In this document: one piece after another, positions 1-64,000 of the stretch
Numbering within the stretch: position 1 is the first letter of the stretch
Layout: each line of letters starts with the position of its first letter
Assembly: GCA_963575745.1 (NCBI GenBank)
Contig: CAUYUJ010015729.1
Coordinates: forward strand, 30,001-94,000
DNA: 64,000 nt
Reading direction: 5' to 3'
From: Prorocentrum cordatum
Taxonomy: Eukaryota; Sar; Dinophyceae; Prorocentrales; Prorocentraceae
The notes under the pieces: model-generated
What the model was told of the DNA's origin: nothing
Seen by the model: only the letters and a program-made list of their open reading frames with translations
The model's database searches: none
Made by a program: the position numbers and the translations under genes

Positions 1-105
1 AAGGTCAATCTGGCATTCGCGCCGCCAGGCGTCGCTCCTTTCCGCTGCACCAGATCCCCCCCGCCCACCAGGGGGCGCGCAGTCCGCTGCGCCGGGAGTG
101 CCCCG

Positions 106-248
106 TGCCCAGACACGCACACACACACAAGCATGGGCCTTGCGCCAAGGCTCGAGCCAAGGGGCTTGAGCCAAAGGGGCTACGGATGCACACACACACA
201 CACACAAACACCCCCACACACACACACACACACATACACACACACACA
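106..248. repeat. (CA)n microsatellites
   Basis: Two runs of CA dinucleotides (about 106-130 and 189-248) are separated by a short GC-rich stretch in which an AAGG-GCTTGAGCC phrase is repeated. No gene is seen. Confidence 0.9.
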
Positions 249-250
249 GC

Positions 251-455
251 TTTAAGCCGGCAGCGCAGAGGAACCTCAGGCGCGGTGGGCAGATGGGGCT
301 GCCAATTGCGAACGAACTTCGTCGAATGCGCCGTGATGAAAGAATCCAGCCACGGCCATGCAGATTGGTGGTGGTGTTGGTGGTGGTGACAAAGGATGAG
401 GCATTGTAAAGCCAAAATGCAGGGGGTCACGCATCCCGCGGAGCGTAGCTCGACG
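251..455 (+). repeat. ~190-bp direct repeat, copy 1
   Basis: The stretch starting near GGCAGCGCAGAGGAACCTC and ending near GCATCCCGCGGAGCG recurs at 1255-1440 with high similarity, and its first ~50 bases recur at 1180-1235. It includes an uninterrupted shared block around the phrase GCCAATTGCGAACGAACTTC. It has no coding character and may be a dispersed element; no terminal repeats are visible. Confidence 0.8.
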
Positions 456-1179
456 CCAGGGATTGAAGCGCGGGCAGCAGTCTGGTTCTAATGAGCAGAA
501 CGAAAAGGACTGTAGGGCTGCCAGACCAGCCAGCGGGACGGTGACACGAAACGCGCACCAGCGCGACAAGCGACGCCGCCAGGCATGCAACAGACACGGC
601 AGAACGCCGTGCAGGCACAAGTAGCGCGAAGAAACGCGCACGTCCAAGGCAGGCAAAGCCAGGACAAAAAGCCAATTTGAACGCGGGCGACCGCAACAGC
701 AATCGCGTCACGCGATGGTGCACATGGGTGGTGGACAGCGCAGGTAAATCCATGGGTGGTGGACAGTTGCATGCGTAGCCAACGTGCATTGCGGACGCCA
801 CCTTTGAAGGGCAACCCACCGCAGCCAACGCTGCGGCAACCATGGGTGGGTGCCGGAACGACGAAAAATAAACCAAATGGGCGATATAGTAACTGCGCTG
901 GTCGCCTCAAGGTCGCACCACTCCCACCAGAGGCAATCAAGTGGAGAAAAAGCAAGAAGGCGACCCCGACACCGGGCTACGCCACCGGACCGCTGGCGAC
1001 CGAGCTGAAGTACAGCTGAAGCCAGCGAGATGCGACCTGCAGCCGCAGGCGCGATGCACACCCCAGATGCAATGCAGACGCAAAAAAGTAAAGAGGCCGC
1101 GGCCATGCCAGCCAGCACCCAATCCAAAGCGCAAGCAGCAAGGCGGTAAGGCCACCGCTAGACGGATACACACACTTTT
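456..1179. other. Intergenic DNA, no gene recognised
   Basis: GC-rich sequence with several overlapping open frames on both strands, none with a recognisable domain. The phrase CATGGGTGGTGGACAG occurs twice (about 721 and 751). I see nothing else. Confidence 0.6.
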
Positions 1180-1440
1180 TAGTCGGCGGCGCAGAGGATC
1201 CTCAGGCGCGGGAAGCTGATGGGGATGCGAATTGCAACCGAACATACACTTTGTAAGTCGGCGGCGCAGAGGAACCTCAGGCGCGGTCGGCAGATAGGGC
1301 TGCCAATTGCGAACGAACTTCGTCGAACCGGACGTGATGAAAGAATCCAGCCACGGCCATGCAGATTGCTGGTGAAAAAGATGAGGCCTTGTAAAGCCAA
1401 AATGCAGCGGCCAAGCATCCCGCGGAGCGTTGCTCGATTA
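1180..1440 (+). repeat. ~190-bp direct repeat, partial copy and copy 2
   Basis: A partial copy (1180-1235) is followed at once by a near-complete copy (1255-1440) of the repeat at 251-455. The copies differ by point changes and by loss of the GGTGGTGTT run. Confidence 0.8.
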
Positions 1441-1454
1441 CCGCACATGCACAG

Positions 1455-1580
1455 ATACACACGCGCGCGCGCACGCGCGCACACACGCAGAGGAAACAAA
1501 CAAGGCAAAAAAACAAGCCAACTGACAAGAAATATTTACGTGCTAACATATAGACATATATATATATATATATATATGTA
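1455..1580. repeat. CG/CA and TA microsatellites
   Basis: A short alternating CGCG/CACA tract at about 1460-1490 and a (TA)n run at about 1556-1577. Confidence 0.85.
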
Positions 1581-1614
1581 TCGGTTATCAAACAAATAGC
1601 CTGATCGCGGGCAC

Positions 1615-1775
1615 CCCAGGGAGGTTCAAGAGCGTGCCACGAGAGCCGAAGACGGGCCCAGACGACCCCGATAAGACCCGAAGACGACCCAATGCGGCCC
1701 CGAGACGTCCCAAGAGCGCCACAGAGAGTGCCAAGGCGGCCCAAGAGAGCGCCTGAAGGACGCCCACGCAGCCAG
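1615..1775 (-). repeat. Degenerate CTTGGG-type repeat, reverse orientation
   Basis: Loosely repeated CCAAGAG / CGAAGACG / GGCCC phrases read on the minus strand as the same CTTGGGGGCCTCT-like degenerate repeat that is on the plus strand at about 7.66-8.1, 48.7-49.07, 50.1-50.27, 50.8-51.0 and 62.2-62.6 kb. Confidence 0.55.
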
Positions 1776-1889
1776 GAAGAAATACTGAAGACCAAAAGTT
1801 TGCAACTCGTCAACAAGAAAACGTGTATGGTCAACATGTGTGTTCAAGATGTTCGAAAACACCATGATATTTAATAGTACCGCATATAA

Positions 1890-2735
1890 TATTGCAAGGC
1901 CCCCGTTGGCTGTTCACTGGTACACCTATGTTTGTCCAATGCTGGTATCCCCTTTGTTGTGTTCATGACCCCCCAGAAGCGTGCATTTCAGCAGTTTATC
2001 GGATCGTAGGCCGTGGCAACCCCATCGGTGACCCACCGCTTCTTTTTTCAAGGTGTGGAAGCAGCACCTGCGCCAAACTCATTGCAGTGTGTGGCAACAC
2101 TCTAAGCGCTCGATTGCGCCCTCCCCTTCGGGATACACCCAAAATTTCGTCGTATCCTTGGAATTCATCGGGTGACCCATCATACGAGATCTTCACCATC
2201 CACTGCACGGGTATTCAAGGGGTCCACGAGGGCCTCGTAGGGCGTGTTCGTATACATCCGGCGAGCCTCGCCCTACGAACCTGCAACATCCTATCTCCGT
2301 TGGCATACATGCACACAACTTCTCAGGGTTGCAAATATCGTTATCACGATGTGGTCTACCCGCTTTGGTAGTTCCTTGGTGCCAAGGGTACGTTTCACCA
2401 TTGTGTCTGCTCGCAAGTTGTGGCAACCCCATCGTTGCCCCCCGCTGCATCCCAACTGCAATCGAGAGTTTTGGAGACGCCATCTGCGCCGAACTCATCA
2501 CAAGGTGTGTCAACCCCACCTGCGCTCGACTGCACCCCCGCTACTGCACCTCGGCCTGACAGCGCCCTTCCAGATCGTCCCGCAATGGTGCCCCTATGGG
2601 GGCGCGGCAGGGATGGAGAGCCCCATTGAGTCTGGAATCGGGCCCAGGGTTTGGGAAGAGGTGACGGTTCAGAAGATAAGAGAAGGAGCAGTAGCAGGGA
2701 GTAGGACGCGAGGAGGGAGATCAGAAGGATCATAA
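1890..2735. other. Intergenic DNA with imperfect GTGGCAACCCC phrases
   Basis: Open frames occur here (for example 159 codons at 1892-2371 and 163 at 2244-2735, both plus strand), but they share no family motif. The repeated phrases GGCAACCCCATCG, TGCGCC(A/G)AACTCAT and AAGGTGTG at irregular spacing suggest a decayed repeat rather than a gene. Confidence 0.5.
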
Positions 2736-2889
2736 ATTGGGACTTGAATAGACAGAGTGGGGGGCCGGCTGCTCATCTAGTCCTTCGGATTGCGCAATTG
2801 GCACACCTGAATTTGTCCATGGATAGCGGTTCTGTTGCCTAGCCATTGGCACTCTCTCCGCGCCAAGTCTGTGACGTTCTTGGGCCGAC

Positions 2890-3420
2890 AAGAGGAGGAA
2901 GGAGGAGGAGGAGGAGGAGGCGGAGACAGAGGAGGTGGAGTGGGGAGAAAGAGCATCATCCTCCCCTTCTTCCTTTTGCGGCACCAGTGTCTGCCAGACG
3001 CTGCCCTCGAGAGGCCAGCGTAGGACGCGCTGGCCGTTCCAGCGTGTTTCCGGAGGGGGCGCTCATGCACCACCACCCGCGATCTTGATCTGGTTCGCGG
3101 GAGGCCGAGGAGGAGAAGAAGAATGACGACGACAACAACGACGAGAATTGAAGGAGGAGGCGGTGGACCAACAGGAGGAGGAGCAGCAGGGAGGGAGGGA
3201 CAGGAAGAAGCAGGGTGATGGCAAGGAGGAGGAGGTGGATGACGACGACAAAGAGAAGGAGAAGGAGGAGAAGGGAGGAGGGGGGAGGAGCGAGAGGAAC
3301 CCTCCAGTCGAGCTCGTGGAGGGGAGGGGAAACGAAGATCAAGAGGGAAGCGGAGCAAGAGGAGGAGAGGGAGGGGGGAAGCGGGAGGGGAGTGAGAAAG
3401 AGGCGAGCCAGACCAGGAGA
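2890..3420. repeat. Purine-rich GGA/GAA tracts
   Basis: Interrupted GGA-rich stretches at about 2890-2945 and 3100-3420. They produce long Ser/Pro/Leu or Glu/Arg open frames on both strands that are composition artefacts. Confidence 0.85.
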
Positions 3421-3539
3421 GCACGCTCCTTGTTCCATTGGTGGTGCATGTGAGCGTCGTCATCGGCTTGTTTCCTAGTGGCCCGACTGGGGTCCCTCGC
3501 CTGCCTGGGGAGCTCGTGAGGTGACGCATCCCAGGGTGG

Positions 3540-4165
3540 TATCACGCCGCACGCCATAGGGAAAATAGTGTTTCCCCCTCCTCACCCTCCTCCTCGTCCT
3601 CTGCCTCCCTCCCCTTCCCTAGCAATTCGGCCATCCTCGTCGCACCACCGGACGTGTCAGTAGGACGGTAGGGGCGTTGAACCCGAGACCGCCCAAACTG
3701 CTGACCTTGACGCGCGAGATCCCCAACAGCTGCACGGATGGAAGGCGGCTCTTTCTTTCAACATGGCTTTCGCCGTAGCGCCGCGCACGTTCGTTCCCAA
3801 AGTGCAGAACAGGTACACCGATGGCGGACGAGTTGTTCTCAAGGTGCGGTTCTCGCTTTCGCGCCGCGAGCATTCGTTCAGAGGTTGCTAGAGGTGTGCG
3901 AACGTGACGCGGGTTGACGTGGGGTGATGTTCGATCTGTGACTACGGCTTCAGTGCCGGCGCATTCGTCTGTCAAGTCTTTGAGCACATGCAGTGATAGA
4001 GAACGGTCTCTTTCAAATAGCGTTATCGCTTCAGCTGTGCAACCCGAAGCTGACGATCGTGCAACACTTACACGGACAGCAGAAGGCGGCTTCTTTTCAG
4101 AATGCGGTTGTCGAGTGAGCCGCCCCCACATGCACGACCCGAAAATTGAACTGTGCACCAGATTT
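3540..4165. other. Intergenic DNA, no gene recognised
   Basis: Balanced composition. A 179-codon minus-strand frame (3619-4158) has no recognisable motif. Phrases such as AAGGCGGCT(C/T)CTTTC recur at about 3740 and 4083, suggesting an old duplication. Confidence 0.5.
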
Positions 4166-4167
4166 AA

Positions 4168-4317
4168 GTCGGGCCTGTCCCTCTACAAGGGGAATATGTT
4201 AAAATAGTAAAAAATTGTCTGGGCATTATTTTTGAATATGTTGGGGCATTGATTGAATATGTTTTGACTCTTTTTTATTTTTCGTCCAAAATCCTCCTGT
4301 AGAGGGACAGGCCCAAC
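4168..4317. mobile_element. MITE-like inverted-repeat element, copy 1
   Basis: About 150 bp with terminal inverted repeats. The left end reads GTCGGGCCTGTCCCTCTACA, and the right end is nearly its reverse complement. The interior is AT-rich and cannot code for a protein of useful length. Related copies lie at 4943-5094, 63438-63601 and 63798-63930. I could not define a target-site duplication. A non-autonomous DNA transposon is the simplest reading; the mobilising transposase is unknown. Confidence 0.75.
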
Positions 4318-4419
4318 CTCATACCAGATACCTGTTTGTTTCCGGCGGCGCTGGACACGGTCCGACTCGGGCGAGATTCGGGGGTGCGCGCTGAGGCGGA
4401 TTGCCCCCGACGTTGTGCC

Positions 4420-4571
4420 CGAGGCAGAAGAAAGCGGAGGAGGGAGGAGGCTGCCGCAGAGGGCAGATGGGAGGAGGAGGAGGAGGAGGAGGAGGAGGAG
4501 GAGGAGGAAGAGGAGTGAGGAAGGAGAGGAGGAGAAGGAGGAGGAGGGGGAGGGGGAGGAGGAGGAGGAGA

Positions 4572-4603
<32 letters not shown>

Positions 4604-4785
4604 GGAAGGGGAGGAGGAGGGGAGGAGAAGGGGGGAGGAGGGGGAGGAGGAGGAGGAGGGAGGAGGAGGAGGGAGGAGGAGGAGGAAGGAGGAGGAGGAG
4701 GAGGAGAGGGAGGAGGAGTGAGAAGAGGAGCGGGAGGCGGAGGAGGAGGAGGAGGAGGAGGAGGAGGAAGAGGAGGAGTCGGGCC
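4420..4785. repeat. (GGA)n-rich tract
   Basis: Long interrupted GGA/GAG repeat. All overlapping long frames here are low-complexity shadows. Confidence 0.95.
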
Positions 4786-4942
4786 CTGCGCGCTGGCGCC
4801 TGGCGCAGGCACCGGCCGCGGCCCCGGTGCACGCCAGCGCCCCGCGCGGCCAGCGAAAGGCCAGACTCAACGGCGAAGCGCCTTTTCGGGATCGAGGCGA
4901 GGACAAGGGGTGCCAGGCCTGACTTGGCCACCCTCCCAGTAA

Positions 4943-5094
4943 ATCGGGCAGGTCCCTCTACAGGGGGAATTGTTCAAGAATAGTGAAAGAATAGTCGGGG
5001 GAAGATTTTTTGACTATCTTTGATTATTTTTCAACATTTTGGGGCTAGCTGTCAATTTTTCTCCAAAATCCGCCTGTAGGAGGACATGCCCGAC
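4943..5094. mobile_element. MITE-like inverted-repeat element, copy 2
   Basis: Same architecture as 4168-4317: the left end begins ATCGGGCAGGTCCCTCTACA, the right end is GTAGGAGGACATGCCCGAC, and the core between is AT-rich. Confidence 0.75.
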
Positions 5095-5505
5095 CTAACC
5101 CTACCATGCCCAGCACCATCTTCACCGCAGTGCCGCTGGGGACGGAGCGGGGTTCCAGGTCGCCCACGGAGACAGTGCCAGATCGAAGGCCGGCAGGGCC
5201 AGCAACACACCATGCCAGGGCCACCATCAAACGCCATTGACTGCTTGGCCCACCCAGCGACGTGCAAGCGCGAAGCCAGCAAGCTGGTCACCGTGGGCCC
5301 CTCCTCCTCCTCGAATATCCTCGCGTCGGATGCCACAAGATTGTCGTTCTCTCGTTTTGTATTTACCATATGCTGAAAGCTGACCTAGCGCAGTGACACC
5401 GTGCTGCAGTGCCCACATATCACTACGAAATACGAGCCGCTGCTCTCGCGGCTATGCAGTGCTAGAGAAGTGGCAGTAGCTGGATCAACGTGGATTCAAG
5501 CTGCG
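5095..5505. other. Intergenic DNA, no gene recognised
   Basis: Overlapping frames of about 60-105 codons on both strands carry no recognisable domain. Confidence 0.5.
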
Positions 5506-5508
5506 TGC

Positions 5509-5600
5509 GCTCCTCCTCCTCCTCCTCCTCCTCCTCCTCCTCCTCCTCCTCCTCCTCCTCCTCCTCCTCCTCCTCCTCCTCCTCTTCCTCCTCCTCCCTC
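5509..5600. repeat. (CTC)n microsatellite
   Basis: About 90 bp of nearly perfect CTC repeat. It would read as poly-Pro on the plus strand and poly-Gly on the minus strand. Confidence 0.95.
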
Positions 5601-6840
5601 TCCCACCAGTGAGCGACGTTGCACCGGGGCGGCAGAGTGGAGTCCTAGATTGTCTGCATGCGGCGAGTTGGTGTCGAGCGCAGCGCCCAGCATCATCACC
5701 CTCCCCTCAGTGCCAGCATCTGTGGAGCTGGGCCGCCGAGAACGACTGCGACATTGATGGGAGGCTGGTCTTTCTGAAAGGGGGATCTGTCTAGTCGCAT
5801 CCGTGCTATCTGTGAAAAGACATTGTGGTACGTCTTGTAGCTAGAAGGATAGACGGCGGCTCATGTTCAAAACGGAGCTCTCGCTTGAATGGCAAGCCCA
5901 TGGGGCCAGCGTCTTTCATCGGAGTGCTTCCCCCAGAGAACTTACTGCCTTCAGAGAGCTGTGAGGGGAGGACTTGAGATGGGAGGGCATATTGTAGCAT
6001 CGTTGCAGCTTTCTGGGTTCGTCTGGTCCTGATCCTCCTCTTCTTCCTCCTCCTTCTCCTTCTATTCCGTCCTCCTCATCCCGAGTCATTACCTCATCAT
6101 CCATCTTCCTGCTTGCTCCTCATCCCTTCTCCTTGTTCCTCTCCTAACCTCTGGTCCTTGCCGGCAGCCGCGGCAGGCCAGGACGCCAGACGAGAGAGAG
6201 GGGAGGAGAGGACACAGCGGCAGGGCGGCTCGGGACATGCGCGCAACTATGCCGAAACCACCTAGGGCAGGAACACAAAGAGTTGATGGACCGTGGGTAG
6301 CGCAGCGAAAGTTGTATGGCCCGATTTTGCGACAGGTCCCGAAAGATATGCACTCGTCCCATTTGCGGTAGCACACCAGCAACGATGCATTAGCAGCGAC
6401 GTGCAGTTTGATATTTGTTGTGGTCGTTGGCAAGGCGAGGCATGATGTTTTAGGAAATTGGCTGGTCAGAACGTAAACATTCAACAACGACGATACGGCG
6501 TTCATCGAGTAGATCGTTGGACATGGGGCTGATGCCATAGATGGCTGGGGGCTGCAGGTTGCTGGAACAGTAATGCACTGTCCGTGGGTAGGCTTCGGAG
6601 GAGTCGGAACAGAGAGGGAGAGACGGTAGGAGTGAAAGGGCAGAGGTTGACACAGAGAAGGGGAGAGAGGAGACCGCAGGGAGAGAGCGAAAGCGATAAA
6701 CTGTCGTGCCTTCAGGGAGTTGCAGTTTGAATTGTATGGCATGTGCCCCCCAGGGATTGCAGCCCGAGTCGCCCGCATCTGCGTTGTTTTAACGCTTGAT
6801 AACGGCACTTGCTGGCATTAGCCTTGGTTTCTCACGAATG
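5601..6840. other. Intergenic DNA, no gene recognised
   Basis: Unique-looking sequence with a CTTCCTC-rich patch near 6030-6090. A 239-codon minus-strand frame (6089-6808) shows no family motif and has low-complexity Ser/Pro segments, so I do not call it a gene. Confidence 0.5.
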
Positions 6841-6847
6841 AACATGC

Positions 6848-7399
6848 TTGCATTGTGCGGAACACAGAGCGAGAGTTGAAGGCTTGTTCGGTAATGATAC
6901 GAGAGCTGTATCATGTTGGCCATGTGGTGCGAATGGGGTATGCTCGCATTGTTCATGCCACTGCCTGTCAAGAAGGTGGCCGACGGTAGTGACAACCACT
7001 TGCTGGTATCCATTCAGTAATGAAATAATATACGGTAACGGCGCAGGTGAATGCACAGTATGGCTCGCGCAGTCAGTCATGCGTGATGAGGTTGGGGTTC
7101 CGTTGGCACTCGACGAGAACATTGATGTTCAAACGCACGTGGACTGTCATGCCTGCGTTGCGCCGACGAACTTGATCAGTCGAGGGCGTGTCATTTACGC
7201 CGTAAGATTGTTTGCCTTTGCCGCGGGCACAGATCCCGAATATTACCCACCACAGGCGTTCCACATTTCCAAGAAAGAGTTGGCGCCGCAAACAGGCTTC
7301 CACCCAATCGCTCTGGCACGCACTGATCCTCGCCGTCAACAACGCTTCGAGGCCCAGTTTCCGTTGCGCACAGTCCGGCGCCTTGACATTGTCGTGTAA
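6848..7399 (+). CDS. Unrecognised open frame, doubtful
   Basis: This 183-codon frame lies in DNA of balanced composition, away from simple repeats. The N-terminal third is Cys/His-rich and the rest is mixed with no low complexity, including the stretch HISKKELAPQTGFHPIALAR. I recognise no domain. No splice sites, promoter or neighbouring gene support it. It could be an exon of an unknown gene, part of a decayed repeat, or chance. Confidence 0.15.
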   Translation: MHCAEHRARVEGLFGNDTRAVSCWPCGANGVCSHCSCHCLSRRWPTVVTTTCWYPFSNEIIYGNGAGECTVWLAQSVMRDEVGVPLALDENIDVQTHVDCHACVAPTNLISRGRVIYAVRLFAFAAGTDPEYYPPQAFHISKKELAPQTGFHPIALARTDPRRQQRFEAQFPLRTVRRLDIVV

Positions 7400-7655
7400 C
7401 TCCGAGGTATTTGTTCGACTCATGAACGTGACGATTATTTCACAGATCAGGAAAGAGTTGACCCGCCCGCCTCTTCGAATCGAAGCCGTAGTCCGGTTGA
7501 AGTATATATTGAGTTGTTATTGCAATGTTGTTTTATGAGAAAGATGTATCATTGTCGCCCTGATTGTTTGGGTTTCTTGTGGCTTCCGAGGCGCGACGAA
7601 CAGCGCAAGGGCGAGCAGCGACGGACGACGATCGAACAAAGGAGGCCCGATAAGG
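7400..7655. other. Intergenic DNA, nothing seen
   Basis: No coding or repeat signal is recognised. Confidence 0.5.
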
Positions 7656-7659
7656 CCTT

Positions 7660-8105
7660 CGGCCGATCCCAGCCTCTAGGATGCCTCTTGGGGTCGCTTG
7701 GGATGCTTCTTGGGAGCCTTTTGGGGTGTGTGGACGGCCCCTTGGAGTTCTCGTGGAGGCATCTTTGGGCGTTTCTAGAGAGCTTTTGGACAGTCTTCAG
7801 AGGAAAAGTTCCCAAGTCCCTTTCCCAACTCGGAGCCTTCTGGGGGTTTGTTGAGCCGTCTTGTGGCGCTCGTGGGGTTCGCTGGGGCTGTTTGGGGGCG
7901 ATCTCGGGGGCCTATTGGGCCAAGTCGTTGGCCATGAAGCTCGAAGACGCGAACACCTCATAATATTTCGAAAGCGTGCGGAAAATGAGCGCGCTTAGCG
8001 TCTTGGGGGTCCTCCTGGGGCCTCCTGGGCAGACTCGGGGCCGCCCTTTTGGCTTTGCTTGGGACCCTTTTGGCGCCCTGTTGGGCCGTCTTGGGGCTCT
8101 CCGAC
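7660..8105 (+). repeat. Degenerate CTTGGGG-type repeat
   Basis: Irregular units built on CTTGGG(G/A) plus GCCTTTTGGG or TCTTGGGG run through this stretch. The same family is on the plus strand near 48.7, 50.1, 50.8 and 62.2 kb and in reverse near 1.6 kb. Confidence 0.6.
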
Positions 8106-8239
8106 TCCGAGAAAACTAAAGCGGCGCATCCTGGGAAATCTGGTAGTTGTGGCTGGGGTCCTGCGCCCCTTGGTATATACAATAATGACCGCGTTATGTG
8201 GACGTTGGGAAGGGTGGGAATGCGGAGGGGGTCTTACAG

Positions 8240-8360
8240 GTTGGGAGCCCCCCCCCTGACTTGAAACAGGTGGGAGGTTCGAACCGGAAAGGTGGGGTCT
8301 GGAATTGGGTAAATGGGCCCCCCCCTGAATTGCAGGGGGGGGTTCGAACCGAGGAGGACC
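8240..8360. repeat. GGTTCGAACC palindromes next to C-runs
   Basis: Two similar modules each have a C7-C8 run, the phrase CTGAATTG or CTGACTTG, a G-run, and then the palindrome GGTTCGAACC (about 8277 and 8341). A related CCGTTCGAAGCC lies at about 8878. The function is unknown. Confidence 0.6.
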
Positions 8361-8444
8361 TTTCCCCCTTCCATCCCCAATTGCAACCGACAACGGCGAG
8401 CGCCACCGCCAGCGCCAGACTGTCGGGCAACGACAACGACGAAC

Positions 8445-8860
8445 AGTGGGACCTTAGTAGGATGCGATCAGGCCGGATCGAGCCCTAGTAGGATTCTGTT
8501 AGAGTTGGATCAAGTCTTAGCAGGATTCAGTTTTACTTGGATTTGGCGATAGTTCTATACTATTTGAGATAGATCAATCCGTAATAGGGTCCAAGTACAT
8601 CTGGAACCAGATATAATGGGAGCCACTTTGACTTGGATCGAGCTCGGCTAGGATGTTATTAAAGTTGGACCCAGTTCTAGCAGGACTAGATGTGAGATGG
8701 GTCGAGCCCTGGTAAGATCCAAGTACTGTTGGACCCACCTATAGTAGGATTCTAGAATAGTTGGGCCGAGCCCGACTAGGGTGATATTAAGGGTAGACCC
8801 AGCTGTAATAGGATTCAGGATTCTACTAGAGCTTGTTCGAGCACTAACAGGATTCGCGTA
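8445..8860 (+). repeat. Degenerate tandem repeat, ~35-50-bp units
   Basis: Repeated phrases GAGCCCTAGTAGGAT, GTTGGA(T/C)C and TAGTAGGATTC recur about every 35-50 bases. No coding potential. Confidence 0.7.
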
Positions 8861-9104
8861 AGGAGAGAAGGGGGGGCCGTTCGAAGCCCCCCATCCACCT
8901 TAGACACCGAGGCGGAGGGGCCCGGTTAGACAGGCCCGTGTTCAAAGGGGGCGGGAGAATAAAGCCGATTCCAACAATTTTAGACCGTTTACAAACCACG
9001 TCGGCCCGAGTACAACCACTCGAACAGACAGACTGATCGCAACGAGAAGGGTTCCTATTGAAATCATACAAGGCGAACGCCGGATTACAACCCGGGAAGC
9101 TTGC

Positions 9105-10055
9105 TTCAGCTTCTCAGCGTTTGGAGGACTTTTGAGGGACTCTTGAGGATTCTTCCTGGGCGAATATCTTGGCGGACTGCACGATTCCTGAAGGACTCCT
9201 GAGAATCCTGAAAGTTTCACTAGGCGATTCCTTCCGGAATTTTGAGGATTTATGAAGGATCCTTGAAAAGTGTCTGAGGACTCCCGAAAATTATTCTTGT
9301 GGGTTCCTCCCGCATGATGAAGGATCCTTGGAAGATCCCATTAATTTTCTGAAAGATTTCTGGGGTTCCTGCAGGATTTCTGAAGATTTTTGCCGGATTC
9401 TTGAAGATTCCTGGAGGATTCTTCGGGATTCTTATATGATTCTCTCGGATTCGGGAGAGATTCTCGAAGATCCTTCAATGAGTATCGAGATTCCTGAAGG
9501 ATCCCAACCAGATTTGGAGAGAATTCCCAGAAGATGTTTGCAAGGCTTCTTGACAGATCTCCGTCGGATTCCTGAGGCATTTCTGAAAAAAAACTAAAAG
9601 AATGCTGGAGAGATTCCTGAGGGACTCGTGCGGGTTCCTGAGAGATTCTGGAGGGATTCCAAAGGAATTCTTGCGGATTCCTGAGGAGTCCAGAAGGAAT
9701 CCTGATGGACTCTCGCAGAGCCGTGAGGACTCCTGGAAAAAAGTCTCTGGGAATCCCATGGAGGATTTCTGAAACGGTCCTGAGAATTCCTGCTAGATGC
9801 TGGAGGATTCCCGGAAGGATTCTTGCGGAATCCTGAGAGATTATCAACGGATTGTTGGGGGATCCCGCACGGATTCCGGAGGGATTCCTTAGGGATTATG
9901 GAGGATTTGTTTAGGGATTTTGGAAGGATTCCTGAGAGACACTTGCTGACTCCTCGGGGATGTTGGAGGGATTTTTGATGGATTCTTGCGGATCCCAGAG
10001 GATGCCTGACGGTTGCCTGAAGGATTCTTGAGGATTCTTGAGGGGTTCTTGCTTT
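9105..10055 (+). repeat. Degenerate GGATTCCTGA(A/G) array
   Basis: Nearly 1 kb consists of short units around GGATTCCTGAGG / GATTCTTGAAG, with a spacing of about 15-24 bp. The 168- and 155-codon minus-strand frames (NPQESxRN-type repeats) are translations of this array, not genes. Confidence 0.85.
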
Positions 10056-10131
10056 CGTCATTCCTCATGCGTTTTCCGCCGTGGTCGCGCAATCGTCAAG
10101 CGTCGACCGACAGTGGTCCATCGTAAATCGT

Positions 10132-10607
10132 GCTCTCTCTCTCTCTCTCTCTCTCTGTCGCACGCGCGCCGCCGCCCGTGGGGAATGGGAGGCTTAGGAA
10201 GTGTTGAAGAGGGAGGAAAAGGAGGAGGAGGAGGAGGAGAAAGAACAGGAGGAGAACGAGGAGGGGGAGGAGGACAATTTGGAGGAGCAGGAGGAGGATG
10301 GAGATGGATGAGGACAGAATGATGGAGATGATGATGATGAGTGACATGATGAAGATGCTGATGTTGATGCTGATGCTGCTGATGATCATGAGATTAGTGA
10401 TGTTGGTGCGAAGATGGTGTTGATGACGATGGGGGTAAGGAGGGCGATGCGGGGCATGAGGGGAAGAGGGGGATGATGACTAACGGGGAGAGGCTGCTGG
10501 AAATAAACATGAGGAAGAGAAGCAGAGGGAGGTTAGATCATGAAGATGAGGCTGGTGATGATGGTGATTATGATGGTTGTGATGATGATGATGATGACGA
10601 TGGTGAA

Positions 10608-10673
<66 letters not shown>

Positions 10674-10690
10674 GGCGAACGGTCGGGGAT
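10132..10690. repeat. CT, GGA and GAT simple repeats
   Basis: (CT)n at 10132-10156, a GGA-rich tract at about 10205-10320, and ATG/GAT repeats at about 10320-10420 and 10550-10680. Confidence 0.9.
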
Positions 10691-11700
10691 CCAGATCGCA
10701 ACCGCTTTGACAGATTTCCATCGGGAAGCTTAAGAGAGCCCACTGCATCCAGAAGCGGTGTAACGATCTCTCCCTTCATCGAAACCTTCTTGAAGCGCCC
10801 CCCAAGCGTCGCAACCACCCAGACTGATCGCAACTGGTTGCGATCGGTCCGGTCCGAAATGGTTGTGATCGGTCGTGCTCGCGGGGGGGAGGGAGGGGGC
10901 TTGTTCTCCGGGCGTTTCAATTTTAAGTGGGGGATCTGGTTCCAACGTGTCCGAAGTTTTTCCCCGGCCAGCGTCCACGAAACGCGTTCTCCCCAATGCA
11001 GTGAAATCGGATGGATTGCGGGCCACCCCACTTACTGCCTACGGCACGGTGCCCGATTTGCGCACTCAACCGTTCATGCGTCGAGGAATATTCGACAACG
11101 CGGGGCCATCAACCATTCTCATTGCGGTGTCCGTCTTGCCCCAAGTACGGTTTTATCATACACACGTTCGATGGTATCACGTGGCGCCGGCGCTTAGGGT
11201 TGATCTACGTGTCATCACAATACTACATGTGTTAATTTATCCGATATTGTTTCCAAGTTACTTCTGTTTCAAAGACCCCACAGTTGGGGTAACGTTTCAG
11301 GCGTAACTGTTGCGCTGGGAAACGCGTCCGCCTTCGTATTTCCACATGTTGAGCAAACCAAACAACAAATTTGCTGAAAACAGTGATGGCGTCAACTTTT
11401 ACCAGTGTACAAGCACAAATATTTGAATCCTTTTGGCACGAAAGATATCGGCGGAAACAACCGAACGCCCGCGACCATTCCACCATACCGAATGAACGGG
11501 ACCGTACGCCAAGGATCCGATGATTGCTAACAGCCTAACGCTGGCGGGCTTTCAAAAGGACACCCCACAACCATGACATGATCCGCGACGAAGGCGAGTT
11601 CTCCGAGCCTATGTCAACGGAGGTTATGAACAAGATTCCACGCACAATGTGTTATCACAGCAGCCGCTGGCGACCCCCCGCCCGCACCGCCAACAAGCGG
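10691..11700. other. Intergenic DNA, no gene recognised
   Basis: Contains a short imperfect inverted pair around CAACTGGTTGCGATCGGTC (about 10806-10880). Frames of 135-143 codons have no recognisable motif. Confidence 0.5.
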
Positions 11701-11717
11701 GCCAACGCGTGTTCTCT

Positions 11718-11769
11718 CACTCTCTCTCTTTCTCTCTCTCTCTTTCTCTCGCTTTTGTTCGCCCTTGCT

Positions 11770-11801
<32 letters not shown>

Positions 11802-11890
11802 CCACTCTCTGTCTCTCTTTCTCTGTGTCTCTTTCTCACGTTCCCTCTCTCTATCTCTGTCTCTCTTTCCCTTGTTCTGTCTGTCTTGTT
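11718..11890. repeat. (CT)n/(CTTT)n tract
   Basis: Interrupted CT microsatellite. Confidence 0.9.
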
Positions 11891-11959
11891 TTCTATTTCC
11901 CCACATCCAAAGTGGGGTTCTTGTTTTCTCTGGACACCACGCGCAGGAACAGGAACCCA

Positions 11960-12170
11960 CCATCATCATCATCACTCATTCCTCACTCACTCACTATCAT
12001 CCCTCACACACTCACTCACTCACACACTCATTCACTCACTCACTGATTCATCAGCATTCACACATGATGATGATGAGTGTGCGCGTGAGAGAGTGTAATG
12101 ATGATCATCATCATCACCAGTCAGTCACTCACTCACTCAGTCACTCACTCGCCTTGGGCTTCGCCTGTGA
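11960..12170. repeat. CAT and CTCA/CACT simple repeats
   Basis: ATC repeats are followed by CACTCACT-type tetranucleotide repeats, interrupted by ATGATGATG. Confidence 0.9.
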
Positions 12171-12178
12171 GTGAATGA

Positions 12179-12830
12179 TGAGGAAGTCTCAGGCGGGAGC
12201 CCCCTCCCTATGGGGCCCGCGGATTATGTTACTAATCCGAGCGGGTCATCGGAAATTTGAATCTGTCGTCACTTTTGGGCTCCTCGGTTTGAACTTGGAG
12301 GAAGTATGAGGCGGGGGCCTCGCCTGTGAGTAAATTGCGAAGAAGTCTCAGGCGGGAGCCCCTCCCTATGGGGCCCGCGGATTATGTTATTAATCCGAGC
12401 AGGTCATCGGGATCCTGTACTTGTCGTCACTTTTGGGCTCCTGAGGCCTGAATCTGGAGGAAGTCTCAGGCGGGGGCCTCGCCTGTGAGTAAATTGCGAA
12501 GGAGTCTCAGGCGGTAGCCCTCTCCCTATGGGGCCCGCAGATCATGTTATTAATCCGAGCGGGTCATCGGGATCCTGTAACTGTCGTCAATTTTTGGGTT
12601 CCTGAGGCCTGAATCTGGAGGAAGTCTCAGGCGGGAGCATCGTCTCTGAGTGAATTGCGAGGAAGTCTCAGGCGGTAGCCCCCTCCCTATGGGGCCCGCA
12701 GATCATTTCACTAATCCGAACGGGTCGTCGGATTTCTGTAACTGTCGTCAATTTTTGGGCTCCTCAGCCCTGAATATGGAGGAAGTCTCAGGCGGGAGCT
12801 TCGTCTGTCAGCGAATTGCGAGTGAATTCG
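12179..12830 (+). repeat. ~160-bp tandem array, four copies
   Basis: Units begin near 12179, 12337, 12497 and 12657, with a partial unit at 12783. Each carries GAAGTCTCAGGCGG(G/T)AGCC, a conserved CTATGGGGCCCGC, TTA(C/T)TAATCCGA, a GGGTCATCGG phrase and a GTCGTCA-TTTTTGGG phrase. The CTCAGGCGGGAGC core is shared with the array at 57.3-58.2 kb. Confidence 0.9.
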
Positions 12831-12924
12831 TGTTCCCGGAACACCACTCCCAGGCCACATTTTGAATGCCTGGAGCCACATGTAGGCCACTTCGTGTTCG
12901 TCGTGTTCCCAAAGCGCTATTCCC

Positions 12925-13412
12925 GGCACGTATCCATTGGGACGCACCCCTGTGCGCTTCCTTTGGGTCGTGCCCCCGCACGTATCCACTGGGACGCACC
13001 CTGTGCGCTTCCTCTGGGTCGTGCCCCCGCACGTATCCACTGGGACGCACCCTGTGCGCTTCCTCTGGGTCGTGCCCCCGGCACGTATCCACTGGGACGC
13101 ACCCGTTTGCGCTTCCTCTTGGTCGTGTTCCGGCACGTATCCACTGGGACGCACCCTGTGCGTATCCTCTGGGTCGTGTTCGGCACGTATCCACTGGGAC
13201 GCACCCCTGTGCGCTTCCTCTGGGTCGTGCCCCCGCACGTATCCACTGGGACGCACTCCTGTGCGTTTCCTCTGGGTCGTGTTCCGGCACGTATCCACTG
13301 GGACGCACCCTGTGCGCTTCCTCTGGGTCGTGTTCCGGCACGTATCTACTGGGACGCTCTCCCGTACGCTTCCTTTGGGTCGTGCTCTGGCACGTATCCA
13401 CTGGGACGCACT
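12925..13412 (+). repeat. ~52-bp tandem array, ten copies
   Basis: Copies start near 12927, 12979, 13030, 13082, 13134, 13184, 13236, 13287, 13339 and 13391. Each contains CACGTATCCACTGGGACGCA, then TGCGCTTCCTCTGGGTCGTG. Because 52 is not a multiple of three, the reading frame rotates, and large frames appear in all phases, including a 414-codon minus-strand frame (12711-13955). These are not considered genes. Confidence 0.95.
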
Positions 13413-13413
13413 C

Positions 13414-13733
13414 CCGGCCGCTCGGGGTTCACGCTGTCGCAGGGCCAGACGCTGCGCAAGGGCGTCACCATCGACTGCGCGAGAGACGAGGACGCTGGCC
13501 GCACGGGCATGTCGGATGAGCAGTGGTGGCTGCACCTCTACGTCATGTTCCCCCGCGCCAAGTGCATGCGGAACATGCTGATCCTGCGGCCGCCGCCGCG
13601 GGAGTTCCTGGAGCGAGGGCCGCCGGCGTCCTTGCGGAAGGCGCTGCTGGAGTTCGACAAGAGAGCGGTTTTGTCCAGGGCGGAGGCGGAGCAGCTCGCG
13701 GCAAAGCTGGGTTTCGTGCCGCCTCCCGCCTGA
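13414..13733 (+). CDS. Possible coding exon, unknown product (5' end undefined)
   Basis: About 105 codons directly after the 52-bp array read as ordinary protein, ending in TGA at 13731-13733. The stretch includes MSDEQWWLHLYVMFPRA, RNMLILRPPPREFLERG and a C-terminal amphipathic helix with LSRAEAEQLAAKLGFVPPPA. Third codon positions are mostly G or C, and there is no internal repeat, unlike the array in front. No domain is recognised. The frame continues upstream into the array (open from 12816), so the true start or exon edge is unknown. It may be the last exon of a host gene or a chance frame. Confidence 0.35.
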
Positions 13734-13754
13734 GCGTGGCTGCGCCCCGCTCGA

Positions 13755-13850
13755 AGCCCGCGGGGTTGTCCCAACTGTTTGGTCTTGCGCGCCAACGGCT
13801 CGCGGGGTTGCCCCGACAGCCTGGCCCGCGGGGTTGTCCCAACGGCTGCG
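13755..13850 (+). repeat. CGCGGGGTTG(T/C)CCC(A/G)AC triplicate
   Basis: Three copies of CGCGGGGTTGTCCCAAC (second copy with two changes) lie at about 13760, 13802 and 13828. They could fold as GGGTTG-TCCC hairpins. Confidence 0.7.
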
Positions 13851-13929
13851 CGACGCGACCATCAGAGAACGCGCCAGTCCAGTGCTGGCCGAGGCGGCGA
13901 CGGCGCCGAGGAACATCGACTTGCTTGCC

Positions 13930-14110
13930 CCGCCCAGGGGGAGAGGGAGGTGCACGTAGAGAAGCGGCAGGAGGAAGATGAGGAGGGGGAAGGTATGGGG
14001 GAGGGCGATGATAAGGAGGAGGTGGAGAAGGAGGAGGGGGAGGTAGACGGAGGGGGAAGGGATAAATAGAAGAAGGAGGGAAAAGAGAGGGCAGAGGAGA
14101 GGGCGAGAGG
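13930..14110. repeat. GGA-rich purine tract
   Basis: Interrupted GGA/GAG tract; low-complexity frames only. Confidence 0.8.
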
Positions 14111-14212
14111 AGGGTGTTTGCTATGGCCAGGAGGAAAGGGAGAAGGGCACGCAAAACAGATTATCATGCGGGGTCCTTCCGTCGGAGTAATTATTTCTCA
14201 GTTATCTCCTCT

Positions 14213-14395
<183 letters not shown>

Positions 14396-14553
14396 TAGTC
14401 TCGGCTCGAGAGTGCCCTGCACTCATAGCGTAGCCGCGACGCGAAGCGCCCCGCTCTGGAGTCCCGACTCCAGGCCTCGCGAGACCGGAACCGCGCCAGC
14501 AGCGCGGTACTGATTTGCGTCACCTCTTCCCTCCCACCAGAGCGCCCGCCGCA

Positions 14554-17121
14554 ATGGCCCCCGCCAAGCCGGAGCGCCGTCGCTCTTCCAAGCAGCCGCC
14601 GAGCTCACGTCCTGCAGCTGAAGGATCCCTCCTCCAACGCAAACAGGACTGCATTGCAGCCTTCAAGCAAGCGGGGTCTGACCGCCCCACAGCCGCATAC
14701 AACGGGCTCGCCGAGCTGAACGCGGACGAGCTGCAGGCCACGTACGACATGCACAAGACCAACACCAAGAAGCTCGGCAGTGCCTTGATTCGCATGTGTG
14801 CCGCCAACCAAATCAGCTACACGCTGGATCACCACCAGCGCAGCAAGCCTAAGCGCAATGGTGGTGACACAACCTATCCACCAGCTGCGTCCGCACGTCT
14901 TCAGGCTGCGGACGCCAAATTTATTGCCTTGGACCCGGCCTTCTGGAAGGTCCCAGTCCTGGCCGAACCCACATCACTCGACGACGGCAAGACGTACAAG
15001 CCCAGCATCAGCCTCCACGACTACGAGAGTGGCGAGCGGCTGCTGCAGCACCATCTCGAGCAGGGTAAGCGTACCACGGGTCAGCTCGCGATCGCTGTCA
15101 TGGGCCCAAAAAACGACAACTACGTCGGCACCGAGCTCGCCGTCCCCGTGCTGAAGCGCCACCCCAAGGCGCCCAATGTGGTTCACACGCACGTCCCCGT
15201 GACCGTGTACCAGCTGGGCACCAAGGAAGTCGCCTGCACGGAAAAAGTAGCCGTCGCCACCATTGATCCTGCCGACCACGTATGCTGGATTCGGGTGACC
15301 ATACATGAAACCGAAGCCATCGCCGCAGTCCCCTCCATGCATCAGGCCTTCGAGGATCAGTTTTCGGGAGGCGCCCCCGTGAACGGTGGTCCACGCGCCA
15401 AGGGTCCTTTCCGAGGGGATTCCGCTCCACAGGACAAGGCGCGCCAAAACCAAAAGCACAGGGAGTCTAAGAAAGACGCTCGCCGCCAGGAGCTCGACAG
15501 TCAGCTGCAGGACACCTTCAAGGCCCTTTTCCACGGCAACTTTAAAGCCGTCACTATCCTCGAACCCTGCAAAAGTCTAGGCAGGTACGGATCTGGCGTC
15601 GGAAAAAGGTCCCTGGCTGCCACTTTCGGCGTCAGTCTTCAAGCAGTTGACAAGGTCTTGGCGGGTTCGGGGCAACTCGGCGCCACCTACGACCTCAGCA
15701 ACGTAGGTGCGGACGAGCCCACGGCAGACAAGTACCAGACCGTGTGGTTCCCCGAGGACCAGCCCATCACGATGGCAGAGGCGTTCCAGAAGTCGGTGGA
15801 CTTCAAAGCCCTAGGAGTCGTCAGGCACGGCAAGTCAGGCTTATTGGGGATCCGTGTTGCACGTGGGTCAGACGCCGCCAAGGCCGCTGCCGTCAGCATC
15901 CGTGGCTGCGAAGCCACTCTCGCCAAGACGCGATACCGCATCACGGGCATTGCGGCACGCCATGCCACGCTGACTCAGCTTGCCAAGACTCTCACGGGCC
16001 CGTCCGTCAAATGGGACTGTGAGGTCTACCACACCGCCTGGGACCCAGCCACTTCGGCGCAGTTTGCCTTAGTGCGCGCTCATCGTCCCCCACCCACATA
16101 TACGGTACAGGTCGCAGGGTGCCCCATCCCGTGGAGCATCACCGAGGCCCCGTTGGCTGAGGTCGTGCCGAAGAGGGACAACGTTACCATTGTCACCCCT
16201 ACCACTATCACAGAGCCTGTGACGCCGCCCGCCCGTGGTGGCGGCTTCAGCCCCGCCACGGGCACACTCCTAACCAAAGCGGCCCAGAGCCCCTACCTCC
16301 ACGACCTCATGACTGCCACGCCCAAAGGCAAGGGCGTCGCACCGCTCCCGATCCCTAAGGAGGAGCCCTTAGCCAAGCGCCACCGATCCTCCAGCGGGAA
16401 ACGCGACGCCACGCCGCACGCAAGATCACACGGCGCTCCAGGCCGCAGCTCCTCTGCACCCCCGCACGGCACGGATGGAGCTGCCGAGCAGACGGCCGTC
16501 CAAGGACCAGGTGGGGACGGGCATGACCCGCAACCTGGCACGGGGGCGGCCGAAGGTGGAGGCCACACGGAAGGGCACGTTGACGCAGCCGCCGAGGTAC
16601 CAGGCGACGTCGAGATCCTCTCATCAGAGGATGAATTCAGCGTGGCATCGCGCGAACCGAACACCCTCGGCGAACGCTTCGCTACGGCCCCTAAACTGTC
16701 AGATGCCGCTACGACCCGCATCCAACACATGGAACAACAGCACGAGCTGCTTGCCAACACGGTGGACAACATGCAGGTCCAGCTTGCGGGCGTTCTCTCA
16801 TCCCAGGCCACACTCACGGAGCACGTTACAGGCTTGGAACGAGGGCTTGCCACCGTCGTCACTCAGCAACAGACGGCAACTACCGAAGCTGCTGCACTGC
16901 GCGGCGACATCCAGGCCCTCCTCGGGCACCTCACAGGAGGTACCATCCACCTGCCCCAGGTGGCCACCCTCGATACCAAAAAGGAGGAAGCTGCACCAGT
17001 TGCCGATCCCGTGGCTGTCTGCGGGTGGATCGACCAGCCAGGCCAGGTCACCCCAGGGACGGGGCCCCCAGGGGCTGACAAAGGCAAAGACAAAGGGCGG
17101 GCCACACAGGAACCCTATTGA
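14554..17121 (+). CDS. Retroelement ORF1, coiled-coil putative RNA-binding protein
   Basis: 855 codons from the ATG at 14554, chosen because GCCGCAATGG is a better start context than the in-frame ATG at 14515. The N-terminus is Lys/Arg/Ser-rich (PAKPERRRSSKQPPSSRP). The middle, about residues 40-560, is globular with no domain I can name. Residues ~580-720 are Pro/Ser/Gly-rich. Residues ~735-800 look like a coiled coil (IQHMEQQHELLANTVDNMQV and following heptads), and the C-terminus is charged. A basic start plus a coiled coil fits LINE ORF1 chaperones, but no RRM or CCHC knuckle is seen. Two conserved hairpins lie inside it. It ends at TGA 17119-17121, and the next ORF is in the same frame 261 bases on. 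Confidence 0.7.
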   Translation: MAPAKPERRRSSKQPPSSRPAAEGSLLQRKQDCIAAFKQAGSDRPTAAYNGLAELNADELQATYDMHKTNTKKLGSALIRMCAANQISYTLDHHQRSKPKRNGGDTTYPPAASARLQAADAKFIALDPAFWKVPVLAEPTSLDDGKTYKPSISLHDYESGERLLQHHLEQGKRTTGQLAIAVMGPKNDNYVGTELAVPVLKRHPKAPNVVHTHVPVTVYQLGTKEVACTEKVAVATIDPADHVCWIRVTIHETEAIAAVPSMHQAFEDQFSGGAPVNGGPRAKGPFRGDSAPQDKARQNQKHRESKKDARRQELDSQLQDTFKALFHGNFKAVTILEPCKSLGRYGSGVGKRSLAATFGVSLQAVDKVLAGSGQLGATYDLSNVGADEPTADKYQTVWFPEDQPITMAEAFQKSVDFKALGVVRHGKSGLLGIRVARGSDAAKAAAVSIRGCEATLAKTRYRITGIAARHATLTQLAKTLTGPSVKWDCEVYHTAWDPATSAQFALVRAHRPPPTYTVQVAGCPIPWSITEAPLAEVVPKRDNVTIVTPTTITEPVTPPARGGGFSPATGTLLTKAAQSPYLHDLMTATPKGKGVAPLPIPKEEPLAKRHRSSSGKRDATPHARSHGAPGRSSSAPPHGTDGAAEQTAVQGPGGDGHDPQPGTGAAEGGGHTEGHVDAAAEVPGDVEILSSEDEFSVASREPNTLGERFATAPKLSDAATTRIQHMEQQHELLANTVDNMQVQLAGVLSSQATLTEHVTGLERGLATVVTQQQTATTEAAALRGDIQALLGHLTGGTIHLPQVATLDTKKEEAAPVADPVAVCGWIDQPGQVTPGTGPPGADKGKDKGRATQEPY
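14887..14915 (+). other. TTCA hairpin 1
   Basis: Perfect 9-bp stem GCGTCCGCA/TGCGGACGC, unpaired C, apical GTC/GGC with a G:U pair, loop TTCA. Read as ASARLQAADA in ORF1. Confidence 0.85.
16231..16263 (+). other. TTCA hairpin 2
   Basis: 11-bp stem GCCCGTGGTGG/CCGCCACGGGC with one U:G pair, bulged C, apical GGC/GCC, loop TTCA. Read as GGGFSP in ORF1. Confidence 0.9.
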
Positions 17122-17382
17122 AGGTGCCTCAGAGGGCCCGCCTCAGCCCTCCGAGGAAGCGCCTTCAGAGGCATCCCTTCTCACTTCTCGCCGTACCTCC
17201 TCCTTGCTATATCATGTCATTTTTGGCAGCAGCACGAGCAAGCTACCTGGTGTAGGGACACCTGTCATCTTGCTGTGGGTGTGTTTGTTGCAATGTACAT
17301 GAGCATGCAGGGGTACCTAAAGATGCGTGCTGACATGCAGCTTTTGGCTCATCGCTCGCGCCGCCTGCCAGGCCTCGCCATC
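17122..17382 (+). promoter_or_regulatory. ORF1-ORF2 spacer with hairpin and possible splice acceptor
   Basis: Right after the ORF1 stop, 17120-17166 can fold into a long hairpin: GAAGG, CCTC and GAGGGC pair with GCCCTC, GAGG and CCTTC. It is followed by pyrimidine-rich DNA (about 17167-17215) and then TTTTTGGCAG, giving an AG at 17228-17229. This resembles a 3' splice or trans-splice acceptor upstream of ORF2. The assignment is inference. Confidence 0.4.
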
Positions 17383-20193
17383 ATGTGGCGCTTTGCTTTC
17401 AGCCTGGCCCTCCCCTCGCTCGCTGGAGCACACCCGTCTTCAGGCGGTGCGCCCCAGCATGGAGGTGGGTTTCTTCTGCAGCACGTCGAACGTGCGTCCC
17501 TTTTCTACCTCTACGATGACAGCATCTACAAGTACGACCACTACACCATCTTGGATCCGATCGTCAACGGCACCGCTGCCGCGAGTCCGTGCAGTATTGG
17601 CCAGGCACACAGTGGCGGCTTCAGCCCCGCTGCTGTGCCCCGCTATTGCCCTACGGGTCCCACCACTCCCATGCGAGATAGGGGCGAACCCGAGGAAGAC
17701 CCTGCTTTCTGGCACCTGATGATGATCCGCGCCCGGCTCATACCGTGTGCTGCGGCGTGGGCACCAGGTGAGGATAACCAGGACATGTTCTGGGCATGGC
17801 TTGAGGACTGCGTCCCGTACATCCTGGCGACGCTCCATCTGCCACAGTACGATCACCTCTTCCTTGAGGCGTCCGAGGACACCACCGACGCCCTGCGTCA
17901 TCGCACCGCGGTCGACATGTGCGAGGACATCTGGCACAGAGCGGGCCCCGACAGGCAGCGCATCAACCGCAACCTCACTCGGATCCAGAGCAGCCGCGAG
18001 TACGCCACCCGCTATTTCGGCCTCCTTCTGGAGTACCAGGGCGCTCGTGCCACGCTCGTTGGCCCTGAGGCTTTCATGGCACCTTTGCCGCCATACCTCT
18101 CACGGGCCCATGCTCTGCTACCAAGAGGTCTCCCTCCACCCGACCATGACGCCATGGCGTACCTCGCTGATGTTATCCTGCACCAACCGCCAGACATGCT
18201 GCCGCTCGTCGAGGCGGAGCTCGCGGCGGCGCCGACGGACGGCACCGATCAGGCCGCAGAAGATCCCGTATCATGGCTGCTCCAGCACATCGCGGCCAGT
18301 GATATCGGCAATACTTCCATGGACTCGTTCCACGCGTCGGAGGATAGCCAGGACGACATCGATATCCAGGATCGAGACGGCACGATACCATCAGGCGACT
18401 CGGCTCAGCGTGACCGCGACAGTGAGCCTCACTCTGGGCTCGCCCCGTGGCAACGTAGTGCGCCCCACACCTCAGATCAGGCCGACCCTTCTGCGCGGCC
18501 TAACGACGATGAAGGCGTCACTGCCGCTGATGTGACTAGCCATTCCACTGCTTCGCCAGCTCATGCCAGGCCGTGCAGTGGCGGCTTCAGCCCCGCTGCA
18601 CCACTGGCTAGACCTGGACATCCCCAGACCGCAGGAGGTGACAACGTGACTGACTCCAACCCTAGTGCCATCGACCACTGGCAGGCCGACATCGACAACG
18701 ACCCCATCGATGATGAACACTCAGATGCCAGCGGTCCCCACGAGCCCCAGCACAGCTCAGCGGCATCACGACATTGTGGCTGCCTCATCTGCCTCCTGGT
18801 GGCCACGTACGCCATCGCGATAGCAATGCCGTACAAGGACCAGATCGATGGATACTTGCCGACCCCGAGCCGAGACCCCAGCTACCGACAACGACGACGA
18901 CGCCAAGCGACCGCACCAGGCCCATCGGTGTCCACTATATTCCGACGCAAAACGACATACTATGTCACGTCCACATTGAGGGCCACTCTCAAATGGACCA
19001 GCGACAAACTCAGAGATGGTGTCTCGGGCGGAGCCACTGCAGTCGGGAGCGGCTTCGGGGGCGTCCTTAAATGGGCCAGCGGCAAGCTAGGGGCCATAGC
19101 CACGGGTGGAGTTGTGTGTGGTCTTCTACTCGTCGGTGCCAAACTCCTTGCCCAGGGAGCTGTCGGACACGTAGGCGCCCGCATATGTGCGCGGGCCCTG
19201 GACTCATCCACTGCCCACTGGTGCCTCCGCTGCTGCCAACCGAGCAGGAAGCCGAAGGACGAGGCCACACACAAAATGCCGTGCACGCTCGCCGACGAAC
19301 ACGACGACCAGCAGGTGCACGCACTCCGACATCCGCTGCTACAGGAACACTACGCCGCAGCTGTTGCCGCCGCAGTCGCCGACGTCACCACCGCCACTAC
19401 CGCCGCCATCGCGGAAGTCACAGCCGCCGTATCGCGAGCCTCGTCGGTCACACCAAGATCGACCAGCCCGACGCCACGAGACGGCTCCAAGAACGGCACG
19501 ACATTCGGCAACCTACCAACCAACGAGGATGCCACAGCACACGGTAGCGACACCGAGCCAAGGGAAACGAGAGAACGCACCCATGGCAGCCCGTGGTCCA
19601 TCTTCCGACATGCTGACGCTCGTGGTTCCTCCCCCGACGCGGACACCCAACCACCACGACGGCGAGCACGCTATGCATCACCTGACAGGCCCCAGGCGCC
19701 TTCAGGCCCTGGTACGCCTTACACTGCCCTCAAGCCACCGACACGCAACCCACGCAACACCATCCAGCGTGACCCAGCGGTCCCCGAGCCGCCGAAGAGC
19801 ATACTTAACGCCCTGTACCAAAACGGCTTCGCGCTAGGGAACAGTGGCGTGTCCACTGAGGACATCAAAGACGCTCTACGACTCCACGACCACCCTCGAT
19901 TCACTCACGACCCAACACTCCAAGTGCTGGGGCCGTGGACGGACATCATGCAGAGGCCACCGAACCGCCTCACTTGGGTGCTGGAAGACTCGGGCGGCAA
20001 CTCGGGCGAGACAATTTTCCCATACCTCACGTGGGACCTCCGTCAACCCACCACCGACGCGCCCACTGTTTCTGGCATGGGACCCGCGGCGACCTTGCGG
20101 CCCGTCTTGCTGCCTGTGGAGGGCACCTCTTGCCAGGCCCCCGCCGTGAAACGAAGGGTCGAACTGGCACCAACGTTGGCCGCACGTACGTGA
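17383..20193 (+). CDS. Retroelement ORF2, N-terminal part: secretory/membrane-like protein, function unknown
   Basis: The frame is open from an ATG at 17275, but the ATG at 17383 opens on a signal-peptide-like sequence (MWRFAFSLALPSLAGAHP, possible cleavage after LAGA), so I prefer it. From that start, residues ~20-330 are a mixed globular region. A Ser/Asp-rich linker follows. A hydrophobic segment (CLICLLVATYAIAIAM, ~18780-18827) precedes a second one (GGVVCGLLLVGAKLLAQGAV, ~19105-19164). An Ala-rich stretch lies at ~19360-19440. This could be a membrane or envelope-like protein, but no fusion peptide or known family is seen. The frame ends at TGA 20191-20193, and coding character continues in the -1 frame, so the two halves were probably one product. 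Confidence 0.5.
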   Translation: MWRFAFSLALPSLAGAHPSSGGAPQHGGGFLLQHVERASLFYLYDDSIYKYDHYTILDPIVNGTAAASPCSIGQAHSGGFSPAAVPRYCPTGPTTPMRDRGEPEEDPAFWHLMMIRARLIPCAAAWAPGEDNQDMFWAWLEDCVPYILATLHLPQYDHLFLEASEDTTDALRHRTAVDMCEDIWHRAGPDRQRINRNLTRIQSSREYATRYFGLLLEYQGARATLVGPEAFMAPLPPYLSRAHALLPRGLPPPDHDAMAYLADVILHQPPDMLPLVEAELAAAPTDGTDQAAEDPVSWLLQHIAASDIGNTSMDSFHASEDSQDDIDIQDRDGTIPSGDSAQRDRDSEPHSGLAPWQRSAPHTSDQADPSARPNDDEGVTAADVTSHSTASPAHARPCSGGFSPAAPLARPGHPQTAGGDNVTDSNPSAIDHWQADIDNDPIDDEHSDASGPHEPQHSSAASRHCGCLICLLVATYAIAIAMPYKDQIDGYLPTPSRDPSYRQRRRRQATAPGPSVSTIFRRKTTYYVTSTLRATLKWTSDKLRDGVSGGATAVGSGFGGVLKWASGKLGAIATGGVVCGLLLVGAKLLAQGAVGHVGARICARALDSSTAHWCLRCCQPSRKPKDEATHKMPCTLADEHDDQQVHALRHPLLQEHYAAAVAAAVADVTTATTAAIAEVTAAVSRASSVTPRSTSPTPRDGSKNGTTFGNLPTNEDATAHGSDTEPRETRERTHGSPWSIFRHADARGSSPDADTQPPRRRARYASPDRPQAPSGPGTPYTALKPPTRNPRNTIQRDPAVPEPPKSILNALYQNGFALGNSGVSTEDIKDALRLHDHPRFTHDPTLQVLGPWTDIMQRPPNRLTWVLEDSGGNSGETIFPYLTWDLRQPTTDAPTVSGMGPAATLRPVLLPVEGTSCQAPAVKRRVELAPTLAART
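17422..17458 (+). other. TTCA hairpin 3
   Basis: 13-position stem (GCTGGAGCACACC with GGTGCGCCCCAGC) with two A:C mismatches, bulged C, apical GTC/GGC, loop TTCA. Read as HPSSGGAP. Confidence 0.75.
17604..17639 (+). other. TTCA hairpin 4
   Basis: Stem CAGTGG/CCGCTG plus GGCACA/TGTGCC with a one-base bulge, unpaired C, apical GGC/GCC, loop TTCA. Read as SGGFSPA. Confidence 0.9.
18573..18601 (+). other. TTCA hairpin 5
   Basis: 9-bp stem GTGCAGTGG/CCGCTGCAC with one U:G pair, bulged C, apical GGC/GCC, loop TTCA. Confidence 0.9.
19688..19718 (+). other. TTCA hairpin 6, apical pairs swapped
   Basis: Stem CCAGG/CCTGG, bulged C, apical GCC/GGC (G-C pairs reversed relative to most copies), loop TTCA, with an outer GGC/GCC. 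Read as APSGPG. Confidence 0.85.
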
Positions 20194-23100
20194 GCGTGCA
20201 CCCTTCGCTGGCCGCGTGGTACGCGATACCGCCCCACCCGCCCTACAGTCTCGAAGACGACACCCTCGCGTGGGGACCCATCGCACTCTGGATGTGCGAA
20301 GCCACCCAACCACCGCGCGGGGAAAACAGGCACAACTACGTGAAAGGGGAGGCTCACGGAGCGCGCCTCATTTACCCTCGGGTCCTGAGCCTCCTCATCC
20401 GCATGGACTGGTGTGCCCCCACAGAAGCTGCTTCCAGGTGCCGTGCCCTCCCACACGCCTATGGCATGGGTGACTGCGCGCACGCCCTCCACATTGCTGG
20501 CTACGATCATCCAGATCTCCGTGAGGCGGCTGAAGCTCACGACCAGGAAGCTAGCACCAGGCGCAGATCAACCATCGCGGCAGCATGGCCACCACCGCAG
20601 GCGCTATACTCGCCAGAAGCGGCGCGAGCATGGGCCAAACAGCACTACGACACGGAAGCAGCCACCAGGGACGACCCTAATCAGCCTCGACCACGCGTCT
20701 CGCTCCACATACTCCAGCTGGACCCGAAACCACTCATCGACCTGGTGTACACGGGCTTGCAAGCTGTCCCCGTGCGGGGGCATCCTGACGCACACGGGTC
20801 GCGCCCCAGCGGCTCCAGCCCTGGGGCCGCGTCGGACCCACCACGCACGCACAAGGCAGGCACAGCCTTAGCCCGCAGTCCAGACCCCTCATCGACGTCA
20901 TCTGGAGTCGACGAACGCCGAACGCCATCCCTCATCAGCGCGGCCGCCGCCCTCGCCCGAGGCCGCGCCCGTGCGCGACGATCTGCCTCTCGCTCGTCAC
21001 GACAGAGCGACGGGAACTCCACCTCCGACAACAGCGGCATCGAGACGTGGGAGCACATTGTGACGGAGGAGGAGCCGACTGCCTACCACGTCCTCGCCTA
21101 CCACGTGCGTGATGTGCGGTCCCGTGTCAACGCCCCTGGCATCGAGGTCTGGCTCGACCCTGGTGATCACCACGATGGCGCCTACTTACCGTGGGGGACG
21201 ACAGTCATGGGCTACCGCGTCATTGACCCTACGGTGGACGGGCGTGACGGCTGGGTCATCCTCCATCATGATCACGGCGACACCACTACTAAGCTCTGGG
21301 CACCGACCCAAGTCCACGTTAAGGGGGACGACTCCTGGCGCACCGTCATGGTACCAGCGGATATGGGGCCCCAGTGGATCAGGTGCCATGCCGAGGACGC
21401 ACGCCTCCCCGCCGAGGTAGTCCGCACTACAGGCCAATCCTGGTTTGCTGACGTCTGGCCCTTGTGGGATCGCCCGAGACCCCACCCAGACGACCCAGGC
21501 ACAAACGAGCATGCGCTACCGCCCTTACCAGGACGCTGGTCTTGCCTACAGTGTCGATTCCAATGCTGCCAATATTGCGCGGCTCGCCGCAACACACAGC
21601 TTGGCACCTCGGGCCAACCAACGTGCCCAGACTGCGGCCGCAGCGGACTGCGTACACTTATGGACTGGTCCACGGACTACTCGTGCAACAGTTGGACGTG
21701 TGCATACAGCACCAATAAGAGGGACTCTGACACATGCTGCCTGTCCAGCAGGTGTCCCCACCCTCCCAGGCCACACAACCAGCTCGACGTCCGTGCCACA
21801 GGGATGCCGCCGCACATCCTTGCCCGCCAATTCGGCAACGCGCCAGCCCTCCACGACCTCAAGGAACCCCCCCGAGCGCCTTCAGGCCCCGGGGGAGAAC
21901 CTCCACAACCAGGGCAAGTAGGCTACCAGGGCCAATGGTACCTCCCACCACAGCCGCGGCGTGTCCCCAGGCAGGGATTGCCTGACGGCACAACGCGGCC
22001 ACCTGGATTCACAGGAACGGGGATGCCCGAAGAACCTTCCCCCGACCAACCGCTTTGGAGGGAAGGCTATGTGCTCTTCAGCCCCCATCAGGCCCTCAAG
22101 GAGGAACTCACCTTCAACAAGACGGTCCGCCGACCCTTCTCCCTAGCCATTACCAACATGTACAGGGATCGTGTCACGGTCAGGACCGTCTGCGAGTTGA
22201 TCGCCGAGCGCACCCACATGACCCGCACCCGCTGGCGAGATGTGGTACTGTACTGGGACGCCGAGGGTGGTCCTGGGCCTCAAGCTCTCGACTACGATAT
22301 GCGACTCTGTGACGCCATGGTGAGCCGTGCCACGACCGAAGCTGAGCTAAACCACGACCGCAGCAACCGTGGTAGTTTCTGCCTCTACGGACCAGCGCAC
22401 CAGCGGGCCATCAACATTACGGCGATCTCAGAGCCGCAGAACATCGACTACACGGAGTATGTGCGACGATACTCACCCGTAGGGGAGACCTACCCTGACC
22501 ACGCCTTCGAGCACGTCTATCGGGGCTGGCAGCGGCCCGACGTGCCCACCATCCTCCCCGACACCCGTCCCCTCTCGAGAGCCGACTGGCAGCGCCACCA
22601 ACAGCACCAGCAGCGCATCCAGCAGCGGGACCAACGTGATGCACGACAGCAGGGCACACCACGCTACCGCTCCCCTGCGCGAGTCCCGACAGGCGGTAAC
22701 ACGGCCTACGACGGGGTTGCCGCCTACCACCGTGGTCCCATAGGTGCCATGCCTGCGGCTGCTGGAGCAGCCGCCTCCAGCTACGGCCAAGCCCCCAACG
22801 CCAGGGTTCACCCAGCGGCCATCGGCTACTCGCGTGCACCCCTACATGCCCTAAGGGCCACCTCGCCAGTGCCAGGGTCCACGCGCGCCTGGGGCCTCTA
22901 CTCAGGCCGACATGAGGGCCCCTCCAGCAACCAGCCTGCAGTGATAACCCCTGCGGCTTCAGCCCAGGGGGCTGCAACATACCGTGGCAGGGCTGGGCGC
23001 CCCGAAGGATGGCGCGATGCGAACGTGCGCGCTTGGCAACCGCGCCAGCACACGCCCCCGCCAAATGTAGCTGCAGCACTGCGCCCTGCCCAGGCCAAAC

Positions 23101-25706
23101 CTGCCCCACCTGTGCGGGAGAGGCAGCCGCTCACCCCGCTCGTCCTCACGCGCATCCAGGCGCATCGCAGCGCCTCCCCGAGGCACAGCGAGGGAAGCGT
23201 CCACCACGTCAGCCCCCGCCCAGACGCGGCCGACCCCGACCAGGCCACAGCCACGGCGGAAGGCGGCACAAGCGCCTCTCGCCAGCCCAGCCCATCACCC
23301 TGCGCGGCGCCGATCCGATCCCCGAGCAGGGCGGATTCTGAGCGCGCTAATGCCCAGGCGACTTCGCCACGCGACCGTCACACGGGCGGGCGCGTCCCGC
23401 GCAGCAGGACCTGCAGCCGCCACAGTTCACGCAAGGCCCCAGGGAGCTCCACGAGCTCGCCGCCTCGCGAGACTCAGGCCGATGCCCGACCCCCCGAAGT
23501 GGTGCCACGCTTCGGAGCCAGCGTCATCGACCCTAGCCAGGTCGACCTCGAGCCGACGCCGTCCACGGACCACGAGCCGCAGCTGCCCACCCGCGTGATC
23601 GTCCCCATCGACGAGGCGCCAACCTTCGACCCGTTCAAGAACAAGTACCGTGTCAAGAACCTTGTGGCGGGTTTTGGCGGGGGCTCACCGCTCTCACCTC
23701 AGAGTCGGGGCGGTGCCCCCGCCACCTCGGCTGCTGCCGCGGCAGCTGCGGCCCCGCGGGGAATCAGCCCTGTCCGCAACGTGGGCCTCACGGCAGCGGG
23801 CATGGACGAGGCCCAGCGTCAGGCCTCCGATCGTGCTGCTGGAGCCGTTCCACCAGATGCTGCTCATCAAGACACTGACGGGGCGGGCGTGTCACCGCAG
23901 GAGGGACCAGCGGTGGCGCGTGCGCAGTACATGCGCGTGCGTTGTGCCGCCGCCGCGCCTGGCCGCCGCCGCTGTCTCGTTTTTGTCTTTGTGTTCGGCA
24001 GGATGGATCGAGGAGTCGCCTCCCTCTCCCACTGCTGCCGTCTCACTTCTCCTCCCCTCGTCCCCTACAGTACAGGAGTGAGGAGGAATTTTCGTGACAT
24101 TTTTACTAATATTTATGAACCCCCCCTGGCGCAGTGCCGACCGTGTCCCTCCTATATGGTTGGCCTGACGGCGGCTTCAGCCCCGATCAAGCTAGCCCAT
24201 AGTAACGCCATGAGCTCCTACTGTGGCCAAGCCTCCTACTGGGGCGAGGGTCAAGCTGACCTTCACCGTGCGGGGCGCGCAAACCCCAGTTCCACCGATG
24301 GAGACGGGCCAGGTCGCTCCATACACCTCGTCAGCCTTAACATCACCAGTCTCTCAGCGAACTGGCCAACCATCACCGCCCTTGGTGTCGACCACAACGC
24401 CGCTGTCATAGCACTGCAGGAGACCCGACATGCCAAGCCGACTAGGCAAGCCATCGCTACCAGCGCCGCCAATCCTCTCCACGGTGGATACCACGCCAGT
24501 CTTGGGCCTGACCTTGATCTGGCGCGAGCCCAGCGCAGAGCTGCCCACGGCGGCACTGATCACACCGTTGTGGGCAACACTGGCGCCTCGGGAGGGGTCG
24601 CCATTCTCTCTAAGGATGCCATCGTCGACTCCACTGTCGACGACAATGCGCCCTGTATCGCCGCCCTCAAGGCCAAGAAAAGATGGCATGAGGTCTTTCT
24701 CCCACTCTGCACTCAACACCGCCGTAGGCGGCGACGAAATAACCATGGGCCCGCGGGGATCTACATAGCGAGCCTTTACGGGATTGCTGGAGGAGACAGC
24801 ACAGCTCTCTTTCGGCTCGCTGACTGTGCCGCCGCTAGGGTCGGCTCAGCACCCTACTTCATCTGCATGGACGCCAACACGAACATTGACGACAATCCAC
24901 ACCTTCTGCACATGTTGCAGCACGGATGGTCCAACGTCGCTGAGGGCACACCAGACCACACCATGCACACCTATGGCAATATCCCTGATTGGGACCGCGT
25001 CACCAAGTGCCCCCGCACTTCGCGCATCGATTATATCATTGCCAACCAGGCGGCGCGATCCCTTGTCACCGACTTCTGCTACCTTCGCGACTTGCCTGCG
25101 AAGTCTCACGTTGGCCTGCAGGTCACGCTTGACCTCAGTCGCCTCGACCATACGGCCCGACGCCTTCTTGCCCCTACGCCCTACCCGCCCGACGATGGAG
25201 TTCATGAGGGGCACGAGCTGCAAGCACTTGGGACCCTCATCGCTGGGCGATACCAGGACCGCATGGAGCAGGCCGACGCACGAGACGACGTGGAGCGCAT
25301 GTTCACCCTGGCTAACGAGGCCAGTCATGAGTACCATCTCACCCGTCTACGCGATCTGCCACCTCCACCGCCCCACCAACCAAAAAAGAAGCCCCCCACC
25401 ATGCACGGGCTCACGCCTACGTTCGAGGATCGACCAGTTGTCCCCCGCGCGTTCCCCACCTACGGAGCTTCCACGATTCACATGAACCGACTGCGCAAGC
25501 TCCATCGGCAACTCTGCGAGCTCCGTTTCATCGGACAGCACCACCATCTTGATTGCCGTGCTATTCCCGCCGTACCTCGCGCAGCGCATCGACTGCACGT
25601 GGGCCGCGGCCCGCCTCTTATGCCACAAGCTGCGCCCCACGGTTCTCCTGGAATTCCCCGAGGCCTGGGCCCCAGACGAGCCAGTGCCGCACGGGGAGCA
25701 CCTTGA
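19935..25706 (+). CDS. Frame-3 open stretch: C-terminal half of ORF2, then endonuclease part of ORF3
   Basis: A 1,923-codon frame that I read as two genes in one phase. To about 23.95 kb it continues ORF2: coding character takes over near 20.1-20.2 kb (around the residues VHPSLAAWYAIPPHPPYS). A Ser/Arg-rich patch follows, then a Cys cluster at about 21.54-21.75 kb (WSCLQCRFQCCQYCA, then CPDCG and further Cys) that resembles a zinc ribbon of unknown kind, then a Gln/Pro/Ser-rich tail. At 23.95-24.15 kb the sequence turns pyrimidine- and AT-rich and the translation loses protein character. From about 24156 the APE-like endonuclease begins. The frame ends at 25704-25706, after the endonuclease-RT linker has moved to frame 1. 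Confidence 0.5.
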   Translation: MDGHHAEATEPPHLGAGRLGRQLGRDNFPIPHVGPPSTHHRRAHCFWHGTRGDLAARLAACGGHLLPGPRRETKGRTGTNVGRTYVSVHPSLAAWYAIPPHPPYSLEDDTLAWGPIALWMCEATQPPRGENRHNYVKGEAHGARLIYPRVLSLLIRMDWCAPTEAASRCRALPHAYGMGDCAHALHIAGYDHPDLREAAEAHDQEASTRRRSTIAAAWPPPQALYSPEAARAWAKQHYDTEAATRDDPNQPRPRVSLHILQLDPKPLIDLVYTGLQAVPVRGHPDAHGSRPSGSSPGAASDPPRTHKAGTALARSPDPSSTSSGVDERRTPSLISAAAALARGRARARRSASRSSRQSDGNSTSDNSGIETWEHIVTEEEPTAYHVLAYHVRDVRSRVNAPGIEVWLDPGDHHDGAYLPWGTTVMGYRVIDPTVDGRDGWVILHHDHGDTTTKLWAPTQVHVKGDDSWRTVMVPADMGPQWIRCHAEDARLPAEVVRTTGQSWFADVWPLWDRPRPHPDDPGTNEHALPPLPGRWSCLQCRFQCCQYCAARRNTQLGTSGQPTCPDCGRSGLRTLMDWSTDYSCNSWTCAYSTNKRDSDTCCLSSRCPHPPRPHNQLDVRATGMPPHILARQFGNAPALHDLKEPPRAPSGPGGEPPQPGQVGYQGQWYLPPQPRRVPRQGLPDGTTRPPGFTGTGMPEEPSPDQPLWREGYVLFSPHQALKEELTFNKTVRRPFSLAITNMYRDRVTVRTVCELIAERTHMTRTRWRDVVLYWDAEGGPGPQALDYDMRLCDAMVSRATTEAELNHDRSNRGSFCLYGPAHQRAINITAISEPQNIDYTEYVRRYSPVGETYPDHAFEHVYRGWQRPDVPTILPDTRPLSRADWQRHQQHQQRIQQRDQRDARQQGTPRYRSPARVPTGGNTAYDGVAAYHRGPIGAMPAAAGAAASSYGQAPNARVHPAAIGYSRAPLHALRATSPVPGSTRAWGLYSGRHEGPSSNQPAVITPAASAQGAATYRGRAGRPEGWRDANVRAWQPRQHTPPPNVAAALRPAQAKPAPPVRERQPLTPLVLTRIQAHRSASPRHSEGSVHHVSPRPDAADPDQATATAEGGTSASRQPSPSPCAAPIRSPSRADSERANAQATSPRDRHTGGRVPRSRTCSRHSSRKAPGSSTSSPPRETQADARPPEVVPRFGASVIDPSQVDLEPTPSTDHEPQLPTRVIVPIDEAPTFDPFKNKYRVKNLVAGFGGGSPLSPQSRGGAPATSAAAAAAAAPRGISPVRNVGLTAAGMDEAQRQASDRAAGAVPPDAAHQDTDGAGVSPQEGPAVARAQYMRVRCAAAAPGRRRCLVFVFVFGRMDRGVASLSHCCRLTSPPLVPYSTGVRRNFRDIFTNIYEPPLAQCRPCPSYMVGLTAASAPIKLAHSNAMSSYCGQASYWGEGQADLHRAGRANPSSTDGDGPGRSIHLVSLNITSLSANWPTITALGVDHNAAVIALQETRHAKPTRQAIATSAANPLHGGYHASLGPDLDLARAQRRAAHGGTDHTVVGNTGASGGVAILSKDAIVDSTVDDNAPCIAALKAKKRWHEVFLPLCTQHRRRRRRNNHGPAGIYIASLYGIAGGDSTALFRLADCAAARVGSAPYFICMDANTNIDDNPHLLHMLQHGWSNVAEGTPDHTMHTYGNIPDWDRVTKCPRTSRIDYIIANQAARSLVTDFCYLRDLPAKSHVGLQVTLDLSRLDHTARRLLAPTPYPPDDGVHEGHELQALGTLIAGRYQDRMEQADARDDVERMFTLANEASHEYHLTRLRDLPPPPPHQPKKKPPTMHGLTPTFEDRPVVPRAFPTYGASTIHMNRLRKLHRQLCELRFIGQHHHLDCRAIPAVPRAAHRLHVGRGPPLMPQAAPHGSPGIPRGLGPRRASAARGAP
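20796..20839 (+). other. TCCA hairpin 7
   Basis: Stem CCCCAG/CTGGGG extended by CGCG/CGCG across a bulge, bulged C, apical GGC/GCC, loop TCCA, with an outer GGGTC/GACCC. Read as PSGSSPGA. Confidence 0.85.
21867..21896 (+). other. TTCA hairpin 8, apical pairs swapped
   Basis: Stem CCCCCGAG/CCCGGGGG with one A:C mismatch, bulged C, apical GCC/GGC, loop TTCA. Confidence 0.8.
22938..22976 (+). other. TTCA hairpin 9
   Basis: Stem CCCCTG/CAGGGG, bulged C, apical GGC/GCC, loop TTCA, with outer TGCAG/CTGCA across an internal loop. Read as PAASAQGA. Confidence 0.85.
23676..23723 (+). other. Long GC hairpin of a different type
   Basis: GGCGGGGGC pairs with GCCCCCGCC, and ACCGC pairs with GCGGT across a two-base bulge. 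The loop is about 18 nt, unlike the TTCA hairpins. Confidence 0.7.
23950..24155 (+). promoter_or_regulatory. ORF2-ORF3 spacer with splice-acceptor-like polypyrimidine-AG
   Basis: A pyrimidine-rich run (about 24022-24067, including CTCACTTCTCCTCCCCTCG) ends in CCCCTACAG, giving an AG at 24069-24070. AT-rich DNA follows, then the ATG at 24156. This has the layout of a dinoflagellate trans-splice acceptor and suggests ORF3 is expressed from its own capped mRNA. No experimental support exists here. Confidence 0.45.
24156..25500 (+). CDS. Retroelement ORF3, APE-like endonuclease domain
   Basis: The EEP (exonuclease-endonuclease-phosphatase) fold is recognised from its ordered motifs: SLNITSL (Asn), ALQETRH (Glu), GGVAILSKDA, YIASLYGIAGG, ICMDANTNIDD (Asp/Asn), RIDYIIAN (Asp) and KSHVGLQVTL (His). 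In LINEs this domain nicks the target DNA to prime reverse transcription. The usual SDH triad at the C-terminal end reads KSH, so the Asp that orients the catalytic His is missing. Starts at 24156 or 24210 are both possible. The domain is followed by a basic RLRKLHRQLCELR linker that leads into RT, now in the next frame. It lies inside the 19935-25706 open frame. Confidence 0.8.
24162..24198 (+). other. TTCA hairpin 10, at the start of ORF3
   Basis: Stem CGG/CCG plus TGA/TCA across a one-base bulge, bulged C, apical GGC/GCC, loop TTCA. The outer stem is weaker than in the other copies. It lies six bases after the ATG at 24156. Confidence 0.7.
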
Positions 25707-28700
25707 CGTTTTGATCCAACATCTCGACTTAGAGCTGGCGCGACGCGCGAACCGTGCCAAGGCGGAACGCATCAGGATATGGGCCGAGGGCGTCCGTGAG
25801 CCAAGCGGGCGAAAGGCGGCCATATACGCACGAGCTGCTGATAGCTCGCCCACGGCGTATCTCCGCACGCCTACCACTCCTGACGATACGCAACTCCACT
25901 GCGACACCAACGCCTTCAAACCTGACGAAGCTTGCACGGACGACAGCGACGCTGACACCGAAGCTGGCGGCTTCAGCCCCGGCGACGGTAGTTCGCCCGA
26001 CACGGACAGCGACGAAGACCACACCCGTGAACCACCACCTGCGCAAGTCCCCGACATCCTCCCTGCCAACGCCATTGTTGCTAACATCAAGGACATGCTG
26101 AAGCTCATGGTCGACACCTGGGAGCCCATCTTGGGCAGGTACCGCGCACGTGCGGGACATGATGCCGAAGCCATGCCGACGTGGGCCGACTTCTACGACG
26201 AGTACCGACAGGAGCTGCCTACGCCATCACCAGCTACCCCTTTCCACCTCACCGACGACCAACTCATCCACTTCATTCGCACCCGTTCACCGAGACGCGC
26301 GGGGGGTCTGGACGGTTGGACTACTAAGGAGGCAAAGGAGCTTCCCGACGACATTCTTCGCCTCTTCGCCAGCGTTCTACGAGCTATGCAACGCACTGGC
26401 ACCATCCCAGAACCCCTCCTCCACGTCCCAAACCCGTGCCTCCGAAAAGGCCGAGGCGAACTCCCAACGGACCAACGACTTCTCTCGGTGCTTTCCGTTT
26501 GGATGTACGCGTGGGAAGCACCAGCTTACCGCAGCCTCACGGAATGGCGGAAAGGATGGACCCACGCCACGAGTTTTGGCGCTGTCCCCAAAGCTACCAT
26601 TGGGGACGTCAGCACTTCTCTCGCCCTTCGCATCGAACACGCCAGAGCCCTTCTCCTTCCCTTGGCTGGAGCTGCCCTGGACCGTCAGAAGTGTTTCGAC
26701 TATCTCATCACGGACATATGCCTTAACCTCGCGCTTCACGCGGGGTGTCCCCAAGACATCGTTACTGTCCGCAGAAACTTCTACAGGCGCCACAAACGTT
26801 ACATCCGCATGAACGGTGCGTACTCTAAGGAACTGGCCAGGACAAACGGTCACCTCCAGGGAAGCTCTTGGTCCCTGGACGACATTAAGCTGCTCATGTG
26901 CGTCTGGACCAAGAGACAGCATCGTTACGTGCCGCGGTCACTCAGCACTACTTTTGTTGACGACAGCAACTCCACTACCCACACCGCGCCCGAGTTGCAG
27001 AAATCTCTTGATGAAACCGCCAAGTTTGATCGATTTTCTGGTCAACGCATTCATCCTGGAAAAGTGGCGGGGTGGGCGCTTACTGACGAGCTTCACACCG
27101 CCGTTACCCAGCTCACCTTGGCGGAACGGCCCTTACGCGTGGTCGACTCCTTCAAGCTCGTCGGAAGTTACATCAACGCCGAGGCAGCGCCGGCTCCAGC
27201 CGCGCTCAACCTCACGGCCACCGCTGACGCCCGTGTTCGCAGGGCGACTAGTCGCCTGCCGCGTATTGGCAAGCTCCCATCTCCGATGCGTATTAAGGCG
27301 CGGCACGCCCGCTCCCTTGCTGCCAGCGTCTGTACCACGGGCACTGACATCCAAGCCCCATCAGGCCCCGTCAAAACTGCCTACAACCATGCCCTTAAGG
27401 CGGCTATCCGCCCCAAGGGAAACAGGTGGGTCGAGTTTTGGACTCTCATGGCCGTGTGCGTCCCAGGGCACGCCCTGGAGATTGACGCCATTATGCAGCG
27501 TGAAGTCTTCCTGTGCCTGCGGCGACAGGTCAACCGCGACGCCACTCTTTGCGGCCTCGTCAGGGATCTCCAACACCATGTCCAGACCCTTTTTGGCGGA
27601 GGACCTGTTGGACGACTTGTTCAGACGCTTCAGCAGCTCCGTTGGACTTGGCCCACATTTGGCACCATGTACGACGACTGGGGCTGTCAGATCAGTTGGC
27701 TGAACCTTCCCCAAAACGCCTTCCTTCACATGCTGCGCGCCTCGCAACGCAGAGCCTTTCTCAGAAAAATCAAGCCACGGCGTCATGACCTTGGTCACCT
27801 TGCTTCGGTCAGACAGGGCCTCGACCTTTTCGCCAGCACGTGGCTCGCCCGCACCAAAGGAGCTGCCAAATGCAACGCATGGCAGCTGGCGCTCCTCTTA
27901 AACTACCTGTCGGGCGGGGACCACACCCAACAGCGACGTTCTCGATCAAATACGTCCGCTGATCCCAGCCCTATTTGCCGTTACTGTGATGAGGAAGAGG
28001 AAACTCAGGAGCACACTGTGCGTGACTGCAAGTGCTGGGCCCGTGAAAGAGTCCCTCTCACCACCCTCATCAGTGACGAGCAGTGGGCCCGTCTTCCTCC
28101 GCACACAAGACATTGCGGGCTCTTCGATGAGGACCCAGCCCTCCTCGATCTGCAAGCCGACCTCGCGAGGGACCCGCTACCTCAACCCATACCGCGGCCC
28201 CCGCCTGAGGGAGATCCTGCGGCTTCAGCCCAGGACTCCTACACCACTTACCTCGACCACGACACTGGTTGGACATGGGTCTACGCTGCCACGGACGGTG
28301 CATGCACCAACCAAGCCATCCCTTTGCTTGCAAGAGCGGGCTACGGCGTCTACTACGGCATCGACCACCGCATGAACTACAGTGCGCGCGTTCACGGCAT
28401 CACGCAGAACGCACAGCTTGCGGAGACCCTCGCCATTGTCCACCTCACGGCATGTGCTGAACGGCCCGTACACGTCTTCGTGGACAACCAGGCGGTGGTC
28501 GACGGCTTCCAAAGGATCATCGACGGACACTCACCTCCGCAGGGCACGCACGTGGAGTTCTGGGAAAAGGTCCACCGATGTGTCATGGCCAAGCCAAACA
28601 TGTTCCGCGTAGAGAAAGTCGCTAGCCACCAGGGCGACACGGGCATCGACCTCGGGCTCATCGGGCCCATCGCGGAGGAGTTCAATCGTCAGGCTGACGC

Positions 28701-29613
28701 CCTCGCCACAGCGGCGGCACGTACTCATAACCTCCCAGACGACATCGTTGAAGCTGCCAAAGCACGACACCGCCAAGCGACCGTGCTCCATGGAGTCGCC
28801 GTTGCCATCTACGAGCGGAGACATCGTACTCTTCCTCTCCCACACCGCAGGGCTGGGTTCACTGCTGCAGAACTAAACAAAATGGAACCAAATCCCCTGC
28901 TGTCTGACCAGGCTCCACCCGCGGCTGGACCAGACATCCCACAAAACCCCGACGAGCTCTGGGCCGAGGCCCAACGGGGGTTATTCGACGAACAGGAGGA
29001 CGACCCGTTCGGCTTTGGTGGAGGTTTGGACTTCCTGGGCGACGAGTCAGCCAGCGCCAACCCTGCCCCGGCGGGCACCCGCACGGCGCCCCCGACTCCG
29101 CCATTGAGTGCGTCAGCCCACCCACATGACAACGCCGTTCCTTTTCAAGACGCTGATGAGCAGGACGATGACCTTTTCAGCCTCGGTGGGGGATCGGACG
29201 CTTTGGACGACGGACCAGCCAACGAAAACCCCGCCCCGTCGGGAAACCTCGCAAACCCTACTGCGACGCCGTCCCCAAGAGCGTTAACGCCCACATACGA
29301 TGATATCGGTCACCGCCAGGACGCCGACCACGACCCGAGTGCCCCCCGAGGATTGGGTGGCATTGAGGACGCACCGCCGACACCACACGCTGCCGACCAT
29401 GCCGCCCCACCGAGTCACCAACCCTCTACGCGACCGACCTCAGCGGCCTTGCACGGCATCACGACTGGCCCCACCGTGCATACCACTTCACCTCCCATCG
29501 TCAGCGACCCGCGGGGGCGGCTTCAGCCCCCCCGCAGGGTACTAAACCAGACAGGCCCTCGTGCCCCACCCACGCTTCCTCCGTTGCTGAGCGAGAGGAA
29601 GCGGCTCCCCTGA
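25549..29613 (+). CDS. Retroelement ORF3, reverse transcriptase plus RNase H
   Basis: 1,354 codons in frame 1, overlapping the endonuclease frame by 158 bases. RT motifs in order: the GGLDGWT loop with the DILRLFASVL helix (~26.31-26.39 kb), motif A ALDRQKCFDYL (~26.68), motif B GHLQGSSWSL (~26.85), motif C FVDD (26953-26964), and FKLVGSYI as motif D/E (~27.16). A Cys/His finger ICRYCD...EHTVRDC lies at ~27.97-28.03 kb. RNase H follows: ATDGAC, QLAETLA, VFVDNQAVV, ASHQGDTG and FNRQADALA give a complete D-E-D-D set (~28.28-28.72 kb). The C-terminal ~290 residues are acidic and Pro-rich. All catalytic residues seen are intact. The initiator at 25549 is unlikely to be a real start; synthesis probably reaches it from the endonuclease by a +1 shift, or the copy is broken. 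Confidence 0.85.
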   Translation: MIAVLFPPYLAQRIDCTWAAARLLCHKLRPTVLLEFPEAWAPDEPVPHGEHLDVLIQHLDLELARRANRAKAERIRIWAEGVREPSGRKAAIYARAADSSPTAYLRTPTTPDDTQLHCDTNAFKPDEACTDDSDADTEAGGFSPGDGSSPDTDSDEDHTREPPPAQVPDILPANAIVANIKDMLKLMVDTWEPILGRYRARAGHDAEAMPTWADFYDEYRQELPTPSPATPFHLTDDQLIHFIRTRSPRRAGGLDGWTTKEAKELPDDILRLFASVLRAMQRTGTIPEPLLHVPNPCLRKGRGELPTDQRLLSVLSVWMYAWEAPAYRSLTEWRKGWTHATSFGAVPKATIGDVSTSLALRIEHARALLLPLAGAALDRQKCFDYLITDICLNLALHAGCPQDIVTVRRNFYRRHKRYIRMNGAYSKELARTNGHLQGSSWSLDDIKLLMCVWTKRQHRYVPRSLSTTFVDDSNSTTHTAPELQKSLDETAKFDRFSGQRIHPGKVAGWALTDELHTAVTQLTLAERPLRVVDSFKLVGSYINAEAAPAPAALNLTATADARVRRATSRLPRIGKLPSPMRIKARHARSLAASVCTTGTDIQAPSGPVKTAYNHALKAAIRPKGNRWVEFWTLMAVCVPGHALEIDAIMQREVFLCLRRQVNRDATLCGLVRDLQHHVQTLFGGGPVGRLVQTLQQLRWTWPTFGTMYDDWGCQISWLNLPQNAFLHMLRASQRRAFLRKIKPRRHDLGHLASVRQGLDLFASTWLARTKGAAKCNAWQLALLLNYLSGGDHTQQRRSRSNTSADPSPICRYCDEEEETQEHTVRDCKCWARERVPLTTLISDEQWARLPPHTRHCGLFDEDPALLDLQADLARDPLPQPIPRPPPEGDPAASAQDSYTTYLDHDTGWTWVYAATDGACTNQAIPLLARAGYGVYYGIDHRMNYSARVHGITQNAQLAETLAIVHLTACAERPVHVFVDNQAVVDGFQRIIDGHSPPQGTHVEFWEKVHRCVMAKPNMFRVEKVASHQGDTGIDLGLIGPIAEEFNRQADALATAAARTHNLPDDIVEAAKARHRQATVLHGVAVAIYERRHRTLPLPHRRAGFTAAELNKMEPNPLLSDQAPPAAGPDIPQNPDELWAEAQRGLFDEQEDDPFGFGGGLDFLGDESASANPAPAGTRTAPPTPPLSASAHPHDNAVPFQDADEQDDDLFSLGGGSDALDDGPANENPAPSGNLANPTATPSPRALTPTYDDIGHRQDADHDPSAPRGLGGIEDAPPTPHAADHAAPPSHQPSTRPTSAALHGITTGPTVHTTSPPIVSDPRGRLQPPRRVLNQTGPRAPPTLPPLLSERKRLP
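25957..25989 (+). other. TTCA hairpin 11
   Basis: Stem GCTGG/CCGGC, bulged C, apical GGC/GCC, loop TTCA, with outer ACCG/CGGT across a small internal loop. Read as AGGFSPGD. Confidence 0.8.
27181..27213 (+). other. TCCA hairpin 12
   Basis: Stem AGCGC/GCGCT, bulged C, apical GGC/GCC, loop TCCA, with outer GAGG/CCTC. Read as APAPAALN within the RT. Confidence 0.8.
28210..28239 (+). other. TTCA hairpin 13
   Basis: Stem TCCTG/CAGGA plus GGAG/CTCC across a one-A bulge, bulged C, apical GGC/GCC, loop TTCA. Read as PAASAQDS, just before RNase H. Confidence 0.85.
29507..29540 (+). other. TTCA hairpin 14
   Basis: Stem GCGGGGG/CCCCCGC, bulged C, apical GGC/GCC, loop TTCA, with outer ACCC/GGGT across a one-base bulge. 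Read as RLQPPR. Confidence 0.9.
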
Positions 29614-30038
29614 CCTCTCGGGGCGCGGCCCTAGCGGCTCCAGCCCTGGGGTCGCGCCGGCCCCTCCAGTCACCTTTTAAGGGTGACGGACGTCAGCGTT
29701 CAGGGTCCCGCACGCCGCTAGCCCACCTGGACAGGCGTACCGAGGACCTCGCCTCTGTCTCGAGATCCTCGGCGGATGTCACTGAGCAGCCACCTCTCAC
29801 CGACCGTGAAACCGAGCTGTCACAGGCTATGGCTGCCCTTCAGCAGAAGTGCTTAGCTCTCGCCGCGGACCTCGCCGCTGCCCAAGCTCGTCAAGGTCCT
29901 CTACTCCAGCGCCTCCACAGCGCTGGGCGAGCCTTCGCCGAGCTGCTCACCACCTCGCCCGATGGTGTCGTGCCGTCACTCAACATCCAAGCTATGTTGT
30001 CATCGTTCCGCGGCGCTCCACCTGGTGCCCCGCGCTGA
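29610..30038 (+). CDS. Retroelement ORF3 C-terminal tail in frame 3
   Basis: After the frame-1 stop (29611-29613) frame 3 stays open to TGA 30036-30038. It ends in protein-like sequence with a predicted amphipathic helix (QCLALAADLAAAQ-like, at ~29.82-29.90 kb) and NIQAMLSSFRGAPP. It is probably the original end of the polyprotein separated by a shift near 29.5-29.6 kb, or a small separate ORF; ATG at 29829. Confidence 0.4.
   Translation: MTSRGAALAAPALGSRRPLQSPFKGDGRQRSGSRTPLAHLDRRTEDLASVSRSSADVTEQPPLTDRETELSQAMAALQQKCLALAADLAAAQARQGPLLQRLHSAGRAFAELLTTSPDGVVPSLNIQAMLSSFRGAPPGAPR
29622..29658 (+). other. TCCA hairpin 15
   Basis: 13-bp stem GGCGCGGCCCTAG/CTGGGGTCGCGCC with two G:U pairs, bulged C, apical GGC/GCC, loop TCCA. 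It lies just after the frame-1 stop. Confidence 0.9.
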
Positions 30039-30400
30039 TCTCCTCCTTTCTGCCTGCCCGTGTGTACGTGTGGCTCCGCGTCCACGGTGTCAGGGCGTGG
30101 GGGCGGGGGGTGCCCCGTCACTGCGCGCCGCTTAGCGGCCAAGCGCCCAACTGGCGGTCCGCCAAGCCGCCTAGCCACGTGCCAGCACGTCGCCTTTCTT
30201 GTTGGGGCCTTTTACCTCACGCGGTCTGTCAGGTGAGATCTTCATCGTCTGTCCGCCGTCTGTAGCGTCAGTCGCACTGCGCCGGGGGAGGGGGTTTTGT
30301 AGCCCGCCCTCGTATCTTAAGGCTGCACCGCCGCTAATAGTGCTTGCGAGTTGTCGCACCGCAGTGCGCCTCGCGGACGGACCCTGGTCCGCCTACTTGT
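30039..30400 (+). other. Putative 3' untranslated region of the 16-kb element
   Basis: GC-rich and non-coding, with short inverted repeats such as GGCGGTCCGCC and GCCGCTTAGCGGC. It runs into the TC tract. No poly(A) tail or AATAAA is seen. Confidence 0.5.
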
Positions 30401-30532
<132 letters not shown>

Positions 30533-30566
30533 GTTGTCTCTCACTCTCTCTCTTTCCCTTTTGCTC

Positions 30567-30722
30567 CCACACAGGAATGCCATAGAGGTCTCTGGGCGTG
30601 ATTGTAGCCCCACTGTTTCGGCAATAACGCCCAAACGCTCGCGCCCACACAGGAATGCCATAGAGGTCTCTGGGCGTGATTGTAGCCCCACTGTTTCGGC
30701 AATAACGCCCAAACGCTCGCGC
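30567..30722 (+). repeat. 78-bp tandem duplication
   Basis: Two almost identical units begin with CACACAGGAATGCCATAGAG and end near CCAAACGCTCGCGCC. A pyrimidine run ending in CACACAG precedes the first. Confidence 0.95.
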
Positions 30723-30729
30723 CCATTTC

Positions 30730-31195
30730 ACGGGAGCCTACGACCAAGACCTCACCGTCGGACATCATCAGCGAGAACAGTCAGACCCCGCGTTCAGATT
30801 AAATTGGTCACAGGATCAGTCAGACGTAGGTATCGCTGGCACAAGACGATCAGCAAAAAAACGCGACGAAAAACAAGAAAAGGCTGGAGCATCTGCCAAT
30901 CCCATGAGCTTTACAATTCAGGTGGGAAGAAACCCCAACCCATAAAATTCCCATAAGCCATGTACACACGATGTCATGAGACTCCATATTTCTAAACTCT
31001 ACACGCCCTGAAAACATGCACCGTAAAAACGATGAGCCCTATAAGGCCTATAGGCCCCATGGCTCGCAATGCTTTGCAAGCCCGATGGGCCAAGTAAAAC
31101 CGAAAGGGTTCATCCGTTCACCACTACCGAAAAGGTTGGCACCGCGGTTTGGGTGAAAGCCCAAGCTGTCCAGCGCGCGTGGTCACTTGCGCGCT
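30730..31195. other. Intergenic DNA, nothing recognised
   Basis: AT-richer sequence without coding or repeat signal. Confidence 0.5.
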
Positions 31196-31196
31196 G

Positions 31197-31731
31197 TAGT
31201 GTGTGTGTGTGTGTGTTGTGTGTTGTGTGTTGTGTGTTGTGTGTTGTTTGTTGTGTGTTGTGTGTGCATTGTGTGTGTGTTGTGTGTGTGTTGTGTGTTG
31301 TCTGTGTTGTGTGTATGTTGTGTGTGTGGTGTGTGCTGTGTGTGTAGTGTGTTGTGTGGGTTGTGTGTGTTGTGTGTTGCGTGTTGTGTGTGTTGTGTGT
31401 GTTGTGTGTTGTGAGTGTTGTGAGTGTTGTGTGTTGTGTGTTGTGTGTGTTGTGAGGTGTGTGTGTGTGTGTTGTGTGTGCTGTGTGCGTGTTGTGTGTG
31501 TGTTGTGTGTGTTGTGTGTTGTGTGTGTGGGTGTTCTATGTGTGTTGTGTGTTGTTTGTGTTGTGTGTATGTTGTGTGTTGTGTGTGTGTGTTGTGTGTT
31601 GTGTGTGTGCTGTGTGTGTTGTGCGTGTTGTGTGTGTGTTGTGTGTGGTGTGTGCGCGGTGTGTGCGGTGTGTGCGGTGTGTGGTGTGTGTGGTGTGTGT
31701 GGTGTGTGTGGTGTGTGTTTTGTGTGCGTGC

Positions 31732-31765
<34 letters not shown>

Positions 31766-31771
31766 GTTGTG

Positions 31772-31819
<48 letters not shown>

Positions 31820-31820
31820 T

Positions 31821-31855
<35 letters not shown>

Positions 31856-31975
31856 TGTGTGTGTCTGTGTGTGGGTGTTGTGTGTCCTCTGTTGTCTCTG
31901 TGTAGTCCTCTGTGTGTGTGTGTGCTGTGTGTGTGGTGTGTGTGTGTGTGTTGGTGTGTGGTTTGTGAGAGTGTG
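31197..31975. repeat. GT-rich array, TGTGTTG / GTGTGC / GTGC variants
   Basis: Nearly 800 bp. It passes from GTGTGTTGT-type units through (GTGC)n at about 31735-31820 to (GT)n. Large Cys/Val frames here are artefacts. Confidence 0.95.
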
Positions 31976-32039
31976 AGAAGTGTAGTGGCGAGTGTCGATA
32001 GCGGTTGAGTTGTGCAGATACTGAAGCTGACGGGCTCGT

Positions 32040-32820
32040 GTGCGTGCGTATGTGGTGTGTGTGTGTGTTTGTGCGGTGTGTGTGTTTTATGTGTGTAATG
32101 TGCGCGTATGTGGTTGCGTGTGTGGTTGCGCGCGTGGGTGTGTGTGCGTGTGGCATGTGTATGTATGTGTAATGTTATGTAGTATTATATATATATATAT
32201 AGTATATATATATATATATATAGATATATAATATATAAATATATATATATAATATGCACATAGATGTAGTATTATGTATATATGTATAAGGCATATATAT
32301 GCATATATATATATAATATATAAATATATTTATATATATTATATATAATATATTATATATATATAGGGTGGGGGGCATGAGATATATCCTGTGTGTGTGT
32401 GTGTGTGTGCGTGTGCCTGTGGTCTTGTCTGTGTCTGTTGTCTGGTGTGTCTGGTGTCCACATACACACATCATTTTATATACATTTTATAACATATAAG
32501 ATGATGTGTGTGTATGTGGTTGTGTGTGGTGTGTGTGTGTGTGTGTGTGTGTGGTGGTGTGTTGTGGAATGCGTGTGTGGTGTGGTGTTAGTCAATGCGT
32601 GTGTGTGCAACGTACATTATTGTTCTACCTATTACATGCATATATATATATATATATATATCATATATATATTAGAGAGAGAGAGAGAGAGAAGAAGAGA
32701 GAGATATAGATCATAGATCAATGGAACATATAGATTTATGTGTATGTGTAATATTATAATATTATATTAGTATGTGTGTGTGTGTGTGTGTGCGTGTGTG
32801 TGTACTATGTGTGGGTAGTT
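32040..32820. repeat. GT, TA and GA microsatellites
   Basis: GT repeats (32040-32170, 32388-32410, 32510-32580, 32770-32812) alternate with TA runs (32188-32365, 32640-32672) and a GA run (32674-32704). Confidence 0.95.
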
Positions 32821-32849
32821 TAGCGTAAGTCCGAGTAATTCTACAGATT

Positions 32850-34340
32850 GTGCAAGTACATGTTTAAGATGGTAATAACCTCAAAGAGGGTCTAAACATT
32901 GTATCGAGAGTAACGTGTTTTTTTTGTTCGGCGTTCTAATTTGCGTGTAGTGCGTTGCAATTGACCGATATAGGTTTTGGGGTTATCATGTTCAGTGGTT
33001 CCGACAAAAATTTCTAAGTATCATGGCAACAGCAAGCAATTTAAAAAGTTTTGTTCGTGTGTCTGATTGTATTTTTTAACAAGAATATAGCAGAGTTGTG
33101 TGTACAAGTTCATTTGAATAGTGCATTGATTGATACGAACGCGGCGGTTTCACAGAAACGTCGAGTTTTTCATATATAAAGTAAGTATTTCTGTTTTAAT
33201 TAAGTGTAGTTTTTGTTTTTATATTACGCATATTTTGAATTTCTTCTCATTGTTAGGGGTCGTGTTTAAAGTATGTGTTTCTGTAGTATCTAATATGTTC
33301 CAGCATTTCAATAGAGTTTCAATCTCACATCGAAGACACATCGTTGATTTCAATTCTATATTGGAATAGTTCTTATTTGATTTTTATTCCTTTACGCGGT
33401 TCCCTAAGCAGTTCCGCATTATGTTCGATTTTTGTCCCAGAGTAAATGTTTCGCGATTTGTTTTTGTCAGCGTTATGAGCGGGTATACCGTGAAACAGTT
33501 CTAACAGTCATTTTTTCGATTTAGTTTTCCAGTTTGACAAATTGTTCGATACCCAGTTTTTTTTGTTTGCATCATAAAATTTATTTCATTCTTTTTTTTT
33601 TCCAGTTTTGTTTCGTTTTCTGAATTTGCGTCTTAATTTTTTGTTTCCCCAGTTTTTTTTTTTTGTTTTCGTTTATTGAGTTGTTCCTTGTTTTTGTTTT
33701 TTTTTGTTGTTTATTGTTGTGTTCCTCGTCAGTTTTGTTTGCCATTTTTTTTTCTGTTTTGGCTTAGACAACAGTTTTTTTTTTGCTTATGTAGATGCAA
33801 TTTTGTTTTTTACGCGATTTTACAATTCCGACATGTTCAGAAAGAAGAAAATATCGTTGTAAAAGAATAGAGGTTCATGGGATTTCCGGCAGTATTTAGG
33901 TTCATCCGTCGAGATGCCCTTAGCATCAGCATACGAGTTGTATTGTCAGATTTTAATGTTTAGTAATTATCATTATGTTGCAAAGAATCATGTAATTATT
34001 GAGTTCAAAGAGCATTGTTTTTCGATTTTGATCGACTGGTTGATCGTCGCGTTGTTGTCCAAGCCGCAGTCGGGGCTTCAACCCCGGCCCGAATTTTTCG
34101 AGCCCCCTAGCCCGAATTTTTCGAGCCGCCTTACCTCGGAGTTTCGAGACGCCTTAACCGGCTATTTTCGAGCCGCTTACCTCCCGCTGTGTCTCCCGTT
34201 TCCGTCGGCCTCTTTTTGTGCTGCTCCCTCTCAACCCACGTTGCACGAATTTTTTAGGCGTTTTGAGCCATCGAATTCGTATTCTCTCCCTCCGGGCGGT
34301 GGCTCTGGCAGCTCCAGCCGACGCCGTCCATTGACGGTAC
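32850..34340. other. AT/T-rich intergenic DNA
   Basis: A marked drop in GC, with many T6-T10 runs between 33500 and 33800. A ~70-bp segment at 33955-34030 (phrase ATTATGTTGCAAAGAA) recurs at about 39765-39830. The stretch 34060-34345 is GC-richer and may be the 5' region of the LINE that follows (Ser/Pro-rich translation). No gene is recognised. Confidence 0.6.
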
Positions 34341-34349
34341 CCATCTCAC

Positions 34350-34810
34350 CATGTCTACTTCAATTTACGGTCTTTTAATGCTCATTCAGGCGAGCTGTCG
34401 GCAAGACTGTCTCTCTTTTTTTCCGCTGCTCACGTCGTCTGTATCACCGAAACTTGGTTTAATTTTTCGCTTTGGCGCCTCAGCTATCTGGTTGCAGTTT
34501 GCTTGCGAGACGCGATAGTCACCAGCAGGCCGGTGTAGCCATTTTGTGCACGAGACTCTGAATGGCGTTTGCTCTGCGCTTCTCAATTCACCCTCGGCGG
34601 AAATATGTTGGATTCTTGTCCATTGCGCGTCCGGACCATTCTTTTGGGCTGCATGTACAGACATCCCCAGTATGGAGAAGTAGATTTTTTGCGAACCTTT
34701 ACTTGTGAGTATGCTCGTCTCAGTGCGCAGGCTGTCGGTGCTATTCGCGTCGGCGATTTTAACGTGCCATACACATTGGCGGTACAGTCATTCTGTCACT
34801 CCCAGTCTGT
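34350..34810 (+). pseudogene. LINE-A endonuclease relic
   Basis: EEP motifs are seen in shifting frames: NLRSFNAHSG, VCITETWFN (catalytic Glu), QAGVAILCTR, LLGCMYRHPQYGEVDFL and VGDFNVP (catalytic Asp/Asn). At least two frameshifts and stops separate them. The domain is cut after GDFNVP, where the inverted segment begins, so its C-terminal Asp/His motifs are missing. Confidence 0.7.
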
Positions 34811-34814
34811 TTTT

Positions 34815-35275
34815 TTGCTCGGCAGATCATCCACTGTTCTCAGTTCCAATCGCCACTCGCGCCTTGCGTCGGCGAAGCCAGCTGGCAAAGAGAGGCAGCA
34901 GCTGGGGGGGCACGCCGGGGGACTGCAGCTTCGCACACAAGATTTCAGAATCGACTCGGTCGAAAGCGCCAGAAACATCAGAGCAGTATAGCAAGATACG
35001 GGAGCCAAGAGAGGAAGGAGCCAGGACAGGACGTAGAATAAAATTGCGTCTCGTGCCCCATGTTCGCTACGATAAGCAAACTGCGACGGTCCATAAGCAC
35101 CTAAACGCTCGAGGCGCGGCACAAACAGGCTACCGATGATGCGTTCTGCTTTAGATAATTGCGATGTTAAGTGCAAACCTCGATAGTTGTTTGGGTCTGA
35201 CAGAGCCCGGCTTGTGGAGAGGGAAGATCCAGTGTACGCACCAGGAAACTGGCAGGCCAGCTTTCTCGCCCGTTC
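34815..35275 (-). pseudogene. LINE-A RT N-terminal half, inverted
   Basis: On the minus strand the order is an HWIFPLHKPG-like start, LTSQLSKAERIIGSLFVPRL, SQFAYRSEHGARDAI, motif A SDVSGAFDRVD and LFASWLRRRKARVAI. This matches the RT region of LINE-B between about 38110 and 38510. Frames change twice. The segment is what should lie, in plus orientation, just before the motif B at 35290. Confidence 0.75.
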
Positions 35276-35277
35276 AG

Positions 35278-36250
35278 CATGGAAAACATGGTTTTCCAGG
35301 GCAGTGTGTGGGGGCCGCCTTTTTGGAACACCTTTTTCGCTGACGCTTGCATGCCATCCGGGCAGAGTGCAGTGCTTTCAAGAGGGTATGTTTGCAGACG
35401 ACCTTAATGCATGGCGTGCTGTTTCCACGAGCGTCTCAGATGTGGACGGTTTTTCTTCCCTGCGCCGGTGCCAATCGTCCCTCCACACCTGGGGCCGCGC
35501 GAACAGAGTACAGTTTGACGCGGACAAAGAGAATTTTCATATTTTGTCACGCGCGCAGCCTGCTGGAGACGATTTCAAATTGTTAGGTATTTGGTTCGAT
35601 ACCAAACTTCTCATGTCCAAGGCCGTCGACAGCTGCGTTGTAGAGTGCTCTTGGAAAATACAGCGACTACTGCGCACCAGAACCGATGCGGAATTGATCG
35701 GTTTATTTAAGGCGCACGTTTTGTCGTACATTGAATACAGAACCTTAGCCGTGTATCATGCTTCGTCTTCTGTGTTAGCTCCTCTCGACGCTCTCCTTTT
35801 TCGCTTCCTGCGTTCGTTGAGTGTGACAGACGCGGACGCTTTGTTTTATTTTAATCTGGCGCCCCTTTGCACTCGTCGTGACATAAGCATACTCGGCGTC
35901 ATTCACAGAGCTGTTCTGGACTCGGTCCTCCGTGCTTTCAGAACTTCTTTAAGCTGGATACGGCGCCGCCGCCGGCCAGGGCTCCCAGAAGACACAGACA
36001 CCATTTGGTGGAGCCGCCCTTCACAGCGCCAGATTTTCTCCTACGTTCAGCGATTGGTGCCGTTCGCATATATAACCTTCTCCCTGACTTTATTTTTTCC
36101 GCTCGTGGTGTCAGCGTATTTCAATCTCGCCTTCAAAATCTCGTGCGTGCTCGTGCGCGCCTTTTTGACGACTGGCCGGTTTCGTTTTCCCCCCGCCTCC
36201 CGCTGGCTTCGCACCCGCTCCGTGGGTGTCGGGATTGGCGTGGTTAGCTC
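35278..36250 (+). pseudogene. LINE-A RT, motif B to C-terminus
   Basis: It begins at MVFQGSVWGPPFWNTFF (motif B). After one frame change, MFADDLNAW gives motif C with both Asp, then FKLLGIWFDTKLLMS (motif D/E), a thumb-like region with YIEYRTLAVYHASSSVLAPL, and the C-terminal signature PLRGCRDWR. The long frame 35187-36380 covers most of it; the end signature is in another frame (36005-36247). It is non-functional because its N-terminal half is inverted. Confidence 0.8.
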
Positions 36251-36380
36251 TTCCTTTCTCTCGTCTTCCCTCTTCTCCCCCCTTCTTGCTCCTCTCCTTT
36301 CCCTCCTTCTTCCTCTGCTTTGTGCTTCTCTTTTTGACAGTCGTAGCCGTGCTGCCTTCACTTACTTGAGCGTGTGGTGA

Positions 36381-36990
36381 GACTCATCTGCTGTTACGAG
36401 ATACATAGAAAAAAAAAGAAAAGATGCCGCTGATCTTGAACCACGACGACGGACACAGGACCCAGGGGCCGCTGACAATTCGTTTGACGAAGGACGGAGT
36501 AGAACTGACAGAATTCAGGTGACACGGTAAGCGAGCCTCCCAACATTTCTATTTCAGCGAAAGCTTCGAATAAGAAGGTCAAAACATTCCCTCGAAGTCA
36601 GTGCTGGATTTCTCAAACGCCTTAGAATTGCAATCCTTGACAACACGATTTTTAAAATCGGTTCCAACAGTCACACTAGAACTGGCGGTTTGTTTCAATT
36701 TCAATTGCTTTCCGCAAGGCACAATCACGATGTTTTTGGTGTTTAGTTTTTGCGGGTTTCACGGTGATGTTGCCAACGACAAGGTTGTGGAGAAATTAGA
36801 AAGAGCAACCTGTCGATTCGCCACATCCATCGACTTGATCAGCAAGATTTGTTCCTTGGAAAGGCCAGACGCAGGACAAGCTTCCATTGCGTCGAGAGGA
36901 CTGCGTACGTCAGCAATCTCGTCTTTGAAGGGATCGACAGCTTGAGAAATCGCAACCCGCGTGACCTTCATGATTTCGATTTTGTTTCTC
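36381..36990. other. Spacer between LINE-A and LINE-B, unassigned
   Basis: It contains an A-rich run (36408-36422) that might be a LINE tail. A 70-codon minus-strand frame (36759-36971, includes LSKEQILLIKSMDVANRQV) looks protein-like but is unrecognised. It might be a relic of another element. Confidence 0.3.
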
Positions 36991-36999
36991 GTCGTCCGT

Positions 37000-37520
37000 C
37001 TTTTCCTCTTTTTTTTCTTGCCCCCAATTTGTGTTCCAGCGGGTGCGCCGTGTTGATTTCAATCAGAGATCCATCTCGTTTTTTTCCCAACCGAATTCGC
37101 TTCCCGGCAGGTTGTTTCACCGAACCCCACCATTTTCTTTCTAAATATCGACGGTTTTTACAGTCATCGTGCCGAGCTTGAGGCTCGTTTGTCTTTCTTC
37201 CCACCGTCCTTTTGCTTGTTTTGATCAATAAGAGCAACCTTGACAGATCATGTCCGACACCGAGCCTGAGCGGGTATTCTTTGATTGACCGTAGGGATAG
37301 AAACGCCCGCGGGGTGGAGTTCTTTTGCCATCGACAGAACACTGAAACGATTTTAATTGCATGTTGGTCCCGTCCGTCAAAGGACCAGCTCGGGGCACTA
37401 ATCTTCTCGATCTTGTTGAAACAGATCTTCACGCGCAGATTGAGTACGCGGTTTTTCCCAAGATCGCCGACCACTCTCTCGTTTTCTGTTTTTTTTTCGC
37501 TTTTTCCCCTCCTTCCGCCT
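37000..37520 (+). pseudogene. LINE-B endonuclease relic
   Basis: Weak N-terminal trace (SSGCAVLIS, ~37035). Clear C-terminal end: GTNLLDLVETD and IADHSLVFCFF, the latter holding the conserved Asp-His. The middle is poorly preserved. Confidence 0.5.
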
Positions 37521-37559
37521 ACGGTCGTGCGCCGAGGATGGAAATATTCGGAGGTTTCC

Positions 37560-39540
37560 TGGTCGTCGCTAAGACGCCGTCTAGATGAGGTGCGGCTGAA
37601 AGCACAGGCCGAGGGTTCGGCAGACATTCCATTTGCAGTCCGAGCTTGCAGCCATGCTATGTTGAAAGCTTTTCACGATTATATCGGGCGCACTCGTGCT
37701 AAGGTTCGCTCGATCCGATCTGGCAGCAAAGGCTGGTGGAAACTGTCTCGTGATTTAATGTGTAAAATTTCCAAGGAAGTTTTGCCGCCTCTTCGAACTC
37801 CAGACGGCCTTGTCCAGGCGGCCGACAAGGCAAACGAATTTGCACGATCTTTTGAAGCAAAATGGTTGAGTCCAGTTTTAATCCCCACAGCGTTTTCCCT
37901 TCTCCCTCCTCCCTCCTCGCCTTCCCTCGGTCTCCCTCCTCTCCGTCTCCGTTCCGCTTCGAAAGTCTTGAAGGATTTGTGCATTGAGTGGCACTGGGCC
38001 GGACTTGATCCCAGCTCGTGTTTTGAAGGTGTGTTTTCAAGAATTGTCTTTTCCCATTGTTCTTCTCGCTCGTCGTGTTCTGTCGTGCGCAGAGTGGCCG
38101 CGCTGTTGGACCATCCACTGGATTCGCCCTCTTTTCAAAAACAGGTCGAAGCACGACGCTGGCAATTACAGAGGAACCCATCTTACTTCGCAAGTGTCGA
38201 AGGTCGTGGAGCGGCTGATTGCTTCTTCGTTTGTGCCCCGGCGGGAACTGAGTTATGGTGATTTTCAATTTGCTTACACTCCCGGCAGAGGATCGAGAGA
38301 TGCGACTGTTTTTCGTTCTGACCTGCCTCGTCGCATTCGGCGATGGGAGGCGAGTTGCTGTGTGCAGCTCCGACGCTGCTGGTGCGTTCGACAGAGTCTC
38401 AGCCGACCGCTTAAAAGCCAAATTAGGAGCTTCTGGTTTGCATCCCTCCGTGTTGGCTGTCCTCAGCAGTTGGCTGGCGCCACGCACGGCGAATGTAGTT
38501 GTTGAGGGTGCACTCTCTCGTGCGATCACCATGACTGATATGATATTTCAAGGCACTGTTTTGGGCCCTGTTCTGTGGAATGTCTTTTATTCCGACTCCA
38601 AAGAGGCCGTCCGCAGTGTAGGTTTTCAAGAAATCATATTTGCTGATGACCTCAATGCGTTTACAGTTTTAGAGCGAGACGAGACAAACGCAGAGGCCTA
38701 TGCGGCAATGCGCGAGTGTCAGAACAATTTGCATTCCTGGGGGCACGCAAACGGTGTAGTTTCTGATGTTTCTAAAGAAAGCATGCGGATCTTATCTCAT
38801 TCTTGGCCGCATGGTGACAGTTTCAAGTCTTTGGGGGTCACATTCGACAGCAAGCTTCTCATGGGAGATGCCATTTCTGAGTGTGCTTGCGAAGCAGGCT
38901 GGCGCTCCCGGTCTATTTTAAATTGTCGCCGTTATTATAACACTCGGGAGTTGATTTTTCTGTACAAAAGCCACATCTTGTCGTATATTGAATACCGGAC
39001 GGCAGCCATTAGCCACGCTTCATCTACCGCGCTGTCTGTTTTAGACTCGGTGATAGTATCGGTTTCTCCGAGCGCTTGAAGTATCCGAAGAATCAGCACT
39101 GAAGGACCACTGTTTGGCTCCGCTATCTGTCCGCCGGGATATTGCTATCCTTGGCCTTATCCACCGTAGTGCCATTGGTTTGGGACCTCTCATGTTTTCC
39201 CGTTTCTTCCGCCCCGCCTTTCCCCCTTCTCTGTTCCCCCTCGTTCCTCCCGCTCCCGCTCTTCGCCCCTCCACAGCAGGCAACTTCAAGATCCATGCAG
39301 CGCCTCTGCGCCAGATTATGTCCGCAGGTCTCCTCTTGGAGGCGTCCGGTTGTACAATATCTTACCGGAGGCAATCGTGCGCCAACCTACTGTCCACGAT
39401 TTTCAATGCATGCTTCAGTTGTTTCTGTGCTCCCGTGCCCGCGCGGGAGACATCCAGTGGAAGGTTTTGCTTTCGTGGCGTCAGCCGTTCGCCTTCCGCC
39501 CTCTTCTGGCTCATCGCGCGTGGGCGCCGGCCTAGTTTGT
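37560..39540 (+). pseudogene. LINE-B reverse transcriptase, frameshifted
   Basis: Three frames hold consecutive parts. Frame 3, to about 37.98 kb, has the pre-RT helical region (SWSSLRRRLDEVRLKAQAEG). Frame 1 (37984-38310) has GPDLIPARVLKVCF, IRPLFKNRSKHDAGNYRGTH and LTSQVSKVVERLIASSFVPR. Frame 2 (about 38310-39070) has motif A SDAAGAFDRVS, motif B FQGTVLGPVLWN, motif C FADDLNAF and FKSLGVTFDSKLLMG. The C-terminal region continues beyond a stop near 39079 (SVRRDIAILGLIHRS) and ends around 39535. At least three frame changes make it non-coding, although every RT motif residue is preserved. Confidence 0.85.
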
Positions 39541-39729
39541 CCTTTCTCGCCTTTCCCTCCCCCTCCCTCCCCTCCGTCCCCGTCCCTCCCTGTTGATTTT
39601 TTAGTGCAAAGGGTCTCCCTTCCGATCGGTGGCCGTTTGTTCGCCTGTCTGAAGAAGGCTAGTGGTGAGGAGTTCATGCATGTCCGAGGCTGATAATAAA
39701 ATAACAAAAAGAAATTGTCAGATCAGTTT

Positions 39730-39850
39730 TATTGCGAGATTTCGATGTGAGTCATTTCCAGCAATCATCATTATGTTGCAAAGAAACATGTAATTCTTGA
39801 GTTTGAAGAAACTGCTAGGAGCATTCTGCTTCGATTCTGAGTAGTTTTGC
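39730..39850 (+). repeat. Copy of the segment upstream of LINE-A
   Basis: ATTATGTTGCAAAGAA(A/T)CATGTAATT and flanks match 33955-34030. It follows LINE-B's tail as it precedes LINE-A, so it may be part of the element family. Confidence 0.65.
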
Positions 39851-39872
39851 GAGTGCTAGGCGTTTTAATTTA

Positions 39873-39910
39873 GCGCCAGCGGTAAATCGTCACCCTTGGT
39901 TACCGCCAGG
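39873..39910 (-). repeat. GGCGGTAA inverted-repeat motif, copy 1 (reverse)
   Basis: GCGGTAA/TTACCGC stem with the interior CACCCTTGG. It is the reverse complement of the motifs at 41085-41127 and 42068-42101. Confidence 0.65.
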
Positions 39911-39959
39911 AGATTCGAGATTTCCTTTGTTCATTGGCAGTTCGAGTTAAATCATGAAA

Positions 39960-40395
39960 ACCAATGCCGTCTCCAAAGATTCAGCAGGGCACGAATAGTG
40001 TTTTAGCCCGAGCGTTTACAGCAGATTGAGTTTAGATGGTTGAATTTTGAATTCGCGCTTCTGATCATTTCTCTCATATTGTTTTCATTGTTGTGTAGTT
40101 TATTTGCAACCCGCAATACATAATATTTGCAGAACTCCGCAGAGTACAACTAGTGTTTCAGCCCGAGCGGTGACAGCATATTGATTTCGGACGTCTAGAT
40201 ATTATGAAATAGTGCGCCTGCTGATGATTTCGTTCCGATTTGTGCGTTTAAGAGTTTGAAGTTTATTAATAAGTCAAGACAATAGCACAGTACGGATATG
40301 TTTTCGGCCCCAACGTTGATAGCAGATTGTTTCCAGGCGTCTATATTTAGAATTATCGCGCTTTATGATTTTTCCAATTGGTGAGTCGAATAGTT
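39960..40395 (+). repeat. Three degenerate ~150-bp units
   Basis: Phrases GTTT(T/C)AGCCCGAGCG, ACAGCA(G/T)ATTGA and GATGATTTCG-like endings recur near 40000, 40152 and 40300. No gene is seen. Confidence 0.6.
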
Positions 40396-40559
40396 GTGTA
40401 GTTCAATTAAGTAAAAATAAAATCATCCATCTCCCAGAAATAACAGAATAAGTTTTTTTTGTTTTTTCCAGAGTTCTAGAGGCTGCAGACGAATGCGCCT
40501 GATGATTGGGTGGGGTGCCATTCGCGCAAGGTCCGCTGCGTAGACGATTTTTCGGCGTC

Positions 40560-40870
40560 TCATATAAATGCAGCGGTTTCTGTAGGCGGATAGTGCAGCA
40601 CATTTTGGATAGTTCCGTGGTGCTGCGCGAGATCAGCTTGGCAGGTGCTGGCGGAGCCGCCCTGCGCAAGGAAGATTTCGTGAGCGCATTCAAAACTTTG
40701 CCGCTGGCCAGTTCCCACCTGCATTTTGCCGTGGTGATTTGGGATGCTGCCGAGGAGCGCGGGCAGGGCCTGCAGCTGCTCGCGTGTCGCTTTTGCGCAG
40801 GCGTCTGTTCTTAACTGGGAACGATTTGGCGCTGCAATTTTTCTTGCCAGCTAGCCTCCGGCGCGCCGGA
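40560..40870 (+). pseudogene. RT-palm-like fragment of a second dinoflagellate retroelement type
   Basis: Frame 40506-40814 holds LRKEDFVSAFKTLPLASSHL, HFAVVIWDAAEERG and LQLLACRFCAGVCS, followed after a 1-base shift by NWERFGAAIFLA. From family knowledge this is the pattern (D..SAYK.LP...HL.FA..W, then PFGA..SV..W.R) of a reverse-transcriptase-like protein frequent in dinoflagellate genomes, distinct from the APE-LINEs here. Only motif A and the following strand are present; the YVDD-like motif is not found downstream. It is a truncated relic. The assignment relies on pattern memory and is moderate. Confidence 0.45.
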
Positions 40871-41440
40871 ATTACTCTTAAGGTTCCAGCAACTAGCTAA
40901 GGGAAGCTCTGCGAGTTATGCTGTGTCTGCCTGTCGAGTTATCAGGCCTGTAGCTGCAATATTATTGTGAAGAGATGTGGAGAAAGCGATTTGTATAAAC
41001 CCATGCAAATCATGCACTGAGTTCTGAGAAATCGTCATACTGACAATTTCAGCACTCATCGGCGGAAAAACAGTTCTACGAGGGTCCCGGCAGTGACTTT
41101 GTTGACGGTTTACCGCCGGCTGCCAGTTCATCCTGAGAATCGAGATTTCGTTTCCTGGTGTCGATCATGGCGCTTTCGGTGGTGCAATTCTCAGATGTCT
41201 AGGTGCAGTAATCCGATCAAAACATGAGTCGTAGAGCTTCCTTAATAGCGTTAGCGGCGAAGCTAGAAGAGTAATTCCGGCGCGCTGGGGGGCTAATTGG
41301 CAAAAAAGTATCGACGGACATTTTGTTTTTTTTAAACAAATTGAAATTGATTTTCCCGAAATTCAACAATTCGTTAGAGTTCTAGTATTTTTCGCCCCAT
41401 TTTATGTTATTTAGTGTCATCTTGGCAGTTGCTGTCGGTT
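40870..41440. other. AT-rich intergenic DNA, no gene
   Basis: It contains copy 2 of the GGCGGTAA motif (41085-41127, CCGGCAGT with ACCGCCGG, one mismatch). Phrases GGCGCGC(C/T)GG and GAATTACTCTTA / AGAGTAATTCCGG form an inverted pair at about 40860-40885 and 41265-41290. Confidence 0.5.
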
Positions 41441-41444
41441 CTAT

Positions 41445-41960
41445 GTACTTAACTCGAGCTGTAGGAGCATTACAGATCTCGTATGCACACCTAATCGATC
41501 AGAATTATCAAGCGCGTTCGTCTCCAGCATCTAGAGGTCTGAATTCGGTCTGCTACCAGAGCTAGGTCTGCGAAGCTATTCGTATTGTACTAATTTGTCA
41601 GGGATGATGATGATGAGTTTCTTGATTTAACTCGAGCTGCAGATGAGCTACAGAGCCGTTGGGCACAGCAATCGTAAGGGAATCGTCAGGCGCGCTAGTC
41701 TAAAGTATTTGGACGCCTGAAGTCGGTCTGCTATCAGAGCTGGTCTGAAAAACTAGTTATACTCTGCTATTTTTTTAGAGATCGTGATGGTTTTGTGGGT
41801 TTAATTCGATCTGCAGATGAGCTATAGAGCTGTTTGGTACAGAATCGAAAGGAATGTATTAGACGCGCTAGTTTCAAGTATCCAGATGTCCGAACTCGTC
41901 ACGCTTTCAGAGTTCGAACAAAAAGACTATTCGTACTTCCTTTTTTTCCAGAGGTGCTTT
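41445..41960 (+). repeat. Three degenerate ~180-bp units
   Basis: Units start near 41450, 41629 and 41801 with TTTAA(C/T)TCGA(G/T)CTG. They share GAGCTA(C/T)AGAGC, GGTCTGCTA(C/T)CAGAGCT and GATGGTTTTGTGGGTTT-like phrases. Confidence 0.75.
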
Positions 41961-42067
41961 TTCCTCACTCCTTCTTGTCCTTCACATACTCTTTCATGAG
42001 ACCGCGCCCTGGCGCGCGCAATGCGAGATTGCCTCGCTCGCATTGCAAGAGGAAGCTCTACGACTTC

Positions 42068-42101
42068 CCGGCGGTAACTAAGGTTGACAGTTTACCGCCG
42101 G
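42068..42101 (+). repeat. GGCGGTAA inverted-repeat motif, copy 3
   Basis: Perfect 10-bp stem CCGGCGGTAA/TTACCGCCGG with a 14-nt loop. Confidence 0.8.
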
Positions 42102-42294
42102 TTCCCAGTGCGTTAGGGCTCGGCCCTCCCCAACTTCGTCGTTTCTCCCGACCAGCCCCTCCCTTCCTTCCTCCCTCGTGCTCCTCGCCGCCACCGCCTC
42201 CGCCGGCAAGAGCCGATTTTCCAGTCGCCAGATTTTGTGTTGAACTCGGCCGTAGGTATGGATGGTGATCACAAACCCATCGAACGAAAATCTT

Positions 42295-43800
42295 AACCGT
42301 ACGTAAAACACAACGTAAATACACAGCGTGAGTAAAACATAATACGCAACGTAAATACACAACGTCAGCAGAACATAAGACACAGCGTAAATACACAACA
42401 GCACGCATATACACAGCGTAAATACACAGCAGCACGCATAGACACAGCGTAAATACACAACAGCACGCATATACACAGCGTAAATACACGACAGCACGCG
42501 TGTGCACAGCGTAAATACACAACAGCACACATGTACACAGCGTAAATACACAACAGCACGCATATACACAGCGTAAATACACAAAAACACGCGTATACAC
42601 AGCGTACATACAACAACGCGCGTACACACAGCGTAAATACACGCCAGCACGCATATGCACAGCGTAAGTACACAACAGCTCGCGTATACACAGCGTAAAT
42701 ACACAACAGCACGCGTATGCACAGCGTAAATACACAACATCACGCGTATACACAGCGCGAATACACACCAGCACGCATATACACAGCGTAAATACACACC
42801 AGCACGCGTATACACAGCGCGAATACACAACAACACGCATATACACAGCGTGAATACACAACAGCATGCGTATACACAGCGCGAATACACACCAACACGC
42901 ATATACACAGCGTAAATACACACCAGCACGCATATACACAGCGTAAATACACAACATCACGCATATACGCAGCGCGAATACACAACAGCACGCGTATACA
43001 CAGCGTAAATACACACCAGCACGCGTATACACAGCGTAAATAGACACTTGCTCGCGTATACACAGCGTACATACACACCAGCACGTATATGCACAACGTA
43101 AATACACAACAGCACGCGTATACACAGCGTAAGTACACAACATCACGTATATACACAGCGTAAATTCGCAGAGATACTCCAGGCTGCGCGAATGCAGAAC
43201 GTTTCGCAGCGTATATATATTCAACACCAGTCACAAACACAACGTAAATACACGACACCGCTCACATACACAACGTAAATACACAACGCCGCACGTATTC
43301 ACAGCGTAAATACACAGCACTACGCCGCGATGCGCGAATGCGAAACGTAGATGCAGAACGTTGCGCACGTTCGCAACGGGAAAACACATTATGCAACACC
43401 ACGCATACACACAATGTAAATACACAACACTTCGCAACCCCACTGAAACGGTTTGGGCTGTCGCAGCAAAGCGGCGCGAAAGTGAGAGCCGAAACGCGTT
43501 GCCCGCCCCTTCACTCTCATCCGCAATTGCGGAGTGCTAGGTACGCAGAGCCACGCATGCAGACAACGCAGATACACAGCGTAAATACACAACAGCAGTC
43601 ATATACACAGCGTAAATACACAGCACGCTTACACACAGCGTAAAATAACAGCACTACGCGACACACGCGACACCACGCACAGGACGCAAACACACACAGC
43701 GTAAATACACAACGCACATACACAACACCACAGCGTGCGTACACACAGCGTAAACGCACAGCGTGATACACAGTGTAAAAACACAACGCGCATACACGTC
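42295..43800 (+). repeat. ~30-bp tandem array, about 45-50 units, orientation flips at its end
   Basis: Units of the type CAGCGTAAATACACAACAGC plus ACGCATATACA recur with a period of about 30 bp from 42300 to 43170, and in shorter, more variable forms to 43800. From about 43805 to 43890 the same unit continues as its reverse complement (TTGCGTTGTGTATTT). Ten-residue periodic frames on the minus strand (up to 389 codons) come from the 30-bp period. Confidence 0.9.
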
Positions 43801-43804
43801 GTGC

Positions 43805-43892
43805 TTTACGTTGTGTTTTTACGTTGTGCATTACGTCGCGCCGCGTTGTGTATTTGCGTTGTGTATTTGCGTTGTATTTTCCGCTTGGTTTG
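43805..43892 (-). repeat. Inverted continuation of the 30-bp array
   Basis: TACGTTGTG / GCGTTGTGTATTT phrases on the plus strand are the reverse complement of the AAATACACAACGC core of the array. Confidence 0.8.
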
Positions 43893-44410
43893 CGACAACT
43901 CTCCAGCGTCGTCGGAGCGGCCTGTGCAATCGTTTCAACACCTTCCCACTTCCCTGCTTCGGGAGTACGCGTCTCACTACAGGGATTGGACGGCTTCCTT
44001 CTCGCCCAGAGTGCCGCTTGCACACCGCTCTCTGCGCGGCTGTCGAGACTGGCGCCCGGCATAAGGTTTCCGCACTTCTCCTCTCTCTTATCCCTCCCTC
44101 CTCTTCCCTCTTTCCTCCCCCCTCCCGCCCTCCTTCTTTCCTCTGCTGCTGTCGTCTGCGTCGTCGTCGTCGTCTCCCTCCTCCTCCTTGTCCCTTCCCC
44201 TCCGGCCACCCTGCGTGGATCGCAGCGCGCGCGCTTTGCGCGATTGCCGCGCTTGGGCCTCTCTTCTCGCCTGCCTCCTCCCCTCCCTGCTGCCTGCTCG
44301 CTTGCTCGCCTCTTCCCCCCCCCCTCCCTCTCCTTCCTCCCTTCTTCCCTCCCTCCCTCCTTCTCTCCTCCTCCCTCTCTCCTCTCCTTGGCTTTCCCTC
44401 GCACGCCATG
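43893..44410 (+). mobile_element. LINE-C: 3' remnant
   Basis: 43950-44064 encodes the same C-terminal signature as LINE-A (DWTASFSPRVPLA then SLRGCRDWR and a stop). A pyrimidine-rich tail (44070-44400) follows, as in LINE-A and LINE-B. Upstream of about 43890 the element is replaced by the array, so it is a 5'-truncated copy. Confidence 0.75.
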
Positions 44411-44449
44411 GTATTTTGCGCTTTGAAGATTGGTTAATTTTTTCGGCCG

Positions 44450-47400
44450 GTGGCGCTGTCTCCGGACCTTTCATGGAAATGGTGAGAGTGCACTGCTTCT
44501 CAGAGGTCGCATGGAAAAAAAACCGTGGTCGACGTTATCGCGATACAGCGCCAGCCCAAACTTGGTTTAGTAAAGGGAGGTTTGTCCACCGCTGATAGTT
44601 GTGGTGGGATCGGCACTCGTCCCCTCCCTCCCCTGTCGTTGGCCCTAGCTCCCTCGCCCCCACCGGAGTGTTCTTGCTTTCGTAGTGGTGACGGTGCTGG
44701 TTGTTCGTTCCCTCCTCTCCCTCGGCCTTGGCCTCCCTCGCTTTCGTTGGCGTTGTGATCGTGATCGGCGCTCGCCTTCTTTTTAAATTGCCTTTGCCCT
44801 GGCCTCAGCGCGGTGGAAGTTTTTTATTCTCTTGATGGTGGTGGTCGCGGCCGCCCGGGCCCTCTCCCAGAGCCTTCGGTTGGTGGTCGTGGTCGAGACG
44901 TTCGTCCTCTTTCGCTGGCTCCGGTCCCACCCTCTTCGCTCACCCAGGCCCCGGGGCACCATCTATTTTCGTAGGGGTGAAGGTTGGTAGGTCTCCTCCC
45001 TGGCACGTCGGTTGGCGAATTGGCCGTTTTCGGTCGGTTCGCTAGCGTGCCGCGCGGCCGTCAGTTTTTCAGGTCCGCTGGTTTCGGATTCTATCAACAT
45101 TGTCATCGGCATTACCAACATCGACGCCGTCATTGGCCTTGCCATCGTCGGCGCCACCATCACCACCACCTTCACTGCTACTACCATCATCTTTGTCGCC
45201 GTGGTCGAGGTCATCGCGATACAGCGCCAGCTCAAACCTGGTTTACTAAAGGGAGGTTTGTCCACCGCTGATAGTGGCGGTGGTGATCGGCACTCGTCCC
45301 CTCTCTTTGGCCCCAGCTCCCTCGCTCCCCCCGGCCCCGGAGTGTTCTTGCTTTCGTAGTGGCGACGGTGCTGGTCGTTCGTCCCTTCCTCTCCCTCGGC
45401 CCTGGCCTCCCTCGCTTGCGTTGGCCCCAGAGTGCTTTTCTTTTTTCGTGGTGGTGGTGGTCGTGATCGGCGCTCGCCTTCCTTTTGGTCTGCCTCTGGC
45501 CCTGGCCTCAGCCCCCTTCGATCTTCCTAGCCGTGGAAGTCTTTTATTCTCTTGATGGTGGTGGTTGCGGCCGCCCGGGCCCTCTTCCCAGAGCCTTCGG
45601 TTGTGGTGGTCGTGGTCGAGACGTTCGTCCCTCTTCCATTGGCTCCGGTCCCAGCCTCTTCGCTCACCCGGGTCCCGGAGTGCCATCTATTTTCGTAGGG
45701 GTGGAGGTTGGTAGGCCTCCTACCCTGACACGTCGATTCGCGAATTGGCCGTTTTCGGTTCGCGAGAGGGTCGCGCGGCCGTCAGTTTTTGCGGGTCCAG
45801 GTCCGCCAGTTTCGGACTCTATCAACACCGTCATCGGCATTACCAACATCGACGCCGTCATTGGCCTTGCCGTCGTCGGCGCCACCATCACCACCACCTT
45901 CATTGCTACTACCATCATCTTTGTCGCCGTGGTCGAGGTCATCGCGATACAGCGCCAGCCCAAACCTGGTTTACTAAAGGGAGGTTAGTCCACCGCTGAT
46001 AGTGGTGGCGGTGGTCGGCACTCGTCCCCTCTCTCCCCTGGCGTTGGCCCCAGCTCCCTCGCTCCCCCCGGCCCCGGAGTGTTCTTGCTTTCGTAGTGGT
46101 GACGGTGCTGTTCGTTCGTCCCCTCCTCTCCCTCGGCCCTGGCCTCCCTCGCTTTCGTCGGCCCCAGAGTGATTTTTCTTTTTTCGTGGTGGTGGTGGTG
46201 GTGGTCGTGATCGGCGCTCGCCTTCCTTTTGGTCTGCCTCTGGCCCTGGCCTCAGCCCCCTTCGATCTTCCTAGCCATGGAAGTCTTTTATTCTCTTGAT
46301 GGTGGTGGTCGCGGCCGCCCAGGCCCTCTTCCCGGAGCCTTCGGTTGTGGTGGTCGTGGTCGAGACGTTCGTCCTTCTTCCCCTGGCTCCGGTCCCAGCC
46401 TCTTCGCTCACCCGGGCCCCGGAGTGCCATCTACTTTCTTAGGGGTGGAGGTTGGTAGGCCTCCTACCCTGACACGTCGATTGGCGAATTGGCCGTGTTC
46501 GGTTCGCGAGAGGGTCGCGCGGCCGTCAGTTTTTGCGGGTTCAGGTCCGCCAGTTTCGGACTCTATCAACACCGTCATCGGCATTACCAACATCGACGCC
46601 GTCATTGGCCTTGCCGTCGTCGGCGCCACCATCACCACCACCTTCATTGCTACTACCATCATCGTTGTCGCCGTGGTCGACATCGCGATACAGCGCCTGC
46701 CCAAACCTTGTTTAACAAAAGGGAGGTTTGTCCACCGCTGATAGTGGTGGTTGTGAGCGGCACTCGTTCCCTCTCTCCCTTGGCGTAAGCCCCAGCACCC
46801 TCGCTCCCCCCGGCCCCGGAGTGTTCTTGCTTTCGTAGTGGTGACGGTGCTGTTCGTTCGTCCCCTCCTCTCCCTCGGCCCTGTCCTCCCTCGCTTTCGT
46901 CGGCCCCAGAGTGCTTTTTCTTTTTTCGTGGTGGTGGTGGTCGTGATCGGCGCTCGCCTTCCTTTTGGTTTGCCTCTGGCCTTGTCCTCAGCCCCCTTCG
47001 ATCTTCCTAGCCATGGAAGTCTTTGATTCTCTTGATGGTGGTGGTCGCGGCCGCCCGGGCCCTCTTCCCGGAGTCTTCGGTTGTGGTGGTCGTGGTCGAG
47101 ACGTTCGTCCCTCTTCCCCTGGCTCCGGTCCCAGCCTCTTCGCTCACCCGGGTCCCGGAGTGCCATCTATTTTCGTAGGGGTGGAGGTTGGTAGGCCTCC
47201 CACCCTAACACGTCGATTGGCGAATTGGCCGTTTTCGGTTCGCGAGAGGGTCGCGCGGCCGTCAGTTTTTGCGGGTCCAGGTCCGCCAGTTTCGGACTCT
47301 ATCAACACCGTCATCGGCATTACCAACATCGACGCCGTCATTGGCCTTGCCGTCGTCGGCGCCACCATCACCACCACCTTCATTGCTACTACCATCATCT

Positions 47401-48255
47401 TTGTCGCCGTGGTCGAGGTCATCGCGATACAGCGCCAGCCCACACCTGGTTTGACAAATGGGAGGTTTGTCCACCGCTGATTGTGGTGGTGGTGATCGGC
47501 ACTCGTCCCCTCTCTCCCCTGGCGTTGGCCCCAGCTCCCTCGCTCCCCCCGGCCCCGGAGTGTTCTTGCTTTCGTAGTGGTGACGGTGCTGTTCGTTCGT
47601 CCCCTCCTCTCCCTCGGCCCTGGCCTCCCTCGCTTTCGTTGGCCCCAGAGTGATTTTTCTTTTTTCGTGGTGGTGGTGGTGGTGGTCGTGATCGGCGCTC
47701 GCCTTCCTTTTGGTCTGCCTCTGGCCCTGGCCTCAGCCCCCTTCGATCTTCCTAGCCATGGAAGTCTTTTATTCTCTTGATGGTGGTGGTCGCGGCCGCC
47801 CGGGCCCTCTTCCCGGAGCCTTCGGTTGTGGTGGTCGTGGTCGAGACGTTCGTCCCTCTTCCCCTGGCTCCGGTCCCAGCCTCTTCGCTCACCCGGGCCC
47901 CGTAGTGCCATCTACTTTCTTAGGGGTGGAGGTTGGTAGGCCTCCTACCCTGACACGTCGATTGGCGAATTGGCCGTGTTCGGTTCGCGAGAGGGTCGCG
48001 CGGCCGTCAGTTTTTGCGGGTTCAGGTCCGCCAGTTTCGGACTCTATCAACACCGTCATCGGCATTACCAACATCGACGCCGTCATTGGCCTTGCCGTCG
48101 TCGGCGCCACCATCACCACCACCTTCATTGCTACTACCATCATCTTTGTCGCCGTGGTCAAGGTCATCGCGATACAGCGCCAGCCCAAACCTGGTTTGAC
48201 AAAAGGGAGGTTAGTCCACCGCTGATAGTGGTGGCGGTGGTCGGCACTCGTCCCC
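44450..48255 (+). repeat. ~740-bp tandem satellite, five copies plus partial
   Basis: The phrase GTCCACCGCTGAT occurs near 44583, 45258, 45989, 46730, 47469 and 48214, giving periods of about 675, 731, 741, 739 and 745. Each unit has a G-T/C-rich half (GTGGTGGTCGTGATCGGCGC) and a conserved half with TATCAACACCGTCATCGGCA and GCGATACAGCGCC. Open frames persist in each unit on both strands: ~171 codons on plus with a hydrophobic C-terminal part (VIGITNIDAVIGLAVVGAT), and ~165-255 on minus. The periods are not all multiples of three, so they do not fuse. Coding is unproven. Confidence 0.95.
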
Positions 48256-48690
48256 TCTCTCCCCTGGCGTTGGCCCCAGCTCCCTCGCTCCCGCCGGCCC
48301 CAGAGCTCTGTACTCTCATGGTGGTCGTGGTCGTTGTTCGTCGCCCCTCCCCTGGATTAACCCCTGGCCTTGGCCCCAGCGCCCTCGCTCCCCCCCGTCA
48401 CCGAACATTATGTTTTCGTGTTGGTCGTTGTCGTCGTGCGTTCTTCCCCTCCCGAACAACGAACTAACCCTCACGCTGTAAATCTAAAGAAACGTACATA
48501 CGAAGTTACAGACAAGCATCTAGCGATACAGCTAAATACCATTCCGTCAGCGCAAACATTTTCGGCTTGGCCGTCATGTAGTTGCCGTCGTTGTGTTGTA
48601 CCGTCGCCAACCGCTTTACATTTCTTGGCATCGTTTTATATTCCCTCTTCCCCCAGAGTGGTTTATTTTCGTGGCGGAGTTCGTTTTCCT
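48256..48690. other. Decayed satellite-like and unique DNA
   Basis: GTGGTCGTGGTCGTTGTTCG and CCCTCGCTCCCCCC phrases continue as degenerate remains of the satellite to about 48450. After that the sequence is unique, with no gene seen. Confidence 0.5.
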
Positions 48691-48694
48691 CTGA

Positions 48695-49075
48695 TCTGGC
48701 GTACCCCTGGCCCTGGCTCCAGCTCACTCGTTCCCCTGGAGCCCTTTCTGCCAAGAGGATTACGCCGTTCCTCTGACCCTCTTGGCCCGTCTCGGGCCCT
48801 TGGGCTGGTCTGTGTGGCGTCTTGGGCTGTCTTGGATTTCTGGAACCCCGAGTGGAGAGAAGGCGAACATTTCAACATTTACGGGAACGAGTGTTTTTTT
48901 GCCTTTCGAGGCCCTCTTGGGAGTTCTCTGGGAGCCATCCTTGCGGCGTCTTGGAGGTCTTTTGGCCAGTCTTGCGGCTATCCTAATGGCTTTTGGGTCC
49001 ATCTGGGCGTGTTGATGTCTTCCATGAGCTGTCTTGGCCTTTGGAGGCTCTGGAGGCACCAGGAGTGCGTTGAGG
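48695..49075 (+). repeat. Degenerate CTTGGG/TCTTGG repeat
   Basis: Same family as 7.66-8.1 kb, with phrases GTCTTGGGCTGTCTTGG and TCTTGGGAGTTCTCTGGGAG. Confidence 0.6.
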
Positions 49076-49189
49076 ATCCCCTCCTCCCTTCTTTTACTCG
49101 ATTTTTATCCTGGGGCAGGGGGAAATAATAAGGGGGGCAGCCAACCACCTCACACGCCTTTGCACCCCCTGCAAGCGGGGGTTCGGCGG

Positions 49190-49760
49190 ATTTCGTGGTG
49201 ATGGTGGTGTTGGTCGTGGTCGTGGCCGTCGTTCATCCCCTTCCCCTGGCGTACCCCTGGACCTTGCCCCAGCAGCCCGCTCGCTCCCCCTGGCCCTGCC
49301 CTCGGCGGTGGTGGTTGTGGTCGATGGTCGTCCCCTGGTCTGCCCCTGGCCCCCGCCCCAGCCCCCTCGCTCCCCCTGGCCCTGGAGCCCTCGGTGGTGG
49401 TTGTGGTGGTCGTGGTCAATGTTCGGCCCCCTTCCCCTGGCCTCCTTCTTCTGGTGTTGACCCTGGCCCCCTCGCTCCCTCTGGTCCAGGAGTGTAATTT
49501 ATTTTTGTAGTGGTGGTGGTGGTCGTCGCTCCTCCCCTCCCCTCCCCTGGCCTTTGCCCCAGCCGCCCCGCCCCCCCTGGCAGTAGAACGCTTCACTTTC
49601 GTGGTGGTCGTGGTCGTCGTTCGTCCTCCCTCCCCTGGCCTACCCCTGGCTCTGGCCGCAGCCCTCGTGCTCCCTTGGGACAAGTGCGCATCATTTTCGT
49701 TGTGGTGGTGGTGGTGGTCGTCGTCGTTCGTCCCCCCCTCCACTGGCGTATCCATGGCTC
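49190..49760 (+). repeat. Degenerate GTGGTGGTCGTGGTCG / CCCTCGCTCCCCCTGG units
   Basis: About six units of ~100 bp, related to the G-T/C-rich half of the 740-bp satellite. Confidence 0.65.
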
Positions 49761-50120
49761 TGGCCCCAGATGCCTCGTTTCGTATGTGTTGATTCCGTAT
49801 GTGTTGTTTGCCGCTTCCTGTCGTGTTGCTTGCGTGTAGTTGTAGCTGAAGCGTCCTCGTCCTCCTCCGCGCCTGTTGCAGGGGCTTCCTGGGGCCTTTG
49901 GACACCCGGGGCACCTGGTCTAGCAGATTGTTGAAATGGCCGCCTGACTTCCGCACGTGTGCCCGGAGGCGGACAGGCAGACCTCTCAAGGGAGGGCGGA
50001 TGGTTCATTCACCGACTATCTGATGGTTTGTCTCAGGCGTTTCACCGACCACGGCCTGCCCAGGCAGTCTCTTTCACCTGCCCGCTCCCGGCAGGGAGTG
50101 GACGTCAGGCTCCTCGCTCG
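49761..50120. other. Intergenic DNA, no gene recognised
   Basis: Overlapping frames only, with no motif. Confidence 0.4.
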
Positions 50121-50275
50121 CTCCTGGGGCTTTGTGGAGGCTGGGGGGGGGGCCTCTTGGAGACTTCTCACGGGTCCTGGGGGCTTTTTGGGACCGTTTT
50201 GGGGCCTCTCGGGGGCATGTTGGGGTTCTTGGAGGCCATCTCGTGGGGGGGGGGAGGGCTCCCAGGGTCTCTGAG
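50120..50275 (+). repeat. Degenerate CTTGGGG-type repeat
   Basis: TTTTGGGGCCTCTCGGGGGC and TGGGGTTCTTGGAGGCC phrases. Confidence 0.6.
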
Positions 50276-50785
50276 AGTTGCCCCCCTCGGACGCAAGAAG
50301 GCCGCGGAACACCCCTCGGGGCTCGACGTTCGCCCATGCCCCTGCTGCTACCCCGCCACTCTGGCCGCCAGTGGGGAGTGGCAGGGCTTGGACAAAAAAG
50401 GGTCGCGTCCTGGGCTGGATTTTTTTTCCGTGCTTTTACTCTGGCGTGGAATCCTGGTGTGAGCAAGGGCATGGGTGACCTGATCGGACAAGAGTGGGAA
50501 GCGCCGATTTTGCCCATTGGGCTCGTAGTGGGAGATGAGAGAAGTATGGTGACGACGACAAGGCGGCGGATAACGAGGATGACAGCGCGAACGACGGGAA
50601 GGGCAGCGAGGGGAGCATGAGGAGAACGAGTAGCAAGACACGCAGAAGTACGAGGAGGAAGGCATGGATGAGGACGAGCTCGAGAAGGAATGAAGCGGAT
50701 GTGGAGGAGGAGGACGACGACGATGAAGGAGGACGGTAAGGAGCACGAAAAAGAGGGCGTCGAAGAAGGAGGGTATCCTCGCAAT
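50276..50785. other. Intergenic DNA, no gene recognised
   Basis: Includes a GA/GAC-rich stretch (50540-50770). Confidence 0.4.
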
Positions 50786-51000
50786 CTTTTGAGGCTACCC
50801 TGGGGGCTGGGCTGTTGGGGCCGTCTGGGGCTGTCTTAGGGGCATCCTCGGGGCCTCTCGGGGATCTTTCTGGGTCCTCTTGTGGGCTACTGGGGTCTTC
50901 TTGGGCTGCCTGGGCGTATCTCAGGTTTCTGCGGGGGCTCTCTCACGCCGGCTTGGCGCCATCTTGGGCTGTCTCTGGGCTCTCTTGCAGCACTCATTGA
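50786..51000 (+). repeat. Degenerate CTTGGGG-type repeat
   Basis: GGGGCCTCTCGGGGATC and TCTTGGGCTGCCTGGG phrases. Confidence 0.6.
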
Positions 51001-51610
51001 CGTTCATGTGTTCGCAGCCGCCGACGGCGAGGGAACACATGTTTTTTGTTACGGGCGCAATTTCCGCATTCTACATTCCATCGGGATTGCGTTTAGTCAA
51101 GCTTCCGCTGCAGATGTTCATCCAGGTCCTGTAGGCAGGCGTGGACTGGTCGAGTTCTGCAGGCACGTGTGTTCACATCATCGGTGACAATTCACTGCAA
51201 TATGCGAACTAACTGTGCGATTTCTATAGCGATGGCGTTGTTTAGGTTGCCAGTAGCAGCGACGAGTTTTGTATCAGTTTAACGTTGTATCCCAGAAGTG
51301 CTCACACGCGACGGTTGTTTCAGCATGGCGCGGCGGGCTCGGCACTGCTTCTGTCGTCCAGTGTGATTTTTAGGATCGTGACGCGTCTGCCCCTCAGAAG
51401 GCATGCCGGCTGTTGCCAGACATTGGCTGAGGTGGCACAGGTCGGCGAGCGGTAGAATCTTCTTCCCCACCACTGTAGCCGTCGTGTGTACGCATGCTTT
51501 CTCTGAAGCAGCCGTTTGCCCGAGTCAGCAAGGGGGGCTGCCTCCCCGCACATCTCCCACGGGCGCCAGGGGGGTGGGCGAAGGAACGTGCGGAGGAAGC
51601 GGAGGGATCA
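51001..51610. other. Intergenic DNA, no gene recognised
   Basis: Balanced composition; no domain in any frame. Confidence 0.4.
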
Positions 51611-51639
51611 GCAGAATGATGTGGACGGGGGAAGAATGG

Positions 51640-52295
51640 GGAGAGCGAGGAGGAACGAGGGAGGAGGAGGAGGCGGAGGAGGAGGAGGAGGCGGAGCAGG
51701 AGGAGGAGGAAGAGGAGAAGGAGGAGGAGGAGGAAGAAGAGGAGGAGGAGGAGGAGGCAGAGGAGGAGGAGAAGGAGGAGGAGGAGGCGGAGGCGGAGGC
51801 GGAGGCGGAGGCGGAGGTGGTTGATTAGGAGGAGGAGGAGGAAGAAAAATAACAAGCAAACGAATAAACATACTAATTGTACGACCAATGCTACCACGAA
51901 CAATGATAAGACGAATGCGACAACGAATACGGATAACACTATTATTAATACGAATACGATGACGAACAATAGTAATCCTAGTAGTATTGAGAATGAGCGC
52001 ACGACTCATGCACTTACGAAGACAAATAAGACTAAGACGAATGGTATGAAGACTAACACTAACAATGCCAATCGTACTAAGCATGCTAGTGTTAAGAATA
52101 ACAATACTAATACTTGAACATGCTGAGGATAAGAAGAGGAGGAGGAGGAGAAGGAGGAGGAAGACGAGGGGAGGGGGAAGGGGAGGGGAAGGAGGATGGA
52201 TGAACAATTGGCGGATGATGATGATGATGCTGATGATGATGCTGGTGATGGTGATGGTGATGATGATGATGATAATGATGATGGGGAGGAAAAGG
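51640..52295. repeat. GGA tract, AAT/ACG-rich tract, second GGA tract and GAT tract
   Basis: GGA/GGC at 51655-51845, then an AT-rich imperfect trinucleotide-like stretch (ACGAATAC, 51850-52120), GGA at 52130-52195 and GAT at 52212-52285. Confidence 0.85.
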
Positions 52296-52604
52296 ACGAG
52301 GAGGAGGAGGATGACCAGTGTAAAGCCAAGACTCATCAACGATGTGGTGATAAACCCTTCCTCCAAGTTCCCCCTTCATTGGTCCCTCCAAGGCTCATTT
52401 CCACTGAGGGAACTGCTTCGTTGGGAGGTCACCGTTTGAGGACCCTGAAGCCACGAATCAATTTGATTTCTGCGTCTTGACCATCCTGACTCGTGCCAGA
52501 ATACCACTCGTGGGACTTTCCAACACCGCGAATCAACGTAACTGTTGCGCCCTCACAATCATGAGTACTTCCAGGAGCACAATATCTGGTACATTGAGCA
52601 CGGG
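52296..52604. other. Intergenic DNA, nothing recognised
   Basis: No coding or repeat signal. Confidence 0.4.
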
Positions 52605-53030
52605 AACCCGTGAAACTTTAGCAAATGTTTGAGACGATTGTGCGCGGCGCCAAGGCGATAGCCACATCTTGAAAACGATCCGCCCTCAATCCGTGAAGCT
52701 CTTGCAAACTTTTAAGACGAATGTGCGCGGCGCTACGGCGAGAACCATATTTGAAACCGACCCGCCCTCAATACCGGAAGCTCTTGCGAATCTTGAGAAA
52801 GAATATGCGCGACGCTAAGGCGAGAGCCACATTCTGAAAACGACCCGCCCTCAATCCGTGAAGCCCGTGCGAGTTTTTACGAAACATGTGTGTGCGGCGC
52901 TATAGCGAGAGCTACATGTTGAAAACGACCCCCTCTCAATCCGTGAAGCTCCTGCACTTTTCACGACGAATGTGCGCGGCGCTACGGCGATATCAACATT
53001 TTGAAAACCACCCGCCTTCCATGTGTGATA
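52605..53030 (+). repeat. ~84-bp tandem array, five degenerate copies
   Basis: Units near 52605, 52695, 52775, 52856 and 52937 share CCGTGAAGCTC(T/C)TGC, GACGAATGTGCGCGGCGCTA and GAAAACGACCCGCCCTCAAT. Confidence 0.9.
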
Positions 53031-53147
53031 TTGTTGCCATTACTAAGCTTTCAGGGTCATAAATGATGAGGAAGTGTCAGGAGAAACGCCTGACCTGCCC
53101 TTTCAACCGCCCTCAGGGTGCGACAAGGAGGAGTTATGTATAAAGGA

Positions 53148-53395
53148 AGGGGGGGGAGGAGGAGGAGGAGTAGGAGGAGGAGGATGATGAGGAGGAGGAG
53201 GAAAAGGGAAAGGAGGAGGAAGAGGAGAAGGATGAGGAGGAGGATGAGGAGGAGGAGAAGGACGAGGAGGTGGAGCAGGAGGAGGAGGAGGAGGAGGAGG
53301 AGGAGGAGAAGGAGGATGAGTTGGAGGAGGATGAGGAGGAGGGAGGAGGAGTAAGTGGAGGAGGAGGAGGAGGAGGAGGAGGAGGAGGCGGGAGG
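53148..53395. repeat. GGA-rich tract
   Basis: Interrupted GGA repeat; all frames over it are low complexity. Confidence 0.95.
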
Positions 53396-54420
53396 AAACG
53401 GGAGACTGACCGAGAGGATGGACGGGGGAGCGGAGAGAGCAAGGGGACGCGAGCGAGCGCGGGGAGGGGCGTGGGGAAGGTGGAGGCGGACGATGACGAG
53501 GAGGGGGGACGAAGGCTGGAGGAGAATGGGGACGGAGGGGGGCGGCGGATGATGGGGGGGCCCACCCTGGCCGTGTGTGTCGGTCTTGATCCCCCGGATC
53601 GCCGTGCACGCCCGTGTTTTCCCGGGAGGCGGGAACCGAGCCTGGGCCCGGACTCGGCTCGGCCCAGCCGGCGACGTCGGCGACCACGAGCGGGAAGCGG
53701 CGCTGAAGAGGCGGTCTCGAGGTCTTGCGTCGGTGGCCGCCTGGTCTGTTTCGTGCTCCTGTGTGCGCACCCGTGCGACCACTCCTCCGAGCACGCGTCG
53801 CTGGATCCGAGTGGGCTTCTCTCAGGTGGTGCAGCAGCGTGGACGGACATCGGAAACCCCATTAAGGAGGGGGAAAAGGAGGCTGTGGCGAGCGGGCGCG
53901 ATATCATAGAAGGACGGGCGGGAAATCGCAGAGCCTTTCCCGTCGTCGCGGGCAGGACATGCAGGACGCGCGTTCGTGACTGTGTTTCAAACTCATAGCA
54001 TCATCCTTATCTCGTTGGCTGATCCTACTTGACTCCTCGATTGACTGATCGAACGAATATGCTCCGATGCTCGCGCATCGGAGTGCGCACTATTGTATAT
54101 ATACACTATATACTCCTCGTTTTCTCCTTATCATATTTTATCAATTACCACGGTTTTCCAGTCGTTCGTTTCCCCCCCCTCTCTCTATCTCGCTCGTCTC
54201 TCGTTTCTTCTGATCTCTCTATATACATGTGGTCGCCCCCCAAGATCACACGTTTCAAATTTAATCGTATTCATCTTCATCCCCTCGTCTTCGTCTTGAC
54301 CATCTCAATACCCATCATGGCTGCGCATAGTCCTCCTTATTCTCCCGATTCACCCTGATCGTTTTCGTCCACCCCTCTCGCCTCGCCCCTTTTCCCCACA
54401 TCCTACTGCATGCAAGTAGG
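53396..54420. other. Intergenic DNA, no gene recognised
   Basis: GC-rich to 53990, then AT-richer. A 110-codon plus frame (53577-53909) lacks motifs. Confidence 0.4.
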
Positions 54421-54437
54421 AATCCAAGAGGATTTCA

Positions 54438-54625
54438 ATGGGAATGGGGCAGTTCCCAGACCTAGGGAATCTTTCAGGAATTCGCGTAGACTTGCAATCG
54501 GACCTCTATGTGAATGGACAAGTTCTCACGGCCAAGGGGTTCCTGTTTATTGTGCTCGAATCGGATTCTAACGGGGTGCCGATGGAAACGGAGCAGGCAG
54601 CATATTCACAATCTTTTCATTGGAT
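54438..54625 (+). repeat. ~190-bp duplicated segment, copy 1
   Basis: Shares GAATGGGAA(T/C)GGG, GTTATTGTGCT-like and GGAGCAGGCA(G/C)CATAT phrases in order with 55948-56110. Confidence 0.65.
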
Positions 54626-54804
54626 CTGGAATAGTACTTTAAATGCAGTTCGCAGAGGATCTCGGCAAGAGCGGATCAGATCCCAGACCCAGATGGTTCT
54701 CGTTGGCTTTGAATTTGTTTCATTCCCCAATTCGGCTTGCCTAAGGGGTTCTTACTTGGTTACAGCTTGGTGGCTCGTATTCTTACACGTTGTCCCTTGC
54801 TTGG

Positions 54805-55010
54805 AGGTTCCCCGGGTTCCTCGGGTTCCTTGGGTTCCCCACCCCTGGTGCCTCCTATTGTTACGTTGAGGTTCCTCGGGATCCCCAGGTACCTCGGGTT
54901 CCTCGGGTTCCCCGGGTTGCCCTGGTTCCCCGGGTTCCTCGGGTTCCCAGGGTTCCCCGGGTTTCCCGGGTAACCTCGGGTTCCCGAGTTCCCCGGGTTC
55001 CCCGTCCCCG
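54805..55010 (+). repeat. ~9-10-bp GGTTCC(C/T)CGG array
   Basis: About 20 units of GGGTTCCCC(GG) and GGGTTCCTC(GG). Confidence 0.95.
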
Positions 55011-55039
55011 CTGCCACGTATTCTTATTGTGCCCGTTCC

Positions 55040-55830
55040 AAGCAATGTCACGCAATGCCAAGCAATGCCACGCCATGCCAGGCAATGCCAAGCAATGCCA
55101 AGCAATGCGAAACAATGCCAAGCAATGCCGAGCAATGCCAAACAATGCGAGGCAATGCAGAGTAATACCAAGCAATGCCGAGCAATGCCAAGCAATGCCA
55201 AGCAATGTCACGGGGGTTCCAAGCAATGCCAAGCAATGCCAAGAAATGCCGAGCAATGCCGAGCAATGCCAAGGGATGCCAAGTAATGCCAAGGGATGCC
55301 AAGCAATGCCAAGCAATGCCAAGGGATGCCAAGCAATGTCAATGCCAAGCAGTGCCAAGAAATGCCGAGCAATGCCACGCAATGCCAAGCAATGCTACGC
55401 AATGCCAAGCAGTGCCAAGCAATGCCAGGCAATGTCAAGCAAGCAATGCCAAGAAATGCTAAGCAATGTCAAGTATTGCTGAACAATGCCTAGTAATGCG
55501 AAGCAATGCCAAGCAAGTCCAAACATTGCCAATCCATGCCGAACAATGCCAAGCAATGCCAAACAATGCCAAGCAATGCCAAGCAATGCCAAGCAATGCC
55601 ACGCAATGTCAAGCAATGCCAAGGGATGCCAAACAATGCCTAGTAATGCGAAGCAATGCCAAGCAATTCCAAACAATCCCAAGCAATGCCGAACAATGCC
55701 AAGCAATGCCAGGCAATGCCAAGCAATGCCAAGCAATTCCAAACAATGCCAAGCAATGCCGAACAATGCCAAGCAATGCCAAGCAATGCCAAGCAATGCC
55801 AGGCAGTGCCAAGCAATGCCAAGCACTGTG
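55040..55830 (+). repeat. 10-bp AGCAATGCCA array, about 78 units
   Basis: Near-regular decanucleotide repeat with point variants (AGGGATGCCA, GAACAATGCC). On the minus strand it reads as a periodic LLGIAWHCLA frame, an artefact. Confidence 0.95.
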
Positions 55831-55947
55831 CCCATGCAATAGGAAACTTCCCCGTAAGTGGGATCGCGCTGGGTTCACCAGGAGCAGAGGACGCGTCAGG
55901 TTTGGAGTTTAGCATCGAATTTTATTCACAAGTCGGTTTGTTTTGAA

Positions 55948-56115
55948 TGGGAACGGGTCGGATTCCAGATCCAGAGGATTCGTATTGGATTTGGTTGGAG
56001 TTACAATCGTTGTCCGATCGGAACGCAGCACGGCCCAGGACTGTTATTGTGCTTTCGGTTTGATGTAGATGAACTGCTGATCGGGATGGAGCAGGCACCA
56101 TATAGAGAGGATGCA
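55948..56115 (+). repeat. ~190-bp duplicated segment, copy 2
   Basis: Counterpart of 54438-54625. The two arrays lie between the copies. Confidence 0.65.
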
Positions 56116-56427
56116 CCCCTGTTTTGATTATGATTATAACAATATGTGAATCTTGACGAAGCAGACCCCGTATCCAGAGAATTCTTACTGGATTTGACAT
56201 TTTTTTCTGACGGGATCTCAATGGTAAGGAGGTGTATCCCAGATTTCCAGGACCCTCATTACATTTGAAGCGGGCTTCGATTATAGGTATTGCGGACTTG
56301 AGCAGAACTCAGATCGAACGCATGCCACTTGCAATCCGTGCGGAACTTCACCTGGAGCCGAATAGACATCACCCCCAGACGAGTATCTTTCTCTTCCTCC
56401 TTCAGTTTTTTGGTTTATGGCATGTGT

Positions 56428-56529
56428 GTGTATATATATATATATATATTCAATACATACATACATACATACATACACACATACATACATTCATGCATAC
56501 ATACATACATGCATACAGACACATATACA

Positions 56530-56563
<34 letters not shown>

Positions 56564-57020
56564 CAGACATACAGGTAACCATACATACAGGCATACATAC
56601 ATACAACCATACACACATACATACATGCACACATACACATACATACATACACACACGCATACATACATACATACATGCATACACACATGCATACACACAT
56701 GCACACATACATACGCATACCCATATACATACATCCATGCATACACACATGCATAGACACATACATACACACATACACACACCAACATACCTACATACCA
56801 TCATACCTACGTACCTGTACATATATATATATATATATATATAAAAACCTACATACCTACATAACTACATACCTACCTGTATACATACATACATACTTGC
56901 ATACATACACACATACACACATACATTCATATTTGCATACATACATACATACATACATACATTCATACATACGTACACGCATACATACATACACACATAC
57001 ATACGTACATACGAACGCCC
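56428..57020. repeat. (ACAT)n with TA runs
   Basis: Long tetranucleotide tract with TA repeats at 56430-56448 and 56820-56844. Confidence 0.95.
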
Positions 57021-57099
57021 CTCCACCAAGACCTACCTCATCGTTCTTCTGCAGGCGTCAACCTCATTCTGCCTTTTGTTCTTCGCCTCGTCGTGTAGA

Positions 57100-57270
57100 A
57101 AGAGGAGGAGGAGCAGGAGGAGGGGAATGAGGAGGAGTAGGCGTAGGAGTAGGAGTAGGAGTAGGAGTAGGAGGAGGATGAGGAGGAGGAGGATGAGGAG
57201 GAGGAGGATGAGAAGGAGGATGAGGCGGAGGAGGAGGAGGAGGAGGAAGAGGGGAGGGGGGGGAGGAGGA
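57100..57270. repeat. GGA/GTAGGA tract
   Basis: GGA-rich, with a short TAGGAG hexamer run at 57137-57175. Confidence 0.9.
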
Positions 57271-57309
57271 GAAGCAGCACCATACTACAGTAACACAAGG
57301 ATGGAATGA

Positions 57310-57580
57310 GGAGACGGATTCCATCAGAGGAGAGAAGCGGAGGAAGGAGGAGGAGGCGGATGAGAAGGAGGATGCTCCCGCCTGAGAAGTCCCGCACACA
57401 CCCAAACAGGAGGAGGCTCCCACCTGAGAGGTCACACACAAACCTAAACACGAGGAGGCTCCTGCCTGAGGGGCCCCAAGCAAAAAAAACAACCAGAAGG
57501 ATTACCCCGTCTGAGAGATACCCAACATACCCAAACAGAAGGAGACTCCCACCTGAGAGGCCCCCCAATAAACTAAAAGA
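57310..57580 (-). repeat. CTCAGGCGGGAGC-type array, reverse orientation
   Basis: Units contain GGAG(A/G)CTCCCACCTGAGAGG or CTCCCGCCTGAGAAG at a spacing of about 50 bp. They are the reverse complement of the units at 57770-58225. Confidence 0.8.
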
Positions 57581-57769
57581 AAACCAACCACCATGTCTCT
57601 CATCATTTTAATTGTCCTAAAAGGCAGAACAAACCAAAGGTCGAGATGAGATGGCGGCCCTCGTCAATGCATCTGGGGCAGCGGCGTCGGTTCTCCTCTG
57701 GAACTTTGGGTCTTTTGTTTGTTTTTTGGGGCAGTTACAGGGGACTATAGGCATGGTGTTTGAGGTTCT

Positions 57770-58225
57770 TTGGGTTTTCGGGACCTCTCAGGCGGGAGCC
57801 TCCTCCTGTTTGGGTTTTTTTTTGGACCTCTCAGGCGGGATCAACCTTCGGGGACCTCTCAGGCGGGAGCATCATTCTTTTCGATTTTTTCGGGGGGCCT
57901 CTCAGGCGGGAGCCTCATCTTGTTTGTCTTTTTGGGGACCTCTCATGCGGGAGCTTCATGTTGTTTTGATTTGTTGGGGACCTTCCAGTCGGGAGCCTCG
58001 TTCTGATTGTGCGTTTTTGGAACCTCTCAGGCGGGAGTGTATTTTTAAGTGTGTGTGTGTGTGTGCGTGTGTGCGTGTGAGAGTGCCTGGAGGATGGGAA
58101 CGAGGAATGAGAGGGGATGAGGAGGATCAGGAGGAGGTCACAAGGAATACGAAGATACCTACGATGCGGCGGGAGTTTCGGTTTGAGTGTGTGTATAGGT
58201 GTTTTGGGAACCTCTCAGGCTGTAG
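57770..58225 (+). repeat. CTCAGGCGGGAGC-type array, forward orientation
   Basis: About eight units of GACCTCTCAGGCGGGAGCCTC at ~50-60-bp spacing. They share the core with the array at 12.18-12.83 kb. Confidence 0.85.
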
Positions 58226-58239
58226 CTGGCGGTGGTGGA

Positions 58240-58385
58240 AATGGTAATGCCATGGAGGAGGAGGAATGGAAGAAGAGGAGGGGGACTGATGATAATAATG
58301 ATGATGAGTAGGGTGAGGAGGAGGAGGCGCAGGATCAGGAGGAGGAGGAAGAGGAGGAGGAGGAGGATGAGGATGAGGATCGGGA
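58240..58385. repeat. GGA/GAT tract
   Basis: Simple repeat. Confidence 0.9.
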
Positions 58386-58589
58386 GGAGTCCGCGAAAAC
58401 GATGCTATTTTCAAGTGGTCTTCGAGCAATGGAGTGCTGGCTATTGCATGCGGACCTGACCAGGGAAACATGCGGGACCCATTGCCTATTGAGCCTCGCA
58501 GGCCCGCTTGGACACTGGGCCGAATCCCTTCCATGTTTACGATTGTCCGTCACGTGGGAGGTTCATGCTCTCCTCCTTCCTTTCCCCTT

Positions 58590-58742
58590 CTCCCTTTCTT
58601 TCCTTCCTCCTCCCTCACCTTCCTCCTCCTCATTCTCCCTCTCTCTCTCTCTCCCTCTCCCCTCTCTCTCTCTCTTTCTTCCTCCCATTACTTTTATCTC
58701 TCTGTCTCTCTCCTTCTCTCGTTCCCTCTCTCCCTCTCTATG
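58590..58742. repeat. CT-rich tract
   Basis: Interrupted CT/CCT repeat. Confidence 0.9.
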
Positions 58743-59456
58743 TCGGAAACGCAATACTTCGTAATTGTTGGAACGCAGAGCTCTGGATCCATCGGAGCGC
58801 AATGCTTCGTCTTCATCGGAAGCGCAATGTTTCCTTCTCGTCGGAAGCGCAATGTTTCCTCCCCGTCGGAAGCGCAATGCTTCCTCCTCGTCGGAAGCGC
58901 AATGTTTCACCCTCGTCGGGACGCAACGCCTTGGATCCGTCGAAGCGCAAGACTTCGTGCGTGTCGGAAGCGCAGTGCTCTTGTTCGTCGGAAGCGCAAT
59001 GTTTCCTGTGTGTCGGAAGCGCAATGTTTCCTCTCTGTCGGAAACACAATGTGTCCTCCTCGTCAGAAGCGCAATGCTTCATGTTTGGTGGGGCGCAGTG
59101 TTCTGGACTCATCGAAGCGCAATGCTGCGTCCTCGTCGAAAGCGCAATGTTTCCTCCTCGTCGGAAGCGCAATGTTTCCTCCTCGTCGGAACGCAATGCT
59201 CCGGACCCCTCGAAGCGCAAGGCTTCGTGCTTGTCGGAAGCGCAATGTTTCCCCCTCTTCGGAAGCGCAATATTTCTTCTCTGTCGGAAGCGCAATGTTT
59301 CCTCTCTGTCGGAAGCGCATTGTTTCCTCCTTTTCCTCCTCGTCAGAAGCGCAATGCTTCTTGTTTGGTGGAACGCAGTGTCCTGGATTCATCGAAGCGC
59401 AGTGCTTCGTCCTCGTCGGCAGCGTAGTGTTTCCTCCTCGTCGGAAGCGCAATAAT
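58743..59456 (+). repeat. ~24-27-bp tandem array with longer-range pattern
   Basis: Units of GTCGGAAGCGCAATGTTTCC plus TCCTC recur. Every few units a variant block (GGAACGCAGTG, then GGATCCATCGGAGCGC) appears, giving a higher-order pattern of roughly 150-180 bp. Confidence 0.9.
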
Positions 59457-59459
59457 TCG

Positions 59460-59767
59460 CCCTCCCACTCCTCACTCCTCGTCCTCCTCCTCCCTCATCT
59501 TGCTCCTCGCCCTCTCTTCCCCCCTCCTCTCCCTCCTCTCTCCCTCACTCTCTCTCGCCCCCCCCCTCCCCCCCTCTGTCTCCCGTTCTCCATGTTCTCT
59601 TTTATCTCCTGTTTCCTCATTTTTTTGTTTCTCTTCTCTCTCTCTCTCTCTCTTTCTCTCGCTCCTTTGCTCCCTCCCTCCCTCCCTCCCTCCCTCCCTC
59701 CACCCCCTTCCCCCTTGCATCAGTATCCCTCTCTCTCTGCCTCTTTTTTTTTTGATCTTCCTATCTC

Positions 59768-59798
<31 letters not shown>

Positions 59799-59865
59799 TT
59801 GTTCCCACTCTCTCTCTTTCTCTCCTCTTTCTCTTTCAATCTCCTGCCATCATTTGCTCGTTGGC
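59460..59865. repeat. Pyrimidine-rich CT/CCCT tract
   Basis: Includes (CCCT)n at 59672-59700 and several CT runs. It leads into the PP2C-like exon. Confidence 0.9.
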
Positions 59866-59933
59866 AGCCTCCTCAGCAGTTCCCATCGCCCGTCACGTTC
59901 GTCTTGTTGTTGCCTCGACGTCGTTTCCGTAGC

Positions 59934-60330
59934 TGTCCGTGGGGGCCCTCGCCCTCGCCGTGCTCGCCCTGATGGGGTGCGCGGCCGAGACCCACCACCC
60001 CGTGAAGGCGAGCGCGGGCTGCGCCAGCGCGGACATGACCGCCGCTTCCGACCGCTACGCTGTCGTCCTCGACGGCGTCAGCGGCGTCCCGCCGCCAATG
60101 GCCCCCGAGGCTCTGGCGCGGGACATGCGCGACTCTGTCCGCTACGTCCTGGTTCGACGGTTCGCGTGCAGCACTGATCGGGGCGACTTTGACGCCGAGG
60201 TGGCCAACTGCTTCAACCCGAGCCCTGTGTCCACGACGCCCGCCGCGTGCTTGTGGCTCGAGAACTTGGTCTTTCTGGCGGGGGCGTCTACCGAGTCGCT
60301 GGGAGGCGCGTGCATGTGTGGGCGCGGGTC
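59934..60330 (+). pseudogene. PP2C/PTC7-like protein phosphatase fragment
   Basis: About 130 codons with no ATG. The frame opens after an upstream TAG at 59930-59932, in TTTCCGTAG, which could be a splice acceptor. It begins with a hydrophobic stretch (ALALAVLALMG). It then has the PP2C metal-binding region SDRYAVVLDGVSGVPPP (the DG of the family's DGxGG), followed by the helix EALARDMRDSVRYVLVRRF and ENLVFLAGAST. In PP2C the two Asp-based metal sites need a further DG and GDN downstream; these are absent here. Coding character fades after about 60.33 kb, so this is either a single exon with a following intron or a truncated copy. It is immediately followed by the transposase relic. Confidence 0.5.
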
Positions 60331-60660
60331 GCGCCGTTCTGTTTCCCGTCATCGCCGACGCCCCTTTTGCAGCCACTTCTCAATCAAGGTCGGCATTTGC
60401 TGTTCCGCGCGCCCGCGCCTCCCGCGGGCGCCCGACGTGGCGGGCGCGGTCGCGAGTGCGGCGAGCAAGGCGCAGAGAGGCCGTCCTCGCGGCAAGCGGC
60501 GGGCGGCGCTGCATCGGCCTGCGGCGGCGGCCCGCCACGGGGCGCCCGCGCCGCCTGCCCCGCAGGGGGGGAAAGGCCGCCTCGTCAAGAAGATGCACGT
60601 GGAGCAGTCCGTGAAGAAGAAGAAGAGAAGGAGACGAAGACCCCGTGCGTGAGGCACGGG
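60331..60660. other. GC-rich stretch between PP2C fragment and transposase
   Basis: Arg/Ala-rich translations only, ending in a Lys-rich run (AAGAAGAAGAAGAG). No domain is seen. Confidence 0.4.
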
Positions 60661-61759
60661 GCGAAGACGGTGCAATCTCGAAAGGAGAGAATTGTAGTCA
60701 GCAGGGCTCTGAAGGATCTGTGCAATGCGAGCGACGAGAGCATCGTGGACATGCTGATCGGCGGCGGCATCCTACAGGACATGACTGGCAGTGCCCCTTC
60801 TGCAAGAATGGCGCCCTTGGGCCTCTGACTCTGGTTGAGGAGCGGGGGGGGGGGGGGGGGCGGTGCAGATGCCGCGCGAAGAGAAATCTCGACAGCTGGC
60901 CCTACCGCGCAGCGGGCGCATGATCTTCAATGTCGGCGTTGGACCGAGACAGACTCCTCTCCAAGACCAGGCGGCGGCGCTGCACTGCGCCATCCTCGAC
61001 GCCCCACAGTCCACGGCCCATTGCCTGCCAGGCCTGAACCGCGAGACGATTGGGGATATCTACAGCGCGAACGACATGGCCCGCAGTCTCCACGTGCGGG
61101 GGGCGGAGAAGTCCATCCAGTTCGGCAGCGCCCCCGGCAACAAGTCGTTGTGCGACCTCGAGGCGGGCGAAGTTGACCCCGGGAAGAACGTCGTCGATGA
61201 CGGGCGCCCGTCGCCCCACGATGCCGCTTCGGCCTGGGAGCAATGAGGTGGCGTCCAGCGGCGGGGGGCCCCGCGCGCGCTCATCCTGGCGCGTTTGAAC
61301 CCAAGGCAGATCGTGTCTCGGGCGCCAGGGCCAGGCCCCGCCAGGGGGAACCAGTGGGATAAGTTTGCGCAGAAGCACTTCCAGAACCGCCGCGTCATCC
61401 TCCACGCTGACGGCGCCCGCGCCTACAAGCTCGAGGTTCCTGGGGTGATTCATGGCCACGTGGTTCGCATGAAGGGGAAGCTGAAGGACGGGGGCGGGAA
61501 GCCAGTCAAGCGCAACGGTAGGTTCGCGTGGATTTCCCCGAAGTACGCCAAGGAGTTCAAGCGCAACATTCCAGGAGCGTAGGGGACGTGGTCGACCGCT
61601 TCTGACAGCTCTTGCGCAGCTACCTCAAGTGCAGGTCTGGGGCAGTCGGCAGCGCGTCCTTGCGCCGTCGCGTGCGGTTTGCTTAAATGGGCCCATTTGC
61701 ATCGGGCAGACGATGCCTGGTCCAAGACGGGGGAGATGCTGGAGTACTTGAACAAATGA
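60661..61759 (+). pseudogene. ISXO2/IS1595-like (Merlin-type) DDE transposase, broken
   Basis: The parts appear in order across frames. First comes a helical N-terminus (RALKDLCNASDESIVDMLI). A zinc ribbon QCPFCKNGALGPL...CRCR follows (frame change near 60785, G-run at 60846). Then come a region from LQDQAAALHCAILDAP to KSIQFGSAPGNK, the first catalytic Asp region GEVDPGKNVVDD, WEQ-GGVQRRGAPRALIL, the RAPGPGPA signature, VILHADGARAYKL with the second Asp, and VPGVIHGHVV. The C-terminal end SYLKCRSG...RVRFA and ADDAWSKTGEMLEYLNK ends at TGA 61757-61759. Lesions: TGA at 61244-61246 where the family has Trp, a shift after 61580, TGA near 61599, and a shift near 61685. No terminal inverted repeats are identified. 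Dead copy. Confidence 0.8.
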
Positions 61760-62225
61760 GCTCGCCCTTCGGGGGTGCATCGGTTCCGCCCGCGGGCGGG
61801 CGGCGATCCAGACTGCTGGCGCCATCGCGGGGCGCTGGCGTCTATGTTGTTAGCTGAGGGGAGCCGCTGTTGCGAGCCGTTTGCTTGCGCCGATGCAGGC
61901 TTCGGCGATGCTAGATCTGCGCCAGGGGGGGGGGGTGCGATCGGTTTCGGGAGCATCGAAAACAGTCGCGTTATCGCCCTCCGTCGCCGCCCTTCGCGAC
62001 GCCAGCAGCGGTGTCGCAGCGATCGGCAAGGGGCGCGTTCCCGAGGGGTGCTGTCCGCATCAGGCGGGTCATTCAAACGTGTTGCAGTAGTGAGGTAGAT
62101 CTTGGTAGGGGCGGGCGAGCATGCATACATACAAACACATTTACATATATACATACATACATGCATACATACATACGGCATTCGGCACATCCCGCCGCCG
62201 TGCCTCTGTTGTGGGTCAGAGTTCT
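61760..62225. other. Intergenic DNA, no gene
   Basis: Includes a CATA/ACAT tract (62122-62175) and a G-run (61926-61936). Confidence 0.5.
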
Positions 62226-62610
62226 CAAAGGTGTTTCTTCCGGTCTCTTCGGAGCGCTCTCGTGGGCCTCTTGGGAGCTGTTTGGGAGGGCGTCTTGGGA
62301 GCAGTTTGGGGTCTTCTTGGAAGCCGCTTGGGGGTTCTTGGAGGCCTCTCGGGGCCTTTTTCGGGCCTCTTTGGGCTTCTTGGGGACCTTTTGAGGGTCG
62401 GGGCCTCCCGGGGGCCCCTCGGAGCCGAGGGCTCGAAATGTCCGTTCGGGCTCCCATCTGGGTCCCCTCTCGGGGCCGTGTTAGGGCCTTTTTGGCCCGT
62501 CTTGGGCGCCGGTTGGGCCGTCTTGGAGCCCCCATCGGGCCTTCTCGGGGCCCTCTTGGGGGCCTCCGAGGCCATCTTGGGGCGATCTTGGTGGCCCCGC
62601 GACTGCAGAG
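62226..62610 (+). repeat. Degenerate CTTGGGG-type repeat
   Basis: TCTTGGGAGCAGTTTGGGG and CCTCTCGGGGCCTTTTTCGGG phrases; same family as 7.66-8.1 kb. Confidence 0.65.
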
Positions 62611-62728
62611 TGGCCCCTCGCCTCGCGACGGGGCACCGACATCGCTCAGCGAGACATCTCAGCTTATTCATCCCGCATTTTTCCTTCTCCCCTCGGCGGC
62701 GAGCGAGGGGGGGAAGTGAAAAGGAAAA

Positions 62729-62868
62729 GGCCTTCTCAGAAGGCCGCGGGGCTTCTCAGAAGCCCTCGCGCCTTCTGAGAAGTTTTCTGTGTCTTCGGGG
62801 AAGGCTTAGAGCGCTTGTCAGAAGGCAGGGCGATCTCCAAGCCTTCTAAGAAGGTCTGCCCCTTCTCC
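62729..62868. repeat. Cluster of TCA-loop hairpins
   Basis: 62729-62745 is a perfect 7-bp stem GGCCTTC/GAAGGCC with loop TCA. 62749-62765 is GGGCTTC/GAAGCCC with loop TCA. Related imperfect copies follow (CGCCTTCTGAGAAG, GCTTGTCAGAAGGC, AGCCTTCTAAGAAGG). Confidence 0.8.
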
Positions 62869-62944
62869 CCTCCCCCCAGGCTCGCCGCCGATCCTCCCTC
62901 CGTCCCACTTCCTTTTCCTCTTCCTCTTCCTCTGCATTGTCCCC

Positions 62945-63265
62945 CTGGCGACGACGCGGTCGACGACGACGACGACGACGACGACGGCCACGATGAAAAC
63001 GACGACGACGGCGGCGGCGACGACGACGACGACGGCAAGGACGACGACCTCAATGACGACGACGACGACGACAACGACGGCCATGACGACGCCGACGACG
63101 ACGACGAACGCGACGACGACGACGAAGACGATGAGAGCAAAGCTGGGGACGTCGACCACGATCGCCACGACTTCGCGAGGATCGGGCCCCACGGGCGATC
63201 CGCGGGCGACGACGACAGAGCGCCAGCGAGGACGACCACGGCGGCGGCGGCGGCGGCGGCGGAGC
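62945..63265. repeat. (GAC)n and (GGC)n trinucleotide tracts
   Basis: GAC/CGA-rich to about 63140, then GGCGGC at 63238-63265. They produce poly-Asp/Thr/Ser frames. Confidence 0.95.
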
Positions 63266-63360
63266 GACGACCTCGGCGGCCAGGGGGCGGCCCGCTCTCT
63301 CGGCGGACAGCCCGGCGGGCAAGCCAGAGCCACGGCCGGAGCCGCCGCCGCCGGGGCGGC

Positions 63361-63437
63361 ATGGGCTGCGGCAAGTCGCGGACGGCGCCGGTGAGCCCCG
63401 AAGGCGGCGCCAGCCCGCTTCAGGGGGCAACGTTTCA
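63361..63437 (+). CDS. Possible first exon starting MGCGKS, cut by the MITE-like element
   Basis: The frame starting at ATG 63361 begins MGCGKSRTAPVSPEGG. Gly2 and Cys3 form a typical N-myristoylation/palmitoylation signal. About 25 codons later the sequence enters the element at 63438. The frame is open upstream into low-complexity DNA, so this start is only a suggestion. Confidence 0.25.
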
Positions 63438-63601
63438 GGCGGACTTGCCCTATCACGGGAGGAGTATCCAAAAATAGTCACAACAGTGTGGGGACGTGTT
63501 TTTTTGACCATGTCTGGCTGTTTTTGAGCATTCGTTGACATTTTCTTGGTTCAGAAAAACAGTTTTCGCCCAAAATCCGTGTGTAGGAGGACATGCCCGA
63601 C
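63438..63601. mobile_element. MITE-like inverted-repeat element, copy 3
   Basis: 164 bp. Its left end is diverged (GGCGGACTTGCCCTATCAC) and its right end is GTAGGAGGACATGCCCGAC as in copy 2. Confidence 0.7.
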
Positions 63602-63797
63602 CTATTGCAACGTCGGGGTTGGAGCTTCGAGGTATTTGAGCCTTTTCGGTGGTTCTCGGCGATTTTCCAGTCTCGGGGCGTGCTCTCCCGCGGCTGCGCT
63701 TCGTCGGGAGCGTTCCTGGGGGTGCCCGGATCGCCCCGAACGGCCTCTGGAGGGCCGAGATATGGCCCGAAGACCATGGGGGCAACAGTAGGGTTCA
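63602..63797. other. Spacer between two MITE-like copies
   Basis: Unique GC-rich DNA, no gene seen. Confidence 0.4.
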
Positions 63798-63930
63798 GTC
63801 GGGCGTGTCCCTCTACAGGAGGAATCAAAAATAGTCAGGGGACGATTTTTTCCAATATTTTTCAATATTTGGGGTATTTTTGGAATCGCTCTTCTTGTCC
63901 AGAATCCGCCCGTCGGAGGACACGCCCGAC
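63798..63930. mobile_element. MITE-like inverted-repeat element, copy 4
   Basis: 133 bp with the best-matched ends: left GTCGGGCGTGTCCCTCTAC, right GTCGGAGGACACGCCCGAC, and an AT-rich core. Confidence 0.75.
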
Positions 63931-64000
63931 CTGAGACAACGGTAAGGGGGGGACAGGCTCAGGGGGAGACGCATCGAACCCTAATCGCCCATTCATCGCC

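Follow-up and report, generated by a model that had tools for sequence, protein, structure and literature searches.

A single 16-kb element within the window, the 64-kb stretch of DNA that was analyzed, contains 15 RNA hairpins of common design. The host is a eukaryote, probably the dinoflagellate Prorocentrum cordatum. These hairpins are under nucleotide-level selection. They covary, hold their positions in the copies, are evenly spaced, and recur in a second unit (the partner unit). On balance we consider it probable, if only just, that they are dispersed RNA recognition or packaging signals of a kind resembling those of MS2, here carried by a cellular LINE and by its partner, with a protein of the element as putative reader. 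The features of the element are collected in Table 1.

On the basis of its predicted endonuclease and RNase H the element is a non-LTR retrotransposon, with a weak reverse transcriptase (RT) match. Its ends are common to the partner unit and to neighboring copies. Searching the 24213–25544 piece of ORF3 returned PF03372 (E = 5e-7, 30.1 bits, cut-off 24.5), as for an apurinic-type endonuclease, and this domain was absent from the matches listed when the entire ORF3 was scanned as one. In ORF4, PF00075 was found with E = 6.3e-7 and 30.1 bits (cut-off 25.8), and RNase H is a feature of some LINE clades. The PF00078 match in the same frame has E = 0.035 and 14.2 bits, below the cut-off of 29.6, and an FVDD motif was seen by eye; a distant homolog, P0005, reaches 29.2 bits, slightly under the same cut-off. 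The long C-terminal helix of ORF1 is probably a coiled coil. The predicted structure of ORF1 is poor (mean pLDDT 42), and a fold search with this poor model gave nothing at E ≤ 0.001 and recognized no capsid fold. No relatives of the proteins were found in IMG/VR or in GTDB genomes. When IMG/VR was scanned for the hairpin pattern there were 115 stretches, with one match apiece in the 80 listed, and among 1.01 Mb of loci examined no locus had a second hairpin.

Table 1. The element, its open reading frames (ORFs) and its hairpins, in window coordinates. For hairpins the outer stem, apical stem and loop are given.
Feature	Position	Strand	Description
Whole element	14396..30404	+	16-kb non-LTR retrotransposon (from its domains); TAGTCTCGGCTCGAGAGT to ...CCTACTTGTCCGA, (TC)n on both flanks
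ORF1	14515..17121	+	868 aa; homologs at 40-98% identity
ORF2	17275..20193	+	972 aa; strongly hydrophobic segments at residues 498-521 and 602-631
ORF3	19935..25706	+	open frame of 1923 aa; endonuclease domain PF03372 toward end; Cys-rich stretch (by eye)
ORF4	25549..29613	+	1354 aa; RNase H PF00075; RT-like region (PF00078 weak, FVDD by eye)
3' tail	30043..30404	+	87-88% match to partner unit tail
Hairpin 1	14887..14915	+	9 bp; GTC/GGC; UUCA
Hairpin 2	16231..16263	+	11 bp; GGC/GCC; UUCA
Hairpin 3	17428..17452	+	7 bp incl. one mismatch; GTC/GGC; UUCA
Hairpin 4	17610..17632	+	6 bp; GGC/GCC; UUCA
Hairpin 5	18573..18601	+	9 bp; GGC/GCC; UUCA
Hairpin 6	19692..19712	+	5 bp; GCC/GGC; UUCA
Hairpin 7	20803..20827	+	7 bp; GGC/GCC; UCCA
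Hairpin 8	21869..21895	+	8 bp incl. one mismatch; GCC/GGC; UUCA
Hairpin 9	22948..22970	+	6 bp; GGC/GCC; UUCA
Hairpin 10 (weakest)	24166..24188	+	3 bp + bulge; GGC/GCC; UUCA
Hairpin 11	25963..25983	+	5 bp; GGC/GCC; UUCA
Hairpin 12	27186..27206	+	5 bp; GGC/GCC; UCCA
Hairpin 13	28213..28237	+	7 bp incl. one mismatch; GGC/GCC; UUCA
Hairpin 14	29511..29535	+	7 bp; GGC/GCC; UUCA
Hairpin 15	29622..29658	+	13 bp; GGC/GCC; UCCA

All 15 hairpins of the original prediction are present, with starts within about six bases of those it gave. The common core is 11 bases comprising the bulged C, the G-N-C apical stem and the UYCA loop. Scanning both strands of the 64 kb for this core, with C required at the bulge and the outer stem unconstrained, returned 15 sites. 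All lie on the sense strand within the one element, and form four to six of the six outer pairs. Strict hairpins, defined by at least five uninterrupted outer pairs, number 12 on the + strand of the window and none on the − strand, with none beyond 14887–29658. Tolerating one outer mismatch gives 14 hairpins with a bulged C in the element, and the fifteenth, site 24162, has its loop at 24176. Each of the 12 strict hairpins has G-N-C/G-N'-C as its apical stem, and the bulge base is C in 15/15 window hairpins; a separate scan was also made with every bulge base allowed. The outer stems are mostly unrelated in sequence. The 16-kb element was shuffled 200 times with its dinucleotide composition preserved, the chance check that had been called for; strict hairpins averaged 0.03 per shuffle and never exceeded 1, against 12 in the real sequence. 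Chance or GC composition as the origin of the hairpins is ruled out by the shuffles together with the core-only control.

A covariance model trained on the 15 window hairpins plus six from the partner unit was used to scan the window. The 15 hairpins, being training data, scored 27.5–36.4 bits, and the next best in the window scored 14.1. Rfam gave no matches at gathering in the window, and none up to E = 1 in 14800–29800. The window was also scanned for hairpins with many different arrangements of bulge and loop, and among those listed no further family recurred, apart from tandem and simple repeats. On folding in a 160-nt context the middle apical pair forms with a probability of at least 0.96 in 14 of the 15 hairpins, and 0.63 at 24176; the first outer pair is uncertain (0.35–0.56) at 17439, 21881 and 27195. 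The spacing of the hairpins is near 1.1 kb and is more even than random, with none of 100,000 random placements equally regular. From inspection of the translations by eye, many hairpins lie within low-complexity linkers, and the even spacing could partly reflect protein linkers. The spacing, the partner unit and the (TC)n-flanked ends all lie beyond what had been noted originally.

The hairpins are found at the same places in the element copies examined, with a few losses. Third-codon positions differ among the copies at 13.9% (6182/44432) outside the hairpins, but at 1.5% (7/478) in the stems and 0.6% (3/490) in the cores. Comparing the paralogous hairpins, the covariation score is 0.770, against 0.166 ± 0.038 for shuffles and at most 0.213 for slid controls. 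The phase of the loop relative to the codons varies between sites, as originally noted. A protein motif is ruled out by the constrained silent sites and the differing phases. The claim of a structural signal kept for its pairing holds, given the silent-site constraint and the covariation among hairpins. Within the family copies, pairing is more often broken than kept where a stem pair has changed (34 of 57, six of the broken pairs being gaps in one copy), and there is one compensatory event. Hairpin 2 has a compensatory change of C-G to G-C in the C93 and C123 copies. In the C93 copy the loop of hairpin 6 is UCCA, and hairpin 10 has a fuller stem, GACGG/CCGTC. No pairs of occupied and empty sites were present among the copies examined; the sole gap seen is in L161, where a deletion takes in part of hairpin 6. 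Four homologous proteins (P0007–P0010) have hairpin-compatible peptides at 7/7 orthologous sites, with residue changes consistent with a kept hairpin, and P0006 has a compatible site near that of hairpin 5. In P0011 and P0012, which are the most distant of the ORF1 homologs, 0/4 sites are compatible, and the hairpin is absent from L168, a divergent and decayed ORF1 relative (~48% in its best stretches).

The partner unit is ~6.9 kb in length, lies between two element copies and has long frames of its own; one instance was seen. It looks non-autonomous. By blastn it matches the element only in the 55-nt 5' end, the ~370-nt 3' tail and two blocks of 32–35 nt. Both blocks correspond to hairpin 14, the stem of which is present twice, identical. 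These two blastn-detectable hairpins may be a copied stretch. The unit has six hairpins in total, with a bulged A in two of the six. A first genome search for the shared 3' tail gave 1765 candidate elements. A strict, repeated recognition motif on the sense strand is visible in the sequence of both an autonomous element and its partner.

We suggest that the hairpins would act as repeated cis-acting recognition sites in the genomic RNA of the element. A single RNA-binding protein would read the bulged C, the G-N-C stem and the UYCA loop, and the outer stem would merely hold the motif and be free to vary. The reader would most likely be the ORF1 product (Gag-like or ORF1p-type, with its probable coiled coil), or alternatively the Cys-rich part of ORF3. 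Protein bound about once per 1.1 kb would coat the 16-kb RNA evenly and might favor its entry into the RNP, where reverse transcription would proceed at (TC)n target sites. The non-autonomous-looking partner could hitch-hike through ends that are similar and hairpins that are of one kind with those of the element. We infer a preference for (TC)n targets, a protein of the element as the reader and RNP assembly or packaging as the role.

The hairpins might instead be sites for a host RNA-binding protein by which the element has its RNA exported, stabilized, translated or shielded from silencing, with no packaging. The RNA of the element is very long and GC-rich. The same silent-site, covariation and core-search evidence serves such a role as well as the main reading, in which the reader protein is likewise putative. 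Yet the core is absent elsewhere in the 64-kb window, and the isolated core matches inspected in the genome, taken from 30 places cut out of 15,054, lack such a hairpin in 8/8 cases, with 0–4 outer pairs each. This argues against a general signal of host mRNA. Moreover, the partner unit retains the hairpins jointly with the element ends, as expected of a retrotransposition signal. We therefore regard the host-factor explanation as unlikely, while deserving serious attention.

Somewhat more doubtful is a bolder form of the packaging model, a virus-like assembly code within a cellular LINE. The element's own Gag-like protein would read the strict hairpins at near-regular steps of 1.1 kb, and the RNAs of element and partner would be packed into a defined particle. 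The membrane-spanning-like segments of the ORF2 protein could make this particle membrane-associated. If true, the element would be a retrotransposon that packages its RNA in a virus-like step and has a satellite dependent on it.

Two further explanations are improbable, to about the same degree. The hairpins could be slow spots in translation or aids to frameshifting at the domain boundaries of long polyproteins. Open frames contain 14 of the 15 here, and the remaining one is inside an open frame in the L148 copy; moreover ORFs 2 and 3, and ORFs 3 and 4, overlap in different frames, and the linker positions mentioned above would also fit. Against this, the partner hairpin at L147:7702-7724 is outside all listed frames of at least 150 aa on its strand, the loop phase differs by site, and a shared loop and bulge are unnecessary for pausing or frameshifting. 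The other is a signal in DNA, an extruded hairpin for recombination or integration, since evidence from sequence does not by itself distinguish RNA from sense-strand DNA. The apical GTC/GGC stems at 14900 and 17439 form standard pairs on the sense strand only, but over the extended stems there are nine G-U against seven A-C, counts too close to decide the strand, so this argument is weak.

Among the signal types proposed originally a binding site or packaging mark fits best, and an insertion scar or a parasitic micro-hairpin inserting into GC-rich DNA is very improbable: there are many copies of a small motif with a common center, and the hairpin 14 stem occurs twice in the partner unit, but the outer stems are mostly unrelated, the copies examined share the same positions with a few losses, the silent sites are constrained, and the core is found nowhere else in the 64 kb, nor a hairpin at any of the eight isolated genomic matches inspected.

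The way in which the proteins of non-LTR retrotransposons choose the RNA that encodes them is still open, and the 3' tail or cis preference is usually invoked. With dispersed signals, short synthetic hairpins could be used to test how the RNA is selected. In LINE/SINE partnerships the 3' tail is common to both, and here too the non-autonomous-looking unit has the tail of the autonomous element. The partner unit differs in its internal hairpins, its length and its own long frames. The iron-responsive element also has a bulged C on the 5' side, with a 5-bp upper stem and a CAGUGN loop, whereas our hairpins have 3 bp and UYCA, and lack an Rfam match as described above. Such hairpins in a LINE were not found by title or abstract start in open-licence PMC papers, among the matches listed. 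Dispersed packaging signals are known in STNV and parechovirus as well as in the viruses discussed below, and the apical stem of the MS2 operator is 2 bp in length. The introner elements of dinoflagellates are introns whose ends carry inverted repeats, present in transcripts (PMC7789003; PMC10666404; both in part). The kind of host and the inverted repeats in transcripts are similar, but the hairpins of the element are short, lie inside ORFs and have a common loop motif.

The closest parallel is with ssRNA viruses. In MS2, picornaviruses and the HBV pregenome, stem-loops are dispersed in the genome RNA around a common recognition motif, and the spacing between sites influences assembly; for MS2 the rule is an xxYA loop with an A in the 5' bulge (PMC6281560, in part). 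The element likewise has several stem-loops with a common loop motif and variable stems. As in the MS2 operator, a 5' bulge lies under the short apical stem and the tetraloop ends in Y-A (UYCA compared with xxYA). Their apical stem is 3 bp, the bulged base is C throughout the window with A in just the two partner-unit hairpins, and we claim no homology. The viruses have known capsids, whereas the present element is a non-LTR retrotransposon with no known capsid. In our judgement its motif is stricter and more evenly spaced than viral packaging signals. If the preferred reading is true, the idea of dispersed packaging signals extends from viruses to a cellular retroelement.

The hairpins studied here have a variable outer stem and an 11-base core, comprising a C bulged on the 5' side, a 3-bp G-N-C apical stem and a UYCA loop. 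A search of the window for the core, made without selection on the outer stem and with apical pairing still demanded, returned 15 sites, all in the sense orientation and all within a non-LTR retrotransposon (the element). At these sites 6, 6, 5, 6, 6, 5, 6, 5, 6, 4, 5, 5, 5, 6 and 6 of six possible outer pairs are formed. Strict hairpins, having at least five uninterrupted outer pairs, number 12 on the forward strand and none on the reverse, compared with a mean of 0.03 and a maximum of 1 in 200 shuffles. The recurrent architecture of the original prediction is thus well beyond chance. A covariance model scores the 15 hairpins, which are its training data, at 27.5-36.4 bits, against 14.1 bits for the next best match in the window. 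A second retroelement in the window has none of the hairpins, and is a built-in negative control.

In the element, Pfam matches PF03372, an endonuclease (E 5e-7), and PF00075, RNase H (E 6e-7); the reverse transcriptase match is weak (E 0.035) and falls short of the cut-off. For the 3' tail there are 1765 candidates in the genome assembly searched (4.13 Gb, 21,875 contigs), and the 40 scored are 99-100% identical. In an array on C2, element copies and a different unit are arranged head to tail with (CT)n in between, which suggests insertion into (TC)n. ORF1 is 98% identical over 56% of its length to the NCBI protein P0009 (GY811_12640), filed under a Myxococcales MAG; the contig is probably misassigned or misbinned. 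The features are collected in the table.

Coordinates of the features, in the window unless otherwise stated (G000, own-genome assembly)
Feature	Position	Strand	Remarks
Element	14396-30404	+	bounded by two (TC)n tracts; long frames 868, 972, 1923 and 1354 aa
ORF2 of element	17275-20193		LINE protein with two strongly hydrophobic membrane-spanning-like segments (residues 498-521, 602-631), which are conserved in homolog P0006
Perfect 78-bp duplication	30566-30725		directly past the element's 3' (TC)n tract
Second retroelement	38255-39079 (and 35187-38261)		clear RVT_1 (PF00078, E 3.4e-9)
Tandem repeat	42380-43165		31 bp x 25 copies
Array	44600-48200		units ~740 bp apart; visible as recurring hairpin positions
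Partner unit	G000:C2 about 406700-413640 (L147/L148)		~6.9 kb, between two element copies; own long frames

The partner unit, seen once, is putatively non-autonomous. Its frames are repetitive and rich in Ala, Thr and Pro. In blastn its only matches to the window element are 55 nt at the 5' end (82%), ~370 nt at the 3' end (87%) and a pair of short blocks, both of which are hairpin 14. It contains six hairpins, four with a bulged C and two with a bulged A, at a density of 0.86 per kb compared with 0.94 in the element.

Covariation between the paralogous hairpins is strong. The set comprised 21 rows (17 distinct), of which 15 came from the core-only search of the window and six, found via pairing, from the partner unit. 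Paired cells make up 94.8%, against 62.2% in shuffles. The proposal that pairing is conserved on outer stems unrelated in sequence is upheld by a covariation score of 0.770 (0.166 in shuffles, none of 500 equalling it; at most 0.213 for slid versions). Double changes occur in 7 of 9 pairs, a number that is not unusual, 114 of 500 shuffles being as high.

With one mismatch permitted, hairpins were found in 18 of 20 own-genome stretches. Of the other two, L153 has one close to its end in the covariance-model scan and L165 has none. Three stretches also have one weaker opposite-strand match each, with a different apical stem. The 15 sites gave 8-13 alignments each, or 8-10 after leaving out cross-matches between hairpins 7 and 15. 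Differences from the window, in copies that are related and so give counts that are not independent, affect 70 of 3486 hairpin positions and 9 of 1496 core positions, compared with 1958 of 25419 in the flanks. At third codon positions they number 3/490 in cores and 7/478 in stems, against 6182/44432 elsewhere; at first positions stems (25/525) resemble the rest (1637/44431). Among 57 changed stem pairs 23 keep pairing and 34 lose it, six of the latter being gaps in one copy. There is one compensatory event, in hairpin 2, found in two copies.

We used reverse translation to ask where homologous proteins could encode a hairpin whose outer stem has 6 bp. There are four compatible sites in P0007, four in P0008, one in P0009, two in P0010 and one in P0006, with none in P0011, P0012 or P0005. 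Orthologous sites are compatible in 7/7 cases for P0007-P0010 (2+2+1+2), where P0007 and P0009, being close relatives, carry little weight, and in 0/4 for P0011 and P0012, the most distant ORF1 homologs. In P0008 a loop-coding F is replaced by S, as expected for UUCA to UCCA. The P0006 site reads RLQ, in a different phase from the GFS of the window, and BLAST places it near hairpin 5, ~10-13 residues further on; it may therefore be taken as suggestive only. The feature is not universal across the wider family. Separately, 10 places in the own genome resemble ORF1 but have a different codon within the ILEPCK motif, compared with none in a reversed control. By eye two resemble the element's family and the rest other families; one, L168, is decayed and interrupted by a purine-rich repeat.

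The core CGGCTTCAGCC occurs 15,054 times genome-wide, compared with 7,418 for its reversed control. Of 30 places extracted, the 22 clustered ones belong to loci that carry such hairpins. This does not hold for the eight isolated ones, control matches with 1, 2, 0, 0, 2, 4, 0 and 2 outer pairs. Among 136 core matches in IMG/VR, a further control, 24 have five or six outer pairs; 115 of the 136 were preselected by a pattern fixing two outer pairs, and the remaining 21 have 0-4. In 41 loci, all picked for having the core (21 own-genome stretches and 20 of the 115 IMG/VR loci), the covariance model found 163 matches with E no higher than 0.5. One match falls in each of these 20 viral-database loci, and six of the 20 lie within the score range of the window (up to 34.9 bits). 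Hence a single hairpin proves nothing, and the proof is the cluster.

With two close pairs merged post hoc, the hairpins form 13 stations with gaps of 1029-1796 bases (CV 0.167), an evenness matched by none of 100,000 uniform placements and none of 20,000 placements merged likewise. Unmerged, the CV of all 15 is 0.40. Inter-domain linkers may contribute to the even spacing. The hairpins of the partner unit are less evenly spaced.

A strict bulge and loop on variable stems, repeated along the RNA and in the partner unit, looks like a protein site. The hairpins would then be recognition sites for a protein, with a candidate role in packaging-signal-mediated assembly, which is the nearest known principle. 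In MS2 the motif is described (PMC6281560) as an xxYA loop with an A in the 5' bulge. The likeness of the element hairpins to it would be functional, and homology is not claimed.
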